From NCBI RefSeq assembly GCF_014837245.1, contig NZ_JACYFU010000003.1, positions 1 to 64,000 of the forward strand: 64,000 nt of DNA. Reading direction: 5' to 3'. Under the pieces are notes generated by a model that saw only the letters and a program-made list of their open reading frames with translations, had not been told where the DNA came from and ran no database searches. The position numbers were made by a program, and so were the translations under genes. Below are positions 1 to 64,000 of the stretch, one piece after another. This DNA is from Devosia oryzisoli. GTDB taxonomy: Bacteria; Pseudomonadota; Alphaproteobacteria; Rhizobiales; Devosiaceae. Position 1 is the stretch's first letter. Every line of letters begins with the position of its first letter.

Positions 1-44
1 GCCTCCAGGTGATCGTTCAGGCTGAACAGCGACTGTGGGTCCAT
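1..44 (-). mobile_element. N-terminus of an IS5-type transposase (cut by window edge)
   Basis: Only 14 codons are visible. On the minus strand an ATG at 42-44 opens the reading frame MDPQSLFSLNDHLE, which resembles the start of IS5-family transposases of Rhizobiales (a SLF-L-DHL type opening). The sequence just upstream (about 45-85) would then be the end of the element. The identification rests on a very short peptide recalled from the family, so it is tentative. It fits the other insertion-sequence scraps in the first 10 kb. Confidence 0.35.
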
Positions 45-117
45 GACGATGCTCCATGATCAAGCATCGTCAGTGAATCACGACAGCATCAAAGGCGCGA
101 GGGTTTTTGCGGGTGTC

Positions 118-170
118 CAGCTTCATCCCGTGGCACCAAACGCCGACCTTCCCGTTATGCCCTATAGACT
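118..170 (+). promoter_or_regulatory. 53-bp dispersed repeat, copy 1, with EcfG-like promoter core
   Basis: The 53 bp here recur, inverted, at 15690-15742 with 48 of 53 positions identical. Four of the five differences fall in a six-base stretch between two conserved blocks, as expected for a promoter spacer. The blocks are GGCAC and CGTT, 16 bases apart. They resemble the alphaproteobacterial general-stress sigma factor consensus (GGAAC, 16-17 bases, CGTT) with one mismatch in the -35 element. A GTG-started small gene with a good ribosome binding site follows at 198. The alternative is the terminal sequence of an unknown mobile element. Confidence 0.45.
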
Positions 171-197
171 GCCAAACTATGCCGAGGGAGAGGTCAC

Positions 198-401
198 GTG
201 GACAAGATCATCAGCACCTACGAAGCAACCGCAGCAGGAGGCGCCTCGGTGACTGTTTATGAAGTGGAGGCGGATGGCTTGAAGAGAATGCAGCTTTCGG
301 ACGGACGTCCGCTCAAAATGGTCGGCGACCGCGAGTTTAAGATCGAAGATACCGACGAGGTCTTCCTCTTGGACCGGCCCTACTCCCCGTTGCGAGGATA
401 A
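198..401 (+). CDS. Small hypothetical protein, 67 aa
   Basis: A GTG start at 198 is preceded by a strong Shine-Dalgarno run (GGGAGAGG, 187-193) and by the EcfG-like sequence at 118-170, which together make this a credible gene. The product is small, acidic and soluble, with no membrane segment, no cysteine pair and no motif I recognise. Its C-terminal half reads like a small beta-rich fold (short runs such as FKIEDTDEVFLLD). If the promoter reading is right, the gene belongs to the general stress regulon, in keeping with the PRC-barrel and DUF892-type neighbours. No function is proposed. Confidence 0.45.
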   Translation: MDKIISTYEATAAGGASVTVYEVEADGLKRMQLSDGRPLKMVGDREFKIEDTDEVFLLDRPYSPLRG

Positions 402-563
402 AGTGGCGGGACTCACCATCCTCACTTCAAGCTCCGGAACACAGAGGTCTCGAGGTCGGTGATATTCGTTCCATGGAAAGGCGCCCGGTCGGCTGCACCT
501 TCCTGAGCCAGCGTGCCCACGCTGATCGGTGGTTGGGTAAGAGCCGGTCCTGCTGAGTTCGCC

Positions 564-1235
564 TTAGCAGTCAAAGGCTTCGATCTGCTCGACTTCGTTC
601 TGTTGGAACGCCAGATCAAAAGCCGTCGACGCGGGTGTCCACCCCCCTTTTAGATAATCGTCGAACGGCACCGCGTACTTCTCCGCAAAGCCAAGACCTG
701 CGTCAGGCGCGATGATGACGGCCTTAACAAGGTCTTTGTCTATGAGCAGATCATCGACGACGCCGAGGTTGGCAAAGCCATCATCACCATCTGCAGTCCT
801 CACGAAATCTCCGATCAATTCGGAGGCGCGATATGCATGAGCAGTTTCAGAGTTGCCTGAACCAACCAGTTCCTGAACGAGTGCCTGATCGGACAGCGGC
901 GTCAAACCCTCCACCCCCTCCGCAAGCGCCAATGATCTGACCCAGGTTTCGCCAACCTCTACAGTCCTCCAAGGTAGACTTACGTGTGTTTCTCCCAGCC
1001 CCATGAAACCACCGAGTTCTGCACGAAGAGCAAGGACACGGCCGCTATCGTCGATGATAAGATCTTCAGTTTCGCCAACCGGATCGGCCCCAGGCCCATA
1101 TACATCCAGATCATCAATCAAGCCTTCGACACTGATGCCCGTTGTACAGGCCTCATATCGCGTCGGTTGCGCTGCTAGCGGAGTTTGCCAGGCCAGAAGC
1201 GCCACTGAAGAAAAGGCTATGGCATATGCTTTCAC
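564..1235 (-). CDS. Secreted PRC-barrel domain protein
   Basis: The 223-residue product starts with a Sec-type signal peptide (positive MKAYAIAFSS, hydrophobic stretch, cleavage likely after PLAAQ near residue 22). Two PRC-barrel-like repeats follow. The first is near residues 35-95 (EDLIIDDSGRVLALRAELGG, then HVSLPW) and the second near 130-190 (ASELIGDFV, then LGVVDDLLIDKDLVKAVII). PRC barrels are small beta-barrel binding modules. Export of a tandem pair is typical of an alphaproteobacterial envelope family of unknown role. It is the same domain type as the next gene (1425-2519) and lies in the same orientation, about 190 bp downstream of it, so a shared envelope-stress function is plausible. 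Confidence 0.75.
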   Translation of the reverse strand: MKAYAIAFSSVALLAWQTPLAAQPTRYEACTTGISVEGLIDDLDVYGPGADPVGETEDLIIDDSGRVLALRAELGGFMGLGETHVSLPWRTVEVGETWVRSLALAEGVEGLTPLSDQALVQELVGSGNSETAHAYRASELIGDFVRTADGDDGFANLGVVDDLLIDKDLVKAVIIAPDAGLGFAEKYAVPFDDYLKGGWTPASTAFDLAFQQNEVEQIEAFDC

Positions 1236-1424
1236 GATGATCTCCTAGTTCGAAATGCCTTGGATGTGCGGTGCCTTCAGGGACTTCTAAGGCTGGCTTC
1301 CTGACGACCACAATGCCGGAGGCCCAGCCGGGACCTAGGGGTGGCACCGTAATTACCTGCTACGCCGGAGCATGCCGGGCCGCCGACCCAATAGTCGATG
1401 GCCCGACGCCGTGATGGGCTCAGA

Positions 1425-2519
1425 CTACCCTTCGCTTGGTTGGGTCGCGTCGAGTTCGTCGTAGTTGAACGGCTCGAGGTTGCCTGTTTCGGAGCGCTCG
1501 TACGGCAGGTCGTAATACGGGCTACCCACATCCCAGTTCGACCCGTAATAGGGGTATCCATAGTAGCCACCGACGCCGTCAGGCGAGATGATCGTCGCGG
1601 ACACCTGACCATCTGCGATGACAACATCGTCAACTATGCCGTACCCACGGAAGATGCCATTTTCTTGGATGCGAGCGTAATCCCCAATGAGCTCTGTGGC
1701 TCTCCACACACGGGGTCCTGTAATGACCTCCCCCGGCCCGTCGCCTTCCACCTTCTGGATGTTGGAGGCGGCGTCCTGCTGCCGCAGATACTCGTCCTGG
1801 AACAGGGAATAATCCTCGATATTATCTGCGGTGACTGGCACGATAACGCCGTTATCGGCCATCTCAACCTTGTCCCATGGAATGTTCACATGGGTGTCGG
1901 CCAACTCGAAGAAACCGCCGATCTCTGCCACGATCGACAGCACCTTGCCATCAGGTGCAAGCAAGACATTCTCGACCTGCCCAAGGTCATCGCCGGCTTC
2001 ATTGAGCGCGTCGCTTCCGATCAGCCAGTCCAGGCTGATACCGCCGTTGTAAATGGACGAGTAATTCCAGTCGGCGAGCCCAATAATGCGGTTCGACTGC
2101 AAGGTCTCGGAAGCCGACTCGCCCCCCCCGGCAGTTTCGCCAGCGTCGGCCACGGAGAACTGGTCGAATTCGCTCTCTTCCAAAACCTGATCAGTATTGG
2201 TGTCATAGGCGCCATACATGCCATCCCGCAAATCATTCTCGTCGAGGAATCCGTCGCCCGAAGCGTCCCACTCGGCGACTGGCTGAGACACATCTATGCC
2301 GAGCTCCGGATGGTTCGCTTCAAATTCCTCTGCGCTCACTACCCCATCGTCGTTGGTGTCGAGCGACTTTACCGCTTCGGAAGCGACAGAACCAAACTCA
2401 ACCGAGGTCAGTTCTGCGTTGTCGTCGCTGTCGATCTGGTCGAAAGTCCAGGTGGTCGCAAGTGCGGGTGTCACACCTAGAGCTGCTATCATGGCGATGG
2501 CGGTGCTTGTGCGTAGCAT
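1425..2519 (-). CDS. Secreted EF-hand / PRC-barrel protein
   Basis: This 364-residue protein has a signal peptide (residues 1-21, cleavage after ALA) followed by four EF-hand-like loops: DSDDNAELTSVE, DTNDDGVVSAEE, DASGDGFLDEND and DTNTDQVLEESE (about residues 29-120). The second and third look fully Ca2+-competent. Two PRC-barrel segments follow, near 145-215 (NEAGDDLGQVENVLLAPDG, then HVNIPWD) and 245-310 (ATELIGDYA, then GIVDDVVIADG). The C-terminus is tyrosine-, glycine- and acid-rich. The architecture suggests a periplasmic Ca2+-responsive binding protein. The start is supported by a GAGAGGAG ribosome binding site upstream. Partner and function are unknown. Confidence 0.75.
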   Translation of the reverse strand: MLRTSTAIAMIAALGVTPALATTWTFDQIDSDDNAELTSVEFGSVASEAVKSLDTNDDGVVSAEEFEANHPELGIDVSQPVAEWDASGDGFLDENDLRDGMYGAYDTNTDQVLEESEFDQFSVADAGETAGGGESASETLQSNRIIGLADWNYSSIYNGGISLDWLIGSDALNEAGDDLGQVENVLLAPDGKVLSIVAEIGGFFELADTHVNIPWDKVEMADNGVIVPVTADNIEDYSLFQDEYLRQQDAASNIQKVEGDGPGEVITGPRVWRATELIGDYARIQENGIFRGYGIVDDVVIADGQVSATIISPDGVGGYYGYPYYGSNWDVGSPYYDLPYERSETGNLEPFNYDELDATQPSEG

Positions 2520-2611
2520 GCTTGCGTCTCCTCTCTTGATTACACGGAAAGCTCTGCGTTGGCAGGCTGACCGGATAACCGGAGTCGGCTAAGGTCGTTG
2601 CCGTCATCTCG

Positions 2612-3039
2612 ATGACAAAAGGGACACTTCCTTTTGATGCCCGGTGCTGTAGGAAAAACCTAACCCCCGCGACGCTAATTGCCCTTTGGCGGGCCCCATC
2701 CCGGTTCTTTTATCTTGCTCGGAGAGCATCCGGAAAAGAGCGCATCGGCTTTGATACGTTGATATGCGGTGCTACACATTCTTCGCGCTGGTATCCTCGG
2801 GCCGGCGATGCATGCTCGATGGCCGTACTCCTTCTCGGCACATGACCCATCAGCATCGCGCTAGCCTCGAGCGAGCGGCACCGCCCCGCCTGCGGCGATC
2901 CGAAGGCCGGTTCGATCATTCCTTGCGGCAGGATGCGAATTACGTGATTCCCACCATCTTGCGGAGCCCACAAGCCCCCTCTACAGCGCACTTTGAAGAA
3001 CATCGCCATAGGCTTTTTGGCCTCCGGACTTCCTCAGGT
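2612..3039. other. Non-coding stretch
   Basis: No reading frame in these roughly 430 bases has both a ribosome binding site and recognisable protein features. No hairpin terminator or tRNA was seen. The stretch presumably holds the upstream region of the minus-strand EF-hand gene and the 3' end of the broken YihY gene. Confidence 0.4.
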
Positions 3040-3962
3040 TCAACAGCCGGTTGAACTCGGAACGCAGCGCCCTTTCTGCCTCTGCGCATTCACGACAGCG
3101 CCCAACACACATGCGCGAGCCGAGAAGTAGAGCCAGAGCAAGAGCACCACTGTCGATGTAACCGAACCGAACGTTTCTTCCAGCCGGACGATTCTTTCGG
3201 TGTACAGTGAGAAAAGGAAGCTAGCACCTCCCCACAGGACGGAGGCTGTCGCCGCTCCTGGCGTCACCACAGCCAAGGTGGATGCGTGCTGCTCGGGTCC
3301 CCATCGATACAGCACACAGAACGATATGAACGCCACAAAAGCATCGCCGGCCAACGGAGCCATATCAGCCGGGGCGCGACCCCCAGCGCACCCGCCAATG
3401 GAGGCACCAGGGCGACCCCAACTATGCCGACAATTAGGAAAACGGCTGCGGCACACATGAAGAGCAAGGACACTAACCACCGCATGGGCGCGCTGCGGCT
3501 GCGTGGCCCGGGTTGCACCACAGAAAGGGCGAAGAGCAGGCCACGAAAGGCCCGCGAGCCGGTCCAAAGAGCCACCGCCGCTGAAGTGACAAGGCCAAAA
3601 CCGAGCGTTTCGTTGGATCCGGCCAGCAAGTCGTGAATGCGCGACGTCAGGACCGAAAGAGCGGAGTCCGGCAAGACGAACCGCAGGCCGTTGACAAACT
3701 GGGTCAGGCGAGGCTGCTCCTGCAGGAGGCCTGACAGAGCGACGATGAATACCAGTGCCGGGAAAACCGACAGGAAAGTGAAGAAGGCTACACCAGCGCA
3801 GTGGGTCGACGTTTCGATCCGCCAGAGGTCGGATGCAATCATCAGAACGAGCCTGCACTTGCTCACGAACCCACCGCTCCTCTGGGGCGATGTACCGCTT
3901 CGGGGCATCGGCCTTTCCTGCTCATCCATCGCACGAGCGGACACTCCCTCGGAGGAGGCCAC
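3040..3962 (-). pseudogene. YihY/BrkB-family membrane protein, frameshifted
   Basis: Two overlapping frames together make one YihY/virulence factor BrkB-type protein (usual size about 280-320 residues, six membrane helices). The first, from a GTG at 3962, carries the N-terminal part (THCAGVAFFTFLSVFPAL, then VALWTGSRAFRGLLFALSVV). After the four-A run at 3337-3340 (TTTT on the coding strand) the family similarity moves to another frame (AFISFCVLYRWGP, then ASVLWGGASFLFSLY, then VVLLLWLYFSA). One base appears to be missing at that run. Without correction the product would end in about 30 unrelated residues and lose its last helices. It is either a true pseudogene or a base-calling error. Confidence 0.7.
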
Positions 3963-4102
3963 GTTCAGTCTCCGTGCTCAAGCTGCCTCGCAGATGGAAA
4001 ACCCGGGGAACAACATCAGTCAACCTGTGAGTTGCATTACACATCATCTCTTCCCATCGTCCGAGCGTATGCTCCGGATAGCGCTCTCACCGACTAACCT
4101 CG

Positions 4103-5170
4103 CTACTCTCGACCCGGGATACTTACGTCTTCACCGAGAGCCTGCGAAACGTATAGCTCCTTTACCAGCACAAGAATGATGATGGCCAAAGGGACGCCGA
4201 GAATGACCCCGATTGGGCCAAACAATAGGCCAAAGGAAACGACGGCGAACATACCAAGCACTGGCGGAAGTTCTACCGTGTGCTGTTGCACTAGGGGTAC
4301 TAGGAGATTGTTCTCCAGCTGCTGGATGACCACGTAGAGGCCCAAGACCCACACGAAGCTGCCCTGGCCGGCAGATAGTGCTACCGCACCTGCCGGGACG
4401 AACGCCAAGATTGGACCCAGGAAGGGAATAAACTCGAGAAGCCCGGCCAGGAAACCCAAGGCTAGGGGCGACGGTATGCCGATCAGGGACAATCCCGCTG
4501 TCGTTACGACACCGATGACCACCATCGTGATGATTTTCCCGACCAGCCAGAGCCGCAGTGCGTACCCGGCACTGTCAAGGGCCTTGCCAACCGGTTCGCG
4601 TCTGGGCACCGGTAGGAGTGTCAGTAGGCCTTTTTTGTACATTCTTGGATTGACGGCCAGGAATACGCCCGACACGAGAATGAAAACGATGCTGCCAAGT
4701 GCGCCAATCAGGTCCGGGAAGTAGCCGGCAATGTGCGGCATCCAGTTGATCTGCGCGGTGCGGAGCTGCGCGAGCACGTCCACTCCGAAGCGATTCCTGA
4801 TGCTGTCGATAGCCGCAGGTAATTTCTCCTGCAGTGCAGTGAACTGGCCAGCCATCTGACTGCCCATCAGGAAAAAGAACACCGCAAATACTACAGCCAG
4901 GAGAAGGACGGCTCCCCCTAGAGCCCACTTCCTTGTCAGGCGCAGAAACCGCGTGAGAAGATCGCGAAGAGCCAGCAAGATGACCGCGACGACAAGCGCC
5001 CCCACCAAGAGGAACAACACGTGGGTCAACAGCCACGAGAGCCAAAAGAGGCTAAGAACAGCTGCGACAACAAAGGTAGCTCGGGCCAGCCAGCCCAACG
5101 GGATGGGTCCTGAATCCACTCTGCGCTCCTGGGGTTGTGCGAAAAGGCAGGCCTGCCGGAGGATCCGCAT
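4103..5170 (-). CDS. AI-2E family transporter (PerM/YdiK type)
   Basis: This intact 355-residue integral membrane protein has the family plan. Two helices sit near residues 28-70 and a third near 83-103. A soluble stretch (FTALQEKLPAAIDSIRNRF) follows, then a C-terminal helix bundle with the characteristic PLALGFLAGLLEFIPFLGP and LENNLLVPLVQ segments and the final GPIGVILGVPLAI helix. Members export small molecules or act as ion antiporters. The name comes from autoinducer-2 export by TqsA, which cannot be assumed here. It runs in the same direction as the YihY pseudogene. A TTG- or GTG-started shorter form is possible because the first 20 residues are not family-like. Confidence 0.85.
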   Translation of the reverse strand: MRILRQACLFAQPQERRVDSGPIPLGWLARATFVVAAVLSLFWLSWLLTHVLFLLVGALVVAVILLALRDLLTRFLRLTRKWALGGAVLLLAVVFAVFFFLMGSQMAGQFTALQEKLPAAIDSIRNRFGVDVLAQLRTAQINWMPHIAGYFPDLIGALGSIVFILVSGVFLAVNPRMYKKGLLTLLPVPRREPVGKALDSAGYALRLWLVGKIITMVVIGVVTTAGLSLIGIPSPLALGFLAGLLEFIPFLGPILAFVPAGAVALSAGQGSFVWVLGLYVVIQQLENNLLVPLVQQHTVELPPVLGMFAVVSFGLLFGPIGVILGVPLAIIILVLVKELYVSQALGEDVSIPGRE

Positions 5171-5361
5171 ACTCCGGCAGACCTAGCGCCTCGCTGGTAG
5201 CGGAGCGCGTACCCCACGCCGTTCCAACGGTGTCGATGGTCGCCGCCGCTTAGCGTTTTTCGCTGTAGCCGGCGACATATTGCTCGGCCCAGAAAAAGCC
5301 GGCAGGGCCTACTGGCCCTGCCTTACGTCGTGCCTGGAGCCTTGGCTGACGTGTCTGTTGG

Positions 5362-5886
5362 CTAATTGCTCGAGCTGCTGGACTCGCCGGAGTCCGTCTC
5401 GGTATCGGAGTCACCCTGCTGACCAGCTTTCTCGTCGAGGATGTCACCCAAGTTGCGGGCAGGGTCCGCGTCACAGGCCACAACAACATCCTCTACTGGG
5501 ATGTTGAAATAGCCGGAAATCCTCCCGATCTGTATGTCCGAACCAGACGTGTCTGAGCTCGTGTCAGCTGTATCGGCTGAAGTCTCCGAACTCCCCTCGT
5601 CGTCACCGGAGCTGGCCTCCTGGTCTGAAGCGTCAGACGCCGCATTGTCGGCAGCAGGGCTTCCGGCCTCGGCAGCTTTGCGCTCGCCCTCCTTGTATCC
5701 GGCGACAAAGTAAAGCACGCCCGGCACAGTGGCCGTGTCCAGGGTGGAGAGCTCTGCGCAGGTTAGATCTATTGCAGGCTTGCCGTCAGGAGTTGCAGTG
5801 GCCGCTTTATCCTGGGCGATTGCGGCGCCGCCAAGAGAAAGGCTCGCGGCCGCTGCGATGATGGATAGGCGATGGCTTCGATTCAT
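5362..5886 (-). CDS. Secreted HdeA-like acidic protein
   Basis: The start is placed at the ATG at 5886 because GGAGGA lies six bases upstream and the next residues (MNRSHRLSIIAAAASLSLGG) form a signal peptide ending at AIAQ. The mature protein has an N-terminal piece with one cysteine (LTCAELSTLD, then YFVAGYKEG). A low-complexity acidic Ser/Asp/Ala linker follows (about residues 80-120), then a second cysteine piece (ISGYFNIPVEDVVVACDADP). The two cysteines flanking helices resemble HdeA/HdeB periplasmic acid chaperones, here split by the linker. The C-terminus is again Asp/Ser-rich. The chaperone role is inferred from this pattern only. Confidence 0.6.
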   Translation of the reverse strand: MNRSHRLSIIAAAASLSLGGAAIAQDKAATATPDGKPAIDLTCAELSTLDTATVPGVLYFVAGYKEGERKAAEAGSPAADNAASDASDQEASSGDDEGSSETSADTADTSSDTSGSDIQIGRISGYFNIPVEDVVVACDADPARNLGDILDEKAGQQGDSDTETDSGESSSSSN

Positions 5887-6044
5887 GTTTTCCTCCACAG
5901 TGAAAAGAACTTTGTTGCTGGACCCCATGTCGCGGGACCCCAAGGGCAACGGCTTCCACGGGTCGGGGTTCGGGCCGCTATCGGTAAGGTGACCGAAGTG
6001 TCTCCAGGAAGACTTAGCAACCGCCGAAGAGGACAGGACCATCA

Positions 6045-6779
6045 ATGAGGTGGCCATGGAGAAACGACATCATCAACGGTCTGGACGCTCTACACTCTGA
6101 GATGCTGATGCCGCATCTCCACAGGGTGTCCCTGTCGAGGGGTGAGGTCATCGAAAGCAGCGGGGATTGCATCTCGTCGGTCTACTTTCCGGAAACAGCC
6201 GTACTATCCCTTACCGCCGGCCCTGAAGCAGGGAAGTGTTCGGACGTAGCGTTCGTCGGTTTCGAGGGAATGACGGGCGTTAGCTTGGTGTTGGGGAGCA
6301 GGTTGGCCGCCTTCAGCAAGATCACGCGCATTTCCGGAACGGCAACTGAGATTCCAGCGGACGCATTCGAAGCTGCTCTTGCTAGTGCGCCTGATCTCAG
6401 ACTTCATTTTCTGAAGTACGTGGAGGCGCTGCGCTATCAGGTCCGCGCCACGGTAGCGGCGACTTCTCAAGCCACTTTGGACAGGAAGTTGGCCAGGGTT
6501 CTCCTCATGATGCACGACCGCGCGAAGGGAGGGCACCTGCGGATTACCCACGCGACCTTGGCCTCGATGCTGGGAGCGACACGACCAGCAGTAAGCGCTG
6601 CGTGCGCCGATTTACACGCCGACCAACTGGTGCGCTGTAGTCGGGCCCGCGTCGAAGTTATTGATCGCGTTGGACTGCAGGCCCTGTGCGGCTCCCTTTA
6701 TGGTGACGCCGAGAAGCATTACGCACGGCTTCTGACCGGCACCACTCACCTACAAGCCTTGCATGTTGCCGGGTGCTGA
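6045..6779 (+). CDS. Crp/Fnr-family transcriptional regulator
   Basis: The 244-residue protein has an N-terminal cyclic-nucleotide-binding-type beta barrel (about residues 20-130, including LSRGEVIESSGD and VYFPETAVLSL) and a C-terminal winged helix (about 150-215, including RITHATLASMLGATRPAVSAA as recognition region). No Fnr-type N-terminal cysteine cluster is present, so oxygen sensing through Fe-S is unlikely. The variant resembles the large group of alphaproteobacterial Crp/Fnr paralogues with a degenerate ligand pocket. Its 5' end overlaps the untranslated region of the divergent HdeA-like gene. A joint control region there is plausible. Confidence 0.85.
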   Translation: MRWPWRNDIINGLDALHSEMLMPHLHRVSLSRGEVIESSGDCISSVYFPETAVLSLTAGPEAGKCSDVAFVGFEGMTGVSLVLGSRLAAFSKITRISGTATEIPADAFEAALASAPDLRLHFLKYVEALRYQVRATVAATSQATLDRKLARVLLMMHDRAKGGHLRITHATLASMLGATRPAVSAACADLHADQLVRCSRARVEVIDRVGLQALCGSLYGDAEKHYARLLTGTTHLQALHVAGC

Positions 6780-6790
6780 GATGACTAATT

Positions 6791-6970
6791 GAATTACGCG
6801 GCTGGAAACGTGGAATCATCGATGCTGCCTGCGCGAAGCTCGAGCCACGTCAAAGGGCTCGCTCTGGTGTCGGCGGTGACGCGCCCACCCCGGGCCAAAA
6901 CCACGCATGGCGCCGATCCCATTGGACGCTCGACGGCGTTGGTCTCATACGACACGCCAGCTTCCAGGTG
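6791..6970 (-). pseudogene. Possible IS66 transposase C-terminal scrap
   Basis: A minus-strand frame contains VSYETNAVERPM, which resembles the YDTNxVERAIRP stretch near the C-terminus of IS66-type transposases. It is followed by TPLTWLELRAG-like residues in place of the usual conserved block. The match is short and no other IS66 part is nearby. It abuts the left end of the IS3-type remnant at about 6971, as would happen if one element inserted into another. Confidence 0.25.
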
Positions 6971-7250
6971 AGGTGGTCCCGATTTCTCAGACGAAGGTTT
7001 AAGGTGGATCGACTGATGAGAGAGACGATTCACAATGAAGACACCCAAACGGTTTTCGACCGCGTTCAAGGCCTAGATTGCGCTTGAGGCGATCCGCGGA
7101 GAGCGGACGATCTCCGAGCTGGCACCAAAGCACCAGCTTCACCCCAACCAGATCACGCAGTGGAAGCGGAAGGCTGTCGAGAAGTTGGTCAACTCCATCG
7201 GTGACCGTGCTTTGCCGAGCCGATTGCTGCCACTGGCCGAAGAATTGTAG
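6971..7250 (+). mobile_element. IS3-family remnant with orfA nonsense codon
   Basis: From the ATG at 7035 the frame encodes an IS3-type OrfA (TISELAPKHQLHPNQITQWKRKAVEKLV, a helix-turn-helix transposase subunit). Codon 14 is TAG (7074-7076), where family members have a lysine codon. A TGAGGTGGTCCC-type left terminal sequence precedes it at about 6971. The frame closes at 7250, about 30-40 codons earlier than a full orfA. No orfB and no matching right terminal repeat follow, so the copy is inactive. Confidence 0.65.
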
Positions 7251-7412
7251 TGCCGCATCATTCATCAATTATGCGTGGAGGTCGCGGGTCTCCAGTGCTG
7301 ATCATGGCCTTGTTTTGCCCAATGTTGCAGCTTCCTGACGCTATCCTAACAAAATTTTAAGCTACAATATCATCCCGTTATCTTCGGGAACATTCCTCGC
7401 TAGGACTTATTA

Positions 7413-8216
7413 TTGAGCTACCACGAAACAGGAGCTCAAATCACGCGTGTCGCCGCTTTGAGGACTACATCCGCCATTGCTTTATGTGCCGCCCTGCTGG
7501 CTGCGCCTCTAACCGGGGCTAGCGCCCAGGAGCACGCTAACCCCAGCGCTGGCTCGACCGGTGCCGCGATGAGCGGAAACCCGAACGCCGGCCCTGGCAA
7601 CAATTCCAGTGACTCTGCGCCCGGAGCAACTGGTGGCACCATGAGCGCAAACTCCAACGCTGGACCGGGGAACAACTCTGGCAACGGCGGAAGTGGTTCT
7701 GCGTCGACAGCCTCGATTAGCTCTAGCACTTCGCAAATGGCTGGTCCCGAGGACGGGCACAAGTGTGGCGGGAAGGGCCACATTGACAACGACGCACCGG
7801 GCCACCAGCACGATAACTGCGACGCCACCGTTACCGGCTCAATTGGGGGGATCGCGGCTGTCGCCGCCAGGGCGGCGGGAGCACCAGCAGCGAATAGGCA
7901 ACTGGCCGGCGCGACCCGGTCCGGTGGGGGTGCGCCGTTTGCGACAGCAGACTGTAGCCTGACAGCAGGCTTAACCCCGCTTTTTGGTACGCTGACCCGG
8001 GAGGAAGTTCGGGTTTTGGCAACAGCCGATGAGGCAGCGGTCGTCGCAGTGGAATGCCCAGAAATTTCGACCGACCCTGACGCCCAGCAGGCGGTCGCCG
8101 CCAACCCAGGGATCGTAAGGGCGCTGGAAGCGCAGGGCTTTGGCGTTCAGCAGGTCATCGCGGCGGAAGTGAGCGAACCACCGGTCATTTATGTAGAGGC
8201 GCCTTCGGGTGACTGA
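7413..8216 (+). CDS. Secreted low-complexity hypothetical protein
   Basis: Translation most likely starts at the TTG at 7413. The first 39 residues form a signal peptide ending GASAQ. The mature N-terminal half is Gly/Asn/Ser-rich and holds two near-identical units (MSGNPNAGPGNNSS and MSANSNAGPGNNSG) about 25 residues apart. A short His/Cys-containing segment follows (EDGHKCGGKGHIDNDAPGHQHDNCD), which could bind metal. The C-terminal third has two further cysteines and a helical pattern (REEVRVLATADEAAVVAVECPE). A clear hairpin follows the stop at 8223-8251. The family is not recognised and a surface or periplasmic role is inferred. Confidence 0.65.
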   Translation: MSYHETGAQITRVAALRTTSAIALCAALLAAPLTGASAQEHANPSAGSTGAAMSGNPNAGPGNNSSDSAPGATGGTMSANSNAGPGNNSGNGGSGSASTASISSSTSQMAGPEDGHKCGGKGHIDNDAPGHQHDNCDATVTGSIGGIAAVAARAAGAPAANRQLAGATRSGGGAPFATADCSLTAGLTPLFGTLTREEVRVLATADEAAVVAVECPEISTDPDAQQAVAANPGIVRALEAQGFGVQQVIAAEVSEPPVIYVEAPSGD

Positions 8217-8222
8217 TTGCAA

Positions 8223-8251
8223 GAGGGGCTCGCGGCACGGCGAGCCCCCTC
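8223..8251 (+). terminator. Hairpin after the secreted protein gene
   Basis: The stem GAGGGGCTCG (8223-8232) pairs with CGAGCCCCCTC (8241-8251), with a single bulged C and an eight-base loop, starting a few bases after the stop codon. There is no long T tract, so it may be a weak intrinsic terminator or an mRNA-stabilising hairpin. Confidence 0.6.
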
Positions 8252-8595
8252 GCTAAGTTGTATCGTCTGAATCCTCCAGCGTAAGAATGGCCCCAGCGCT
8301 ATCGAGGATTACCCCATCTATCGCCGATGAGTGCCTCAGCGGCACATGGTTCCCTAGGAGCACTCAGCTCCACCTACCGTCGCTCCAGGGCGTCGCGCAG
8401 AAACCCGTAACTACCACAGGTGGGGCTGTGCCCGCTCCCGTCCTGCGATCTCGTTGGGCACGCCCGCCATGCATTACCTGCGGCCGTCTTCGGCATCCGC
8501 CTCACGCGGGTCCGCATCGCGAAGCCGCCGGAAGCTCTCCAAAGGTTTTTTCGATTAGGTTGGCGGACCGATCCGACCCGCCGGGGAACGTCAAG
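8252..8595. other. Non-coding stretch, possibly decayed
   Basis: I see no supported gene. A minus-strand 30-codon frame ending at about 8257 (its tail reads GVILDSAGAILTLEDSD) has a protein-like composition but no clear ribosome binding site, and it is left uncalled. Confidence 0.3.
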
Positions 8596-8947
8596 CTAAA
8601 GTCCGGCCGGCCCAAAAGCCGCGGCCGGCGGCCTTGGCGAGGCGGAGAGGGCGGCTTGCACCAGGTCAGAGTTGGTGAAAGGCCTAGATACCCACGGTGC
8701 CTGGGGTGCGTTAGGATATTCCGATGCGCTCCAAGCGGAAATATACAAGATCGGGACTGACGCTACCCGCAGCGCCTCCGCCAAAGCCTCACCTTGTTGG
8801 TCAGGAAGGCCCAGGTCGAGGGTGACGAGGTCATACCGCTGGTTGGCCATCAATGAAAACGCGCCACCAAAATCCGCGGTCAGTCTAACACACTGGCACC
8901 CGACGCTCTTGAGGATGTCTTCGATGTCCATGGCGATGAGAGCATCA
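8596..8947 (-). pseudogene. Truncated response-regulator receiver domain
   Basis: The frame has a receiver-type core: the helix after the acidic pocket (ALIAMDIEDILKSVGCQ), the phosphoacceptor strand (DLVTLDLGLPDQQG), a VPILYIS strand and a final VSRPF. Three things argue for decay. The opening strand that carries the acidic pair (usually VLVVEDE) is missing and is replaced from about 8947 by unrelated sequence that reads on the other strand. The invariant lysine of the last motif is arginine. The C-terminus is Pro/Ala-rich tail only. No output domain is present. Confidence 0.6.
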
Positions 8948-9227
8948 TGGCGGCGCGCATCAAGGCCGGGCTTGTACCCGGCGCGGCGGAACTGGCCGAC
9001 GCACCGCTCCTGACTGGCTGGGCCGTCCAGCCCTGCCCGGCGGATTGTTCCGCCTAGTCGGCTTCGTTAGCGGCCATCCCCTGCTGCAGGACGGCTGCAT
9101 CACCACCTCGGCGGTTCTTGCAGCCGATGAACAGACCGGGTGGGCGCGAACCATCAGCCGCTACTATCGGCTCGACCCCAGGCTCGGATACCAGCCCCAA
9201 AGTGATCAAGCGAGCATGCTCGATTGA
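8947..9227 (+). pseudogene. DUF6634-like fragment, frameshifted
   Basis: A first frame (about 8947-9045) reads ELADAPLLTGWAVQPCP. A second, shifted by one base near 9045, continues FRLVGFVSGHPLL, then TGWARTISRYYRLD, and stops at 9227. The two pieces join into the C-terminal part of a small alphaproteobacterial family (DUF6634 as I recall it, typified by a GHPLL turn and a GWARTxSRxYRLG end). Such genes often sit beside orphan parA genes, as here. The N-terminus is missing and the left boundary coincides with the truncation point of the receiver gene, so both appear to have been cut by one rearrangement. Confidence 0.5.
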
Positions 9228-9299
9228 CAGCAAGCCGGTATGCCGGTGGGTCAAGCATTTGTTCCTTGCCAGGCTTCCTCCGACATTGCCGAGGAAAGG

Positions 9300-9946
9300 A
9301 TGACCATGACCAAAAACAGTTCCATTGTCCTCGCGCTCTGGGTAAGGGCGGTTCGGGCAAAACATCGACTGCACTTGCCCTAGCGAGCCTGGCGGCCGCC
9401 GAGGGCCGCCGCGCCATAGTCCTCGACGCTGACCCGCAGCGTTCGGCCAGCGAATGGCATGCGGTGAGCGCAAACCCTGCCTTTGCCGTGCACAGCACCG
9501 AAGTCGGCGCAGTTGCCGCGCTGCTGAAACGCGCCAAAACACGCTACGATGTGGTAGTCATTGATAATCCACCGGCTCGCTACAGCGGCTCCACCGCCAT
9601 TGCCGAGAGGGCCGGTATGTCGCTGATCTGCGCCCGTCCGTTTCTCTTCGATATCTCTTTGGCTCTGGAGTGGGTGCACGTCCTGAAGAACGCCCACACA
9701 ACGCCATTGGTCGCGCTCACCGCCGCGCCACCTCTGCGCCTTGATATGGAGTCCCCAGCTGTCCGTATCGCGCGTGAGCGTCTCAAATCTGCAGGCGCGA
9801 CTCTTTGGCGCCACCAGATCACCCACCGCCTCGCCTACCCGGAGTTGATCCATCGCGGCATGACGATTGCCGACCTGTCGGCCGGTGCCCCGGCCCGTAC
9901 CGACTACGAACGCCTGTGGTCGGCCATTTGCAGGTGGAAGAGGTAA
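9300..9946 (+). pseudogene. ParA/MipZ-like partition ATPase, N-terminal frameshift
   Basis: The body is a clear deviant-Walker ATPase: GKGGSGKTST, then IVLDADPQRSASEW, then DVVVIDNPPA. It belongs to the short (about 215-residue) orphan ParA type, without a DNA-binding N-terminal domain. The natural start, with ribosome binding site GAGGAAAGG and ATG at 9300 or 9306, reads MTKNSSIVLAL and then leaves the ATPase frame at GGG (9340-9342). One extra G would give a continuous LALWGKGGSGKT. The uninterrupted frame starting at 9224 has an N-terminus unlike the family. The gene is therefore either inactive or carries a sequence error. It is followed at once by the small gene at 9947. Confidence 0.6.
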
Positions 9947-10165
9947 ATGCCGATGAACACGCCGCCGAAATCGTCTCTCCGCGCAACCGCAATCGCGCCT
10001 GACCTGGTAGAAGAGACCGAAGCACGCGCTCAGATCTGCTACCGGCTGTCCCGCGAAAGGCGCGACATGCTGCACCGCCTCGCACTCGACCGTCATACGA
10101 ACCTGCAGGGCCTTCTCGATGAGGCCGTGGGCGACCTCCTCGCCAAGCTGCAGGTGGACTCGTAA
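9947..10165 (+). CDS. Small putative DNA-binding partner of ParA
   Basis: This 72-residue product starts one base after the parA stop (ATG at 9947, or the second ATG at 9953). Its C-terminal half (ICYRLSRERRDMLHRLALDRHTNLQGLLDEAVGDLL) has the strand-helix-helix pattern of ribbon-helix-helix proteins, with a basic first half. ParA-type ATPases are often paired with such small centromere-binding or repressor proteins. If parA is broken, this protein has lost its partner but may still bind the imperfect palindrome that follows at 10189-10228. Confidence 0.6.
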   Translation: MPMNTPPKSSLRATAIAPDLVEETEARAQICYRLSRERRDMLHRLALDRHTNLQGLLDEAVGDLLAKLQVDS

Positions 10166-10188
10166 TCCGAATCGCGCGCTGTCTTGCT

Positions 10189-10228
10189 GTATTACTAGCT
10201 TGCGATCATTGCAGCTTGCTAGCAGTAC
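10189..10228. repeat. Imperfect palindrome downstream of parA pair
   Basis: The arms GTATTACTAGC (10189-10199) and GCTAGCAGTAC (10218-10228) are inverted with 9 of 11 matches. Between them the direct repeat AGCTTGC occurs at 10197-10203 and again just before the right arm. The position directly after the small DNA-binding gene suggests a binding site (parS-like or operator). It could also form a hairpin terminator, but no T run follows. Confidence 0.4.
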
Positions 10229-10607
10229 AGCGGGGAGGTGAGCGAAGGTGTCGTCCCGATGTCCGCAACGCGCACCATTTGGACATCCAAGGCGCCCTGT
10301 GACTGCCCTAGAAGCGGACAGCGGCGCATCCATTTGTCCAGCAGTATGCGCGCCATTTACTGTTCCAATCTTCACTTCAGAACTGCGTCGCATTGGGTAT
10401 CGACGACAAAGGCCGGTACGCCCACCCCTTACGCTGCCGGGCACAATGTGAGGAAACTGCCGAACCAAAGGCAGCCGCTCCTGTCGGGCGCGGCCTTGCG
10501 CCAAGCGGACCATTCACCTCTGAGACAAATCTTTGTCCAGATTGCTGGGCGCCTGATCTCGCCCTAAGATCAAGCAATCGCCGATATTATAGGCAGGCAA
10601 ACCTTTG
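10229..10607. other. Non-coding stretch before the AraC-type gene
   Basis: About 380 bases with no supported gene. They probably contain the promoter of the AraC-type regulator at 10608. No repeat or hairpin stands out. Confidence 0.35.
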
Positions 10608-11396
10608 ATGGTTACAGCTCCTCCAGGCAAAGCTTTGTTTTGGGAAGGCGGTAGCCTCTGGATTGGCCTGACCCATGTGACAAGCGACTATCACGCTCAT
10701 CACGCCATCCAGCTGGGGCTGGCGCTGACCGGGACCTGCCAGTTCAGAACAAGACGGGATGCTGACTGGATACACTACTCGGGTGCACTCATACCCCCAA
10801 ACTTCGAGCATACGTTCCAGGCTCCGGGCGATCTGGTTGCCAATCTGTTCTGCGATCCGGAGTCCACTGTGGGGCGGATGATCGCCGGCCGGCTCAACGC
10901 CAGGACGATCACGCCGCTCGACGCCGATACGACCGGTGGCTTGGCAGCTGAACTCAAGCATGCCTTTCTCACCGGAGCAGACACCAACACCTTGATGGCC
11001 GCCGCCAAGCGTTGCTTCACCCTGCTGATCGACGGCGCCAGCTTCGCCACGCCAACCGACCCGCGGATCGAAAGGGCGGTGGCCGAAATCCATCGCCGGA
11101 TCAATGAACCCCTGACGTTGGGTGAAATTGCCGGCATCGTGAACCTGTCGGAGGGTCGTTTCCGGCACCTGTTCGTCAGCGAGACCGGCCTCCACTTCAG
11201 GGCTTACGTATTGTGGGCGCGCCTCAACAAGGCGCTCCAGCTGGGCTTTGCAGGAAGCAGTTGGACTGAGGCCGCCCACGCCGCCAATTTTTCTGACGCG
11301 GCCCATCTGACGCGGACCTGCCAACGCATGTTTGGTTTTGCTCCCACCCACGCTCAGCGCGGGCAGATCGAGATGCAGACCTCGAGCGTGATGTGA
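10608..11396 (+). CDS. AraC-family transcriptional regulator
   Basis: The 262-residue protein carries an N-terminal cupin-like effector region (residues 20-90, with HHAIQLGLALTG and a LIPPNFEHTFQAPGD turn). Its C-terminal AraC DNA-binding domain covers about 160-255, with two helix-turn-helix units near TLGEIAGIVNLSEGRFRHLFVSETGLHFRAYVLW and SWTEAAHAANFSDAAHLTRTC. The ATG at 10608 was preferred to the TTG one codon earlier. It faces the convergent peroxidase gene, and the likely target is unknown. The nearby PfpI-type gene would be a candidate because the two families are often linked. Confidence 0.85.
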   Translation: MVTAPPGKALFWEGGSLWIGLTHVTSDYHAHHAIQLGLALTGTCQFRTRRDADWIHYSGALIPPNFEHTFQAPGDLVANLFCDPESTVGRMIAGRLNARTITPLDADTTGGLAAELKHAFLTGADTNTLMAAAKRCFTLLIDGASFATPTDPRIERAVAEIHRRINEPLTLGEIAGIVNLSEGRFRHLFVSETGLHFRAYVLWARLNKALQLGFAGSSWTEAAHAANFSDAAHLTRTCQRMFGFAPTHAQRGQIEMQTSSVM

Positions 11397-11405
11397 ATGG
11401 TGTGG

Positions 11406-12554
11406 TCATCTCGGGGCTTCACTGCTCAAGGTGACGAGGAAGGCCACCAGGGCATCCTGCTCTTCCTGGGAGAGGTCAAGCGGCTCGAGTTCGGAGTGTC
11501 CCTCAGGAGCGAGCGGCGCCTCGCTATAGTGCGTGACCACGTCGGCTAGAGAGGCCATCTGCCCGGCATGCATGAACGGCGCCCTCGCCGCTACGTTTCG
11601 CAGTGAGGGGGTCTTGAAGGCGCGAACCAGTTCCTCGCCTTCCGACTTCATGAAGGTGAGCTCCGTGCACACCTCAGGCTTGGCGTCGCTGAACTCTCCA
11701 AGGCAGTTGAAGGGATCGCGCTGGACGATCGCCACGCCGCCGGCCCGCCCGGTGTCTGGAGGCAGGTGTGCAACGGCGGGCACGCCGGTGTTGTGGAAAT
11801 CATTGTCGGTGAAGAGCGGCCCGTTGTGACAGTTGACGCAGTTGCCCGCACCGATGAACAGCTTGAGGCCGGTGAGTTCCTGCGCAGTCAATGCGTCGGA
11901 GGGCTGTCCACTGGAAACAGCGTCGGCGTACAGGTCGAAGCGGGACTTCTGCGGCACTATGGTGCGCTCGAAGGCTGCTATTGCCTTGCCGACATTGGCG
12001 AAGGCGCGGTCCAGCGGCAGCTCGACCGGCTCTGCGCCGAAGACCGCGCGGAACTCTTGGGCGTAATTCGCCGCCACGACTTCGACGATGGCCTGGCGGT
12101 TGCTGCCGTGCTCGGTGGGGTTCTCAAGCGGCCCAAGGGCTTGCGCCCATTGGCTATCCGCCCGCCCGTCCCAGAACTGCCAGGGACTGTAGGCCGTGCC
12201 AGCGATCGGCATGGTCCGCCGCGCGGTCTCCCCGATGCCCCGCCCGAGCGGAATACCATCCTGGAACTGCCGATCCGGAAGGTGACAGCTGGCGCAGGCC
12301 ACTTTCCCGTTGCCGCTCATCCTTGTGTCAAAGAAGAGCTTGCGCCCGAGGACTGCGGCTCGAGGATCGTCGGCCACGGCATTGGACGGGTCCGGCGGCA
12401 GCTCGGGAAGGCCGGACAGGGACAAAGAGGAGATGAGCTGCAGCTCCCGATCCGTCCACCGGACGGACGCATCGCGCGGAACAGAGGCGAGCATGCCTGC
12501 CGTCATTGCCGCGAGGATGGCCGCAGCGCTGAAAAGGGCTAACTTCCTGTCCAT
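11406..12554 (-). CDS. Di-heme cytochrome c peroxidase (MauG/CcpA superfamily)
   Basis: A 382-residue exported protein with an N-terminal signal anchor (residues 5-25) and two heme c attachment motifs, CASCH (C87-H91) and CVNCH in the second domain. The segment after the first motif (LPDRQFQDGIPLGRGIGETARRTMP) and the final heme-ligand region (KTPSLRNVAARAPFMHAG) are typical of bacterial peroxidases of this superfamily, which reduce H2O2 with electrons from cytochrome c, or oxidise protein substrates in the MauG branch. It starts one base after the FixH-like gene stop, so the two are co-translated. Confidence 0.85.
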   Translation of the reverse strand: MDRKLALFSAAAILAAMTAGMLASVPRDASVRWTDRELQLISSLSLSGLPELPPDPSNAVADDPRAAVLGRKLFFDTRMSGNGKVACASCHLPDRQFQDGIPLGRGIGETARRTMPIAGTAYSPWQFWDGRADSQWAQALGPLENPTEHGSNRQAIVEVVAANYAQEFRAVFGAEPVELPLDRAFANVGKAIAAFERTIVPQKSRFDLYADAVSSGQPSDALTAQELTGLKLFIGAGNCVNCHNGPLFTDNDFHNTGVPAVAHLPPDTGRAGGVAIVQRDPFNCLGEFSDAKPEVCTELTFMKSEGEELVRAFKTPSLRNVAARAPFMHAGQMASLADVVTHYSEAPLAPEGHSELEPLDLSQEEQDALVAFLVTLSSEAPR

Positions 12555-12555
12555 G

Positions 12556-12981
12556 TCACAGCGCCAGGTTGAACGTTGCCGTATCGACGCCGGCGGTACC
12601 CGAGATCTCGACCTTCAGCACCCACCAGCCGGGCATGTTGAACCTCATGCCTCCGACGATGTGGCGGCCGTGATGATCCTTGCCCGTAACCGCCGGGACC
12701 GTGGGCAGACCGTGGCCGTGCTGGGGCATGCCGCCATCGATGACGATGTCAGCGTCTACCGGCTGACCGGCGGCATCGGTAACGTCGACCAGCCACGCGT
12801 GCATCTTGCCCACAGGCACCGGATCGATGCCGGGAACGAGCGTGACCTGGTAGTGACCATCCTTCGAGAGGTGGGAGAGGCTGTAGTCGAGGTCGGCGGG
12901 CGGTGTGGACCGGGTTGCCGCGAACGCGATGCCGCCGGCGACCAGGAGCACGGCAGGAATGAGCCAGAGCTTTTGGAACAC
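12556..12981 (-). CDS. FixH/YtkA-like exported protein
   Basis: A 141-residue protein with one N-terminal membrane anchor (residues 5-22) and a beta-sandwich domain of the FixH/YtkA type (residues 35-141). Visible hallmarks are HYQVTLVPG, the VDADIVIDGGMPQHGHGLPT stretch (histidine- and methionine-rich, as in copper-handling relatives) and the closing FNMPGWWVLKVEI. FixH-like proteins assist copper or heme delivery to oxidases. Coupling to the peroxidase gene (one-base gap) suggests it serves that enzyme or forms part of one periplasmic redox unit. Confidence 0.7.
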   Translation of the reverse strand: MFQKLWLIPAVLLVAGGIAFAATRSTPPADLDYSLSHLSKDGHYQVTLVPGIDPVPVGKMHAWLVDVTDAAGQPVDADIVIDGGMPQHGHGLPTVPAVTGKDHHGRHIVGGMRFNMPGWWVLKVEISGTAGVDTATFNLAL

Positions 12982-13071
12982 TGTTCTTCTCTTTGTTAGG
13001 GATGTGGTTTGATTGGGCGGAGCCAGAGGGAAGCCGCCGGCTTGAGACGCGCCCGCGGTGCGATGCTCTGG

Positions 13072-13230
13072 CTATACCCGGGTGTGTCGCTGTCGGGCGG
13101 CGTCCACGAGATCGAGCCGCGACAGGCCGAGGTCCGCGAGGCGATGCTCTGGAAGAGCGCTGATTTCCAGCGCCGTTATGCGCCGTCTGCGACGCGCCGC
13201 AATCTGGTTGAAGATGGGAAAGGCAGGCAT
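13072..13230 (-). CDS. DUF1127 small protein
   Basis: A 52-residue arginine-rich peptide whose C-terminal half (ALEISALPEHRLADLGLSRLDL) is the DUF1127 signature (L-D-RxLxDIGLxRxDI). The ATG at 13230 has GGAG nine bases upstream, which is preferred to the longer frame. In alphaproteobacteria, proteins with this domain act in phosphate and carbon metabolism and in RNA turnover, through RNA or protein binding. It stands alone on the minus strand upstream of the divergent PfpI-type gene, with an A/T-rich promoter region between them. Confidence 0.7.
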   Translation of the reverse strand: MPAFPIFNQIAARRRRRITALEISALPEHRLADLGLSRLDLVDAARQRHTRV

Positions 13231-13387
13231 GTGAGGTCTCCGTTTTGACGCAACGGGACCTAGCAAGCCGGCACTCGGGACAATTGAACAAAGAGGCTGC
13301 CGAAGTAGCCTTTTTATTCAAGCCGGAGCGTGCCGCGAACTTCTACTGTGGGGGCCAGTAACCGTTCACCTGCGAGGAACAACAGCC

Positions 13388-14146
13388 ATGGACCGCCGCT
13401 CACTCATCTTGTCTGCACTTGCACTGCCCCTGCTTCCCGCCCTCTCCCGTGCTGCACCTGCGTCACCCGGCACGAATGACATCGGCATGCTCGTTTACCC
13501 CGGCTTTACGGCGCTCGACTTCGTGGGGCCCCATCATTTTCTGGGCAACCTGCCGGCGACCAATGTACATGTGGTCACGACCCAGCACGATCTTGCTCCG
13601 GTTTCGTCCGACCTCGGCCTTATGGTTCAGCCGACCATCACCATGGACGATTGTCCTCTCGATCTGACTGTGCTGTTCATCCCGGGCGGCATGGGCGGCA
13701 CGATCGCTGCAGCGCGCGATGAGCGCGTTCTCAACTTCGTCTCCAGCCGGGCCTCCCGCGCGCGCTACGTCACTAGCGTCTGTACTGGTTCGCTGATCCT
13801 GGGCGCCGCCGGTGCCCTCCAGGGCAAGCGCGCCACCTCCCACTGGGTGACAGTGCCAGTGCTGGAGCGCTTTGGCGCCACCCCGGTGCGAGAACGGGTC
13901 GTCCGCGATGGGCACGTCATTACAGGTGCCGGCGTGTCAGCTGGGATCGACTTCGGCATAACCTTGGCTGAAGAGCTCGGCGGTCGCCAGTTCGCCGAGG
14001 CGGGCGTGCTGGTTTCCGAGTACGCTCCAGAACCGCCGATCGTCGGTGGCACACTCGAGGCCGCGCGTCCTGAAATCGCGGACCTGCTCCAGACGAACCT
14101 GGCGCCGTTCGTAGCTGAAGCTCGAAAGCTGGAGATGCGGCAATGA
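13388..14146 (+). CDS. Exported DJ-1/PfpI-family protein
   Basis: The 252-residue protein begins with a signal peptide (residues 1-22, DRRSLILSALALPLLPALSRAA) and continues as a DJ-1/PfpI glutamine-amidotransferase-like fold. The nucleophile elbow is SVCTGS with Cys132, followed by LILGAAGALQGKRATSHW, a stretch shared with isonitrile hydratases and GlxA-like AraC-linked proteins. An acidic partner residue lies in ALDFVGP. Export is unusual for the family. The stop overlaps the start of the HAD gene (ATGA), so the two are translated together. The substrate is unknown; isonitrile hydratase is one possibility. Confidence 0.75.
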   Translation: MDRRSLILSALALPLLPALSRAAPASPGTNDIGMLVYPGFTALDFVGPHHFLGNLPATNVHVVTTQHDLAPVSSDLGLMVQPTITMDDCPLDLTVLFIPGGMGGTIAAARDERVLNFVSSRASRARYVTSVCTGSLILGAAGALQGKRATSHWVTVPVLERFGATPVRERVVRDGHVITGAGVSAGIDFGITLAEELGGRQFAEAGVLVSEYAPEPPIVGGTLEAARPEIADLLQTNLAPFVAEARKLEMRQ

Positions 14147-14778
14147 CGGCGTACAAGCTCGTCATCTTCGATTTCGACGGGACCCTCGCCGACAGCGCGC
14201 CCTGGTTCATCAGCACTCTGGGCGGCCTTGCGCTCAAGCACGGCTTCAAACAAGTGAGCCGACAGGAGATCGACATGCTCCGGGGCAAACCCAGCCGGGA
14301 GATCGTCCGGTATCTCGGGATTCGTTTCTGGCAGATGCCGGTAATCGCTCAAGACCTGCGCCGACAGAGTGCTCAGGTCGCAGGCGAGATCCCCCTATTC
14401 GCAGGGGTGCCTCGCCTGCTCCGGGACGTCAAGGGAGCTGGCGCGCGGATCGCTATCGTCAGCTCCAACGGTGAGGAGACAGTGCGCCGCGTGCTGGGGA
14501 CATCGGCCGGGATGGTCGACCATTATGTCTGCGGCGCCTCGCTCTTTGGGAAAGCCGCCAAATTCCGTGCCCTTCGCCGCACGCTCCGGCTTCACCCTCG
14601 AGAAGTGCTGTCCGTCGGTGATGAAGGCCGAGATGTGGACGCTGCCCGCAAGGCGGGCTTCACCTCCGTTGGCGTCACTTGGGGCTACGCCACCGAAGCC
14701 GCTCTGCGCGTGGCCGGGCCCGCACACACCGTGCACAAAGTGGAAGAGCTTGCCGCTTTGGTGGGGGGAACTGAATAA
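14143..14778 (+). CDS. HAD-family phosphatase (phosphoglycolate phosphatase-like)
   Basis: A 211-residue haloacid-dehalogenase hydrolase with motif I DFDGT (nucleophile D10, D12), a helical cap (about 20-75), motif II in IAIVSSNGEE (about S105), a lysine region in GKAAKFRALRR and motif IV VGDEGRDVDAARKAG. The closest named group is phosphoglycolate phosphatase-like enzymes, which hydrolyse small phosphate esters in the cytoplasm. It overlaps the PfpI-type gene by four bases (ATGA), which suggests a common operon although one product is exported and the other is not. Confidence 0.85.
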   Translation: MTAYKLVIFDFDGTLADSAPWFISTLGGLALKHGFKQVSRQEIDMLRGKPSREIVRYLGIRFWQMPVIAQDLRRQSAQVAGEIPLFAGVPRLLRDVKGAGARIAIVSSNGEETVRRVLGTSAGMVDHYVCGASLFGKAAKFRALRRTLRLHPREVLSVGDEGRDVDAARKAGFTSVGVTWGYATEAALRVAGPAHTVHKVEELAALVGGTE

Positions 14779-15184
14779 GCTTTGCATTGGTTCAGCCGAA
14801 CATCGTCACCGTCGTTTGGTGGGTGGACCGGGGCACTGATTGCCGCCACACCCGACTGATACGCCCTTTATCGGACGTTCAGGCCGCCTCGAACTCTCCA
14901 AAAGCAGTCGGTCCGCTTAAGGCGACGGCCATAACGGGGTTCAAGTTTCCCGACCGGCAACTTCGGGCGTGGTCAGAAATCAGCCGCGGGAGCTCGCCAA
15001 GGGCTGACCGAGTGGTGGCTGACAAAAGCCGCTACGATCTCGGTGCGCGCGGTCAGTTCGGCTTCGGTGCCGTAGCCGGGCCCGTGTTGTCGTACATGGG
15101 AGGAAGCCTGCCACTTCAACGGCGGACGCCAGCTCCACCCGCCTGCTACGGACGGTTCCCCTCGGTGGACTCGGCCCTGCACGT
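14779..15184. other. Non-coding stretch
   Basis: About 400 bases between the HAD gene and the DUF1622 gene. A plus-strand frame of 133 codons exists at 14787-15188, but it lacks a ribosome binding site and has no family resemblance. It is not called as a gene. Confidence 0.35.
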
Positions 15185-15526
15185 CTAGGTTTTCGGACGT
15201 TGCCATGGCCAGCGGCCCTCTATTTCCACTTCCAGTGACAGGCTGAGGAAAGTGCGAATCACCACGATCCCTGCCAAAACGGCTAGGCTGGTGAGAGAGG
15301 GGGCGATGGCCACCGTGTTGATGATGTCCGCTGCGACGAGCAGTTCCAACCCCAGAAGGATGGCGCGACCAAGCGTGGAGCGGAGTTCGCGGTAGGAATT
15401 TTCAGCGTTTCGGTGACGGACAAAGGTAACGCCCGCCACGATAGCGCCGATTACGATAACCGCCACCCCACAAGCCTCGATGGCCCTCGTCGTCCCGTGC
15501 AGAGTACCGGCAAAAATCGTCTCCAT
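15185..15526 (-). CDS. DUF1622 membrane protein
   Basis: This 113-residue integral membrane protein has three helices (about residues 18-36, 50-75 and 77-97). The DUF1622 pattern is visible in GRAILLGLELLVAADIINTV and in the charged closing strand SLSLEVEIEGRWPWQ. The role of the family is unknown. The second copy of the 53-bp repeat with its EcfG-like core lies about 165 bases upstream on the same strand (15690-15742), so it may be stress-induced. Confidence 0.75.
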   Translation of the reverse strand: METIFAGTLHGTTRAIEACGVAVIVIGAIVAGVTFVRHRNAENSYRELRSTLGRAILLGLELLVAADIINTVAIAPSLTSLAVLAGIVVIRTFLSLSLEVEIEGRWPWQRPKT

Positions 15527-15618
15527 CTCGCCTCCGTTCGCCTGCCAGCCAACACATAGGCACGCACCTCGGTTGCACCATTGAAATTAGGACGGCGGGT
15601 TTGGCCGGGGGCTCAGCA

Positions 15619-15698
15619 TTGAACAACGTGACGGTGATGGTCGCCGAGGACGAGCGACCGCTCTCGAAGAGGCAGGGCTTAATTCTGCGAGTCTATAG
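15619..15698 (+). pseudogene. Scrap of a response-regulator N-terminus
   Basis: A plus-strand frame from the TTG at 15619 reads NNVTVMVAEDE, the opening strand and acidic pair of a receiver domain. A few bases later another frame reads ALEEAG followed by a stop at 15696-15698, which is how the first helix of such receivers ends. The intervening residues are missing. The scrap ends inside the 53-bp repeat. Confidence 0.4.
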
Positions 15699-15742
15699 GG
15701 CATAACGGGAAGTGTGTCGTTTGGTGCCACAGGATGAAGCTG
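15690..15742 (-). promoter_or_regulatory. 53-bp dispersed repeat, copy 2, EcfG-like core
   Basis: Inverted copy of 118-170 with 48 of 53 identical bases. Read on the minus strand it has GGCAC, 16 bases, then CGTT, followed by a conserved CCTATAGACT end where transcription could begin. It points towards the DUF1622 gene. See copy 1 for the mobile-element alternative. Confidence 0.45.
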
Positions 15743-15837
15743 CCCAATTGCCGAGGATGAGGCGCCGCATCTTTGAGACGTCTTGGCCTTTCCTGGAGAC
15801 TTGAGGCGGGGCTTCCAGGCGGAACTATCACGCCCCA

Positions 15838-16209
15838 TCACCGCAGTTGCCCGCAGGCCGGCAGGAGGAGCGCAGCGATGGAGAAGTAGACCATCGCGAG
15901 CACGGAGATTCCGCCGAGCAGCCGCGTGATGCTCAGCAAGAAGGGCCACTGTTCCGGCGGCGGCGACGCGCCAGTCAGGCCGCGGAACACCGGGCTCGGC
16001 TTGGCCAGTGCCAGAAGGACGAGCCCCATCAGGATCACGCAGGGTGCAAGCACCAGCCATCCAACGATCTGTGGCGGCAATGCTCCGAAAGCACAGAGAG
16101 AGGACTGCGCGCCGTAGATGATGGTCAGGTCCGCCGCCCACAGAATGGGGCCGGTCAGGATGAAGATCAGTGTCCCGATCATTTGCCTCGATGAGCGCCT
16201 GTCGTCCAT
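15838..16209 (-). CDS. Small membrane protein of the oxidase operon
   Basis: A 123-residue protein with four predicted helices (about 11-30, 45-66, 85-103 and the C-terminal AALLLPACG). The ATG at 16209 is preferred because GGGTGA lies seven bases upstream. It overlaps the end of the oxidase subunit I/III gene by about six bases, so it is part of that operon. No named family was recognised. By position and size it may be an assembly or accessory subunit of the oxidase, comparable to the small hydrophobic proteins in other caa3 operons. Confidence 0.65.
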   Translation of the reverse strand: MDDRRSSRQMIGTLIFILTGPILWAADLTIIYGAQSSLCAFGALPPQIVGWLVLAPCVILMGLVLLALAKPSPVFRGLTGASPPPEQWPFLLSITRLLGGISVLAMVYFSIAALLLPACGQLR

Positions 16210-16213
16210 GATG

Positions 16214-18751
16214 TCACCCAAGCAATCGCGGGAAGCCGTGGATGAGCAGCAAGCCGAACAGGCCTTGCGCTGCGGCGTAGTAGTAGAGCAAGGCGGCGTT
16301 GTCGAAGGTGACGCGGCGATCTCTGTCGAGTTGCCGGGTCACCGCCCGCGCGCCTGCAAAGAGACACATGATCACCACCGCAAAGGCAATCTGCCCCTCC
16401 AGCACGGAAGCCATGAAGACCATCGCGCCGTATGACGAGGCGGCGGGGTCAAGGCCCGTCCCGAGATGCCCCCAGACCTCGACGGCGATGGCGGCCACCA
16501 TCGCGGCGGCTGCCAGGGCCAGCAAGGCAGCCACTGAAGGGCTCTGGCGCCCCGGCTGCGGCAGCATCTTTCCGCTTGCGATAACCAGACCCGTCCCGAC
16601 AACCAGAAGGGTGGCCGAAATTGCCGGATAGGCGATCCCGGGCAACCCCGGCGACCCCGCCGGCGCCCAGACTTCCGGGGAAACGGTCCAGAGGTAGAGG
16701 TAGGCAAAGACGTATGAGAGGTAGAGCGAGGCCGAGACCAGCATCAGCACCACCATCGCCCACCAGCTGTGCGAGAGCGGCCCGGTGATGTAGGTCGGCA
16801 GGCGCAGGTTGCGCGCGACCTGAACCTCCCCCTGGCTCGGCCGGTCCAGTTGCCAGGTCCAGAACAGGCACGCGCCGATGGCCAGGACGCCGCACGCGAT
16901 GGCGATGTTGACCTGCTTCACGGTCAGCAACAGGAAGAAGGCGGCCGTGCCGGCAGCGGCGATCAGGTGGCTCCAGCTCGGACCCGGCATCTGCAGGACA
17001 TACTGCGGCTTGGCCTCGATGGCCGATGTGATGAGCGTTTCCCGTCCCCCCGTGGGTGCGTTCGGCAGGTAGTGGAGACCCTGATCAACCTGTTCGGCAA
17101 GGCCCGGCTGATCCCAGACGGGCTCGCGGCTTGTGACATGGGGAATGGAGCGGGTGGAATAGACGTCGTTGGGCAGGAATTCGAGCGTGCCGGCGTTCCA
17201 GGGGTTCTGTACGCCGCCCTGACCGAACCGAAAGTTGCGGACAAGATCGAGGATGAAGACCAGCACACCGGCGGCCATGATGAACGCGCCGACGGTCGAG
17301 ATGGTGTTCAGGATGTCCCAGCCCAGGTTCCCCGGATAAGTCCACACGCGTCTCGGCATGCCGGACAACCCCGTGATGTGCATGGGAAAGAAGGCGGTGT
17401 TGAAGCCGATGAACATCAGCCCGAACGTCCATTTGCCTAAGCGTTCCGAAAGCATGCGGCTGCTGACCAGCGGAGCCCAGTAATAGAAGGTAGCGAAGAG
17501 CGGAAACACCATGCCGCCCACCAGCACGTAGTGCAAATGCGCCACGATGAAGTAGCTGTCATGGGCCTGGAAGTCGAAGGGGACGACGGCAACCATGACC
17601 CCGGTCAGGCCGCCAAGGACGAAGATGAACAGAAACCCGAGGATAAACAGCGACGGCACGGTGATGCGGAAGCGTTGCCGCCCGGCGGCCATGGTGGCGA
17701 TCCAGGAAAAGACCTGGATGCCCGAGGGAACCGAAACGGCCATGCTGGCAGCCGAAAAAAAGGCGAGGCTGAGGCCCGGGATGCCGGTGGTGAACATGTG
17801 GTGTACCCACAGCCCGAAGCTGAAAAAGCCCGTTGCGATCAGCGCGACGACGATGAGGCGGTACCCAACCAGTGGCGTCTGGGCCATGGTGGGGATCATC
17901 ATGGACACCAGACCCGCGGCTGGCAGGAAGATGATGTAGACTTCCGGGTGCCCGAAGAACCAGAACAGGTGCTGCCAGAGCAAGGCGTCGCCACCCAGCG
18001 CCGCCGTGAAGAAGGGCCAGCCGAAGGTACGCTCGATCTCGAGGAGCATGGTGGCGAGGATCACGGCCGGGAAGGCAAAGACGATCATCGCCGCAAAGAT
18101 CAGCATGGCCCAGGCAAAGATCGGCATCTTGGCCAGCGTCATGCCCGGCGGGCGCGTCCGCAACACGCCGACGATGATTTCGATGGCGCCGGCTATCGCG
18201 GATATCTCGATGAAGCCGATGCCCAGGAGCCAGAAATCAGCGTTGTCGCCGGGGGAGTACTCCTTGAGCGTCAACGGCGGGTACATGAACCAGCCGCCCT
18301 TGGGCGCCATGTCGTAGAAGATGGTGGAGAAGAACACCAAGCCACCGATGATGTAGGCCCAGATGGCAAAAGCCGACAGACGCGGGAACGGCAGGTCCCG
18401 CGCCGCGAGCATTTGCGGCAGCAGCATCACCCCCAGCGCCTCGACCGCCGGGACAGCGAAGAGGAACATCATCGTGGTGCCGTGGGTGGTGAAAAGCTGG
18501 TTGTAGAGGTCCTGCGAGAGGAAGGTGTTGTCGCCCACCGCCAGCTGCGTGCGCATCAGCAGCGCCAGAATGCCCGCGAGCACGAAGAAGAGGAACGCGG
18601 CGCCGATATAGAGCGTGCCGACGACGGTGTTGTTGACGGCCGTTAGTAGGCGAAAACCTCCCGGGGTGGCCCAGATGCGCTTGAGATCCTCGAGCTCGCT
18701 CGCGGGGCGGGGGCCGCTATTGGGCAAGTCGTTCATGCCGGGCTCGCTCAT
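16214..18751 (-). CDS. ctaD: Cytochrome c oxidase subunit I/III fusion
   Basis: An 845-residue membrane protein. Residues 1-560 are subunit I of a heme-copper oxidase. His90 (TTHGTTMMF) is a low-spin heme ligand. HPEVY gives the CuB ligand His268 and the cross-linked Tyr272. H317-H318 complete CuB, and AHLHYVLVGG carries the high-spin heme ligand. Residues from about 600 to 845 form seven helices of the subunit III type. Fusions of I and III occur in caa3-type oxidases. Together with the subunit II-cytochrome c gene upstream this predicts a proton-pumping caa3 oxidase that reduces O2 with electrons from cytochrome c. It starts five bases after the exchanger gene. Confidence 0.9.
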   Translation of the reverse strand: MSEPGMNDLPNSGPRPASELEDLKRIWATPGGFRLLTAVNNTVVGTLYIGAAFLFFVLAGILALLMRTQLAVGDNTFLSQDLYNQLFTTHGTTMMFLFAVPAVEALGVMLLPQMLAARDLPFPRLSAFAIWAYIIGGLVFFSTIFYDMAPKGGWFMYPPLTLKEYSPGDNADFWLLGIGFIEISAIAGAIEIIVGVLRTRPPGMTLAKMPIFAWAMLIFAAMIVFAFPAVILATMLLEIERTFGWPFFTAALGGDALLWQHLFWFFGHPEVYIIFLPAAGLVSMMIPTMAQTPLVGYRLIVVALIATGFFSFGLWVHHMFTTGIPGLSLAFFSAASMAVSVPSGIQVFSWIATMAAGRQRFRITVPSLFILGFLFIFVLGGLTGVMVAVVPFDFQAHDSYFIVAHLHYVLVGGMVFPLFATFYYWAPLVSSRMLSERLGKWTFGLMFIGFNTAFFPMHITGLSGMPRRVWTYPGNLGWDILNTISTVGAFIMAAGVLVFILDLVRNFRFGQGGVQNPWNAGTLEFLPNDVYSTRSIPHVTSREPVWDQPGLAEQVDQGLHYLPNAPTGGRETLITSAIEAKPQYVLQMPGPSWSHLIAAAGTAAFFLLLTVKQVNIAIACGVLAIGACLFWTWQLDRPSQGEVQVARNLRLPTYITGPLSHSWWAMVVLMLVSASLYLSYVFAYLYLWTVSPEVWAPAGSPGLPGIAYPAISATLLVVGTGLVIASGKMLPQPGRQSPSVAALLALAAAAMVAAIAVEVWGHLGTGLDPAASSYGAMVFMASVLEGQIAFAVVIMCLFAGARAVTRQLDRDRRVTFDNAALLYYYAAAQGLFGLLLIHGFPRLLG

Positions 18752-18755
18752 GGTC

Positions 18756-19820
18756 TCACCGCAGAAAAAACAGGATGACGATACCGGCGCCGTAGCAGAC
18801 GAGGACAGCCAATGAATCCAGTCCCATCCGCAGGATGGTCTTGTCCCTACGCTCGGCCATGCCGATGACGAAAAGAGCTGTCACCGCGATACCGAGTAGC
18901 GCACCGAATGCGCCAAACGGGCCGGCCTGCGCAAGGACAGGTTCACCCTGTGCCACCAGGTCGATGACGAAGATCAGGCCGATATTGATCAGGTTGGTGC
19001 CTAGGATATCGGACACCGCCAGAGTGAAAAGGCCCGTTTTGGCCGCACTCAAGGATGTGCTTAGTTCGGGAAGCGACGTGGCAAATGCCAGTAGCACAAA
19101 TCCGACTGCGCTCCCCCCAAGCCCGGTCTGTTGCGACAGCGCATCGCCGGTGCGTGATAACAGATACCCCGCCACGAGAATGACGGCAGCTAGCCCCCCC
19201 GTCCAGGCGATGATCCGGCGCATCGAGAGGTTCTCATGCTCTTTGCTGGCCTTCTTCTGGGCTTCGCTCTGCTCTTGTTCGAGTTTGGTGTCCTCCCGGC
19301 CGCCACGGGCAGCCACCCAAGATCGGCGACCCTCCGACTGGGCAAGAATGTAGACACTAAACCCATAGGCAAACGCACTGGCCCAAGCCCAGGCGCCGAT
19401 GCCGAGGATTGGGACGTCGCCCACGGTGATGCCGGCTGTGGCGATGCTGATCAGCAGGATATTCAGCCCGCCCTGAAGCATCACCATCGGGTCCGGCACT
19501 TCCGATGTCAGCGCCCGCTTGCCGATGACGATGTCGATGATCGCAAGGATGACCACCTGCGCCGCGATAGACCCAAACAGGTTGTTGATGGCCAGAAGCG
19601 AGGCTCCGGTGGCCGCGCCAGTCACCGTGGCGCCGATCTCGGGCAAGGAGGTAATGCCCCCAAGCAGCAAGATGCCGATCGCCGCCTGACCGATACCTGT
19701 CTTGGTGCTGATGGCATTGGCATAGCCGGTAATCCGCGAGCCAGCGAGCCAGACCACCACGGCTGCGACCGCGAAGATGGCAACGTTCAGCCAGATCGAA
19801 GCGCTTTCGAAGTCGATCAT
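18756..19820 (-). CDS. Ca2+/cation exchanger (CaCA family)
   Basis: A 354-residue protein with two homologous five-helix halves, the CaCA plan. The first alpha repeat is GGITSLPEIGATVTGAATGASLLAINNLFGS and the second is AFATSLPELSTSLSAAKTGLFTLAVSDILGTN. The paired SLPE motifs carry the ion-binding glutamates. A charged loop (residues about 170-200, KLEQEQSEAQKKASKEH) joins the halves. Such proteins exchange Ca2+ or related cations for Na+ or H+ across the inner membrane. The gene sits between oxidase subunits II and I, overlaps the former by four bases (ATGA) and precedes the latter by four, so it is translationally coupled to the oxidase. Confidence 0.85.
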   Translation of the reverse strand: MIDFESASIWLNVAIFAVAAVVVWLAGSRITGYANAISTKTGIGQAAIGILLLGGITSLPEIGATVTGAATGASLLAINNLFGSIAAQVVILAIIDIVIGKRALTSEVPDPMVMLQGGLNILLISIATAGITVGDVPILGIGAWAWASAFAYGFSVYILAQSEGRRSWVAARGGREDTKLEQEQSEAQKKASKEHENLSMRRIIAWTGGLAAVILVAGYLLSRTGDALSQQTGLGGSAVGFVLLAFATSLPELSTSLSAAKTGLFTLAVSDILGTNLINIGLIFVIDLVAQGEPVLAQAGPFGAFGALLGIAVTALFVIGMAERRDKTILRMGLDSLAVLVCYGAGIVILFFLR

Positions 19821-20806
19821 CGCAAGCTCTCCAGATATGCCGATAGGTCACCCAACTCCTCATCCGAAAACAGCGCATATTCCGGCATCTTGTTCTCCGG
19901 CTTGATGTGCTGGTTGTTGACGATGAAGGCCGCAATCGCCTCGGCCGTGTTGGGCAGCGTGCCGGCGGCGAGGGACCGCCGCGACCCCACATGCGTCAGG
20001 TCCGGCCCGATCGATCCGGTCGCCGCCGTACCTCGTACCGCGTGACAGCCGCCACAACCGGTGTTGAGGAAGAGTTCCTGCCCCCGCAGCAGTTGCGGAT
20101 CTTCGACCGGATCTGCCGGCGAGGCTTCTTGTGCCAACCACGCCTCGAACTCCTCCGGCGGCTGCGCCACGACATGGAACGACATGAAGGCGTGTGCGCC
20201 CCCGCAGTACTCGGCACACTGGCCCCGCGTCACGCCGGCCTCGGTGGCGGTTACGGTCAGCTCATTCGTTCGTCCCGGAATCATGTCCAGCTTGCCGGCG
20301 AGGTTCGGCGCCCACAAGCTGTGGATCACGTCGGCGGTGGTAAGCTCAAGCGTCACCGGGCGGCCGACGGGCAAGTGAATCTCGTTGGCCGTTTCGACCC
20401 TGGTCCCGCTGGCGTCGGTATAGGTGACGCGCCACCACCAGAGTTCGCCACTCACGGCGATGCGCATGTTCGTCTGGGTGCCTTCGGGAACGGCGCCAGC
20501 ACGCAGGACGAGGAATCCGTAGGTCAGCAGAAGCGTCAGGACGAGCACTGGTAGGGCAATGCCCAGCCCCTTGACCAGAGCCTCCCCCGACAGGCGGCGG
20601 CGGAGACTTGCGGAGCCAAAAATGGCTATGGCAGCCAGGACACAGACCAGCACAAGGATGACGGCGCCGCCGGACGTCATCACCCAGAACAGGGTGTTGA
20701 TGCGCTCCGCCTGCTCACCGCGCGGAACGAGTGCAGACTGTGATGTGGAGCAACCGCCAAGCGTTGCAACCGCTATCGCTCCTGCGAGGATATTCAGCAC
20801 CCTCAT
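19817..20806 (-). CDS. ctaC: Cytochrome c oxidase subunit II with C-terminal cytochrome c
   Basis: A 329-residue lipoprotein: the lipobox LGGC gives Cys19, then come two helices (about 40-65 and 84-105) and a periplasmic cupredoxin. The CuA site is seen in GQCAEYCGGAHAFM with an upstream histidine in DVIHSLWAP. The C-terminal 90 residues are a class I cytochrome c (CGGCH, distal methionine in NKMPEYALF). The fusion is the hallmark of caa3 oxidases, in which the heme passes electrons to CuA. It overlaps both neighbours by ATGA. Confidence 0.9.
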   Translation of the reverse strand: MRVLNILAGAIAVATLGGCSTSQSALVPRGEQAERINTLFWVMTSGGAVILVLVCVLAAIAIFGSASLRRRLSGEALVKGLGIALPVLVLTLLLTYGFLVLRAGAVPEGTQTNMRIAVSGELWWWRVTYTDASGTRVETANEIHLPVGRPVTLELTTADVIHSLWAPNLAGKLDMIPGRTNELTVTATEAGVTRGQCAEYCGGAHAFMSFHVVAQPPEEFEAWLAQEASPADPVEDPQLLRGQELFLNTGCGGCHAVRGTAATGSIGPDLTHVGSRRSLAAGTLPNTAEAIAAFIVNNQHIKPENKMPEYALFSDEELGDLSAYLESLR

Positions 20807-21921
20807 GGTGGCGCCGTCCCGCCAGCCGGCTGGCTGGCGTAGTACGCACCGACGGCCAGAGCATCATCCTCAGACACCCTTTGGGCGATGCTCGCCATGA
20901 GGGAGCCATAAGGCGGCGTGTCGCGATAGTCCGGCTGGCGCCAAAGCTGAAGTTGATTGGCGATGTACCGGGCCGACTGTCCCGCAAGGGTCGGTATCTG
21001 AGGCGAGGACCCGTTGTGGCAGCTGTTGCAGGCCGGAAGATCATGTTCCGGCACGCCGCTCTCGGCAATTCTGCGCCCCTGCTCCAGCAAGGGGCCGGGC
21101 GCGATATCAGTGGGCGCCTCGACCGGAAGGCCGGTGTAGTATTCGGCCAGCTTTTCGATTTCGGCATCCGTCATCTCGTAAGCAACGGGTTCCATGATCC
21201 CGCTCGGGCGGGTGCCAGCCCGATACTCCTCAAGCGCCCGTTTCAGGTACGCCTGCGGAAGATTTTGCAGCGTCGGGACGAGTGCGCTCACGGGGCCCGT
21301 TTGCGCATCACCATGACAGCGAACGCAGTTTTCGAGGGGCAACGTCCCCAGCCCCCGGACTTCCTGTTGCCGAGGCAGCGTCGGCTCTGGCCGGGTCTCT
21401 CCACTGAGCGGGGTCTGGTGCAGTTGCTTCAGATACGCCACCACCGACCACACCTCATCGCTCCGGCCCTCTCCGGCCCAGGCCGGCATGCCCGTGAACT
21501 TGAGACCGTTCTTCACGATCCAGAACAACTCCTCTGCACTATAGTGGGAGAATGCACCGGTCAGGTCCGGCGGATTGGGAAGCATGTTGCGGTAGATGGG
21601 GTTGAGGGGCTGGCCGGGTGTCCCGTGGCAGGTCGCGCATCCGCCGACGTAATGCTGTTCGCCGAGCAGATACAAATCCGGGTCATCAAGAGGTGGAGCC
21701 TTCACATCGCCCGCGGCGGCGGCGATGGAGCGGTCCCGCAAGATAGTGATGATGAGGTTGGTGACCGACCAATGATCCCGGTCGGCACCGATATTGTAGA
21801 CTCCCGACGCCACGAAGATGACGCCACCCATCATGAAGGCAGCCAGCACGAGCAGGCTGGCTACGCCAATGCGCTGCCACCGCGTCAGTCTTCGATCCTT
21901 GACGATCTTATCTTCCGGCAT
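20803..21921 (-). CDS. Tri-heme cytochrome c
   Basis: The ATG at 21921 has GGGAGG five bases upstream and is preferred to the longer frame. The product has an N-terminal anchor (about residues 14-36) and three CXXCH sites: CATCH, CVRCH and CNSCH. The three heme domains share the pattern of membrane-bound cytochromes of alcohol and aldehyde dehydrogenases and of fixP-like proteins. It lies first after ctaG in the oxidase operon and overlaps both neighbours. It is the natural electron donor to subunit II, perhaps bypassing a soluble cytochrome c. Confidence 0.85.
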   Translation of the reverse strand: MPEDKIVKDRRLTRWQRIGVASLLVLAAFMMGGVIFVASGVYNIGADRDHWSVTNLIITILRDRSIAAAAGDVKAPPLDDPDLYLLGEQHYVGGCATCHGTPGQPLNPIYRNMLPNPPDLTGAFSHYSAEELFWIVKNGLKFTGMPAWAGEGRSDEVWSVVAYLKQLHQTPLSGETRPEPTLPRQQEVRGLGTLPLENCVRCHGDAQTGPVSALVPTLQNLPQAYLKRALEEYRAGTRPSGIMEPVAYEMTDAEIEKLAEYYTGLPVEAPTDIAPGPLLEQGRRIAESGVPEHDLPACNSCHNGSSPQIPTLAGQSARYIANQLQLWRQPDYRDTPPYGSLMASIAQRVSEDDALAVGAYYASQPAGGTAPP

Positions 21922-22474
21922 TGGCCTCCCAATTCCGGTCGAGATCGAGGAACCACCGGCTCGCCAACACGATGCCAGCCCCGACATAGGTGAGCGGACA
22001 AGCGACGAGCATCAGCATGCCTGCTGCCTGCTGGTCGCCCAGAGCGCTCCCCGCTTCCTCGGCTAGATGGGTATGGCCTGATCCGGCAAGATCAAAGACG
22101 ACGTTGGGGGCGAACACCAGCAGGGCCCCAAGCAGGCAGAACAGCTTGCCGGTGATCAAAAGGGCGAAGATGGCCCTCCAGCTACGATCGCGCGGCATGG
22201 AAAAGATCGCCAGCCAGAACCAGGCGGCGCAGGCCGTGAGGCTCAGGTGCATGAGCATCATGAGCCCCGTGTTGCCCAAGGCAGCGGGGAGAACCCCGGG
22301 GCTATGCCACCCCCATAGAAGCACCACCTGGAGCGCCGTTGCCCAGGGCCACGTGCGCCAGAGATTTTTCGGCAAGGCGCGCAAGGGCACCAACAACGCC
22401 AGCACCGGGACGGCAACATTCATCAGCACGATGTGCTGCAGCATATGGCCGGCCAAAGGTCCAAAGCTGTTCAG
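21908..22474 (-). CDS. ctaG: Cytochrome c oxidase assembly protein CtaG (caa3 type)
   Basis: The protein shows the caa3-CtaG pattern: HMLQHIVLMNVAVPVLALL, then WGWHSPGVLPAAL, then LSLTACAAWFWLAI, with about six helices. These polytopic proteins help insert copper into the oxidase. The beginning of the frame is uncertain because the N-terminal family region starts around 22444-22474 with no convincing ATG-plus-ribosome-binding-site combination. The boundary given is a compromise, and the frame is open to 22615. It starts the six-gene oxidase operon. Confidence 0.75.
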   Translation of the reverse strand: MNSFGPLAGHMLQHIVLMNVAVPVLALLVPLRALPKNLWRTWPWATALQVVLLWGWHSPGVLPAALGNTGLMMLMHLSLTACAAWFWLAIFSMPRDRSWRAIFALLITGKLFCLLGALLVFAPNVVFDLAGSGHTHLAEEAGSALGDQQAAGMLMLVACPLTYVGAGIVLASRWFLDLDRNWEANAGR

Positions 22475-22566
22475 GATAGCGCCTCTCCGTCCCGTTTCCT
22501 GGCTAACACGACAGAGGGCGCGGAAGTTGCATCTTGGGGGCACAAAAGCGAGTTCCGGCTGGCGCC

Positions 22567-22755
22567 CTAGGCACAAGAACTGTCGGCTCCTGTGACAAGC
22601 AGCAGCGGCCGCCAAGCTGCAGCGGCCGCTGTTGCCGGCGATTGCTTCGAAAGCCAGTCCGGAATAACGAACAGGTCCAGCACGCCGCCCTGGCTTAATT
22701 GTGCTCCCAAGACATCGGCCGGCAACACACCAGCCTCGTCCAGCTTTTTCTTCAC
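22567..22755 (-). CDS. Hypothetical short frame before ctaG
   Basis: A 62-codon frame (KKKLDEAGVLPADVLGAQLSQGGVLDLFVIPDWL) has a helical, protein-like first half, but no ribosome binding site stands out and its end overlaps the open frame upstream of ctaG. No family was recognised. It may be a decayed gene or non-coding. Confidence 0.22.
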   Translation of the reverse strand: MKKKLDEAGVLPADVLGAQLSQGGVLDLFVIPDWLSKQSPATAAAAAWRPLLLVTGADSSCA

Positions 22756-22862
22756 GTCGGGCTGAAGCTCGAGGTTCTCCTGCAGAGACTGGCGCTAACG
22801 TAAGTGAATGATGGGATCCGCGACCTTCCTACACTTCCTTTATGTCGGAGGACGTAAGGCAA

Positions 22863-23078
22863 ATGGACGAGCAATCATTGGTGCAAGATCTCGAACTCGA
22901 GCTGGGCCATGAGAAGCACCGCGCTACTTACTTCATCGAAGGCGATCTGGTGCACGCAATGGTCGATGGCAAACTGTACGTGGCGCCGATCAACGCCGAG
23001 CCCGCCGAAGCTGTCATTAGGGGGATCATCATCGAGAAAGCCCTGCTGGATAACTACAGGCCCCGACACTTGGGATGA
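22863..23078 (+). CDS. Hypothetical protein, first of an overlapping pair
   Basis: The ATG at 22863 is preferred over the one at 22842 because an AAGG lies five bases upstream. The 71-residue product is acidic, with a beta-rich core (ATYFIEGDLVHAMVDGKLYVAPI) and a C-terminal helix. No motif was recognised. The stop overlaps the next start (ATGA), so the two products are made in a fixed ratio and probably interact. No toxin-antitoxin feature was seen. Confidence 0.5.
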   Translation: MDEQSLVQDLELELGHEKHRATYFIEGDLVHAMVDGKLYVAPINAEPAEAVIRGIIIEKALLDNYRPRHLG

Positions 23079-23311
23079 GAGTGAACGTATTTGTCTCAGA
23101 AGTGATGCAGAACGGCGAGCCCACTGCGCTTCTGGCGCTGCCAGCATCGCCAGAGGCTGCCGTGCCCGCTCACCTGCAGAACGTCGAGTGGAGATACTTC
23201 GCTACCGTCGATGCTGGCGATGCGGTTATCGGATTGCCAGTGGACGGTGTAGAGGCAGCACTGGTTGCAGACGGCTATGTTGTGACCACGCCGAGGCTAC
23301 GGGGCGGGTGA
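23075..23311 (+). CDS. Hypothetical protein, second of an overlapping pair
   Basis: A 78-residue product, acidic and soluble. It contains regular beta strands (WRYFATVDAGDAVIGLPVDGVEAAL). The start overlaps the preceding stop by four bases. The pair sits alone between the oxidase operon and the decayed DUF6766-like gene. The family is not recognised. Confidence 0.5.
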   Translation: MRVNVFVSEVMQNGEPTALLALPASPEAAVPAHLQNVEWRYFATVDAGDAVIGLPVDGVEAALVADGYVVTTPRLRGG

Positions 23312-23331
23312 CTGGCACTAGTACGGCAGCT

Positions 23332-23800
23332 TCAGCACAGACGCCCATGGGTAGTGCCATCCCAGTGGCAACATCTAGGAAAACCTCCTGTCCGCCCCAG
23401 GATCGGCCCTGTGGCCAGCATAGGCTTCATCAATGGCCTTGATAATCTCGTCGCCCGCTCGGGGCTCAGCAGACGCAGCGTCTCATCGAGCTTGGCTTCT
23501 ACACGATCGGCTCCCTCTTTCGACTGGGGCGATCGCAGATAAAAGAGGTAAGCGAGACCACCGACCTGCCAAAGCAGTTGCAGGAACTCTGACTGCCAGT
23601 TTTCGAGAGTGTCTCTCCCCATCTCCATTAGGTAAGGGCCCAATTGCGCGGCTTCGCCGTGGCTCAACTGGTCATCCACGAATGCAAACCAGCCAAAGAT
23701 CCAATGGCCGGCGAGAGAAACACGAAAAAGCAGAGCGTGACCCAGGCAGCCGCGCGTACAGCGCCCCCATGACGAGGCGCGTGGCGGAGGTCAGGGTGAC
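23332..23800 (-). pseudogene. DUF6766-like membrane protein, frameshifted
   Basis: A minus-strand frame (from the GTG at 23679) ends with ENWQSEFLQLLWQVGGLAYLFYLRSPQSKEGADRVEAKLDETLR, matching the tail of DUF6766-type stress membrane proteins. Just upstream the same frame still gives AGHWIFGWFAFVDDQLSH, but the first hydrophobic helix (RAAAWVTLCFFVFLS) is in another frame. One base seems to be lost near 23715. No start with a ribosome binding site is visible for the joined product. The C-terminus beyond the family end is also unusual. Confidence 0.5.
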
Positions 23801-23975
23801 CGTGGCCAGTGCTGTCGGAGCGACAAGGTGCAAAGCAGGAGGGCTTCGGGGACGGTCACACCCTATTGCCGCAGTTGGCATCTGCGGCCAAATCGTCGAG
23901 GCTTCGGCAACCTCTCCAGCCGCCGCGCATTCGCACCATAAAGGCGAATGACGCATCCGATTGCTGAGGAGAACA

Positions 23976-24168
23976 ATGGCTCAAGTTCCCTGCACCGCTG
24001 TTGAGCACGACGGTGGCTTTGCCAATCGACTCGGCGACGTCTTTGCGGAAACTTGGCCACGCACAACGCCGCCGAAAGTGCGGCACAGTGCAAACAGATG
24101 GCACGAAGAATTTGCCCGCGCCGACAGGCCTCCACAGAAACCGTTTAGAACGACTTCCCTGAGGACGA
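23976..24168 (+). pseudogene. DUF2188-like protein, decayed
   Basis: A strong start remains (AGGAG five bases before the ATG at 23976) and the first 25 residues (AQVPCTAVEHDGGFANRLGDVFAETW) match the opening of DUF2188-type proteins. After that the family sequence continues only in other frames (THNAAESAAQ in the +1 frame, RWHEEFARADR back in the first). Indels have removed or scrambled the middle. The remaining frame runs on to about 24314 without family resemblance. Confidence 0.5.
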
Positions 24169-24289
24169 TGAACTGCGGGACAGGATGGCCAACTGGCAAG
24201 CGAGGACGAGGTGCCCCAACCCGACCGGGTGCCCTTGCGCAACAACCGCCTTCGAGATCGTTGAAAGCTAGGCTGCAAGGAGAAAACAG

Positions 24290-24556
24290 GTGGCTCAGAG
24301 CAAGAGGGGCCTGAACACAGACCAATTGCGCGCGGATATCGATGCCGGCCGAACAGGCGATAAGGTCGATTTTCTCGACCCGGCAGCCGCGCCTCTCGGC
24401 ACGGACGCCGAAGCTGGCGGCACGCCAACGCCGCAGGTATCCAAAGTTTCGGCGCCGCAGCGGGATCGGCTTTCGCCTTGGATGATCGCAGTTCCTCTCG
24501 CCCTGGTTGCCGGGCTGATCCTGGCGATCACCCTCCTTGGGCTTAGCGCACGTTAG
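24290..24556 (+). CDS. Small tail-anchored hypothetical protein
   Basis: A GTG start at 24290 follows AGGAG at a spacing of eight. The 88-residue product begins with KRGLNTDQLRADIDAGRTGDKVDFLDPAAAPLGTD, a block I recall from a conserved Rhizobiales family of unknown function. It ends with a single membrane helix (WMIAVPLALVAGLILAITLLGL). The soluble N-terminus would face the cytoplasm. The genes around it are stress-related, which suggests a membrane stress protein. Confidence 0.65.
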   Translation: MAQSKRGLNTDQLRADIDAGRTGDKVDFLDPAAAPLGTDAEAGGTPTPQVSKVSAPQRDRLSPWMIAVPLALVAGLILAITLLGLSAR

Positions 24557-24673
24557 TCGTCGTCAGGCCATCTCGCTTTTGAGAAAGGCAACAGCTCCCA
24601 ACGGGACTTGGGGGGGTCGGGCAAACCGCGGAGTCGGTTACCCCAATCAGCGCGCGTTCAGCGTTCGAGGGCA

Positions 24674-24862
24674 TCAGAGATTTAGCCAATAGAAGAGACT
24701 GCCTCCTACGAGGACGAAAAACAGAACGAAAGCAACGAGCCTGATCATCGTGCCCATTGGCTCAAACCCGAGCACGGCGCGCTCCGCCGGTCCTTGTGCC
24801 CGATCCGTCAGGACCTGGTCGAGTTCCGGACGCGCATCTGCATCGGCGGCATGCTTGCTCAT
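24674..24862 (-). CDS. Small membrane protein
   Basis: A 62-residue product with a polar N-terminus and one C-terminal helix (MIRLVAFVLFFVLVGGSLFYWLNL). Its ATG overlaps the stop of the VOC-family gene (ATGA), so it is coupled to it. The family is not recognised. Confidence 0.55.
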   Translation of the reverse strand: MSKHAADADARPELDQVLTDRAQGPAERAVLGFEPMGTMIRLVAFVLFFVLVGGSLFYWLNL

Positions 24863-25269
24863 GCAATGGTCTTTCTCGGTGGCTGCGTGAAACGCGCCGC
24901 CGGCGTTGTCACCGCAACCATGTGGCCGTTCGGATCGCGTGCCGTGGCGCGAGACCCCGCGTCTCCCGCAATAGGCTCTTCGGTGATTTCGATGCTGAAA
25001 CTGCGCACTGCACCCACGGCCGCGGCGACGTCCTCGACTACCACTTCCAGAAACGCTCCCTGCGGATCACCACGGGCCGCCCTGGGCACGAACTGACTGA
25101 CCCAGTCCACGAGGCACAGCCGCTGCCTCTCTTCGCCGTCAAGCGCGAGGAGCACGAACCACGGACCTCTCTCCGCGAGCCGATAATCAGCAAGCGCCGC
25201 GTAGAACTGCTGTCCTATCTCAAGATCGCGGCAAAGCAGGTAGGTCGCCACATTGCTTGCAGTTGCCAT
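24859..25269 (-). CDS. VOC-superfamily (glyoxalase-like) protein
   Basis: The start at 25269 has GAGGTGAG upstream. The 136-residue product has the VOC beta-alpha-beta-beta-beta plan: the opening ATYLLCRDLEIGQQFYAAL, a middle strand WFVLLALDGEERQRLCLVDWV, then ARGDPQGAFLEVVVEDV, and the closing DPNGHMVAVTTP. Metal ligands expected in glyoxalase I are not all obvious, so a binding or dioxygenase-like role is as likely as enzyme action. It is followed by the small membrane protein in overlap. Confidence 0.7.
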   Translation of the reverse strand: MATASNVATYLLCRDLEIGQQFYAALADYRLAERGPWFVLLALDGEERQRLCLVDWVSQFVPRAARGDPQGAFLEVVVEDVAAAVGAVRSFSIEITEEPIAGDAGSRATARDPNGHMVAVTTPAARFTQPPRKTIA

Positions 25270-25279
25270 ATCGCTCACC

Positions 25280-25786
25280 TCACTTCTTGGCCGCTTCTTC
25301 ACTGGCGCTTAATGCCGCGAATTTTTGCGTCAGGGGAACGATCTGGACTTCAACCCACTCGGCCATGGCAACTTCTTCATCGAGCGAGCGCCCGAGGAGA
25401 TCGGCAGCCTGGTTTACCCCCGCCAGCTCGGCAAGCGTTCGGAGCGAGGTGTAGGCGGCGATTTCGTAATTTTCGAAAGCGTAGTTTGCAAAGCTGTTCT
25501 TGACGATCTCGTCCGGCGCCACGGTATGGCCCAGAGCCGCCATCGTTCCGCCCAGGCTCAGCATGGTGTCCTTGAGGGTCGAACGATCGGAACCCGCCAG
25601 TTCGAGTAACTCGTCGAGGCGTTGAATCTGCCCCTAAGTCTCACGAATATGCTGGTTCAGGCGGTCTGCCACTTCCGGGTAGTGCTCGATGCGGTTTACC
25701 TGTGGCCGCATGATGGAGAGGGCCTGATTTTCCATCGCATGAGCCTTCTTGAGGCCGGTGACGTAGAGATCGAAGGGGGAAGTCAT
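25280..25786 (-). pseudogene. DUF892 (YciE/YciF-like) protein with internal stop
   Basis: The start at 25786 (GGAG upstream) opens TSPFDLYVTGLKKAHAMENQALSIM and continues to HIRET, then TAG at 25634-25636. The same frame then goes on GQIQRLDELLELAG, then NSFANYAFENYEIAAYTSL, then EEVAMAEWVE to a final stop at 25280. All of this is the normal ferritin-like four-helix bundle of DUF892, and the TAG stands where a glutamate codon (GAG) is expected. One base change therefore kills an otherwise intact gene. Members are stress proteins with di-iron type sites. Confidence 0.75.
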
Positions 25787-26008
25787 GGCATCTCCTGTGC
25801 TATAAGGAGACAAGCCAACCCAGCAGGCGAGGCTGCACTTGCTAACTGCGGTTAACAATAACGGCCGGAGCAGTTTCTCCGCCTTCGGGACACTGTCTGA
25901 GCAGGCACTGCTGATCTGTCGAAGACCCGCGTATACATCCAGGTGAAGCCCCGCAACTCCAGCCGCCCTCGCGCGCTCCCATCAGTCAGATGCCGAAAGG
26001 AAAAGCCG

Positions 26009-26266
26009 ATGGAAAAGCAGCGCGAAGTGCAATTCATGAGCAGCGAGTTCGGGATCCCGCCATATCGGGCAGCGGCGCTGGTCGCCTCCAGTGAGGCGGA
26101 AGCCGCCGCGCTGGCGACGTACGAGCTGGCGCGGCAGCGCAACGAGAGCGCCTATGGGGACGTGCCCTTGCCTGAATCGCCCGAAGACCATGCGGTGCCG
26201 GAGAACGGGGGGCTGCAGAAGACGGTCATCGGACGCGGGGAGCGCTTTGGCCAGTGTCGCACATAG
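26009..26266 (+). CDS. Hypothetical protein, 85 aa
   Basis: An AGGAAAAGCC ribosome binding site precedes the ATG at 26009. The product is helical, alanine- and glutamate-rich (RAAALVASSEAEAAALATYELARQRNES), with a Pro-rich tail. No family was recognised. It converges with the Gfo/Idh gene, with one base between their stop codons. Confidence 0.5.
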   Translation: MEKQREVQFMSSEFGIPPYRAAALVASSEAEAAALATYELARQRNESAYGDVPLPESPEDHAVPENGGLQKTVIGRGERFGQCRT

Positions 26267-26267
26267 A

Positions 26268-27311
26268 TCAAGCCCGAATGCCAGCCGCTCCATAAATCCG
26301 GTCGAGCACTTCAGCCACCGCTGTCAGCTCCCCCGCTGCCGGGTCGAACCGTGCCGAGCGCTCGAGGCGGGCGAGCCAATCGAGCGCCGCACGTCCACCC
26401 CACGCATCCGGCGGGCTGACAAGCGTCGTGGCAGCCGTGCCATGGAGTTCGCGGGCCTCGAAGTCATAAAACGACCCGCCGACATTGCGCATCTCCAAGC
26501 CGCCGTGTGTGCCGTAGAATGACGCGCCGATTTCTGCCTCCTGACCGGCATGCAGGTTCCACGAGCACGTGAGGCGCACGATCGCACCATTGGCCAGCTT
26601 GATTGTCGCCGCCGCGTAGTCTTCCACCTGCTCGGGGCCGACCAGCGCCATTCCGCCGGCTAAGAGCTGACTGTCGACCGACACAACCTCCGGAAAACCA
26701 AGCGTCCAAAGGGCAAGATCGACAAGATGCACACCAAGGTCGATCACGCAGCCTCCACCCGACAGGGCGCGGTCGTAAAACCAGCTCTTGTCCGGCCCAT
26801 AGGCGTTGTGGAACACCAGATCGACGGCAAAGACGTTCCCCACCCTGCCCTCCTGGAGCGCCGAGCGAACCGCGGCCATGGCGGCAGTATGCCGGTAGGA
26901 AAGGTCCACGCCCAGGAGCCGATCAGCCCGGCGGGCCGCCCATACGACCGCCGAAGCCTCGCGGGCATTGCGCCCCAATGGCTTCTGGCAGAACACCGCC
27001 AGCCCACGCTCCAACGCGGCCATGGACTGCTCCGCATGGGCAGCGCTGGGGGTCGCGATCACCACGCCGTCCAGGTCCGGCACGTCGAGCAGGTCCTCGA
27101 AGCTCTCCAACATGATGGCATCTGGCGCCAGTTCGGCAGCCGCCGCGGCATTCTCAGCGCCCGGTTCGGCGATGGCGGCGGCCGTACAGCCGCCGCTTCC
27201 CAGCAGAGCCTCCATCCGGTTGCGACCGATCCAGCCAACGCCGGCAAAACCGATCCTGGGCTTGTGCAAGACAGGAGCATCAAGGGGTTGCATATCCATC
27301 AAAGCCATCAA
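26268..27311 (-). CDS. Gfo/Idh/MocA-family oxidoreductase
   Basis: A 347-residue NAD(P)-dependent oxidoreductase. The Rossmann fold starts GFAGVGWIGRNRM (residues 21-33). The usual EKP motif is QKP (Q109-K110-P111, in FCQKPLGR), so the lysine that contacts the nicotinamide and substrate is kept. The C-terminal sheet shows the GGGCVIDLGVHLVDLALWTLG segment typical of the family. Substrates are usually sugars, sugar acids or cyclitols. It starts inside the stop region of the alcohol dehydrogenase gene and so ends the four-gene minus arm of the glycan cluster. Confidence 0.85.
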   Translation of the reverse strand: MMALMDMQPLDAPVLHKPRIGFAGVGWIGRNRMEALLGSGGCTAAAIAEPGAENAAAAAELAPDAIMLESFEDLLDVPDLDGVVIATPSAAHAEQSMAALERGLAVFCQKPLGRNAREASAVVWAARRADRLLGVDLSYRHTAAMAAVRSALQEGRVGNVFAVDLVFHNAYGPDKSWFYDRALSGGGCVIDLGVHLVDLALWTLGFPEVVSVDSQLLAGGMALVGPEQVEDYAAATIKLANGAIVRLTCSWNLHAGQEAEIGASFYGTHGGLEMRNVGGSFYDFEARELHGTAATTLVSPPDAWGGRAALDWLARLERSARFDPAAGELTAVAEVLDRIYGAAGIRA

Positions 27312-28294
27312 TAGAGCACCACAGCTTTCATGAATCCGTCAGGACGGTCCCGCGTCATGTCCAGGGCGTGGTCCAATTGCTCTAATCCAAATGAGTGGGT
27401 GAGGAGAGGCCAGGGCCTGAGCCGTCCCTCATTGATCGCCTCGACAGCGGCTTTCACCCCCTCGAGGTACACCTCGGGCCGCCGCTCATGGGCGTTTATG
27501 ACGTCAATGCCCCGCCAATTCCAGAGTTGCATATTCACTTGGCGCGGGCCGTCCTGATGATATCCTGCAATGATCAGCCTGCCGCCTTCGGCCGTCAGTT
27601 CCGCCGAGAGGTCGAGCGGCCATTGCTTGCCCGTGCATTCGATGACGCGGTCGCAGAAGGTGCCGCCGGTCAGCTCCTTCACCATTTCGATGATCTGCCA
27701 GTGGTCGTCCATCGGGATCCTCTGCGCGGCTCCCATCTGGCGGGCAATTTCAAGCGCCCACTCACGGCGTGAAAGAGCGATGACGCGGGCTCCTGCCGCC
27801 GTCGCAAGCTGCGTCAGCAGTGCGCCAAGGAAACCGATGCCTACGATGGCCACCGTCTGGCCGGCGCGAATTTCGCTGCGCCGGAAGATGTTCATGGCAC
27901 AGCCCAGCGGTTCGCCAGGGAATGGCCGGTCCGCAAATTCCGGCGGCAGGAGGACCAACTGGTCCTCTTCCGCCAGGTCATGGGTTGCATAGCTGTGATA
28001 GGAGAGGCTTGCCACCCGGTCGCCTTCGTTGACCTTGGCGACCCCCGGCCCGATAGCCTCGACAATTCCCCAGCCCTCATGGCCGAGCCCACCGGGCTCG
28101 GTCGGGAACTGCATCCACTCAGGACCCGCCCAGGGCGTGAGGTTGGAGGCGCAGACACCGCAACCCTCGAGCCGCAGCCGAACCTGCCCCGGCCCAGGCC
28201 GCGGCAGGGGCAGTGTCTGGATCTCAACGGTCCCGGGACCAGTGACGACGGCCGCCTGCATGGTCCCGGTTTCGATCATGTTCAAACTGTCCAT
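27308..28294 (-). CDS. Zinc-type alcohol/sugar dehydrogenase (MDR family)
   Basis: The ATG at 28294 is used because the stop of the preceding gene lies at 28305. The 328-residue product starts MDSLNMIETGTMQAAV and has the MDR layout: catalytic zinc cysteine in GCGVCASNL, the glycine-rich LGHEGWGIVEAIG segment and cofactor-binding VAIVGIGFLGALLTQLA with a following SRRE that suggests NAD. The structural zinc tetrad is not evident. It may oxidise the C-OH of a sugar, followed by reduction by the neighbouring Gfo/Idh enzyme, as in inversion by oxidation and reduction. Confidence 0.85.
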   Translation of the reverse strand: MDSLNMIETGTMQAAVVTGPGTVEIQTLPLPRPGPGQVRLRLEGCGVCASNLTPWAGPEWMQFPTEPGGLGHEGWGIVEAIGPGVAKVNEGDRVASLSYHSYATHDLAEEDQLVLLPPEFADRPFPGEPLGCAMNIFRRSEIRAGQTVAIVGIGFLGALLTQLATAAGARVIALSRREWALEIARQMGAAQRIPMDDHWQIIEMVKELTGGTFCDRVIECTGKQWPLDLSAELTAEGGRLIIAGYHQDGPRQVNMQLWNWRGIDVINAHERRPEVYLEGVKAAVEAINEGRLRPWPLLTHSFGLEQLDHALDMTRDRPDGFMKAVVLY

Positions 28295-28304
28295 GACAAT
28301 GGCC

Positions 28305-28565
28305 TTACCGGTCGACGAACTTGTTGAACCGGCTTGTTCCGCCATCACTGGTTTTGTCCTGGTAGAGGAAGTTAAGCTTGTTCTCGTCGAAGACCCTGAA
28401 GAACTCGTCCCAGTCCACCGGTTCGAGGTTCTCCTCGGGCTCCCCGAAGTCGATACGCAGGATGCCGCCCTTGCCGCCGGTCCGAATGATCGCGGGGTGG
28501 CCGTCACGCTCTTCGGCCCATTTCCGGATGGTGTCGTGATCCGTGGTCTGTTCGGATGAACTCAT
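28305..28565 (-). CDS. Small conserved protein (branching-enzyme-like misnomer)
   Basis: The ATG at 28565 follows AGGAC and gives 86 residues: TIRKWAEERDGHPAIIRTGG, then ILRIDFGEPEENLEPVDWDEFFRVFDENKLNFLYQDK. This belongs to a family of small conserved proteins that databases often label 1,4-alpha-glucan branching enzyme without evidence. A DNA- or protein-binding helix-turn-strand fold is likely. It sits between ugd and the dehydrogenase, 13 bases from each, so it is part of the cluster. Confidence 0.65.
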   Translation of the reverse strand: MSSSEQTTDHDTIRKWAEERDGHPAIIRTGGKGGILRIDFGEPEENLEPVDWDEFFRVFDENKLNFLYQDKTSDGGTSRFNKFVDR

Positions 28566-28578
28566 GGAAGTGTCCTTT

Positions 28579-29940
28579 CTAGAGAGGTGACGCTGCCAGG
28601 TCGGCCATGGCGGCGCGTCCACCGGAGCGCGGACGGCGCACTGGCCCCTGGGGTCGCTGGCCGACGCTGTGAAGGGTAAAGCCTTCGGCAAGCGCTGCGT
28701 TGCGATCGACAATGTTTCTCAGATCGAAAATGAGGCGGCCGCTCATCATTCGGGCGAGGCGCTCGAAGTCCAGCGCGGCGAATTCCGGCCATTCTGTCGC
28801 CACGACGACAGCGTCGGCCCCGGCGGCAGCTTCATAGGGAGAGCTGGACCACTTCGCACCCGTCACCAGCCGCTCGCCGACCTCACGCGCCTTGGGGTCA
28901 TGAATATGGACCGTATGACCGTCTTCCAGAAGTGCGTCGACGATAGCCAGCGCCGGAGACTCGCGAAGATCATCGGTCCCTGCCTTGAAGGCAGCACCCA
29001 ACACCGTCACCCGGCTACCTGCTCCTAGGACAGCACTGAGGCGTCTACCGATTGCGACCTGCCGCTCGAGATTGCGCTCGACGAGGGCTTCGACCAGCGG
29101 CTGCGGCGCGCCATAGCGCCGGCCGGTGGCCGCGAGCGAGCGCGTGTCCTTGGGGAAACAGGAGCCACCAAAACCTGGGCCCGGCCGGAGGAAGGCTTCG
29201 CCGATCCGGCTATCAAGGCCAATGCCTTTCGAGACTGCCGCACAATCGCCCCCTGTGGCCTCACAGAGATCGGCAATATCGTTGATGAAGCCGATCTTGA
29301 GCGCAAGGAAGGCATTGGCAGCGTACTTGATGAGTTCGGCATTGGCTGTGCTGGTAACAAGCAGCGTCGTCAGGTCCGCAAGTGGGGCATAGAGACGTCG
29401 AAGCCGATCCTCTGCAACCCCATCATCGGCGCCGATCACGACGCGGTCGGGGGCCATAAAGTCCTCCAGCGCCGAACCCTCGCGTAAAAATTCCGGGTTT
29501 GAAGCCACACTTACGGCCCGGCCTCCGCGGGCGGCGACGGCACGCTTACGCACCAGCTGCGCCGCACCGGTCGGAACAGTGGATTTCACCACCAAGACCG
29601 CGTCACTTCGCATATGCGGTGCCACGGCATCGACCGCCCCCAATATGAACTGCAGATCCGTATCTCCGTCCGGCAGCGGTGGCGTGCCAACAGCCAGAAA
29701 AACCAGGTCGGCATCAGCCACGGCGGTTTCGGCGCTGCTTGAAAAAGTCAGCCTGCCGGCATCGACGTTCGCCTTGATCAGGTCGGACAGCCCTGGCTCG
29801 TAGATCGGTATGTTTCCGGCGCGAAGACTGTCGACCCGCGCTTGATTGATGTCCACGCAGCAGACAGAGTTGCCGAAGCGGGACAGGCAGGCGCCAGTCG
29901 TCAGCCCCACATAACCCGCACCGATCATCGCGATCTTCAT
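28579..29940 (-). CDS. ugd: UDP-glucose 6-dehydrogenase
   Basis: A 453-residue protein, the usual size, with all family hallmarks: GAGYVGLTTGACLS (residues 7-20), the NPEFLREGSALEDF segment (148-161), the KYAANAFLALKIGFIN helix (205-220) and the catalytic cysteine in GFGGSCFPKDT (Cys261). It converts UDP-glucose to UDP-glucuronate with two NAD+. The product feeds the UDP-xylose synthase at 37994-39019. The last 30 residues are an unusual Arg/Pro/Gly-rich tail. It is the promoter-proximal gene of the minus arm, reading away from the epimerase gene. Confidence 0.9.
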   Translation of the reverse strand: MKIAMIGAGYVGLTTGACLSRFGNSVCCVDINQARVDSLRAGNIPIYEPGLSDLIKANVDAGRLTFSSSAETAVADADLVFLAVGTPPLPDGDTDLQFILGAVDAVAPHMRSDAVLVVKSTVPTGAAQLVRKRAVAARGGRAVSVASNPEFLREGSALEDFMAPDRVVIGADDGVAEDRLRRLYAPLADLTTLLVTSTANAELIKYAANAFLALKIGFINDIADLCEATGGDCAAVSKGIGLDSRIGEAFLRPGPGFGGSCFPKDTRSLAATGRRYGAPQPLVEALVERNLERQVAIGRRLSAVLGAGSRVTVLGAAFKAGTDDLRESPALAIVDALLEDGHTVHIHDPKAREVGERLVTGAKWSSSPYEAAAGADAVVVATEWPEFAALDFERLARMMSGRLIFDLRNIVDRNAALAEGFTLHSVGQRPQGPVRRPRSGGRAAMADLAASPL

Positions 29941-30366
29941 ACTCGAACCTCGTTGACTGCCGGCGCGGCAGATGCGCCCCGGCCGTCAACGATGCCTTGC
30001 GCGACCGGTTCCTGAAGAAGTCATTGATGATGATGAAGATGAAGATGCTTCAGTCGGCCGCATCTTCCGCAATTCCGTTGATTACCCTTCCAATTTTTTC
30101 GGATATGGAACTGTGACTCCTGAACAATTCGCGCGAAATCTAACTTGGGATAGCAATCCAGGATGGAGTGACCTGAATTTCTGGCGCCGATGCAGGGTTC
30201 AGTTTCCCACCTGCTGCAGCTTCTTCTTCCCTTCTGCCGTGGGCTTATACCCGTCTCGGAGCATCAGAAACGGCCAGTCGCGGCCCGGTCTCCCAACCTG
30301 CGGCCTAGGAACTGATCGGCCGATGGCTTCTTCCCCTGTCGTGGTCAAACCGAACGCGAGGGTAAG
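29941..30366. promoter_or_regulatory. Divergent control region of the glycan cluster
   Basis: This 426-bp gap separates the minus-strand ugd operon from the plus-strand biosynthetic operon. It must hold both promoters. The middle part (about 30025-30180) is notably A/T-richer than the flanks. No palindromic operator was found by eye and no supported gene lies in it. Confidence 0.5.
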
Positions 30367-31473
30367 GTGTCCAAGGTACTCATCACCGGTGGTTGCGGAT
30401 TTATCGGCCGTCATGTCACGCAGGAGCTTCTTTCCCAAGGCTACTCCGTCCGCATCCTCGATGCATTGATCGAACAGGTCCACGGTGACACAGCCCCGGC
30501 TATTCCGGATGGCGTCGACTTCATCCGGGGTGAAATGTGCGACGCCGCGGCGGTGCGCGAGGCCCTCGATGGCGTGGAGCAGGTGATCCACCTTGCGGCC
30601 GAAGTCGGCGTCGGCCAGTCTCAATACGAAATTGCCCGATATGTCGGCGCCAATGACCTCGGCACGGCTGTGTTGCTCGAGAACATGATCGGGCGCGAGA
30701 TCAAGAAGGTCGTCGTCGCCTCATCAATGAGCGTCTACGGCGAAGGTGCCTACGATACAGCCGGCGGGGAACGCGTCCTGAACGCGCGCCGCCGTGCCGC
30801 CGACATCCGCTCGGGCGGTTGGAACCCGCGGACGGCAGACGGCAAATCCCTTCACCCTGTTCCGACAGACGAGCAGAAGCCCGTCGATCTGGCCTCCATC
30901 TATGCGCTGACCAAATATGCTCAGGAACGCCAGGCACTGATTTTCGGCGAGGCCTACAACGTACCCGCTGTGGCGCTGCGGCTCTTCAATGTCTTCGGCG
31001 CCGGCCAGGCCCTCTCCAACCCCTACACCGGTGTTCTTGCCAATTTCGCTTCAAGGCTCGCGAGTGGGAATGCTCCAACCGTCTTCGAGGACGGGGAGCA
31101 GCGCCGCGACTTTATCCATGTGCGCGATGTCGCGCGGGCCTTCCGCCTTGCGCTGGAAAAAGCCGACGCAGCCGGCCAGGTAATCAATGTCGGCAGTGGC
31201 CGATCCTACTCCATCTCGGAGGTAGTCCGCATGTTGGCTCAGGCCATGGGCAGGCCTCAGATCGCGCCGGAAATCCTCGGCAAGGCCCGCTCCGGCGATA
31301 TCCGAAACTGCTTCGCCGACATCTCCAAAGCCCGCGACCTGCTGGGCTTCGAGCCCAGGGAGCCTCTGGAAGACAGCCTTGGGGAACTGGCGGATTGGGT
31401 CAGCGGTGAAGTCATCATCGACCGCGGCGCGGAAATGCGGCAGGGACTCGAGCAGCGGGGCCTCGTTTCATGA
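30367..31473 (+). CDS. NAD-dependent nucleotide-sugar epimerase/dehydratase
   Basis: A GTG start at 30367 with GAGGGTAAG upstream. The 368-residue extended short-chain dehydrogenase has TGGCGFIGRHV (residues 7-17), SSMSVYGEGAY (near 118) and a catalytic Y-x-x-x-K in YALTKYAQE. The insert of about 40 residues between these motifs (NARRRAADIRSGGWNPRTADG) is larger than in UDP-glucose 4-epimerase. The substrate may be UDP-glucuronate, UDP-xylose or a GDP- or CDP-sugar. The stop overlaps the next start, placing it first in the eight-gene plus-strand operon. Confidence 0.85.
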   Translation: MSKVLITGGCGFIGRHVTQELLSQGYSVRILDALIEQVHGDTAPAIPDGVDFIRGEMCDAAAVREALDGVEQVIHLAAEVGVGQSQYEIARYVGANDLGTAVLLENMIGREIKKVVVASSMSVYGEGAYDTAGGERVLNARRRAADIRSGGWNPRTADGKSLHPVPTDEQKPVDLASIYALTKYAQERQALIFGEAYNVPAVALRLFNVFGAGQALSNPYTGVLANFASRLASGNAPTVFEDGEQRRDFIHVRDVARAFRLALEKADAAGQVINVGSGRSYSISEVVRMLAQAMGRPQIAPEILGKARSGDIRNCFADISKARDLLGFEPREPLEDSLGELADWVSGEVIIDRGAEMRQGLEQRGLVS

Positions 31474-33506
31474 GTGCTCCTCCGCGCCAAAAGCCGTTCG
31501 GATTTGTCGAATGGTTCCGCCCCGGTGACTACGAACGGGTGGAAGAGGCGCTTGCTGGGTTGAAGTCCTCCGGCGCAAGATACCTGCGCACCCACGTCTC
31601 CTGGGCAGAATATCTCGCGCCCGGTGGCGAGGCCTGGTTCGACTGGCTCCTGCCGCGCGTGGGCTCTCAGGTGGAACTGCTCCCCTGCCTCCACTACACG
31701 CCGCCCTCCCTTTCCCGCACCGGCAAGTCGTCCGGCGCGCCGCGGAACCTCAAGGCATATGCCGATTTCGTCGACTATATCCTCACCCGGCATGGGACCC
31801 ATTTCGCCCATATCGAACTCTGGAACGAACCCAACAACCTGCTCGACTGGGATTGGCGGGAAGATCAGGACTACGCGCTGTTTTCCGAGATGGTTGGGGG
31901 CGCGGCATACTGGGCCAAGCGCCGCGGTTGGAAACCGGTTCTCGGCGGTCCCTGCCCCGTCGACCCCTATTGGCTCAATCTCATGGGTGAGCGAGGGGTT
32001 TTAGGCGTCGTCGATGCGGTCGGCCTGCACGGCTTCCCCGGCACATGGGACAGCGAAGAGGGTAGTTGGGCCGGGTGGGACCTCCATCTGCGCGAGATGC
32101 GCGACATCCTCGACCGCTACAATCCCGAAGCGGAATTCTGGATCACCGAAACCGGCTACTCGACCTGGCGCAACGACGAACTCGAGCAGGTCCGGCGTTT
32201 CGCCACGGCGCTCGAGGTCTCAGCCGACCGCCTCTATTGGTACGCCTGGCGTGATTTGCCTGCAGATGTCCCAGTGCAGGAGGGTCTCTGGTTCGACCCT
32301 CGCCACTACCACCTGGGCATCAATGACGCTGCCGGGCGGCCAAAGCTCCTCGCGCGCCTGCTCGCCGAAGGTGGAACGGCGCGCGTCTCCGAAGTTGCCA
32401 AGGGAGCACGAACACAAATGGATTACTCTTCTCCCGCCGTCACCGGCCGCGCCAAGCCGATTGCCGTCACCGGCGGCTGCGGCTTTATCGGCTCGAACCT
32501 CGCCCATTCCCTTCTTGCGGATGGGCACGATGTCATCGTCATCGACAATCTGAGCCGTCCTGGGGTGGACCAGAACCTGGCCTGGTTAACGGATAACCAC
32601 GGCGATCGTGTACATCCCGTATTAACCGATGTGCGCGATCTGCCAAGCATGGAACCGGCACTCGCCGATGCCGGCGCTGTCTTCCATTTCGCGGCGCAGA
32701 CGGCGGTCACGACCAGCCTCGTGCACCCCTTCGACGACTTCGACATCAATGCGCGCGGCACGCTCAATGTGCTCGAGGCGGTTCGCCGCGCCGGCGGCAC
32801 CGCGCCGGTCATTTTTGCCAGCACCAACAAGGTCTATGGCGGCCTGGACGACATGGGCATGTCCGAGCGGGAGGACCGCTACGTCCCCCTCGATCAGATC
32901 GCCGGTGCTCGTGGCGTCAGCGAAGATCGCAAGCTCGATTTCTGCACGCCCTATGGATGTTCCAAAGGCGTCGCCGATCAGTATGTCCTGGACTATGCCA
33001 AGTCGTTCGGCCTCAAGAGCGCCGTCCTGCGCATGAGCTGCATCTACGGCCCTCGCCAGTTCGGAACCGAAGATCAGGGCTGGGTCGCCCACTTCCTGAT
33101 CCGCGCCTTGGAAGACAAGCCGATCACCATCTATGGCGACGGCAAGCAGGTGCGCGACATCCTTCACGTTCGCGACGCCGTCGCCGCCTATCGCGGTGTT
33201 CTCGACAACATCGAGCGCTGTTCCGGGCGCGCTTTCAATCTGGGCGGCGGCCCAGCTAACGCCGTCAGCCTCCTGCAGGTGCTGGGTGAAATTCAGCGCA
33301 TGATCGGGGATAAGGTCGAGATCAGCACCGACGACTGGCGCGCCGGCGACCAACTCTATTTCGTTGCCGATACCAAGCGGCTTGAAGACGAAATCGGCTG
33401 GCATCGGATCATGGGTTGGAAGGATGGCCTGCGCGACCTTGCGACCTGGCTCGCCGACAACCGGGACATGCGCCGCCCCATTTCCCGCGTGCGGACCACT
33501 GCCTGA
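31470..33506 (+). CDS. Glycosidase-epimerase fusion protein
   Basis: A 678-residue bipartite protein. Residues 1-305 form a clan-A-like glycoside hydrolase barrel: the acid/base in LWNEPNN (Glu120) and the nucleophile in WITETGY (Glu227), with neighbouring sequence like beta-xylosidases of GH39/GH5 type. Residues 330-678 are a nucleotide-sugar epimerase: TGGCGFIGSN (334-343), STNKVYGG (451-458) and TPYGCSKG with Y495 and K499, resembling CDP-paratose 2-epimerases. No signal peptide is present, so both act in the cytoplasm. An internal ATG at 32418 (residue 317), with GGGAG 11 bases before it, could yield the epimerase alone. Confidence 0.85.
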   Translation: MSAPPRQKPFGFVEWFRPGDYERVEEALAGLKSSGARYLRTHVSWAEYLAPGGEAWFDWLLPRVGSQVELLPCLHYTPPSLSRTGKSSGAPRNLKAYADFVDYILTRHGTHFAHIELWNEPNNLLDWDWREDQDYALFSEMVGGAAYWAKRRGWKPVLGGPCPVDPYWLNLMGERGVLGVVDAVGLHGFPGTWDSEEGSWAGWDLHLREMRDILDRYNPEAEFWITETGYSTWRNDELEQVRRFATALEVSADRLYWYAWRDLPADVPVQEGLWFDPRHYHLGINDAAGRPKLLARLLAEGGTARVSEVAKGARTQMDYSSPAVTGRAKPIAVTGGCGFIGSNLAHSLLADGHDVIVIDNLSRPGVDQNLAWLTDNHGDRVHPVLTDVRDLPSMEPALADAGAVFHFAAQTAVTTSLVHPFDDFDINARGTLNVLEAVRRAGGTAPVIFASTNKVYGGLDDMGMSEREDRYVPLDQIAGARGVSEDRKLDFCTPYGCSKGVADQYVLDYAKSFGLKSAVLRMSCIYGPRQFGTEDQGWVAHFLIRALEDKPITIYGDGKQVRDILHVRDAVAAYRGVLDNIERCSGRAFNLGGGPANAVSLLQVLGEIQRMIGDKVEISTDDWRAGDQLYFVADTKRLEDEIGWHRIMGWKDGLRDLATWLADNRDMRRPISRVRTTA

Positions 33507-33508
33507 CG

Positions 33509-34648
33509 ATGACCACGCCCGACACACAACAATTAGCCGGCCCCGGCAGGAAAGCTGCACCATCGGTGCACGTGCTGATGACACTGGATGCAGTGGGCGG
33601 TGTCTGGCGCTACGCCATGGACCTGGCGGGCGGTCTGCGCCAGCAGGGCTTCCGCTTCACCTTCGCCGGCATGGGCCCGGAGCCTTCGGCCGCGCTGCGC
33701 AATGAAGCCTTGCGGCACGGCGACCTGGTCTGGCTCAATACGCCGCTCGATTGGTTGGTGGAAGACGAACGGGCGCTCGACACCATTCCCCCTGCACTGG
33801 CCGCGCTTGTAGCCGAGCGCCAGGTGGACCTCGTGCACCTCAACCTGCCTTCGCAAGCGGCTGGCCTCGTCTTGCCGGTTCCAGTGCTCGTTGTTTCCCA
33901 TTCCTGCGTCGTCACCTGGTTCGCGGCCGTGCGCGGCACGGCTGTACCTGAGGCCTGGCAGTGGCAGCAGCGTCGGAACCGCGCCGGCTTCGACAACTGC
34001 GACATGGTCATCGCGCCGAGCCAATCTCATGCCGATGCCTTGGCCAGAAGCTATGGCGCCATCGCAAACCTGCGCGTGGTGCACAATTCGGTCCGCCCAA
34101 TTCCGTCCGCCACCGAAAAACAGCCCTTCGTCTTCGCTGCTGCCCGCTGGTGGGACGATGGCAAGAACGCCATCACCCTCGACGCGGCAGCAGCGCACAC
34201 GACCGTGCCGGTCATCTTGGCGGGCGACAACCGTGGGCCGGCCGGGCAGTACGTGCCCATCGAGCAAGCCGTTCATCGTGGACAGCTTACCTTCACTGAA
34301 GTGCGGTCGATTCTGGCGGAGGCTGCGATCCTCTGTTCGCCCTCGCTCTATGAACCCTTCGGGCTTGCTCCCCTTGAGGCGGCTGCGGCGCGGGCGACGC
34401 TGGTGCTGGCCGACATCCCGACCTATCGCGAGCTCTGGGATGGCGCTGCCCATTTTGTAGCGCCGCATGACGCACACGGCTTCGCGCAAGCGTTCGACGA
34501 GCTCGCGCGCGATGAGGAGCGGCGCCGCGAATTGGCAGCGGCCGCCTACCAGCACTCCCGCACCTTCACCCTTACCCGGCAGGCCAAAGCCATGCGCGAC
34601 GCTTATCGCGATTGCCTTGCCCACGCTCCGCAGCTTCTGCGCGCCTGA
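33509..34648 (+). CDS. GT4-type glycosyltransferase
   Basis: A 379-residue GT-B glycosyltransferase, starting two bases after the fusion gene. The N-terminal domain opens HVLMTLDAVGGVWRYAMDLAGGL, as in GT4 enzymes. The C-terminal donor domain contains the EPFGLAPLEAAA motif (acid pair E-x7-E) and VVHNSVRPIP. Such enzymes move a sugar from a nucleotide donor, with retention, onto an acceptor at the cytoplasmic face. Its donor is likely UDP-xylose or a product of the cluster's epimerases. Confidence 0.85.
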   Translation: MTTPDTQQLAGPGRKAAPSVHVLMTLDAVGGVWRYAMDLAGGLRQQGFRFTFAGMGPEPSAALRNEALRHGDLVWLNTPLDWLVEDERALDTIPPALAALVAERQVDLVHLNLPSQAAGLVLPVPVLVVSHSCVVTWFAAVRGTAVPEAWQWQQRRNRAGFDNCDMVIAPSQSHADALARSYGAIANLRVVHNSVRPIPSATEKQPFVFAAARWWDDGKNAITLDAAAAHTTVPVILAGDNRGPAGQYVPIEQAVHRGQLTFTEVRSILAEAAILCSPSLYEPFGLAPLEAAAARATLVLADIPTYRELWDGAAHFVAPHDAHGFAQAFDELARDEERRRELAAAAYQHSRTFTLTRQAKAMRDAYRDCLAHAPQLLRA

Positions 34649-34659
34649 GAGAGAACCCT

Positions 34660-35790
34660 ATGCGCTTCCTGTTCTACATGCACTCGCTGGTTTCGGATTG
34701 GAATCACGGCAACGCCCATTTCCTGCGCGGCGTGATGCACGACCTGATCAACCGGGGCCACGAGGCGCGGGCCCTCGAACCCGCCGGCTCCTGGAGCCGT
34801 ACCAACCTGATAGCCGACCAGGGAGCGGGGGCCGAGGATGATTTCCACCGGACGTTCCCCGAGCTCAAGACCAACACGTACGGGCTGGATTTCGACCACG
34901 AGGCGGCGGTAGCCGATGCCGACGTCGTGGTGGTCCATGAGTGGACGGACCCGACCATCGTCTCGCAGTTGGGCCAAATTCGGTCTCGTGGCGGGACGTT
35001 CACGCTCGTATTCCACGACACGCATCATCGCGCCATCTCTGCCCGGGAAGAGATCGCCGGGCTGACCCTGGGCTCCTACGATATAATCCTGGCCTTCGGG
35101 GAAGTGCTGCGCCAGCGCTATCTCGACGCCGGCTGGGGGCAAAACGTCTTTACCTGGCATGAGGCCGCCGATACCAACCGCTTTCATCCCCTGCCCCAGA
35201 TCGCGCCGGAGCGTGATTTGATCTGGGTCGGCAACTGGGGCGACGACGAGCGCACCCGTGAGATTTCCGAGTTCCTCATTGAACCTGCGGCGAACCTGCA
35301 ACTGAGCGGAACGGTGCGCGGCGTTCGCTATCCGGGGGAGGCCAGGGAGCGGATTGCGCACGCCGGTCTCGAATTCGGCGGCTGGATCGCCAATGCCCGT
35401 GTACCGGAGGCGTTCGCGCGTCACCGGGCCACCGTTCACATTCCTCGCCGCCCATACGTCGAGGCCCTTCCCGGCATTCCGACCATCCGCATGTTCGAAG
35501 CGCTCGCCTGCGGTATCCCGCTGGTCTCCGCCCCGTGGACGGACGCCGAAAATCTCTTCCGCCCCGGTGTCGACTACCTCGTTGCAGCCAACGGCACCGC
35601 GATGAAACGCCACCTGCGCACCGTGCTGGACGATGCGGCGCTAAGGAACGACCTCGTCGCGAAGGGCATCGAGACAATCCGCTCGCGCCACACCTGTACC
35701 CATCGCGTCGACGAACTGCTCGACATCCTCGCCACGCATGGGAGCGCCGGGGTTCGGAATGCAATGGCATCGGTGGAGGCAGCAGAATGA
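34660..35790 (+). CDS. CgeB-like glycosyltransferase, copy 1
   Basis: A 376-residue protein beginning MRFLFYMHSLVSDWNHGNAHFLRGV. The N-terminal GT-B-type domain and a C-terminal region with IRMFEALACGIPLVSAPWTDAENLFRPGVDYL match CgeB-like transferases. The opening S-LVSxWNxGNAxxxRG motif recurs in the two following genes, so the three are tandem paralogues. The start at 34660 has GAGAGA upstream. The stop overlaps the next start by ATGA. Confidence 0.8.
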   Translation: MRFLFYMHSLVSDWNHGNAHFLRGVMHDLINRGHEARALEPAGSWSRTNLIADQGAGAEDDFHRTFPELKTNTYGLDFDHEAAVADADVVVVHEWTDPTIVSQLGQIRSRGGTFTLVFHDTHHRAISAREEIAGLTLGSYDIILAFGEVLRQRYLDAGWGQNVFTWHEAADTNRFHPLPQIAPERDLIWVGNWGDDERTREISEFLIEPAANLQLSGTVRGVRYPGEARERIAHAGLEFGGWIANARVPEAFARHRATVHIPRRPYVEALPGIPTIRMFEALACGIPLVSAPWTDAENLFRPGVDYLVAANGTAMKRHLRTVLDDAALRNDLVAKGIETIRSRHTCTHRVDELLDILATHGSAGVRNAMASVEAAE

Positions 35791-36881
35791 AGATCGCGTT
35801 TTACGGCTCGAGCCTTGTTTCCGCCTACTGGAATGGCGCGGCCACCTACTACCGCGGCGTCATCAAGGCGCTGCACGGACTGGGGCACGATGTCACCTTC
35901 TATGAACCGGACGTCTACGACCGGCAGAAAAACCGGGATATCGACCCGCCCGACTGGTGCCGCGTCGTCGTCTACGAGGGCACCATCGATGCGTTGAAGG
36001 CCGCGGCCTCCGCCGCAGCCGAAGCAGATGTGGTTATCAAAGCCAGTGGCGTGGGCTTCGAGGATGACCTGCTGTTCGAGCAGATCGTGGCCTTTGCGCG
36101 TCCCGATGCCGTGCGCATCTTCTGGGATGTGGATGCGCCGGCCACGCTGGCAGAAATTCGACCCGACCCCAACCACCGCCTGCGGCGCCTGCTGCCCCAG
36201 ATCGATGCCGTCCTCACCTATGGCGGCGGCGACCCTGTGATAACAGCCTATCAGGATCTGGGCGCGATAATCTGTGTCCCGATCTACAACGGGCTTGATC
36301 CGGACACGCACCATCCCGTGCCGGCAGATCCGCGCTTTGCAGCCGACCTCTCCTTCCTCGGCAATCGCCTGCCCGATCGCGAGCAGCGGGTGGAAGAATT
36401 CTTCCTTCGGCCTGCCGCAGACTTGCCAGAGCGTCGGTTTTTGCTCGGGGGCTCGGGCTGGGGCGACAAGCCGATGAGCGCCAACGTCGACTATGTCGGT
36501 CATGTCCGCACCGCCGACCACAATGCCTTCAACACCTCTCCGCTCGCGGTTCTCAACATCTCCCGCGACAGCATGGCCAGCATTGGGTTCTCCCCGGCCA
36601 CCCGCGTCTTCGAGGCGGCAGGCGCCGGCGCGTGTCTCATCACCGACGCATGGCAGGGTCTCGAGCTGTTCCTCGAACCGGACCGGGAAGTGCTCGTGGT
36701 GCGCGACCGCAAGGATGTCGCAGAGGTACTCAAAAGCCTGACCCCCGAACGAGCTGCCGAAATCGGCAAGGCCGCCCTCGCACGGGTCCTACGTGATCAT
36801 ACCTACACCGATCGCGCGCGGCAGGCCGACGGAGTTATCCGCCAGCTCTTCGCCAAGCGCGCCATGGAGGCCGCAGAATGA
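35787..36881 (+). CDS. CgeB-like glycosyltransferase, copy 2
   Basis: A 364-residue paralogue opening MKIAFYGSSLVSAYWNGAATYYRGVIKALH. It has a Rossmann-like N-terminal domain (VVVYEGTIDALK, then ADVVIKASGVGFED) and the C-terminal VFEAAGAGACLITDAWQGLELFLEPDREVLVV block typical of CgeB proteins, which contacts the nucleotide sugar. It overlaps both neighbours by four bases and is therefore tightly coupled. Confidence 0.8.
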   Translation: MKIAFYGSSLVSAYWNGAATYYRGVIKALHGLGHDVTFYEPDVYDRQKNRDIDPPDWCRVVVYEGTIDALKAAASAAAEADVVIKASGVGFEDDLLFEQIVAFARPDAVRIFWDVDAPATLAEIRPDPNHRLRRLLPQIDAVLTYGGGDPVITAYQDLGAIICVPIYNGLDPDTHHPVPADPRFAADLSFLGNRLPDREQRVEEFFLRPAADLPERRFLLGGSGWGDKPMSANVDYVGHVRTADHNAFNTSPLAVLNISRDSMASIGFSPATRVFEAAGAGACLITDAWQGLELFLEPDREVLVVRDRKDVAEVLKSLTPERAAEIGKAALARVLRDHTYTDRARQADGVIRQLFAKRAMEAAE

Positions 36882-37981
36882 GCCAAGGGTATGACATCGT
36901 CTTCATCGGGCTCACGCTCTCCTCCTCCTGGGGCAATGGCCACGCCACCACCTACCGCTCGCTTTTGCGCGGTTTGAAAGAGGAAGGTGCTCGCGTCCTG
37001 TTCCTGGAGCAGGACGTTCCCTGGTACGCACCGCACCGTGACCTCCCCAGCCCTGATTTCTGCGACTTCTACCTCTACCGAGATCTCCCCGACCTCCTGG
37101 AGCGGTTTTCGGCCCACCTCGCGAATGCTCGGGCCGTCATCGTCGGCTCCTACGTCCAGGACGGGCCGGCCGTAATCGATGCACTTGCGCGGCGGCGCCC
37201 GCAGGTTTTCGGCTTTTACGACATCGACACACCCGTCACCCTCGCCAAGCTGGACCGCGGCGACGAGGAATATTTGCGGCGCGATCAGCTGCCGCTCTTT
37301 GATGCGTATTTCTCCTTTTCCGGCGGCAAGGTGCTCGATCGGCTCGAGCAGCAATATGGAGCCGCTAAGGCCCTGCCCCTCTATTGCTCGGTCGACGCCA
37401 CGCGTTACCGCCCGGTTTCCGCCGACCGGCGTTGGGATTTGGGATATCTCGGGACGTATAGTCCGGACCGCCAGCCAACGCTCGACGCACTGCTGATCGA
37501 GCCGGCGCGCCGGCTGCCGGAGTGCCGCTTTGTCGTTGCCGGGCCGCAGTACCCTGAAAACATCGACTGGCCCGCGAATGTCACGCGCATTGAGCACCTC
37601 CCGCCCGCTGATCACCCGCTCTTCTACAACCAGCAGCGATACACCCTCAACGTGACGCGCCAGGACATGATCGCAGCCGGCTGGTCCCCCAGCGTGCGCC
37701 TCTTCGAAGCTGGCGCCTGCAGGACGCCGGTCATCAGCGATGAGTGGATCGGGCTCGGCGACTTCTTCCCGTTGGAAGAAGCCATCCTGACGGCAACCTC
37801 TTCTGACGACGTCGTACGCATTCTGCGCGACGACAGTGGAACTCACCGTGACCGGATCGCCCGGGCCGCGCATCGGATCACCCTCGAACATCACACCGGC
37901 GCCGCCCGTGCCAGCCAGCTGCTTGACCACTTGGCGGACCTCGAAGCCGCCCAGACCCCACCCCGCCGCATCACCGCCTGA
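36878..37981 (+). CDS. CgeB-like glycosyltransferase, copy 3
   Basis: The third paralogue, 367 residues, begins with IVFIGLTLSSSWGNGHATTYRSLLRGL and has the C-terminal VRLFEAGACRTPVISDEWIGLGDFFPLEEAILTA block of the family. The central part keeps VQDGPAVIDALARRRPQVFGFYDIDTPVTLA, with an acidic residue set that may bind a metal or sugar. Divergence among the three copies suggests different acceptors or donors, giving successive additions to one glycan. Confidence 0.8.
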   Translation: MSQGYDIVFIGLTLSSSWGNGHATTYRSLLRGLKEEGARVLFLEQDVPWYAPHRDLPSPDFCDFYLYRDLPDLLERFSAHLANARAVIVGSYVQDGPAVIDALARRRPQVFGFYDIDTPVTLAKLDRGDEEYLRRDQLPLFDAYFSFSGGKVLDRLEQQYGAAKALPLYCSVDATRYRPVSADRRWDLGYLGTYSPDRQPTLDALLIEPARRLPECRFVVAGPQYPENIDWPANVTRIEHLPPADHPLFYNQQRYTLNVTRQDMIAAGWSPSVRLFEAGACRTPVISDEWIGLGDFFPLEEAILTATSSDDVVRILRDDSGTHRDRIARAAHRITLEHHTGAARASQLLDHLADLEAAQTPPRRITA

Positions 37982-37993
37982 CAGGAGAATCCC

Positions 37994-39019
37994 ATGCTCG
38001 AAAAGCTCAGTGCACGACGCCAGCAGACCGTTTTGGTCGCCGGAGGCGCCGGCTTTGTCGGCTCGCATCTGTGCGATGCTCTCCTCGACGCGGGTCACCG
38101 TGTCATCTGCGTCGACAGTTTCCTGACCGGGCGGCCGGAAAACGTCGGCCCGCTCGACAATCATCCCGCCTTCAAGATGATCACGCACGATGTTCGCTCG
38201 CCTTTGCAGATTGAGGAAAAGCTGGACCAAGTCTACAATCTCGCCTGTCCCGCCTCGCCGCCCCACTACCAGGCTGACCCGCTGCTCACCATGATGACCA
38301 GCGTTGCGGGCACCGCCCATCTGCTCGATCTCGCCAAGCAGCATGGCGCCAGGTTCCTCCAGGCATCCACCAGCGAAGTTTACGGCGATCCCGAGCAGCA
38401 CCCGCAGCGCGAGGATTACTGGGGGCACGTCAACTGCACCGGCCCCCGGGCCTGCTACGACGAAGGCAAGCGGGCCGCCGAGGCCCTCTGCTTCGACATG
38501 CTGCGCGCAGGCAGCGTCGACGCGCGCGTCGTGCGCATCTTCAACACCTATGGCCCGCGCATGCGCGCCGATGACGGCCGCATTATCTCCAACCTCGTGG
38601 TGCAGGCCCTGCGCAACGAGCCGCTGACCATCTATGGCTCCGGCGAACAGACCCGCTCCTTCTGCTACGTGTCCGACCTCGTCAATGGACTCATGGCCTT
38701 GATGGAGTCCGGCCCGAACCCGGAACAGCCGGTCAATATTGGCAATCCCGGCGAGTTCACCATTGCCGAACTTGCCGACATGATCCTCGATCTGGTCGAC
38801 ACCCGCTCGACGCTGGTTCACCGCCCGTTGCCCACCGACGACCCGCAGCGCCGCCGCCCCGACATCACGGCGGCCAGGGAACTCCTTGGATGGGCACCCA
38901 AGATACCTTTGTCCGAGGGCTTGCCGCGAACCATCGCCTGGTTCGCTCAGGATCTGGGCCTGTCGCGCCGCTCGCGGCTGAAGCAGGACGCCGCCCCCAT
39001 GCTTGCCGGAGGTGTTTAA
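37994..39019 (+). CDS. uxs: UDP-xylose synthase (UDP-glucuronate decarboxylase)
   Basis: A 341-residue extended SDR protein with GGAGFVGSHLCDAL (residues 17-30), NLACPASPPHYQADPLLTMMTSV (82-104), STSEVYGDPEQHPQ (125-138) and CYDEGKRAAE (Tyr155, Lys159). This motif set is diagnostic for UXS, which decarboxylates UDP-glucuronate to UDP-xylose through a 4-keto intermediate using bound NAD+. With ugd at 28579-29940 it completes the route UDP-glucose to UDP-xylose. The start is 12 bases after the third CgeB-like gene. Confidence 0.9.
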   Translation: MLEKLSARRQQTVLVAGGAGFVGSHLCDALLDAGHRVICVDSFLTGRPENVGPLDNHPAFKMITHDVRSPLQIEEKLDQVYNLACPASPPHYQADPLLTMMTSVAGTAHLLDLAKQHGARFLQASTSEVYGDPEQHPQREDYWGHVNCTGPRACYDEGKRAAEALCFDMLRAGSVDARVVRIFNTYGPRMRADDGRIISNLVVQALRNEPLTIYGSGEQTRSFCYVSDLVNGLMALMESGPNPEQPVNIGNPGEFTIAELADMILDLVDTRSTLVHRPLPTDDPQRRRPDITAARELLGWAPKIPLSEGLPRTIAWFAQDLGLSRRSRLKQDAAPMLAGGV

Positions 39020-39753
39020 TGAACGAGCACAGCCGGTTGCAGGAGCAGATCGAGGCACTTGGGCCCTGGTTTCAGAATATAACTATTGGCGGCGTGCCTA
39101 CGGCGCCTAACCATTTCCTGGGTGACTACCCTGCCTTCAAGTGGGCGGGGTTCCGCCATGTGCTGCCCGATGACCTTGACGGCCGCAGTGTGCTCGACAT
39201 CGGCTGCAACGCTGGCTTTTACGCCATGGAGATGAAGCGGCGCGGCGCCGGCCGGGTGTTGGGCATCGACGCCGACCCCCATTATCTGCGCCAAGCGCGT
39301 TTTGCTGCCGAACAGGAAGGGCTGGACATCGAGTTCGCCCAGAAGTCGGTCTACGAAGTCGCCGATCTGGAGGAGCGGTTCGACCTCGTGATCTTCATGG
39401 GCGTGCTCTACCACCTTCGCCATCCCCTCCTGGCGCTGGACCTGATCCACGAGCACGTCGCGGGCGACATGCTGCTGTTCCAGACCATGCAGCGCGGCAC
39501 CTCCGAAGTTGCCCAAGCCGCGGCGGATTATGACTTCTCGGACTGGACACCCTTCCAGGACGAGGGGTTCCCCCGCCTCTATTTCATCGAACACAACTAT
39601 GCCGGCGACCCCACCAACTGGTTCATCCCGAACAAAGCCGCCACCGAAGCCATGCTGCGCACATCCGGCTTCGCCATTGACGCCAATCCCGATCCGGAAG
39701 TTTACCTGTGTCATCGGGCTGACCGTCCTTACGCTGCCAGACTTTATGCCTGA
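39019..39753 (+). CDS. SAM-dependent methyltransferase, cluster-associated type
   Basis: A 244-residue class I methyltransferase. SAM motif I is VLDIGCNAGFYAMEM (58-72), followed by IDADPHYLRQARFA. The N-terminal block PWFQNITIGGVPTAPNHFLGDYP and the VIFMGVLYHLRHPL segment recall the Rta_06860-type methyltransferase family (TIGR04290, from memory), which itself tends to sit in clusters of glycosyltransferases. The start overlaps the uxs stop by one base. It may O-methylate the assembled glycan or a lipid acceptor and ends the operon. Confidence 0.8.
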   Translation: MNEHSRLQEQIEALGPWFQNITIGGVPTAPNHFLGDYPAFKWAGFRHVLPDDLDGRSVLDIGCNAGFYAMEMKRRGAGRVLGIDADPHYLRQARFAAEQEGLDIEFAQKSVYEVADLEERFDLVIFMGVLYHLRHPLLALDLIHEHVAGDMLLFQTMQRGTSEVAQAAADYDFSDWTPFQDEGFPRLYFIEHNYAGDPTNWFIPNKAATEAMLRTSGFAIDANPDPEVYLCHRADRPYAARLYA

Positions 39754-39834
39754 CACATCAAACGCGATCAGCAAAGGGTGCCATCGCAGACTCAACGCCC
39801 AACCAGACAACCGCACGATCCGCACCCCTAGATC

Positions 39835-40177
39835 GTTTCACCTTGAAGCAGACTCATGGGATTCCGGCTTGGTCTGATTTGTGATTCAAGATTGGTGCTG
39901 GAGTGGAGGCCAGCATCAATGGCTGGACCACTTTCGAACGATCTTCGTGAACGTGTTGTGTCTGCGATATTGGCGGGTCAGAGCTGCCACGAGGCGGCGA
40001 GCCGGTTTGGTGTTTCGGTGTCGTCGGCCATCAAGTGGAGCCGGCGCTATCGGCAGACTGGCTCGGTGGCGCCTGGGCAGATGGGCGGGCATCGCCGTCC
40101 GGTTCTGAGCGATCACCGAGCGTTTATTCTGGAACGGATCTCGCAGACCCCACACCTGACGCTGCACGGTCTCAAGC
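39835..40177 (+). mobile_element. IS630-family remnant
   Basis: From the ATG at 39919 the frame encodes the N-terminal helix-turn-helix of an IS630-type transposase (LSNDLRERVVSAILAGQSCHEAASRFGVSVSSAIKWSRRYRQTG, then VLSDHRAFILERISQTPHLTLHGL), about 86 residues. At about 40177 it runs straight into a different gene. The element's left end is probably near 39835 (CTAGATCGTTTCACC). The catalytic DDE part is absent, so the copy is dead. Confidence 0.65.
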
Positions 40178-40472
40178 CGACGCCTGTCGTCGACACAATC
40201 CCGAACGGCACGGCGATACCAAAGGCGTGCGTGGCGTGGTCGACGTCGCCCGACGTGCAGCCGGGATTCACCCGCACTGTCGCGCTGGCCGGGTCGACAT
40301 GGACGCCCTTCATCATCGAGAGATCGATCATCAGACCGTCATCGACGCTGCCGAGACCGGGCCCATTGTGCCCGCCACCCCGGATGGCGATGTCCAGGGC
40401 ATTGTCACGTCCGAAAACCTGGAGCCGGTGGCGTCGAGCGCAGGAAACCATTTCAGAGGGCGCTTTTGACAA
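40177..40472 (-). pseudogene. FAD-linked oxidase N-terminal fragment
   Basis: The minus-strand frame has the FAD-binding core of BBE-type oxidases: DNALDIAIRGGGHNGPGLGSVDDGLMIDLS, then RVNPGCTSGDVDHATHAFGIAVPFGIVSTTGVG. It breaks off at the point where the IS630 fragment begins, so substrate-binding and C-terminal parts are gone. Its N-terminus also differs from the family. The fragment is the remains of an older gene cut by the insertion. Confidence 0.6.
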
Positions 40473-40533
40473 TTCTAATGACGTGCGCCAATGACCGCGA
40501 AGGGGTCGAGTGGTGCCCCCTGCCCGCTCGACC

Positions 40534-41331
40534 TTATCGGCCGCTGGCGCTGCGCAATATCGCTTCGGCGCGCCGGCGCAGGGGCTTGTCGATCATCTGG
40601 CCATCGAGCCCGATGGTGCCGGCGCTTTCCATCACCTTGCGCGCCCATTCGACCTCCTCGGCGCTGGGCGCAAAGGCGGTGTTGAGGATGGGGACGGCCG
40701 AAGGGTGCACGCAGGTTGAACCGTCAAAACCGTGGCGGCGCGCTTCCCGCGCAGCCTCCGCAATGGCGTCCACGTCGCCATAATCGGCGATCGAGCGCAG
40801 CAGTCCCAGCGAGAGCTTGCCGGCGGCCTTGGCCGCGTAGTGCACCAGCAGCTTGGGGAGACGCAGGACGTCGGGATCAGGCGAGCCGCCCAAGGCAAGC
40901 GCGAGATCCTCACTCCCCACGTTCACGGCAACAAGGCGTGGATGCCTGCAGATGTCGGCAGCGGCAAGAATGCCCGCAGGGCTTTCGATGGTGGCCAGGA
41001 CCGGCGTGGAGCCGCCGCCATGGCGCAGCAGGATGGCATCAAGCGCCTCCACGTCGGCGACGCTGTCGGCCTTGGGACTGACGAGAAGATCGATCCCTGC
41101 CGCTAGCGCGGCCGAGATGTCGGCCTCCGAACCGGCATTGATGCGGACCGCGACCTGGCCCTGGCCTTGCCGCAGGCTGCGCACGGCCTCCGTGAGATTG
41201 GCGCGCGCCAGATCCTTGCGCTCGTCAGGCACGGCGTCCTCTAGGTCGAGAATAACGCAGTCGGCGCCGCGCAGGTGCGCCTTGGCAATGAAGCGATCCT
41301 GGTCCGCGGGCACATAGAGCAGCGAGCGCAT
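40534..41331 (-). CDS. HpcH/CitE-family lyase (CoA-ester type)
   Basis: The start at 41331 gives 265 residues beginning RSLLYVPADQDRFIAKAHLRGADCVILDLEDAVPDERK, the CitE-type opening with the metal-binding acidic residues in LDLEDAVP. ATIESPAGILAA and NVGSEDLALALGG follow, then DGSTCVHPSAVPILN near the end. Members cleave malyl-, citramalyl- or similar CoA esters. It overlaps the CoA-transferase gene by ATGA, so a CoA ester made by that enzyme is the likely substrate. Confidence 0.85.
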   Translation of the reverse strand: MRSLLYVPADQDRFIAKAHLRGADCVILDLEDAVPDERKDLARANLTEAVRSLRQGQGQVAVRINAGSEADISAALAAGIDLLVSPKADSVADVEALDAILLRHGGGSTPVLATIESPAGILAAADICRHPRLVAVNVGSEDLALALGGSPDPDVLRLPKLLVHYAAKAAGKLSLGLLRSIADYGDVDAIAEAAREARRHGFDGSTCVHPSAVPILNTAFAPSAEEVEWARKVMESAGTIGLDGQMIDKPLRRRAEAILRSASGR

Positions 41332-42527
41332 CAGGATTGCCTTCGGAAGCCGGCGTCGAAACCCAGTTCGGCCAGCAGTTCGGGGCCGTCCTCGTTCAGT
41401 TCGGGCGCGGCGCGCCGAAAGGTGCCGGGTGTTTCGGACAACCGGGGCACCACGTTGTGCATCGGCATGGCGCCGAACTCTGCATCGTCCAGCGCCACGA
41501 TGATTTCGCGTTCCTGGAAATGCGGATCGGTCATGCCGTCTTCGATGTTGTAGACGGGACCCACGGTTGCTCCGGCACCGCGCATCTCTGCCAGGGCCGC
41601 ATCCCGGGTGCGCTGGGCGAACCACGCGCCGATGGCTGCGTCGACCACTTCCCGATGCCTGACGCGATCGGAATTGCTGGCGAAGCGCGGATCATTGTTC
41701 ATTTCGGGGCGTCCGATGATCTCGAAGATGCGCCGCGCGACGGTCTGGGTGGAGCCGGACAGGGCCACGTAGCCGCCATCGGCGCAGCGATAGACGTTGC
41801 GCGGCGAGGCGGTGTTCGAGGCGCTGCCGACGCGCTGCTTGATGCGGCCGGTCTTGCTGAAGATACCGGCCTCGGGGCCCAGAACGGAAAACATCGACTC
41901 GAGCAGGGACAGGTCGATCACCTGCCCTGCCCCACCCTTCACGTCACGCGCATAAAGCGCCGTCATCGTCGCCGATGCACCATAGATGCCGGCGATCATG
42001 TCCGCCAGGGCGAGCGGCGGCAACACCGGCTCGCGGTCCGGAAACCCGGTGCGATCGGCAAAGCCGCTCATCGCCTCCACGATGGTGCCGAAGCCGGGAT
42101 ATTGCGCATAGGGCCCGGTTTGCCCGAAGCCGGAAATGCGCACCACGACGAGCCTGGGGTTGCGCTGCAATAGCGTTTCGGGCGCCAGCCCCATCTTTTC
42201 CAGCGTACCGGGGCGGTAGTTCTCGATGAACACATCCGCCGTCTCCATCATCGCCCAGAGCACATCCATCTGCGCGGCCTCGCGCAAATTGAGGCAGATG
42301 GAGCGCTTGTTGCGCCCATAGGCCTTCCAGAAAAAGGAATGTCCATCCTCCTTCCAGTCGCGCAGCGGGTCGCCCTCGGGCGGTTCGACCTTGATCACGT
42401 CGGCGCCAAAATCGGCCAGCTGCAGGCTCAGCATGTTGCCGGCCATCAGTCTCGACAGGTCGATTACACGCAGTCCCGTGAGAGGTCCGCTGGCCGAGGC
42501 GTCGAAGTGCTTTTGCGCCAGCGTCAC
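41331..42527 (-). CDS. Class III CoA-transferase (CaiB/BaiF type)
   Basis: A 398-residue protein with the CaiB layout: [39 protein letters not shown], then [15 protein letters not shown]. The conserved aspartate for the glutamyl/aspartyl-CoA intermediate is in [11 protein letters not shown]. These enzymes transfer CoA between organic acids in the cytoplasm. It overlaps the ABC ATPase gene (ATGA) upstream and the CitE-like gene downstream. The substrate acid is not known; a C4-C6 hydroxy acid fits. Confidence 0.85.
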
Positions 42528-43591
42528 CGATCCAGCCTCTCTCCGCTTTGCTTGTCGAACAGCAGCACCTTGTCGGCGTCGACGACAAGGGTGAGAGCCT
42601 GCCCCGGCGACAGCAATTCCGCGTCGCGGATTACGGCGCTGACTTCCGTCCCGCCGATGGAGGCGCGCACTTCCTGGGCCTCGCCGGTCGGCTCGACCAC
42701 GTCGGCGCGGGCTGTGATGCTGCCTTGCCCGAGGCTGATGTATTGCGGGCGGATGCCATAGACGATCTCGGTGCCGGCCGGCAGGTCGAGCGGGCGGGGA
42801 ATGGGGAGGACTTCCCCGCCCGGCAGCGACACGCCGCGGGCCTCGGGCCCCAGCGTTGTTACGGTCAGGAGGTTCATTTCGGGCGAGCCGATAAACCCGG
42901 CGACGAAGAGATTGACCGGATTGTTGTAGAGCTCCAGCGGTGCGCCCGCCTGTTCGATGCGGCCGCCATTGAGCACGACGATGGTGTCGGCCATCGTCAT
43001 GGCCTCGGTCTGGTCATGGGTGACGTACACCGTCGTCTTGCCCAGCCGCTGGTGCAGCGCCTTGATCTCGCCGCGCATGCGCACGCGCAGCTTGGCATCG
43101 AGGTTGGACAGGGGCTCGTCGAACAGGAACGCCCGCGGGTTACGGACGATGGCTCGCCCCATGGCCACGCGCTGGCGCTGTCCGCCCGAGAGCTCGCGCG
43201 GCAGGCGTTCGAGCAGGCTTTCGAGCCCGAGGATGCGCGCCGCCTCCGCCACGCGCTGTTCCCGCTCGGCCTTGGAGACGCCGGCGAGCTTGAGCGCAAA
43301 GCTCATGTTGTCGGCGACCTTCATGTGCGGATAGAGCGCGTAGCTCTGGAACACCATGGCCAGATCGCGCTGCTTGGCCGGCATGTTGTTGACGATCTTG
43401 CCGCCAATGGTGATTTCGCCGCCGGAAATGTCCTCGAGTCCCGCGATCATGCGCAGGAGCGTGGACTTGCCGCACCCCGACGGCCCCACCAGCACCACGA
43501 ACTCCCCCGTCTCCATGCTGAGCGAGAGATCGTCGATGACGCTGACGCCGCCATAATTCTTGCTGACGTGACGCAGTTCGATTTCCGGCAT
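42524..43591 (-). CDS. ABC transporter ATP-binding protein (UgpC/MsmK type)
   Basis: A 355-residue ATPase of carbohydrate importers. Walker A is GPSGCGKST, the signature [14 protein letters not shown], Walker [15 protein letters not shown], and a C-terminal TOBE region (residues 240-345, including [10 protein letters not shown]) often used for regulation by sugar. It is separated from the permease genes by three catabolic genes. The distance is unusual but the operon is continuous. It would energise the permeases at 48753-50662. Confidence 0.9.
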
Positions 43592-43600
43592 GCGAGCCTC

Positions 43601-45703
43601 CTAGTTTTCCGCCACGGCAAAGCGGTCGACGGCCATCCGTCCCGCCGCACCCAGCCGCAACCCGCTCATGCCGTAGCTGAACGTCGCGTCCTCGGCTGTC
43701 ATCACCTGCTGGCCGTCGACGGAGAGCGATAGCGCGCTTCCGGTCACGGCCAGTTCGATCTTGTAGCTCCGCCCCGGCTCAGTCTTGAACGGCGCACTTG
43801 CCAGCACCGTCTGCCCCAGATCATGTTTGAGGATCACTGCCTCGCCGTTCTGGAAGCCACCGGCATAGAAGCGGTCCGTGCCGTTGACGCGCGCCGTCAC
43901 CAGGTGCGACTGCCCGGCCAGCGGCTCGATATCGGCGCTCACCACCACGTCGCGGGCATAGTAGTGCCCGGTCCAGATATCGGCATTGGACGCCGTGTGG
44001 CCATGAATGCGGCCATCGCTCTTGGTCCAGTGCCCGCGGTTCCAGGTGAACCGCGAGATGGCGCCCCATTCCTGCACTTCGGTCTTGGGGTCGATGGTGA
44101 GGTGCCCTGGCCCGAAGACCTCGAAGTCCGCCAGGTACAGCCGCCCGAGGAACTTCAACCGTCCGAAATACTCGATATTGATGCCGATCTCGTCGATGGC
44201 CTCGACGCCTTCTGGCACGACGAATTCGTACTCCTGCCAGCCCGCGCTGGAGGGCACATCCCAGGCGCCGGTCTCTTCGATGGCGCCGCTCATGGTGCGC
44301 CGCACATAGGGGGCGACACGCAGATTGCCGTCGCCATTCCAGGGGTCGAGCCAAAGCTTGAACCGCACGGTCTGCCCCGCGTCCACCACCGGCGAGAACA
44401 TCGGCCGGTAGCGCTCGTCGTCGAAGTCGGTGCGACGGTAGAACGGCTTCCAGAAGACGCGTCCGCCCTGCCCGCGCTCGAGTCGGTCGAGCTGGATTTC
44501 CAGCGACCCGCGCGACCCTTCCACCTGCTTTTCGTCCGAATGCCGGAGGCTGATCTGGTTGAAGCCCTCGGTGCGGAAACCGTGCGTCGACCCGGGCAGG
44601 TCGAAATCGAAGCGCAGACCGCGGCGGGTGAAGTCCTCGAGCCACAGCGCCGGCACCTCCCGCCCCGCAAGTTGCAGCGCCAGCACCGTCAGTTCTCGCG
44701 CAAAGCTCGGTATGTCGACGATATTGATCGAGCCGACAATGCCCGAGGCGACGAGGAAGTCGTTGATGGGCTTGCGGTACTTGTCCCAGCTCTCGTCGAG
44801 CCCCTGGAAGGTGCCAACAATGGCCGCGGCATTGCCCGCGTTACAGTCGGTGTCCCAGCCGGCCATGGTGGCGATTTCGGCCGTGCGCGGCAGCGAACCG
44901 CCGCCATAGAGGATCGCCATGATGGTCACCCCGGCATTGGGGATGATGTGGCAGACGCCAGGGTAGCGGTCATAACCCCACTCGGCGCCGAGCATGTCGC
45001 GGCAGGCGCGCCAGTCGTCGGAGTTCTGCTGGTGGAAGGCGATGACCGCCCGACACACCTTGGCATAAGTGGAATTCGGATCGATCTGCGCCAGCGCTGT
45101 CTCGATGATCGCGTCGATGGACTTGGCCTCGAACGCCGCTGCAATGGCCGCCGCGCAGAACCGCGCGCCGTTGAGCCCGTCGCCGTCATGGGCGACACTC
45201 GCCGCCATGGCTGACATTTTGGCCGCGCGCTCCGGATTGCCCGGGTTCACCCAGCCCCAGCTGTCGATGAAGATCTGCCCGCCGATCTGCTCGGCCACGG
45301 TCGTGCCATTGGTGGCGATGGCGCCTGAAAGCGGCGCGGGAATACCGGCCTGCAAGTTCTTATAGGCGGTGTGCTCGGTCGACACGCCAAACCCGCCCCA
45401 CCAGTACATGCCATGTTCTTCGGCTGCATAGTTGAGCCAGGTCTTGCCCACGTCCTCGGCGGTGCACTCGAGCCCGTAATCGCGCAGCGCCCGGATGAAA
45501 TAGACGGGCCCGTTGGTGTCGTCGTCGGCCGCAAAATTCTTGAAGTCGCGCAGATATTGCGTCACCTCGCCATAGGTGTCGTGGATACGCTCATAGCTCC
45601 AGATGGTCGGCTCGACGGGCGCGCCCAGCCGCACGCCGATGGCCTTGGCGATGAAGCCGGCATAGATTTTTTCGAGGATTTGCTGTTTGGAAAGCATGGG
45701 CAA
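43601..45703 (-). CDS. ADP-ribosylglycohydrolase-family protein with extra C-terminal domain
   Basis: A 700-residue protein. Residues 5-340 are an ADP-ribosylglycohydrolase fold with its two acidic metal sites, ADDDTNGPVYFI (near 59-70) and AGWDTDCNAGNAAAIVG (near 282-298). About residues 380-700 form a beta-rich region with repeated aromatic strands (RGSLEIQLDRL, then RFKLWLDPW, then YYARDVVVSADIEPLAGQ), suggestive of a carbohydrate-binding or lamin-G-like module. No signal peptide is present. The enzyme may cleave an N- or O-glycosidic bond of the imported compound. Confidence 0.8.
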   Translation of the reverse strand: MPMLSKQQILEKIYAGFIAKAIGVRLGAPVEPTIWSYERIHDTYGEVTQYLRDFKNFAADDDTNGPVYFIRALRDYGLECTAEDVGKTWLNYAAEEHGMYWWGGFGVSTEHTAYKNLQAGIPAPLSGAIATNGTTVAEQIGGQIFIDSWGWVNPGNPERAAKMSAMAASVAHDGDGLNGARFCAAAIAAAFEAKSIDAIIETALAQIDPNSTYAKVCRAVIAFHQQNSDDWRACRDMLGAEWGYDRYPGVCHIIPNAGVTIMAILYGGGSLPRTAEIATMAGWDTDCNAGNAAAIVGTFQGLDESWDKYRKPINDFLVASGIVGSINIVDIPSFARELTVLALQLAGREVPALWLEDFTRRGLRFDFDLPGSTHGFRTEGFNQISLRHSDEKQVEGSRGSLEIQLDRLERGQGGRVFWKPFYRRTDFDDERYRPMFSPVVDAGQTVRFKLWLDPWNGDGNLRVAPYVRRTMSGAIEETGAWDVPSSAGWQEYEFVVPEGVEAIDEIGINIEYFGRLKFLGRLYLADFEVFGPGHLTIDPKTEVQEWGAISRFTWNRGHWTKSDGRIHGHTASNADIWTGHYYARDVVVSADIEPLAGQSHLVTARVNGTDRFYAGGFQNGEAVILKHDLGQTVLASAPFKTEPGRSYKIELAVTGSALSLSVDGQQVMTAEDATFSYGMSGLRLGAAGRMAVDRFAVAEN

Positions 45704-45711
45704 CTTTCAGG

Positions 45712-46881
45712 TTAGGCGAGGTCGAGTTGGGCGAAGGCGGCTTCGCGCGCCTTGGCGGCGGCGCGGTCCGAGGCGATGATCTGGCCGGCCGTGGCTGCAA
45801 AGCCATCGGCCGCCCCCAGGAGGTCGAGGCGATTGGCGCTATCGAGCTGCCTGAGGTCGCCGGCGTCGATGACGGCCTCGCCGTGCAGCGCGCCGAGAAT
45901 GGCCCCCGCCATCACGCCGATGGAGTCCGTATCGCGGCCCGAATTGATGCCGTCGGCAATCGAACGGCGGAAATCGCCACCGGTCACCAGACAGAACCCC
46001 AGCGCGAGCGGCAGTTCCTCGATCGCCTTGAGGCGCGAGGGCTGGTAGGCGTCGGTCAGCCGACCCGCCTTGTCGGCCGTGTGGTTGACGTCGTCGCCCA
46101 TGGGCGAATAGCGGCCGATGGCTTCGTGGAAGGCCTCGACAATTGTGGCGTGGTCGCTGCCTTTTTGCCGTTCACGGCGGGCAATGGCGCAGATGTCGGC
46201 GATGGCGGCGCCGGTTCCGTCCTTGGCGAGCTCCTGCGCTGTCTCGACCACGGTGTCGATATCCGTGCCCGGCACGAAGGCGGCCGCCACTGCGGCAGCG
46301 AAAACCCCAGCCGCTTCAAGGCCATAGCTTTCCTGGTGACCGGAGGCGAAGGCGATGGCCTCGTCATAGGCCGCCCTCGGGTTTGCCGCGTTCACCACGC
46401 CAACGGGCGCGATGTACATCGCCGCACCGCAATTGACCATATTGCCGATGCCGCCCTGGCGGGGATCGCAGGCGGTCAGCTGGTGTCGCTGGAAAATCCA
46501 TTTCTCGGGATAGAACAGGCGCTCGATCAACATCGTCTCGCGCTGCAATTCGGGAATCCAGCGCGGCGTCCAAGCGATCTGGCGCACCATGCCATCCGCC
46601 ATGTCCCAGGCGTCGAGATGCCGTCCCGCCTCTCCATAGACGTTGCAGAGCGCCAGGGTCATCAGCGTATCGTCGGTGACGATGCCGTCGCCGCGCACGC
46701 GATTGTTCCGTTGCTCGGGCGGCAGGTCCATCTTGTGCCAGCGCGTAGAAAGACTTTCGACGCGGCCATAGCGCTGCCGAATGCCGTCTGCCGGCAGTTT
46801 CTCTACCGGCGCCCCCAAGGCATCGCCCATCGCCACGCCGTAAATCATGGCCCGCACGCGGGATCGGAAGGATGGGGTCAT
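45712..46881 (-). CDS. ADP-ribosylglycohydrolase-family protein
   Basis: The ATG at 46881 gives 389 residues. The N-terminus RVRAMIYGVAMGDALGAPVEKL is the classic opening of the family. The dinuclear metal site is represented by IVTDDTLMTLAL and NSGRDTDSIGVMAGAILGALHG. It starts after a repeat-rich gap behind the binding-protein gene. Two family members in one sugar operon suggest either two steps on one glycoside or a hetero-complex. True ADP-ribose substrates are not required: members also act on other ribosyl or glycosyl bonds. Confidence 0.85.
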   Translation of the reverse strand: MTPSFRSRVRAMIYGVAMGDALGAPVEKLPADGIRQRYGRVESLSTRWHKMDLPPEQRNNRVRGDGIVTDDTLMTLALCNVYGEAGRHLDAWDMADGMVRQIAWTPRWIPELQRETMLIERLFYPEKWIFQRHQLTACDPRQGGIGNMVNCGAAMYIAPVGVVNAANPRAAYDEAIAFASGHQESYGLEAAGVFAAAVAAAFVPGTDIDTVVETAQELAKDGTGAAIADICAIARRERQKGSDHATIVEAFHEAIGRYSPMGDDVNHTADKAGRLTDAYQPSRLKAIEELPLALGFCLVTGGDFRRSIADGINSGRDTDSIGVMAGAILGALHGEAVIDAGDLRQLDSANRLDLLGAADGFAATAGQIIASDRAAAKAREAAFAQLDLA

Positions 46882-46929
46882 GAACGTTTCGACTTTCTTG
46901 TCTTCATTTCGATCGACTTCGGGCCTGGA

Positions 46930-47215
46930 TGCTGGTGCACCCCGACCCTTGATCCCTCCCCACAAGGGGGAGGGAGACGATGGGACCAACCGTTCGAGCC
47001 TGCGCCTGCCTCCCCTTGATGGGGAGGGACCGAAGGTGGGGTGGAACCAGCGGCTCCCTTCCACATGGGCGAAGGAGGCGACGGAACCGACTGCTCGGGC
47101 CTGACGCCCCCTCTCCCTGAGGCGAGAGGGTCGGGGTGAGGGGTTCAGCATTCGGAGCGTTCGACGCTCCGACCCCTCACCCGGCCCTTCGGGTCGACCT
47201 CCCCCCTTGAGAGAG
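46930..47215. repeat. Hairpin-rich intergenic repeat array
   Basis: Between the binding-protein and hydrolase genes lies a run of short inverted repeats. CCCTCCCC and GGGGGAGGG occur at about 46954-46974, CCTCCCC and GGGGAGG at about 47009-47027, and CCCTCTCCC and GAGAGGG at about 47109-47130. A nested hairpin has outer arms GGGTGAGGGGT and ACCCCTCACCC around the inner palindrome CGGAGCGTTCGACGCTCCG (47152-47170). Such mosaic elements are common in Rhizobiales and may stabilise the binding-protein mRNA upstream. Confidence 0.65.
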
Positions 47216-47229
47216 AGGCCATCGGGCCC

Positions 47230-48654
47230 TTACTCGCCCAGCACGCCCTTGGCGTACTCGGTCATGCGCTCGCCGCCGGCTGCGTTGAACTCGGAGACGA
47301 ACTGGTCCCACTGGTCCATGCTGGCCTCGCCGGTGATGAACTTGGCAACCCAGGAGCGATAGACCTGCTCGGTGGCGTCCACGTCGGCGGCATATTCGGC
47401 CGGCCAGACGAAGGCGTTGTCGGGCGTGAAATCGCTCTTGAGGTTGTCGAGCGCCTGCTGTGCCGTGTCGCTCAGCAGCGGGGTCGGCGGCTGCCAGTTT
47501 GCGGCGTTGAAGAAGCGCGCATACCAGGTCGAGATGGCGTCGGTGAATGTTACCGCATCACCGTCCTTGGTGTACTGCGTGCCCTCGAAGCCCATACGGT
47601 CGATATCCTGGCCTTCCTTGGACGCCATGAAATCGAGCACCTTGAAGGCCGTCTCCTTGTTTTCCGAAAGCGCGGAAATGGCAAAGCCACGCGACTCTTT
47701 GGACACATCCACAGCCGCCAGCCCCTTGCCGCCCGGACCTTCCGGGATCGGCAGCAGAGTGAGGCTGATGTCCTCGCCCGGATGCGCCTGTCGCATCTTA
47801 CCGCCATAGATGTCGATGACTTCCGGCGAAGAACCGAAGATCACTCCGGCCTTGCCGGAATAGAACTTATCTTCCTTGACGTCCCAAGTGTTGGTGACGA
47901 ACTCCTTGTCGAACAGGTCCTTACTGGCGAGGTCGGCGTAGAAGGCGATCTTGGCCTTCTCCTGGTCGGTGATGCGCGAATTGACCCACTGGCCGTCGGC
48001 ATTCTTCATCCACGTGCCGGTGACGCCGAACGCCTGGTTGAAGATGGAATCCAGTTCCGACGTGTTGCCGTAGCCGGTCAGGCCCAGCGTGTTGCCGGTG
48101 GTGCCATCGCCGTCGAGGTCCGCATCGTGGATGGCCTGGAACAGGGCCTCATATTCCTCGACCGTGGTCGGGGGCTCCATGCCCAGCTTTTCCAGCCAGT
48201 CGCTGCGCATGACCGGCTGCGGGGCGCGCGGCGGGTAGATATACAGGAGGTAGGGATAGTTCTTGAGGCGCTCGACATTGTGCGGCCAGAGCGCATCCTT
48301 GATGTATTCCGACTTCTCGATCCAGGGGCCGAGGTCCTCCAGGATGTTCTGCTCGGCCATCTTCTGGTCGCCGCCCTGGAAGTAGATGATGTCCGGAATG
48401 TCGCCCGAGAGCAGCTTGACGCCCAGGGCATCGGCATAGCCCGAGCCGGGCATGTCGACGATCTGGATATCGACATCAGTGCCCTTGGCCTTGAGCGCGG
48501 CCTCGATGGCCTCGATTTCCTTGACGTCGTCCGGATTGGTGGTCAGCAGGTCCTTGCTGACGAGCCGGATCGTCGTCTGCGCCAGCGTCGGCGCTGCAGT
48601 GGCGCCGAGCAGGGCCATGGCGGTCGTCGCCAGCAGCAGTTTCTTCAGTGTCAT
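47230..48654 (-). CDS. Extracellular solute-binding protein (sugar ABC transporter)
   Basis: A 474-residue periplasmic protein with a signal peptide (residues 1-25, cleavage after TLAQ) and a family-1-like bilobal fold (about 430 residues in mature form). Recognisable blocks are ALGVKLLSGDIPDIIYFQGGD near 75-95 and the closing YRSWVAKFITGEASMDQWDQFV. Large size and LplA-like features suggest it binds oligosaccharides or substituted sugars. It is the most distal transport gene after the permeases and is followed by the repeat array. Confidence 0.85.
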   Translation of the reverse strand: MTLKKLLLATTAMALLGATAAPTLAQTTIRLVSKDLLTTNPDDVKEIEAIEAALKAKGTDVDIQIVDMPGSGYADALGVKLLSGDIPDIIYFQGGDQKMAEQNILEDLGPWIEKSEYIKDALWPHNVERLKNYPYLLYIYPPRAPQPVMRSDWLEKLGMEPPTTVEEYEALFQAIHDADLDGDGTTGNTLGLTGYGNTSELDSIFNQAFGVTGTWMKNADGQWVNSRITDQEKAKIAFYADLASKDLFDKEFVTNTWDVKEDKFYSGKAGVIFGSSPEVIDIYGGKMRQAHPGEDISLTLLPIPEGPGGKGLAAVDVSKESRGFAISALSENKETAFKVLDFMASKEGQDIDRMGFEGTQYTKDGDAVTFTDAISTWYARFFNAANWQPPTPLLSDTAQQALDNLKSDFTPDNAFVWPAEYAADVDATEQVYRSWVAKFITGEASMDQWDQFVSEFNAAGGERMTEYAKGVLGE

Positions 48655-48752
48655 GGATCGTCTCCTCCTAAGATATACCTGTTGTCGTCACCGGTTTGCC
48701 CGATGCGAAACCTCGTTTTTGCCGGCCCACCGGCTTGAACTTGATCGCACTC

Positions 48753-49652
48753 TCATCCCTTCACCGCCCCCGCCATGGTGCCCTTGGTGAAAAACTTGAG
48801 AATGAGCGGATAGATGGCGAGGATGGGCACGATGGTAATGAGGATCATCCCCGCCTTGAGGGCGCGGATGTTGATCTGCGCGAGCCCGAGATTGTTGTTG
48901 ACGTTGTTGGCGCCGACGATGGCCACCTTGTCGCCTTCGATCACGAACTGCCGGAGCACCACCTGCAGCGGCCACTTGCTCTGGTCGTTGAGGTAGATCA
49001 TCGCCCGGAAGAACTCGTTCCAGTGCAAGACGAGATAGAACAGCGCGATTGTCGCCAGCGCCGGCTTGGCCAGCGGCACCACCACTTGGAAGAAGGTCTG
49101 GAACGGATTGGCGCCATCGAGTTCGGCCGCTTCGAGCAGTTCCTTGGGAATCTCCTCGAAGAAGCGGATGAGGATGATCAGGTACCAGGCGTTGATCGCC
49201 TTGTAGAGAATGACGGACCAGGGGGTGTTGAGCAGGCCCAGGTTCTTCATCAGGAAATAGTCGGGGATGATGCCCGGCTCGAAAACGATGGTCACGAGCA
49301 CGAAGAGGAAGATCAGTCGTCGCCCCGGTAGGCCCGGGCGCGACATGCCCCAGGCCATCAGCGCTGTTCCGGACACGCCGATCACCACGCTGACCGCAGT
49401 CATCCAGATGGAATTGAAGATGCCGCGCTGCACGTTGGGGTGCTGCAGCAGCAGCATCCAGACATCGGGCGAAAACCCGTCGGGGAAGATGGAAAGGCCG
49501 GAAAAGCCCGCCACCTTGCTCGGCTCAGTGAACGACAGCGCCAACAGGTTCAGCAGCGGCTGGATCGTGAACACGACCAGCAGCAGCAGGGTAGACAGGA
49601 TGATGATGTATTCGATGCGCTCGAGCGGCGTGCGGCGGGAGTTCATGGCCAT
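48753..49652 (-). CDS. Carbohydrate ABC transporter permease (MalG type)
   Basis: A 299-residue permease with six helices and the EAA loop EAAELDGANPFQTFFQVVVPLAKPAL that docks the ATPase. The ATG at 49652 overlaps the stop of the first permease gene by one base (TGATG), so the two are coupled. The short C-terminus ends TKGTMAGAVKG, as in LplC-type permeases of complex sugars. Confidence 0.9.
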   Translation of the reverse strand: MAMNSRRTPLERIEYIIILSTLLLLVVFTIQPLLNLLALSFTEPSKVAGFSGLSIFPDGFSPDVWMLLLQHPNVQRGIFNSIWMTAVSVVIGVSGTALMAWGMSRPGLPGRRLIFLFVLVTIVFEPGIIPDYFLMKNLGLLNTPWSVILYKAINAWYLIILIRFFEEIPKELLEAAELDGANPFQTFFQVVVPLAKPALATIALFYLVLHWNEFFRAMIYLNDQSKWPLQVVLRQFVIEGDKVAIVGANNVNNNLGLAQINIRALKAGMILITIVPILAIYPLILKFFTKGTMAGAVKG

Positions 49653-50662
49653 CACCACACCCCCTTGCCGGTCAGCTTCTTGCTGACCATGTGCGAGACC
49701 ATCACCAGCATCATGCCGATCACCGCCTTGAACAGACCGGCGGCGGTCGCCAGCGCATACTCACCGGTCGAAAGACCGAGGCGGTACACATAGGTGTCGA
49801 GGATATCGATGGTGGAGGCGTTGACCGCGTTCTGCATGTTGATGACCTGGTTGAGGTCGGCGCTGAGGAACATGCCCATGTTGAGAATGAAGAGCGTGGC
49901 GATGGTCGGGACGATGCCCGGCAGGGTGACGTACCAGATCTTCTGCCAGCGATTGGCCCCGTCCATTTCGGCCGCGTCGTAGAGCTGCGGATCGATGGCG
50001 AAGATGGCGGCGAGATAGAGCAGGCTGTCCCAGCCGGCGGACCGCCAGATTTCCGACACCACCAGCACCCATCGGATCGTGCCGGTATTGGTCATGTAGT
50101 TGACGGGCTGGAAGCCCAGACTCTGCGCGATCTGGTTGACGGCCCCGTCCGTCGGCGACAGCAGCGCGATGAACACGCCCGAGATCACCACCCAGCTCAA
50201 GAAGTGCGGCAGGTAGATGGCCGACTGGATGGCGCCGCGCAGCTTGCCGTGCCGGATTTCGTTCAGCAGCAGCGACACGATGATCGGCACCGGAAACACG
50301 AACGCGATCTTCATGGCTGAGATGATCAGCGTGTTCGCCAGCACCTGGTAGAAAATGGGCGAAGAGAACAGGACCTGGAAGTTCTTCAGCCCGACCCAGA
50401 TGTTGGGGGGAATGATCCGCACCTGCTCGAACGCCATCTTGGCTTCCCAGATGGGGACATAGTGCCAGATGAAGAAAAACAGCAGGCCGGGGGCCATCAT
50501 CGCATAGTAGGGCCACCACTGGCGCACCTTGACCCAGAACGGAGGGCCAGACGTTTGCACTCCGCCACCCTCCTCCCCCGCCACGGGAACGTCGGCAGAC
50601 CTTGTGGGAACGTTCCCAGAAGTCGCTGCGATCGAGGCAGATCCGGTATTGGAGTGGCTCAT
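49652..50662 (-). CDS. Carbohydrate ABC transporter permease (MalF/LplB type)
   Basis: A 336-residue permease with an N-terminal cytoplasmic stretch of about 40 residues, six helices and the EAA loop DAAEMDGANRWQKIWYVTLPGIVP. It starts 15 bases after the LacI gene. A perfect 14-bp palindrome lies within its first 20 codons (50605-50618) and is a probable operator, so the coding start doubles as a control site. Confidence 0.9.
   Translation of the reverse strand: MSHSNTGSASIAATSGNVPTRSADVPVAGEEGGGVQTSGPPFWVKVRQWWPYYAMMAPGLLFFFIWHYVPIWEAKMAFEQVRIIPPNIWVGLKNFQVLFSSPIFYQVLANTLIISAMKIAFVFPVPIIVSLLLNEIRHGKLRGAIQSAIYLPHFLSWVVISGVFIALLSPTDGAVNQIAQSLGFQPVNYMTNTGTIRWVLVVSEIWRSAGWDSLLYLAAIFAIDPQLYDAAEMDGANRWQKIWYVTLPGIVPTIATLFILNMGMFLSADLNQVINMQNAVNASTIDILDTYVYRLGLSTGEYALATAAGLFKAVIGMMLVMVSHMVSKKLTGKGVW
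50605..50618. promoter_or_regulatory. LacI-type operator inside permease gene
   Basis: TGGGAACGTTCCCA is a perfect 14-bp palindrome with the AACGTT centre common to LacI-family operators. It overlaps codons 15-20 of the first permease gene. A similar palindrome lies before the LacI gene itself (51729-51744). Confidence 0.65.
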
Positions 50663-50677
50663 AAAGGGTCGTCCTCC

Positions 50678-51709
50678 CTACCCTGCCAACTGGCGGGGCT
50701 GGCGCAGCAGGTCCGCAAGGGAGCCTCTGTCCACCAGCCGGCACGGCATATAGATGCGGCCGTGTTCCGGCCGTCCTTCGATATCGTCAAACAGACTCTC
50801 CACCGCCCGGGCGCCGATGTCGCGGCCCGGCTTGGCAATGGTCGTCAGTCCGGGCGATGTGAACGCGCCGGCGGGGATGCCGTCGAACCCGAGAATGGAC
50901 ACATCGTCCGGGCAGCGAAGCCCCCGCTCCCGCACGGCCATCATGGCACCGATTGCCATCATGTCGTTGGCTGCAAAGACGCTGATATGCCCGACACGGG
51001 GACGATCCAGCACCCGCAACATGGCTTGGCGCCCGCCCTCCAGCGTGTATTCGCCGTCTTCAATGACCATTTGTGCGGGATCCACATCGCGCTCGATGGT
51101 GTGCCGTTGCACGGCGTTCAGGAACCGGGTACGGGCGAGGCGGGACCGCGGCCCGACGATCAGCACCGGCGCCTGGTGGCCCTTCGCTACAAGATGATCC
51201 AGGCCCAGCTCCACCGCCTGCGAGATATCCGAACCGACGCTTGAAACGTCCGCGAACCGCTCGGCGCTGGAGCCAATCAGCACGAAGGGCAACCCGAAGC
51301 GGTTTAGGTCGTCCAGCGCATCCGAAACAGGATTGACGATGGCGCCGTCCACCCGCGCCCGCCTCAGGGCGCGCAGGTGGCTCTCCTCTTTGCCCGGATC
51401 CCAGTCGGAGGAAAATACCAGCAGTGACACGTCCGCCTTCGCCGCGCGATCCTGCGCGCCGCGCGCTACATCCGCCCAGAAGGGGTTGGCAATGTCCGGA
51501 ATGACAAGGCCGAGCATGCCCGATCGGCCCGAGCGCATCCCCACTGCCAGGTGGTTGCGCTCATAGCCAACCGCCCGCGCCGCAGCCAGCACACGGTCAC
51601 GCGTTTCTTGCAGGACGCTCTCACCATTGGCCAAGGCGCGCGCCGCGGTGCTCTTTGACACCCCCGCCCGCTCGGCAACATCGATTATGGTCGGCCTGCG
51701 CCTTCGCAA
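50678..51709 (-). CDS. LacI-family transcriptional regulator
   Basis: The TTG at 51709, six bases after AAGGAG, starts a 343-residue protein whose first residues (RRRRPTIIDVAERAGVSKSTAARALANGE) are the LacI DNA-binding headpiece. The longer frame would run over the probable operator and is rejected. Residues 60-330 are a periplasmic-binding-like sugar domain (LGLVIPDIANPFWADVARGAQ, then FAANDMMAIGAMMAVRERG). It is the first gene of the operon and probably represses it until the imported sugar or a derivative binds. Confidence 0.85.
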   Translation of the reverse strand: MRRRRPTIIDVAERAGVSKSTAARALANGESVLQETRDRVLAAARAVGYERNHLAVGMRSGRSGMLGLVIPDIANPFWADVARGAQDRAAKADVSLLVFSSDWDPGKEESHLRALRRARVDGAIVNPVSDALDDLNRFGLPFVLIGSSAERFADVSSVGSDISQAVELGLDHLVAKGHQAPVLIVGPRSRLARTRFLNAVQRHTIERDVDPAQMVIEDGEYTLEGGRQAMLRVLDRPRVGHISVFAANDMMAIGAMMAVRERGLRCPDDVSILGFDGIPAGAFTSPGLTTIAKPGRDIGARAVESLFDDIEGRPEHGRIYMPCRLVDRGSLADLLRQPRQLAG

Positions 51710-51728
51710 CACCTTCTCCTTGTGGCTG

Positions 51729-51744
51729 GTGGGAACGTTACCAC
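51729..51744. promoter_or_regulatory. LacI-type operator upstream of the regulator gene
   Basis: GTGGGAACGTTACCAC is an imperfect palindrome with arms GTGG/CCAC and centre AACGTT, 20 bases upstream of the LacI start. It shares GGGAACGTT with the perfect copy inside the permease gene, so the regulator likely controls its own operon by looping or roadblock. Confidence 0.65.
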
Positions 51745-52051
51745 GCAAATGCACCAAGTCAACCGTCACAGCGGGCCATGAGCGGATCCGTATCCAGGCG
51801 TTCGCATTAAAGGCTCTCCTGGCCATAGCCGAAACGCGGCTACAGGGTTAACGCGGTCTTCAGGGCTGCAGTCGAATCGACCTGCCAATGAGATGGAGGC
51901 GGCACAGCTGTCCCGTTATCCCTAGGCAGGGTCTCCGCTTTTGGGCAGAAACAACGAGGGCCTCGAAAGCAGGAATGGGGTCGAGCTCTACCGCCTGGAC
52001 AGTTGCTGTAGTCGTTCCTCTTGCGGCCGCTTTGGCCAAAGGAGAACTGTC
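51745..52051. other. Divergent intergenic region
   Basis: About 300 bases between the LacI operon and the integrase. The proximal part contains the promoter of the LacI operon. No other feature is supported apart from the AGGAG before the integrase ATG. Confidence 0.35.
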
Positions 52052-52684
52052 ATGGGTATCTCACAGTATAACCCTGCTGCTGCAGGCAGACCTGCCTGGA
52101 ATGCCGACAGGCAGGTCGGCGCCAAGCGCGCCTTGAAGGTCAAGCAGATCTGGTCGATCCGCTTCTTTCTCGACCGCGAAGGCCGAATGCGAGATCGGGC
52201 GCTCTTCGATCTTGCGATCGACAGCAAGCTTCGAGGCTGCGACCTGGTGAAAATCAAGATCGGCACTCTGGTGGCAGGACCGACGATCCGCACTGGATCA
52301 ACGGTGGTCCAGCAAAAGACAGGACGACCGGTGCAGTTCGAGATAACCGCTGACACCAGGGCCAGCCTGCTCGCCTGGCTCGAACGACGCGGCGGTACAA
52401 TGGACGACTTCGTCTTCCCGAGCAGGATTGCTGTGAATGGTCACCTGAGCACCCGCCAGTACGCAAGACTTGACGACGAGTGGGTGACCGCCATCAGTCT
52501 GACGCCGGAGGAGTATGGCACTCATTCCCTGCGCCGAACCAAGGCGTCAATCATCTACAAGGCCGCGGGCAATCTGAGAGCTATTCTGATTCTGCTCGGG
52601 CATAGCAAGATCGAGAACACGGTTCGGTATCTGGGCGTGGATTTCGATGACGCTCTGTCGCTCTCAGAAGCTGCTGAAATGTAA
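52052..52684 (+). CDS. Short tyrosine recombinase/integrase
   Basis: The ATG at 52052 with AGGAG upstream gives 210 residues. Catalytic landmarks are the first arginine in DSKLRGCDLVKI, the H-x-L-R box in HSLRRTKAS, LGHSKIENTVRYLGV and the likely nucleophile tyrosine in VRYLG. No N-terminal core-binding domain is present, as in a group of small integrases frequent in Rhizobiales. It stands alone, without attachment repeats that I could see. It could be the relic of a mobile island or an active small recombinase. Confidence 0.75.
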   Translation: MGISQYNPAAAGRPAWNADRQVGAKRALKVKQIWSIRFFLDREGRMRDRALFDLAIDSKLRGCDLVKIKIGTLVAGPTIRTGSTVVQQKTGRPVQFEITADTRASLLAWLERRGGTMDDFVFPSRIAVNGHLSTRQYARLDDEWVTAISLTPEEYGTHSLRRTKASIIYKAAGNLRAILILLGHSKIENTVRYLGVDFDDALSLSEAAEM

Positions 52685-52849
52685 CCTAGGGCCACTTCGC
52701 GACGATACGCGTCCGTCGGCGAAGCGCCCCAAAACGGTCGTAGAGGCGAGGGCGGTGGCCTACCACAAGCGGAGCTTTCGATCAGTTCTTGACGGTTTGA
52801 TCCCAAGCGCTGCCATAATGAGCGGCCGGGCGATCCCGCCCGGGCGAAC

Positions 52850-53512
52850 ATGCTGGTTGCATTGATGAGCGGCAAGGCGCTCACCGCTACGGAACTGGCC
52901 GCCGAGGCCGGGATTATGGCGCAGACGGCAAGTGCACACCTGGCCCGACTGCATGGGGGCGGACTGCTGCTTGCGCGCAAGCAGGGGCGTCACAAGTATT
53001 TCGCGCTTGCGTCGACCGATGTGGCGGGCGTTCTGGAAGCCTTGATGGGTCTCGCGGCTGATGCCGGGCACCTTCGCAGCCGCACCGGCCCAAAGGACAA
53101 GGCGTTACGACAGGCCCGCATCTGCTACAATCATCTGGCCGGCGACATGAGCGTCCAGATGTTCGACAGCCTTATTGCCCAAAATTTTCTCGATCCCAGC
53201 GGTGGCCGATTGCAGCTAACCGAACCGGGCCGGGACTTTGCCGCCAAGTTGGGCGTTGACATCGACAAACTCGCCGCCGGCCGCTCGGAACTCTGTCGGG
53301 AGTGTCTGGATTGGAGCAAACGCCGCTCGCATCTGGCGGGCAGCTTGGGGCGAGCGATGCTCGCACGTTTTGTCGAGCTAGGTTGGGCGCGTTTGGATAG
53401 ATCGACCCGCATCGTCACCTTTACGACGACCGGCTCGCGTCAATTCGGTTCGATGTTCGAAAAGCGAACCGCTGCAGAGAACTGCAATAGTCCCCTGCAA
53501 GTAGAGCCATAA
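52850..53512 (+). CDS. ArsR-like winged-helix regulator (5' end probably shifted)
   Basis: The 220-residue frame begins at ATG 52850 with LVALMSGKALTATELAAEAGIMAQTASAHLARLHGGGLLLARKQGRHKYFAL, the winged helix of ArsR-type regulators. It continues into an effector-like region with CYNHLAGDMSVQMFDSL and paired cysteines (ELCRECLDW). The usual GDPARANML block precedes the ATG in frame but has no start codon. The residues expected before it (IPSAAIMSG) lie in another frame just upstream, around 52800-52830. One indel has therefore probably detached the true N-terminus. The binding site and ligand are unknown. Confidence 0.7.
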   Translation: MLVALMSGKALTATELAAEAGIMAQTASAHLARLHGGGLLLARKQGRHKYFALASTDVAGVLEALMGLAADAGHLRSRTGPKDKALRQARICYNHLAGDMSVQMFDSLIAQNFLDPSGGRLQLTEPGRDFAAKLGVDIDKLAAGRSELCRECLDWSKRRSHLAGSLGRAMLARFVELGWARLDRSTRIVTFTTTGSRQFGSMFEKRTAAENCNSPLQVEP

Positions 53513-53678
53513 CGCCGTCGCACAAGTCGCGAGACCTGACAGCTTCAGCTTTCTCGGCGGGCACAATGGGGCGGAATGCCGACGGTCTGCTTGAAAATGA
53601 AGATCAGCGAGAGTCGGACCTAAGCGCTTATGCCGTGTCATTTGGCTCTAGGCGCGCCCACCGTCGAGGAGGTCCGGG

Positions 53679-54020
53679 GTGTCGGCACAGCTGGTGACAG
53701 AGGACTTGGATGCCTCATGTTCTCGTGATCACAAGATTTGCTTGTATCGCTTTTTGCAGGAGGGGCTAACCAACGTCTGGAACCACGGCGCTCCGGAGGC
53801 GACCTTCGTGTCCGTCGAGTTGAGGGAGCACAATCTGTTCGTTATCATACGAGATCGCATGGCTCTCGCAGACAAAGCGAGACGCGCTCGTCGCGGATTG
53901 GGCGTGACGGCGCTCAAAGTGAGGGCCGAGAGCCTAGGCGGCAGCGTGTCGCTGGTCATTTCGGATCACGTCGCCGAATTACGGCTGGTCCTCCCGCTGC
54001 AGGAGACAGTTGGTGCGTAG
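53679..54020 (+). CDS. Stand-alone histidine-kinase ATPase domain
   Basis: A GTG start with AGGAGG seven bases upstream gives 113 residues. They correspond to the ATPase part of NarX/DesK-like histidine kinases: N box YRFLQEGLTNVWNHG and G2 box RRGLGVTALKVRAESLGGSVSL. The usual DxGxG of the G1 box is replaced (IIRDRMALAD), so ATP binding is doubtful. No dimerisation or sensor region is present. The stop overlaps the response-regulator start, so the two are produced together. It is either a truncated kinase or an anti-activator-like regulator. Confidence 0.6.
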   Translation: MSAQLVTEDLDASCSRDHKICLYRFLQEGLTNVWNHGAPEATFVSVELREHNLFVIIRDRMALADKARRARRGLGVTALKVRAESLGGSVSLVISDHVAELRLVLPLQETVGA

Positions 54021-54669
54021 CTCTGCGAGGATAGTTATCGACGACCACCCGGTGCTCCGCGCCGGGCTAGTCCAATTGCTCCGCGTCGAGCTTAGCTTCG
54101 ATATTGTGGCAGAAGGGGGCTCTGTCAGGGAGGCCGTCGATTTAGCGCGGAAGCTTCAGCCTGATTTGCTGCTACTTGATCTCAGCATGGAGCAGAGCGG
54201 GCTTGAGGCCATCGGACAGATCGTTGAGGTCGCAGGCAAAACGAAGATCATTATCGTAACCGCTTCGGATGCCGCTTATGATGTACAGACGGCACTCGAC
54301 CGGGGGGTCTCTGGCTATCTGCTCAAGGGCTCGACCGGCGCTGAGATCCTCGATGCCGTCGCCCTTGTTTCCGAGGGCAAGGACTTTGTGTCGCCACGCG
54401 CGATGAGCAGGGCGATCATGGCGGCAAGAGACGGCGCCGCTGGTCCTCATTCCCGACTATCCAGCCTGTCACCGCGTGAACGGACTGTTCTGGAAATGAT
54501 GGCGTCTGGACTGAGCAACCGGGACATCGGGACCAAGCTCGGTATCGCCGAGAAGTCCGTCAAGTTCCATGTAACCAACATCTTTTCAAAGGTTGGAGTT
54601 CGAAATCGTGTGGAGGCCGTGCTGGCCTACAACGGCACCATCGCCGCAAGCGGCGCTCCACACCAATGA
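54010..54669 (+). CDS. LuxR-family response regulator
   Basis: The 219-residue product has a receiver domain (IVIDDHPVLRAGL, phosphoacceptor Asp in LLLLDLSME, IVTASDA, KGSTGAEILDA) and a LuxR-type helix-turn-helix (LSPRERTVLEMMASGLSNRDIGTKLGIAEKSVKFHVTNIFSKVGVRNRVEAV). The frame opens at a TTG followed by GTG. It overlaps the ATPase gene by 11 bases. Its phosphodonor may be the ATPase-domain protein or a kinase elsewhere. Target genes are not apparent. Confidence 0.85.
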   Translation: MVRSSARIVIDDHPVLRAGLVQLLRVELSFDIVAEGGSVREAVDLARKLQPDLLLLDLSMEQSGLEAIGQIVEVAGKTKIIIVTASDAAYDVQTALDRGVSGYLLKGSTGAEILDAVALVSEGKDFVSPRAMSRAIMAARDGAAGPHSRLSSLSPRERTVLEMMASGLSNRDIGTKLGIAEKSVKFHVTNIFSKVGVRNRVEAVLAYNGTIAASGAPHQ

Positions 54670-54683
54670 AGGGCGGCGGCAAT

Positions 54684-55922
54684 CTAGCCGCTGGACCCGA
54701 CCATCAATGGTTTCTTGTCGATTGCCTTCTTCATGAGGACCCCGGTATCGGGTCCGAACATGGAGTAGATTGGCAGGAGACTGGCACCGAGTGCCGAAGC
54801 CCTCGACCCCAATGAACCAACCAGGATGTGAGGCGCTACCAGACCGGCTGGCATGGTTTCGATGAAACGCGCTCGGACACGACCGACCGTGTCCTCCAGG
54901 AGATGACGCGGCAGGAGCCCGTCGATGATGACCGCTTCTACGTCCACGACCGCGACCGCCCCCGTTATCGCTTGGGACAGCGCGTCGGCACAGTCGTCCT
55001 GCCACTCGCTGACGAACCGAGCAGCCCCATCCGGCATCGGGTCCAATTCCTTGACCCGTTTGATCGCGACACCATTGTGAACGAGATGATTGAGGAGCGT
55101 ATAGATCGAAGCACGATGCAACAGAATGTCGAACCTGGCCTTTGGCTTGGCCACCGAAGACAACATCGAGGGCGTGACCGGGAAAGGCCCAAATGCGGCT
55201 GTGTTGCCGTGCGGTCCTGTCTGAAGGGTACCGTCAAGAACCAGGCCTGCGCCAACGAACGTATTCAGGGAGATGTGGAGGAAGTCCTGGTATTTGGACC
55301 CCGCCCCTTGGACCAACTCAGCGATTGCTGCCGCAGACGCGTCGTTCTCGACGAGCACCGGGAGCCCCCCGGTATCGAAGAAGCTGGATGCCAGATCCAC
55401 CGATCGCCACGCCTCACGCACCTCGGCAGGGAAGCCCAGTTCGTCGTCCCAGACACCGATGAAGTAAGGGGCTGATATCCCCACTCCAATGACCTTTGCC
55501 GCCTCTGCGGGGCCCAATTGCGCCTTGAACCTCGAGATCATCCGGTTGCCAGCCTTCCGGACGTTCCCTGCATCGGGATGGTCGTACTCGTGGCTTTCGA
55601 AGCCTCGTGTTGCCCCGGTAAAGTCCGTCAGAATTGCGTCCAATGACCGTCGCCCAATGTGCACGCCTACGGAGTACGCCCCGTCGGGCGCCAGTTCGTA
55701 CATCGACGAGGGCTGGCCTTTGCGGCCGAAGCGCTTGCCGGTTTCCCTGACATAGCCGCCGGAGATCAGAGCCTCGACGATCGCAGCCACGGCGGGGGGC
55801 GTCAGGTGGGCGTACTGCCCGATCTCGGCCTTCGAGACCTGGCCGAAGCGCCTGATCGCGTCGAGGATCACGCGCTCATTGTAGTGCCGTAGTTGAACCG
55901 AATTGCTGCCCTTGCCCGCCAT
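54684..55922 (-). CDS. ROK-family transcriptional regulator
   Basis: The ATG at 55922 follows GGAG and gives 413 residues. A winged helix near residues 10-65 (SVQLRHYNERVILDAIRRFGQVSKAEIGQYAHLTPPAVAAIVEALISGGYV) precedes a ROK sugar-kinase-like domain (VIGVGISAPYFIG, then VLVENDASAAAIAELVQGAG). The CXCGXXGC zinc motif of typical ROK repressors is not visible. It lies at the end of the second sugar operon and probably senses its sugar or sugar phosphate. Confidence 0.85.
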   Translation of the reverse strand: MAGKGSNSVQLRHYNERVILDAIRRFGQVSKAEIGQYAHLTPPAVAAIVEALISGGYVRETGKRFGRKGQPSSMYELAPDGAYSVGVHIGRRSLDAILTDFTGATRGFESHEYDHPDAGNVRKAGNRMISRFKAQLGPAEAAKVIGVGISAPYFIGVWDDELGFPAEVREAWRSVDLASSFFDTGGLPVLVENDASAAAIAELVQGAGSKYQDFLHISLNTFVGAGLVLDGTLQTGPHGNTAAFGPFPVTPSMLSSVAKPKARFDILLHRASIYTLLNHLVHNGVAIKRVKELDPMPDGAARFVSEWQDDCADALSQAITGAVAVVDVEAVIIDGLLPRHLLEDTVGRVRARFIETMPAGLVAPHILVGSLGSRASALGASLLPIYSMFGPDTGVLMKKAIDKKPLMVGSSG

Positions 55923-56022
55923 GCCCACTCCGATTTCACGAAAAGCACACTGCTTTACCAAAGCGGCTTCACTACCATTACGCCAGCGAGAGCGAAACGA
56001 CCGCTTAGGCGCAAGGCGGCCA

Positions 56023-56676
56023 TCACAGGATGCTTTGACCCGTCGCTTTCCAGTCCTTCAGGAAACCTTGGATTCCCGCATCGGTGAGTGGGTGACACGC
56101 CAATTTTCGGATCAAGTCGGCTGGCATGGTGGCGACGTCGGCGCCGACCAGTGCAACCTCGGTCAGATGGTTGGGTGTCCGCACGGAGGCGGCCAGGATC
56201 TGCGTCCCGAATCCGTAGTTGTCATAGATGGTGCGGGTCTGTTGGATCAATTGCACCCCATCGAGATTGATGTCGTCGAGACGACCGACGAAAGGCGAGA
56301 TGTATGTCGCACCTGCTTTCGCAGCCAGCAGGGCTTGATTAGCAGAAAAGCAGAGCGTGACGTTGGTCTTGATCCCAACGGACTGAAAATACTTTGTCGC
56401 CTTGAGCCCGGCGAGCGTCAGCGGCAGCTTCACCACAACGTTAGCAGCGATTTCGGCAAGCCGTTGGCCCTCCTCAACCATCCCATCGAACTCAAGGGCG
56501 GCGACTTCGGCCGAGACGGGCCCTGCGACGATCCCCGCGATCTCTCGGATCACTTGCAGGAAGTTGCGACCTGATTTCGCCACGAGCGAAGGGTTAGTGG
56601 TAACCCCATCCACCAAGCCGAGCTCGTGCAACTCCGCAATCGCAGTGGTGTCCGCGGTGTCGGCAAAAAACTTCAT
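56023..56676 (-). CDS. fsa: Fructose-6-phosphate aldolase/transaldolase-like protein
   Basis: A 217-residue protein, exactly the FSA size. Motifs are [23 protein letters not shown] (26-37), the Schiff-base lysine in VVVKLPLT (Lys83) and the closing RIAHPL-type segment [13 protein letters not shown]. It would cleave or form a ketose phosphate with glyceraldehyde phosphate or a related aldehyde. It overlaps the kinase gene (ATGA), so the kinase's product is the natural substrate. Confidence 0.85.
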
Positions 56677-57344
56677 GGTTGAAACTCTCCTTGGTAGGAC
56701 GCGCGCGGCATGGTCTCGCTGTTCTGATGGATAACCAAATGACCCGGCTCGCTGCCCCTAAGCACTGTGGCGGCATTCGGCAGGTCGTTCGAAGCCACCC
56801 AATGTCGGGCTTGGTCGATCGATTGCCCCAGGTCTGTCCAACGTCGAATGAGCCGACGCTCCAACTCCTCCATTGATGTGCTGACGAATACTATGAAATC
56901 GAAGTGCGGCCGAAGCGCAGACCACGGACCGTGCTTCAGGGCCAGGTAGTTGCCCTCCACGATCACGAACTTGGCTTTAGGCGTGATGATCTCGGCACCG
57001 GCGCGGGCAACGTCCATGGCGCGGTCGAACATCGGAACGATGACGTCTTGCCCGCAACGTAAACGCTTCAAGGTGGTGTCCAGCCCGTCGACATCGAACG
57101 TATCGGGCGCACCTTTGCGGTCCCGCATGCCCATTCTGTCGAGGAGCACGTTGTCGAAGTGATAGCCATCAGCCTGCAATACGATGGCACCTTCCAACTC
57201 CTGAGCGAGTTGGGTCGATAGCGTTGACTTCCCCACGCCCGGAGGACCAGCTATCGCAACGATGTATCTGTCGGCCGCTTCAGCCTGCGCCTGAAGTTGG
57301 GCTGCCAGCGTCTTTGCCTGGTTCATGGATGTCGTGTCGATCAT
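56673..57344 (-). CDS. P-loop sugar/nucleoside kinase-like protein
   Basis: The ATG at 57344 gives 223 residues with Walker [26 protein letters not shown] and [15 protein letters not shown], the latter as in uridine-kinase-like proteins. It resembles the FrcK-type kinases found in rhizobial fructose transport operons. It probably phosphorylates a ketose taken up by the ABC system, ahead of the aldolase encoded immediately downstream. It overlaps both neighbours by ATGA. Confidence 0.8.
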
Positions 57345-58114
57345 TTGCTTGTCTCTCGTCCGCCGGCGAGCCATTCCAGGATGTTGACGACGAGCGGAGC
57401 ATACCCCGCCCAAGCCATGAATTCCTCGGTGAGCCAATGGGGGCCGATGTCGCTCGTCCAAGCTGCCGAACGACCCAGGCCGAACTCACCCACCGCTAGT
57501 AGTGGCAGACACCTGCCGCGATGTGAGCAGGAGGCCAAAAGCTCGCTCTGAGGCCGCCCTCGGAAATTGACCCGGTTCAGACCGAGGATCGGCGGCATCG
57601 GACCTTCGATGCCGCGCCAGATTGCATGATCAGGCGCTTCCACTAAGGCCTGCAGCCCTTCCGGCACCTCCACCCCGTCCGGACCAGCCTCGCAAAGGAC
57701 CGGAAGAGCGTCTTCCACGTCCGTGTCATGAAAACCCGCGGTGCCGAACATGCCTTGGAAGCCCATATAGCCCCCGGCCACCAGCAGACCGCCGCCGGCG
57801 CGCACGAAGTCCTTTATGACGGTCAACCGGTTGGGTCCTACCCTTCCCCGACGGGTGTCAGGACCGACCAGCAACGTCAGGGCACCCACGTCGGAGATGA
57901 CTACAACGTCGTACAGAGCCAGATCGGCGACGGTTTGAGGGAAGTCGTCGGAGCACCGTTCGCTGCCAATATGATCAATTTCAATTCCACCGGTTCGGGC
58001 GGCGGCGATGAACGCCTTCGCTCCACTGCTCCATCCAGCTTGGGTCAGAACTTGGGATCCTACCGCCACCGTGGTAACGCTGGCGAAGGTCTCGCCGGCG
58101 AGCAACGCCTTCAT
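57341..58114 (-). CDS. ThuA/amidotransferase-like cytoplasmic protein
   Basis: A 257-residue protein resembling the glutamine-amidotransferase-like group of ThuA-type proteins (KALLAGETFASVTTVAVG, then VVISDVGALTLLV, then GGGLLVAGGYMGFQGM). The nucleophile cysteine of true amidotransferases is not evident, so a binding or modified catalytic role is likely. It lies between the transport and kinase genes. ThuA-like proteins accompany sugar-oxidation operons in rhizobia, but the exact role here is open. Confidence 0.7.
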   Translation of the reverse strand: MKALLAGETFASVTTVAVGSQVLTQAGWSSGAKAFIAAARTGGIEIDHIGSERCSDDFPQTVADLALYDVVVISDVGALTLLVGPDTRRGRVGPNRLTVIKDFVRAGGGLLVAGGYMGFQGMFGTAGFHDTDVEDALPVLCEAGPDGVEVPEGLQALVEAPDHAIWRGIEGPMPPILGLNRVNFRGRPQSELLASCSHRGRCLPLLAVGEFGLGRSAAWTSDIGPHWLTEEFMAWAGYAPLVVNILEWLAGGRETSK

Positions 58115-58134
58115 TCCCGCAACTCCAAGTAGGG

Positions 58135-58158
58135 AGTACCGGGCGTTAGCCCGGTACT
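58135..58158 (-). terminator. Hairpin after the binding-protein gene
   Basis: Ten paired bases, AGTACCGGGC and GCCCGGTACT, with a four-base loop, lie 10 bases after the stop of the binding-protein gene. No T run follows. It most likely stabilises the binding-protein mRNA or attenuates transcription into the downstream catabolic genes. Confidence 0.6.
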
Positions 58159-58167
58159 CTGATCAAG

Positions 58168-59169
58168 TCAGAACTTGAACTCGGACAGGTTCTCGGGGGT
58201 GACGATCTGGGCTGGCCCGAGGATGAGTTCACCGCCGGCCCCGATCGTGTATTCGCCCAGCCGGCCTGCGGTGAAAGTATCGCCTTCCGCGCCAGTGATC
58301 GTGCACTGGGCGAGCGCTTGGGCCGTCTGATAGGTGAGGTAACCGAGGTCGGCGACGTTCCACCAGATGTCCTGGGCAACACCATCCGTGATGTACTTCG
58401 AGATCAGGGTGGCTGGCGCAAGCCCGGTGAGTTTGACCTGCCCGATGAGGCCGGCTTCCTCAAGTGCCCGTGCGGCGGCCGGCAGCCCGATCCCCGCAGG
58501 CACGATGATGGCCTTCAGGTCCGGGAATGCCTGCACCAGGGCTAGAGCCTGCTGCTGGTTGATCTGTTCGCTCTCCTCGCCATAGGCGACCTGGACCAAC
58601 TCCATCTTGGCAAACTTCGGTTCCGCGGCCATCTTGGCCTTCATGAAATCGATCCATGCATTCTGGTTCGTCGCGGTCGGCGTGGACGAGAGGATAGCGA
58701 ACTGGCCCTCGCCACCGATCAGATCGAAGGCACTTTCGAGCATCATTTCCGCGAGGCTGTCGCCCTTGGCCTGATTCACGAAGACGGAACGAGCGTCGGC
58801 GGCGACGTCGGAGTCGTAGGAGATCACCTTGACGCCCTGCCCGATGGCGCGCTTGAGCGCGGGCGCAACAGCATTGGCATCATTGGCCGAAATGGCAATC
58901 ACGCCGACCTGCTGGGTCACCAGACTGTTGATGAACTCGATCTGAGCTTCCGCCGTCGCTTGCGAAGGAGCGACCTGGATGAGCTTGCCGCCGATCTCCG
59001 CCGCTGCTTCCTCGGCGCCTTGCTGGGCGACCTTGAAGTAGGGATCGGTGTCCAGCTTCGGCAGGAAGCCGACGGTCACCGGGCCGCTGGCGCACTCCTG
59101 CGCCAAGGCCAAAGAGCTCGACGTCATGAGCAAAGCAGTGGCCAAGAGGGCAACTTGTTTGACTTTCAT
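58168..59169 (-). CDS. Sugar-binding protein (RhaS/LsrB-like, type I)
   Basis: A 333-residue periplasmic protein with a signal peptide (residues 1-23, cleavage after LALA). The mature part begins VTVGFLPKLDTDPYF and includes IAISANDANAVAPALKRA and VISYDSDVAADARSVFVNQ, blocks that resemble RhaS-type rhamnose and autoinducer-2 binding proteins. Two cysteines (one near the mature N-terminus, one in ALAQCTITGA) may form a disulfide. It serves the permeases encoded upstream. Confidence 0.85.
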   Translation of the reverse strand: MKVKQVALLATALLMTSSSLALAQECASGPVTVGFLPKLDTDPYFKVAQQGAEEAAAEIGGKLIQVAPSQATAEAQIEFINSLVTQQVGVIAISANDANAVAPALKRAIGQGVKVISYDSDVAADARSVFVNQAKGDSLAEMMLESAFDLIGGEGQFAILSSTPTATNQNAWIDFMKAKMAAEPKFAKMELVQVAYGEESEQINQQQALALVQAFPDLKAIIVPAGIGLPAAARALEEAGLIGQVKLTGLAPATLISKYITDGVAQDIWWNVADLGYLTYQTAQALAQCTITGAEGDTFTAGRLGEYTIGAGGELILGPAQIVTPENLSEFKF

Positions 59170-59205
59170 TCTTTTCCTCCGTTTCGAGTTTGTAAGGGAA
59201 CTCGA

Positions 59206-60195
59206 TTACCCTTGGGTCACGCGCAGTGCGCGAGATCGGTTGAACCGCTCCGATGCCGAACGCCAAGCGTTCCCGACGATCAGCGAGCCGATGAGCAGCA
59301 GCCCCACAACCATCCCCTGAGCGTCACCGCCTACCTGGTTGAGCGCGAGAATGTTGCGAATGAGGGAGATAAGGACGAGCGCTAGCATAGCCCCGGTGAG
59401 CTTGCCCTTGCCCCCGAAGACGCTGATCCCGCCCAGCAGGACAACGGTGATGACGTCCAGCTCCATGCCCAGCGCGTTGTTCGCTCGGGCGTTTGAGAGC
59501 CGGGCGGTGTAGACGATGCCGGCGATGGCTGCGACCGCTCCTGACAGCACGAACAAGCGCTGCACCAGCCGGGCCGTGTCTATCCCCGAGTACCGCGCAA
59601 CGTCCGGACTGCCGCCGACAGCATAGATGCGCTTTCCGGCCGGCATGCGCTGGAGGACAATCACGAAGATCGGTGCCAGAACCAGGAATGGGACGATCGT
59701 GAGGGGTATCTTGGTACCTGGGACATAGCCGATGCCAAACTCGACCACCTCAGGCGGCAAGACGTTGATCGAACCCGTGCCAAGCAGCACGTACCCGACG
59801 CCACGGTAGAGCGCCATGGTGCCAAGGGTTACCACCAAGGACTGAAGTCCGAGCCGGCTCACGAGCACCCCGTTGATCAGTCCCATGCCGCTGCCCGCCA
59901 GGATGGTCACGAGCACGGCTGCCGGGGTGGGCATGCCAACCTGCAGCGACAGGCCAAAGACCACCGACGCCAACGCCAGCATGGATGCGATCGAGAGGTC
60001 GATCTCGCGGACGATGATCAGCAGCGCCATCGGAAGAAGGAGGAGCGCCTTCTCCGCGGCGCTCGCTGCCAGCTGGGACAGATTGAAAGGGGAGGCGAAG
60101 TTCGGGATGAGGAGTGCCGCTGCTGCGAAGCAGACCAGGCATGCAAGTGCAAGCAGGACATCCCAAAGATCGAGCGACTTCATGATGCGCTTCAT
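59206..60195 (-). CDS. Sugar ABC transporter permease (RbsC type)
   Basis: A 329-residue permease starting at the ATG at 60195, which overlaps the fusion gene stop. About nine or ten helices are present, with the RbsC-family ISLASMLALASVVFG-like region (IDLSIASMLALASV) and the loop MPAGKRIYAVGGSPDVARYSGID that contacts the ATPase. It probably forms a heterodimer with the permease half of the fusion protein. Confidence 0.9.
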   Translation of the reverse strand: MKRIMKSLDLWDVLLALACLVCFAAAALLIPNFASPFNLSQLAASAAEKALLLLPMALLIIVREIDLSIASMLALASVVFGLSLQVGMPTPAAVLVTILAGSGMGLINGVLVSRLGLQSLVVTLGTMALYRGVGYVLLGTGSINVLPPEVVEFGIGYVPGTKIPLTIVPFLVLAPIFVIVLQRMPAGKRIYAVGGSPDVARYSGIDTARLVQRLFVLSGAVAAIAGIVYTARLSNARANNALGMELDVITVVLLGGISVFGGKGKLTGAMLALVLISLIRNILALNQVGGDAQGMVVGLLLIGSLIVGNAWRSASERFNRSRALRVTQG

Positions 60196-62732
60196 TTGGG
60201 AGCTCCCTGACGGAAGACGGTTCCGCTGCGTGCGATCGCCGCATCGATGCCGACCGCCCCCAGGATGACGATCCCGTAGACGCCTTGGAGCCAGAGGGGA
60301 TCCACGCGGACGAGTGTCAGACCGTTCTTGATGACGAGGAGGGTCAGGGCCCCGAGTGCGATTCCGAGCAGCGTTCCGGCGCCGCCTCGTATGGCCACGC
60401 CACCGACGACCGCGGACGCGATGACCGTCAGCTCGAACCCCAGCGCGACACGAGCGTCCACGGTCGCGTATCGGGAGGCCCAAAGGGCGCCGCATATGCC
60501 GCCGAGAAGTCCCGCGAGCCCAAACGCAGCGACAATTCTTCTGTCGACCGGAATGCCTATGAGGCGGGCACCGTCGGGGTTGGACCCCACGGCAAATAGT
60601 TCTCGACCGATTACTCTCCGGTTCAGGAACCAGTAGCCCAACGCCAATACGCCGACGGCGATGAGGACGATCATCGAGACGCCCATGGGCTTCAAAGTCG
60701 TCATGTCAAGCCATGCCTGCGTCACTTCGTCGGCGCTGATTTGGTCACCGGCGGCGGAGAGCGAGGTGAGACCTCGAAGTATCGACATCATGGCGAGCGT
60801 AACCACGATCGCCGGGATGCGCCCGCGGGTCACGATCAGCCCGTTCGCAAGGCCTGCCAGGGTCCCCACCAATGCAGCTGAACCGAGGCCGATCAGTATG
60901 TCCGCCGCTGGAAAGGTCTGGACCATGCTCGCCGCCACATAGGCGGAGAGGCCGATGATGGCTGCGATCGACAAGTCGATGTTGCGCGTGATCAGCACCA
61001 GCATCTGAGCCAGGACTGCGATCAACAGCAGCGCTGCATCCATCGAAATCGCGGTCAGGTTGGCGGAGCTGAGCATGCGTGGATTGACAAGTGCGACGGG
61101 GATCACCACGGCGAGCATGGCTGCGGCAAGGCCGAGTTCGCGGCGCTTGAGAAACGAGAGGGGATCCTCCTTCTCGGGTCCGGAGAAGGTGGCCTCCCCT
61201 GCTATCTCATCCGCCTCGGAGGGCTTGGTAGCCGCCGCGACAACTGCTTCCTGGGTCGCATCGCTCCTGTCGAATTCGCCGGTCTGCTGGCCCTCACGGA
61301 GCACCACGATCCGATCGCACATCCCGAGGAGCTCGGGCATCTCCGAGGAGATCAGGATGATGGCGATGCCTTGGGACGCGAGGTCGGCGATCATCGCGTG
61401 GACTTCGGCTTTGGTCCCTACATCTATGCCTTGAGTGGGTTCGTCCAGGATCAGGATGCGTGGCTCGGTGCGAAGCCACTTCGCCAACGCAACCTTCTGT
61501 TGATTGCCACCGGAGAGTTCTCGAACCTGCTGGTCGTAGCTAGCGAAGCGGAGCTTCATCCTGGCCAACCAGTCGCTGACGAGCGACTGGGCGCGACGGC
61601 GACCGTAGAGTCCAAAGCGCGCTGCTTTGTCGACGATCGGCAGAACGGCATTGTCCAGAATGGACGCGTCCATCACCAGGCTTTGACCCAGCCTGTCCTC
61701 GGAAACGTAGGCGATGCCAGCATTCATGGCGTCTTTGGCGGAACGGAAATCGACGGTCACCCCGTCAACCGCTACGCGACCGGAATCTGGGCGGTCGATG
61801 CCGAACAGGGCCCTGGCTATCTCGGTGCGCCCACTGCCTACCAGTCCACCCAGGCCAAGCACCTCACCTGCATGCAGTTCGAAGCTGATATTCCTGAAGG
61901 CGCCGGCCCTGCTCAGCCCCTCCACCTGAAGTCGCAACGCGCCGATTTCATGCTTCCTCACGGGATAGAGCGCACTGATCTCCCGGCCCACCATCAGCGA
62001 AATGGCCTTGCCTCGATCTAGATCCCCCGCGAGGTATGTTCCCACGAGCTGTCCGTCTCGAAGCACCGCGATGCGGTCAGCGATAGAGAATATCTCGTCC
62101 ATCCTGTGACCGACGAACATCATCGCCACACCGGACTTGCGCAGTTCCGTGACTACGGAGAAGAGACGATCCACCTCGCGCTTGGAGAGCGCAGCTGTCG
62201 GCTCATCCATGATGAGCACCCTGGCCTTGCGAGACAATGCCCGAGCGACTTCCACCAATTGCTGTTCCGATGTCCGCAGCGCCCCGAGCTTAGTGGAAGC
62301 AGGTATCTCCAGGCCAACGGTGGCCAGGAGGCGGGACGCTCCCTCTTTCATGGACGCCCAATCGATATTGCCGAGGCCGTCTACCGGCATGTTGCCCATG
62401 TAGATGTTCTCGGCGAGCGATAGGTCGGGAAACAGACCTGGATGCTGATGCATGACGGCGATGCCAGCGGCCTGCGCGGCGTGAGGGCTTTGCAGGGTGA
62501 CGGGGGTCCCGTCGATGTGCACTGATCCCAGCGTTGGGGTGTGGACGCCAGCAAGCAACTTCACACAGGTGCTCTTGCCCGCGCCATTCTCTCCCAATAG
62601 CGCCAAGACCTCACCACCGCGAAGAGACAGGGAGACATCCCGAATTGCCACCGTGCCGCCGAACGCCTTTGTTGCGTCGGTGAGACCGGCAATGATTCCT
62701 GTCTCGGACGTAAACTGCCGAACGTGTTCCAA
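60192..62732 (-). CDS. Fused sugar ABC ATPase-permease
   Basis: An 846-residue fusion. Residues 14-250 and 260-500 are the two nucleotide-binding halves of an RbsA-type ATPase: Walker A GENGAGKST in the first, degenerate GLVGSGRTE in the second, and signature LSGGNQQKVALAKWL with Walker B ILILDEPTQG in the second half. About residues 530-846 are a full RbsC-type permease (NIDLSIAAIIGLSAYVAAS, then VIGRELFAVGSNPDGARLIGIP). The single chain fixes the ATPase-permease ratio. It is the first intact gene of its operon and is preceded by an A/T-rich region and an IS91 remnant. Confidence 0.9.
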   Translation of the reverse strand: MEHVRQFTSETGIIAGLTDATKAFGGTVAIRDVSLSLRGGEVLALLGENGAGKSTCVKLLAGVHTPTLGSVHIDGTPVTLQSPHAAQAAGIAVMHQHPGLFPDLSLAENIYMGNMPVDGLGNIDWASMKEGASRLLATVGLEIPASTKLGALRTSEQQLVEVARALSRKARVLIMDEPTAALSKREVDRLFSVVTELRKSGVAMMFVGHRMDEIFSIADRIAVLRDGQLVGTYLAGDLDRGKAISLMVGREISALYPVRKHEIGALRLQVEGLSRAGAFRNISFELHAGEVLGLGGLVGSGRTEIARALFGIDRPDSGRVAVDGVTVDFRSAKDAMNAGIAYVSEDRLGQSLVMDASILDNAVLPIVDKAARFGLYGRRRAQSLVSDWLARMKLRFASYDQQVRELSGGNQQKVALAKWLRTEPRILILDEPTQGIDVGTKAEVHAMIADLASQGIAIILISSEMPELLGMCDRIVVLREGQQTGEFDRSDATQEAVVAAATKPSEADEIAGEATFSGPEKEDPLSFLKRRELGLAAAMLAVVIPVALVNPRMLSSANLTAISMDAALLLIAVLAQMLVLITRNIDLSIAAIIGLSAYVAASMVQTFPAADILIGLGSAALVGTLAGLANGLIVTRGRIPAIVVTLAMMSILRGLTSLSAAGDQISADEVTQAWLDMTTLKPMGVSMIVLIAVGVLALGYWFLNRRVIGRELFAVGSNPDGARLIGIPVDRRIVAAFGLAGLLGGICGALWASRYATVDARVALGFELTVIASAVVGGVAIRGGAGTLLGIALGALTLLVIKNGLTLVRVDPLWLQGVYGIVILGAVGIDAAIARSGTVFRQGAPK

Positions 62733-62779
62733 CGGCCCCTCCCATTTATTAATGCAAACTGCTATAATATTTCTGCGGT

Positions 62780-63290
62780 TCAGGCAAGGGCTCTGTCATT
62801 CTTCGCGTTAGCTGGGTGCGTGCTGCGGCGCCCTGGCACCGCGGACAGCGCCGGTTGCGGCAGGAGCTGTAGGCGATCCGCTGATGCCCGCAGTCGGAAC
62901 AGGCTTCGACGTGACCGCCCAGAGGCTGTGCTGCAGGTCTCGATCGCCGACATGACCTTGAGCTGGTGCAGGCTCAGGTGTCCGGCATGAGCGATGCGAT
63001 AGGATAAACCCGCCACGCGGAAGACATCGGCGACCTCAAGGGTATGGCTCAGGGGCCGGGCAGTTCCTCCGTCGTAACGAAGATGCCCCGCTTATCCAGT
63101 GCGGTGGTCACAGCCCTCACCGTGCGCGTTGCCACCTTGGTGTAGAGGACGATGTTCTCCAGCTTGGCGTGACCGAGCGGCGCCCGGATGATGCGGATAC
63201 CGACGCGGTCTTCCAGACGATAAGTCGCGAAGCTGTGCCCCAAGGTATGCGGGCCGAGGCGCCTGGCGGTCTTGCCTTGCAGCGGCGCTC
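62780..63290 (-). mobile_element. IS91-type element remnant with its integrase
   Basis: Read on the minus strand, a tyrosine-recombinase tail comes first (HTLGHSFATYRLEDRVGIRIIRAPLGHAKLENIVLYTKVATRTVRAV), in which the catalytic HxLR arginine is glycine. The start of an IS91-type transposase follows (YRIAHAGHLSLHQLKVMSAIETC, then in a shifted frame GGHVEACSDCGHQRIAYSSCRNRRCPRCQG, the zinc-finger region). The pair integrase-transposase is usual for such elements. Both pieces are truncated and shifted, so the element cannot move. Confidence 0.7.
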
Positions 63291-63472
63291 ATGGCCCGAA
63301 CGTAGTATGCCGAAGGCTCCCGTCTGCAGTGTTTGAGCTCCGTGCGACGGCATCCGCCGAAGAGTGAACCTGCAGCTTGATCGAGGACGTCTAGGCACCG
63401 ACCTGCGCCACTGGCATCAAGAGCGGTTTTCGAAGCTGGAGCCCACCGGTACGACGATTGGCGAGGCATTGG

Positions 63473-64000
63473 TCATGTGGCCAGTGCTGAGCCTGAAGTC
63501 ATTTTCTTGACCCAGCCTAGTCCATCAATTGTCGTTGTCCTCGGCCGGTATTCGAACCCGATATATCCGCCGTAGCCCAATCGATCGACCTGCGAAACGA
63601 TCCATGCATCATCGAGCTCCCCCGTGCCGGGTTCGCTTCGCTCTGGAACCGCGGCAATCTGGATGTGCCCAATGATCGGCATCAGCGCCGCAAGCGAGCG
63701 TAGGACATCGCCATGCATGATCTGACGATGATAGATGTCGTATTGCAGCCGAACATTGGCGCGATCGAGATCACCGATGATCTCGGCGGCCAGATCGAAG
63801 CTATCGAGAAAATAGCTAGGCATGTCCCGCCCATTGAGCGGTTCGATTAGGATGTCGACACCGGCCGTCCCGGCAAGATCGGAGGCCTCGATCAAAGCGT
63901 CGCGGTAGCGCTGCCGCGCCGCCCTGTCAGATGCGGAGGCCAGGCCGGCCATCATGTGCAATCGCGGGACGCCGAGGCAACTGGCATAGTGGAGCGCCAT
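63473..64000 (-). CDS. hyi: Hydroxypyruvate-isomerase-like TIM barrel, partial
   Basis: The 175-codon frame runs off the window, so the N-terminus is missing. It has the TIM-barrel pattern of Hyi/OtnI isomerases: GVDILIEPLNGRDMPSYFLDSF, then VRLQYDIYHRQIMHGDVLRSL, then GHIQIAAVPERSEPGTGELDD. The metal-binding Glu and Asp residues and the histidine are in these blocks. Substrates are hydroxypyruvate or 2-oxo-tetronates. It may belong to the sugar operon that follows, if transcription reads through the IS91 remnant. Confidence 0.8.
   Translation of the reverse strand: MALHYASCLGVPRLHMMAGLASASDRAARQRYRDALIEASDLAGTAGVDILIEPLNGRDMPSYFLDSFDLAAEIIGDLDRANVRLQYDIYHRQIMHGDVLRSLAALMPIIGHIQIAAVPERSEPGTGELDDAWIVSQVDRLGYGGYIGFEYRPRTTTIDGLGWVKKMTSGSALAT

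Follow-up and report, generated by a model that had tools for sequence, protein, structure and literature searches.

What does a compact group of sugar-nucleotide, glycosyltransferase and methyltransferase genes in Devosia oryzisoli make? In the window, the whole 64-kb stretch of DNA that was analysed, open reading frames and profile searches revealed a 12-gene set at 26268-39753, a tally that includes an 86-aa ORF. Its features are as follows.

26268..27308, minus strand: Gfo/Idh/MocA oxidoreductase (PF22725, 2.7e-28; PF01408), ATG start; mechanical ORF to 27311
27308..28294, minus strand: zinc-type medium-chain dehydrogenase, ADH (PF00107, PF08240); mechanical ORF to 28507
28305..28565, minus strand: 86-aa ORF; no family over cut-off in NCBIfam and Pfam profile searches
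28579..29940, minus strand: Ugd, UDP-glucose 6-dehydrogenase homologue (TIGR03026, 428.6 bits; cut-off 189.8)
29988..30012, minus strand: EcfG-type promoter-like site, GGAAC-N16-CGTT, 47 bp upstream of the ugd ATG
30367..31473, plus strand: Epi1, SDR sugar-nucleotide epimerase, probably a C4-epimerase by its nearest solved relatives
31470..33506, plus strand: fusion of a glycosidase (about residues 1-305) and a CDP-tyvelose-2-epimerase-like SDR (about 325-665)
33509..34648, plus strand: GT4 glycosyltransferase (PF13439, PF00534)
34660..35790, plus strand: CgeB-like glycosyltransferase 1 (PF13524, 3.5e-34)
35787..36881, plus strand: CgeB-like glycosyltransferase 2 (PF13524, 4.8e-39)
36878..37981, plus strand: CgeB-like glycosyltransferase 3 (PF13524, 5.5e-35)
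37994..39019, plus strand: Uxs, UDP-glucuronate decarboxylase (UDP-xylose synthase) homologue, by similarity to human UXS1
39019..39753, plus strand: TIGR04290-family SAM methyltransferase (379.5 bits; cut-off 300)

Gene content and conservation of the cluster

The genes thus agree in position and family with the original prediction, which had named two epimerases (one fused to a glycosidase), a GT4 enzyme, three tandem CgeB-like transferases, a methyltransferase and a divergent arm with Gfo/Idh and alcohol dehydrogenases. With the starts chosen here, adjacent plus-strand genes share 1-4 bp or are separated by gaps of 2-12 bp. The ADH start is the ATG that yields approximately the length of the Rhizobium etli relative, and this dehydrogenase adjoins a Gfo/Idh gene in R. 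etli too. In profile searches, neither the GT4 protein nor either dehydrogenase attained a curated NCBIfam cut-off; the top match of the Gfo/Idh protein was IolG at 101 bits, far under the cut-off of 355.

In the gene-order comparison that had been proposed, the order is kept in R. etli CFN42 (p42b) and CIAT652 (pC), indicating that the cluster is not a chance assembly, and it recurs in many alphaproteobacteria. The methyltransferase scored over its cut-off in 37 of 397 genomes of the order, the window genome included, and its best-scoring named relative is that of Devosia nitrariae. In two cases (L199 and L215) it stands alone, with the cluster genes absent. On contig C8 of the window genome, an apparent second TIGR04290 copy was rejected: the match is partial (48.6 bits), and the surrounding 20 kb contain no cluster genes.

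UDP-sugar enzymes and glycosyltransferases

UDP-xylose chemistry, on which the original prediction was built, is supported by the TIGR03026 score of Ugd and by the homology of Uxs to human UXS1 (4gll), which is full-length (389 bits) with identical TSE and YxxxK motifs. From this strong homology, Uxs would decarboxylate UDP-glucuronate, supplied from UDP-glucose by Ugd, to UDP-xylose. Three of 50 fused-type clusters (G164, G099 and L191) have no Uxs within their stretch, so UDP-xylose may not be universal. A ugd gene is present in only 7/80 related stretches, which were cut 10 kb from the methyltransferase. The nearest solved relatives of Epi1 are the UDP-GlcNAc 4-epimerase 6wjb, MoeE5 and the UDP-glucose 4-epimerase 4zrm. 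GT4 has weak C-terminal matches to GlgM, PimA and 3c48, a structure that we take to be MshA. A PDB search with CgeB-like protein 2 gave no usable match.

A glycosidase fused to a C2-epimerase-like domain

The fusion stands as predicted, but its C-terminal SDR half (hereafter Epi2) resembles a CDP-tyvelose 2-epimerase (TyvE), acting at C2, instead of a plain 4-epimerase. In an AlphaFold2 model of the fusion (mean pLDDT 81), this half superimposes on the CDP-tyvelose 2-epimerase 1orr with a TM score of 0.90 of the target and 43% identity. Residues T452, N453 and K454 together with Y495 and K499 (TNK plus YxxxK) are invariant in 22 aligned rows. With CDP-tyvelose 2-epimerase as its closest likeness, the fused epimerase likely performs C2 epimerisation. 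TNK is required for activity in a characterised TyvE, according to PMC13098431. Unlike TyvE (1orr, 9rl0), the window protein is fused to a glycosidase, lies among UDP-xylose genes, and carries TAV where TyvE has its VAM substrate segment; it is therefore TyvE-like and not assigned as TyvE. In a tree, Epi2 groups with two Devosia rows (fork support 87/88).

The N-terminal half gave no usable PDB match by sequence and no Pfam GH match. Clan GH-A enzymes have a (beta/alpha)8 barrel whose strands 4 and 7 each end in a catalytic glutamate. In the model, where loops in this region are partly of low confidence, E120 lies just past strand 114-118 and E227 within strand 222-228, and both are invariant in 22 rows. 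By this two-glutamate rule for retaining enzymes, the modelled domain is GH-A-like. There is no space for an export signal ahead of the barrel.

Two cluster types

Two types of cluster were distinguished among 80 named stretches. None of the 42 with a fused glycosidase carries an inositol-phosphate synthase (MIPS), whereas all 23 with a separate glycosidase do, and 22 of these 23 also carry a histidine phosphatase (HisP). One exception, G012, is a separate-glycosidase genome outside the 80-stretch set that lacks MIPS. Sinorhizobium meliloti 1021 carries the MIPS-bearing type. The separate and fused glycosidases are related by a natural circular permutation, the separate form having glutamates E10 and E112 and eight strands. 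Its only profile match, PF11790, scored 18.6 bits, below the cut-off of 21. By fold (VIA-align), the permuted barrel matched mixed TIM barrels with several enzyme classes tied; the absence of a GH family among them excludes nothing.

A protein search did not find MIPS in the window genome; PF07994 is a poor test for it, because even the cluster MIPS reaches just 18.7 bits with it (cut-off 25). The one sister-cluster MIPS scanned is nearest to TIGR03450 (mycothiol_INO1) at 512.9 bits, below the cut-off of 638, and the one phosphatase scanned is nearest to TIGR03848 (MSMEG_4193). The phosphatase was not found in the window cluster, and its best relative elsewhere in the window genome is 27% identical. 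PIG-L relatives, one of them profile-scanned, occur in 12 of 130 stretches, and each of these 12 carries MIPS. Because MIPS and the phosphatase accompany the genes, the acceptor in the sister type is probably myo-inositol or its phosphate; with no MIPS found in the window genome, the case for inositol in the window type is weak.

Putative EcfG-type general-stress promoters

The site upstream of ugd is the only match in the 64-kb window to a strict motif (GGAAC-N16/17-CGTT), and no full site lies upstream of Epi1 there. Across related stretches (many of the upstream sequences are from related species, not independent samples), the motif precedes MIPS in 39/59 (1.1 expected), Epi1 in 38/99 (1.9 expected) and ugd in 4/11 (0.2 expected). 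It was found in 1 of 595 upstream sequences of Epi2, GT4, both glycosidase forms and CgeB1-3 combined. None of 348 scrambled motifs attained the MIPS or Epi1 count; for fused clusters, the figure in this analysis was 31/46 without three duplicates (32/49 with them). Across the group, EcfG-type promoter sites precede these operons far above chance. Genome-wide, the strict motif shows no excess in the window genome (64 versus 78 for a reversed control). NepR is present in this genome, and EcfG-like sigma relatives, one of them profile-scanned, occur in 18/130 stretches. On the enrichment in the group, the cluster may be under general-stress control.

Proposed product and alternatives

We put at about even the chance that the cluster is a general-stress operon whose cytoplasmic product is a small, soluble oligosaccharide or glycoside that is O-methylated and may have a protective role. 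UDP-xylose or UDP-glucose would be converted to C4 and C2 epimers by Epi1 and Epi2, respectively; UDP-arabinose could be the C4 product, and UDP-lyxose or UDP-mannose the C2 product. About four sugars would then be placed on a small acceptor by GT4 and the CgeB-like trio; in the window type this acceptor could be inositol taken from the medium or another molecule. The TIGR04290 enzyme would add a methyl cap. With both catalytic glutamates in place and no export signal able to fit before its barrel, the glycosidase may act on the product within the cell, by trimming, transfer or recycling. A bolder version, which we offer tentatively, is a new alphaproteobacterial class of stress-induced metabolite: a methyl-capped oligosaccharide with a cyclitol core, in which a new UDP-sugar supplies a rare pentose epimerised at C2, for instance lyxose. 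Its acceptor module would have been swapped repeatedly between the form with MIPS and permuted glycosidase and the MIPS-free fused form.

The original prediction held a cytoplasmic or lipid-linked glycoside to be as likely as an exopolysaccharide. Four glycosyltransferases beside UDP-sugar enzymes do resemble polysaccharide loci, and in Azospirillum brasilense genes like Epi2, Uxs and Ugd have an undecaprenyl-phosphate glucose phosphotransferase gene and an O-antigen ligase gene in their vicinity. The A. brasilense locus, however, sits on a long branch and has a GT4-family gene of its own, with no match to the GT4, CgeB-like, glycosidase or methyltransferase proteins of the window. As predicted, ORFs and profiles revealed no exporter, flippase, polymerase or synthase in the window cluster, and no exporter family recurs beside 125 stretches. 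The recurring non-cluster families there with at least 2 predicted membrane segments are all cytochrome-oxidase subunits (recurring being in at least 5 stretches, with overlapping ORFs removed and three duplicate stretches and L149 excluded). DUF1003, presumably a small membrane protein, recurs in 10/80 stretches. A surface-polysaccharide locus was set aside on the missing recurrent exporter, and a surface or extracellular polysaccharide or lipid-linked glycan with export and priming genes elsewhere in the genome is unlikely. A lipid-linked product is disfavoured because no membrane priming transferase recurs, leaving the cytoplasmic small glycoside as the better reading.

S. meliloti has another locus, at 470 kb on the same replicon, which we take to be uxs1-uxe-aps (the gene names likewise), for an arabinose-containing polysaccharide. 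There, too, a UDP-xylose synthase adjoins a UDP-sugar epimerase. Its Uxs is 59% identical, but its epimerase only 29%, and it has no match to the CgeB-like, GT4, glycosidase or methyltransferase proteins. The S. meliloti cluster is thus a separate locus, similar only in Uxs and at the SDR level, and its identification with this second Uxs locus was ruled out. APS and Uxs1 are both named in PMC9957244.

Very unlikely, too, is a product that is no free solute, the glycans being attached within the cytoplasm to a protein or to some cell-bound molecule. CgeB acts in the Bacillus spore coat, and the window has three CgeB-like PF13524 enzymes; no acceptor-protein gene was recognised, however, and homologues of the 86-aa ORF occur in only 20/80 related stretches.

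The mycothiol pathway comprises Ino1, MshA, a phosphatase, MshB, MshC and MshD. Sister clusters resemble it in their mycothiol_INO1-nearest MIPS, MSMEG_4193-like phosphatase, PIG-L and GNAT-domain proteins, and in a GT4 weakly matching MshA. The INO1 and GT4 matches fall under curated cut-offs, however, the GNAT protein is Acetyltransf_6, and the clusters add UDP-xylose enzymes, CgeB-like transferases and TIGR04290; in the window type, INO1 is missing from the genome and the phosphatase from the cluster. We therefore doubt strongly that the product is a mycothiol-like antioxidant inositol glycoside and not a protective solute.

Least credible is modification or salvage of imported plant-derived glycosides by the glycosidase and the two dehydrogenases including Gfo/Idh: the window and S. 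meliloti both have sugar importers next to the cluster, but these are not alike (binding protein unmatched, permeases 24-35% identical over parts), and Uxs, Ugd, the four transferases and the methyltransferase are enzymes of biosynthesis.

Novelty and implications

Consistent with the claim that no described pathway has this set, none was found in the literature; the cluster belongs, however, as a single subtype to a large family already labelled hypothetical in NCBIfam. Its methyltransferase scores over the TIGR04290 cut-off, and sister clusters, e.g. in Bradyrhizobium, contain the radical SAM enzyme TIGR04295 (B12_rSAM_oligo), but the entries seen attach no pathway or product to these labels. 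Literature searches gave no match for TIGR04290 or for the S. meliloti tags SMb2024x/2025x (a range inferred from a neighbour in PMC12542648), nothing relevant on EcfG with inositol-phosphate synthase or CgeB, and no report on this glycosidase among circularly permuted ones. New here are: 1) the probable C2-epimerase identity; 2) the split of types by MIPS and glycosidase; 3) the circular permutation; and 4) the enrichment of EcfG-type promoters. The stress promoters, the MIPS subtype and the C2-epimerase identity lay beyond what the original prediction could see.

Soil- and plant-associated alphaproteobacteria commonly carry this locus, among them the model symbionts S. meliloti 1021 and R. 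etli CFN42. Since it looks wired to their main stress response, a stress metabolite of major importance may have escaped notice. The locus leads one to expect a C2-epimerase for a UDP-pentose, and its two glycosidase forms, natural circular permutants of each other, seem to serve alternative versions of a single pathway. These readings are testable in existing laboratory strains such as S. meliloti 1021. In R. etli, the oxidase genes next door are named in one paper that came up in the literature search.

Gene content and proposed product

No pathway for this gene set is described in the literature searched, as originally predicted, and the cluster (26268-39753) proves to be real, widespread and biosynthetic. 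Its product is best read as a methyl-capped oligosaccharide or glycoside that would be cytoplasmic and induced by stress. Its sugars would be drawn from UDP-xylose and its epimers. In sister-type clusters, which carry a separate glycosidase and an inositol-phosphate synthase (MIPS), the product would be built on inositol; in the window type, where the glycosidase is fused to the second epimerase (Epi2), it would be built on an unspecified or imported acceptor.

The original prediction listed 12 genes, and all 12 open frames were found where it placed them, with starts refined. Profile searches of each protein assigned families on both strands, including Ugd, GT4, PF13524 and TIGR04290.

Gene content of the window cluster
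Minus strand arm (profile scans): Gfo/Idh oxidoreductase (Gfo), zinc-type dehydrogenase (ADH), 86-aa ORF, Ugd
Plus strand arm: SDR epimerase (Epi1), 678-aa glycosidase-epimerase fusion, GT4, three PF13524 CgeB-like transferases (CgeB1-3), Uxs-like SDR, TIGR04290 methyltransferase

In profile scans, Ugd scored 428.6 bits against TIGR03026 (cut-off 189.8) and the methyltransferase 379.5 bits against TIGR04290 (cut-off 300). The TSE and YxxxK residues of Uxs matter for catalysis; both motifs are identical between human UXS1 and the Uxs homologue, which match at 389 bits. Adjoining the methyltransferase on its 3' side is a helix-turn-helix ORF (39856-40494, plus strand), part of which resembles an IS630 transposase below cut-off; it is probably a remnant.

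Distribution of the cluster

The proposed comparison of gene order showed that Rhizobium etli CFN42 p42b and CIAT652 pC carry the same ten genes (no ugd), collinear and identically oriented; the CFN42 cluster represents the window type. Nine of these ten, without Gfo/Idh, occur in Agrobacterium fabrum 12D13. TIGR04290 exceeded its cut-off in 37 of 397 genomes of the order, the window genome counted. Within the genus the cluster is patchy, since the fusion was strongly matched in 5 of 37 genomes and, in the four besides the window genome, by its epimerase half only. Named-species genomes scanned with a methyltransferase alignment gave at least 574 relatives of that protein, and the best 80 stretches around them were retained, each ending about 10 kb from the methyltransferase.

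Fused and separate glycosidases partition with MIPS

The fused glycosidase was found in 42 of the best 80 stretches, all from named species, with glycosidase and Epi2 in a single open frame in 42/42 and MIPS in 0/42. The separate form was found in 23, accompanied by MIPS in 23/23 and by a histidine phosphatase in 22/23. Neither form was present in 15, most of which apparently end before that region; stretches L199 and L215 have the methyltransferase without cluster genes, and L212 (Verrucomicrobium) gave no glycosidase match within its 11.8 kb. Among all 131 stretches, 50 carry the fused form (3 duplicates), again with no MIPS (0/50), and 62 the separate form. Three of these 62 (G012, G006 and G031) are without MIPS inside the stretch; it lies just beyond the edge in G006 and G031, leaving G012, with no MIPS anywhere in its genome, as the single true exception. 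Whole-genome protein searches detected MIPS neither in the window genome nor in fused-type genomes G391, G328, G164 and G099, and in G414 it sits in a second cluster.

For one sister cluster, the closest profile to MIPS is TIGR03450 mycothiol_INO1 (512.9 bits, below the cut-off of 638), and that to its phosphatase is TIGR03848 (121 bits, below 203.85). A smaller cluster form comprises MIPS, phosphatase, a different CgeB-like GT, a nucleotidyltransferase, methyltransferase and glycosidase, without both epimerases, the window-type GT4, Uxs and the three CgeB-like genes. PIG-L relatives occur in 12 of 130 stretches, 12/12 with MIPS and 11/12 without Epi1. Repeated swapping between the fused and separate forms is suggested by an Epi2 tree of 103 sequences, on which the fused/separate label takes 12 changes, at least 7 of them forced by well-supported branches; its 'separate' rows include stretches ending before any glycosidase is visible. 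A family of about 580 aa lies beside MIPS-type clusters at 17 loci (such as L020:8884-10620 and L024:5899-7659, both named-species stretches); its scanned L020 member had no Pfam or NCBIfam match.

A Uxs match was not found in 3 of the 50 fused-type stretches having the methyltransferase (G164, G099 and L191), so there UDP-xylose may be unused or supplied from another source. The window genome can probably use inositol, as judged from an encoded IolE over cut-off; G164 and G099, likewise fused-type, fall below that cut-off.

The separate glycosidase is circularly permuted

In the fused glycosidase the clan GH-A elements stand in their usual order, with WNEPN from residue 118 and the TETGY glutamate at 227. 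The separate form begins at its WNEPN in 23/23 cases (MIEAA-x-IWNEPN or LWNEPN), and in 4/23 a single codon lies between an upstream stop and the start, which indicates that this start is real. By BLAST, fused residues 116-300 pair with separate residues 6-192, and 10-108 with 197-293. In native order the profiles of the two forms aligned in two pieces (177 and 103 columns), whereas rotating at residue 194 yielded a single piece of 281 columns (E 1.1e-40); among rotations every 20 columns the best was at 200 (E 3.2e-39). Alignments of 22 fused rows and 15 separate rows (15 of 23 aligned) show no variation at the catalytic glutamates.

Modelled with AlphaFold2 (pLDDT 78, pTM 0.82), the permuted form shows eight strands, of which the first runs into WNEPN. 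Foldseek matched this barrel weakly to many barrel enzymes, the top row being a GH5 endoglucanase (E 2.9e-4, TM 0.38), and VIA-align tied GH20, monooxygenases and others at Z of about 12-14. Both forms start directly in the barrel, and the glycosidase is therefore read as cytoplasmic.

The fused epimerase resembles TyvE

The fusion, in an AlphaFold2 model with pLDDT 81, has CDP-tyvelose 2-epimerase 1orr as its top structural match (43% identity, TM 0.90 of target), and a sequence ranking of the fused epimerase places both solved TyvE proteins first. The TNK-segment substitutions N125A and K126A leave the Thermodesulfatator enzyme inactive, and its catalytic triad includes Tyr164/Lys168 (PMC13098431). 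Since TyvE is the top match and the TNK and Tyr/Lys residues are conserved in 22 fusion rows, we infer C2 epimerisation. Filing the protein as TyvE itself was rejected, because the VAM segment of TyvE is replaced by TAV. The nearest relatives of Epi1 are 4-epimerases.

Neighbouring genes

Neighbour families were defined as those outside the cluster recurring in at least 5 of 125 stretches, with membrane segments predicted by a simple hydropathy count. Those with at least two predicted segments were COX1 (9 stretches), COX2 (7 and 5) and COX3 (5), and no other recurring family beside the 125 stretches had as many; DUF1003, in 10 of the best 80 stretches, was classed as a cluster neighbour and so stands outside this list. 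Sinorhizobium meliloti 1021 has a MIPS-bearing cluster on pSymB at about 242-261 kb plus a separate second Uxs/epimerase locus, presumably the APS locus, which differs from the cluster (Uxs 59%, epimerase 29% identity).

Cytochrome oxidase genes (CtaD, CoxB, cytochrome c and CtaG; 16214-22615, minus strand) lie near the window cluster, and relatives of CtaD (50%), CoxB (40%) and CtaG (31%) also flank that of R. etli p42b. The R. etli genes are probably RHE_PB00063-66 of that plasmid, a putative cytochrome c oxidase of which, according to PMC4274787, no mutants were made. A sugar-importer operon also lies in the window (40534-51826, minus strand); besides a LacI regulator and CaiB and CitE-like genes, it holds two ADP-ribosylglycohydrolase-like genes, one of which was scanned. 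The S. meliloti cluster likewise adjoins a ugpC-type importer, of which only ugpC is close to the window's (54%).

Putative stress-promoter sites precede the operons

A relaxed form of the motif taken as the EcfG consensus, GGAAC-N15-18-[CG]GTT, was counted within 250 bp upstream over distinct upstream sequences; these include related species and are not independent. Sites precede MIPS (39/59, 1.1 expected) and Epi1 (38/99, 1.9 expected), as well as ADH (17/65, 1.3), the 86-aa ORF (10/43, 0.8) and Ugd (4/11, 0.2). Operon-internal genes gave 0/62 and 0/47 for the two glycosidase forms, 1/104 for Epi2, 0/69 for GT4 and 0/102, 0/103 and 0/108 for CgeB1-3; Uxs gave 4/88 (1.7 expected), the methyltransferase 5/124 (2.4 expected) and Gfo 0/41. 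The strict motif precedes MIPS in 25/59 and Epi1 in 7/99. With 348 scrambled motifs, the relaxed count was never equalled for MIPS, Epi1 or Ugd and was equalled by one for ADH. At least one site occurs in 31 of 46 fused-type clusters, duplicates removed.

The sole strict site in the window lies 47 bp upstream of ugd, and none was found within 250 bp upstream of its Epi1. Counting against stress control, the strict motif shows no excess across the window genome (64 versus 78 for the reversed pattern); counting for it, NepR is encoded there, and seven of these 64 sites fall in about 8.5 kb of contig C8 of that genome (G000:C8:1949-10458), with nepR at 9242-9346, probably its general-stress-response core locus. 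An EcfG-like sigma relative occurs in 18 of 130 stretches. RpoE2 regulon lists have been published for S. meliloti (PMC3616915). Beside clusters in 10 of 125 stretches is a CheB-CheR-PAS-HWE histidine kinase of about 1040 aa (L214:2601-5726 in one named-species stretch), possibly a stress sensor.
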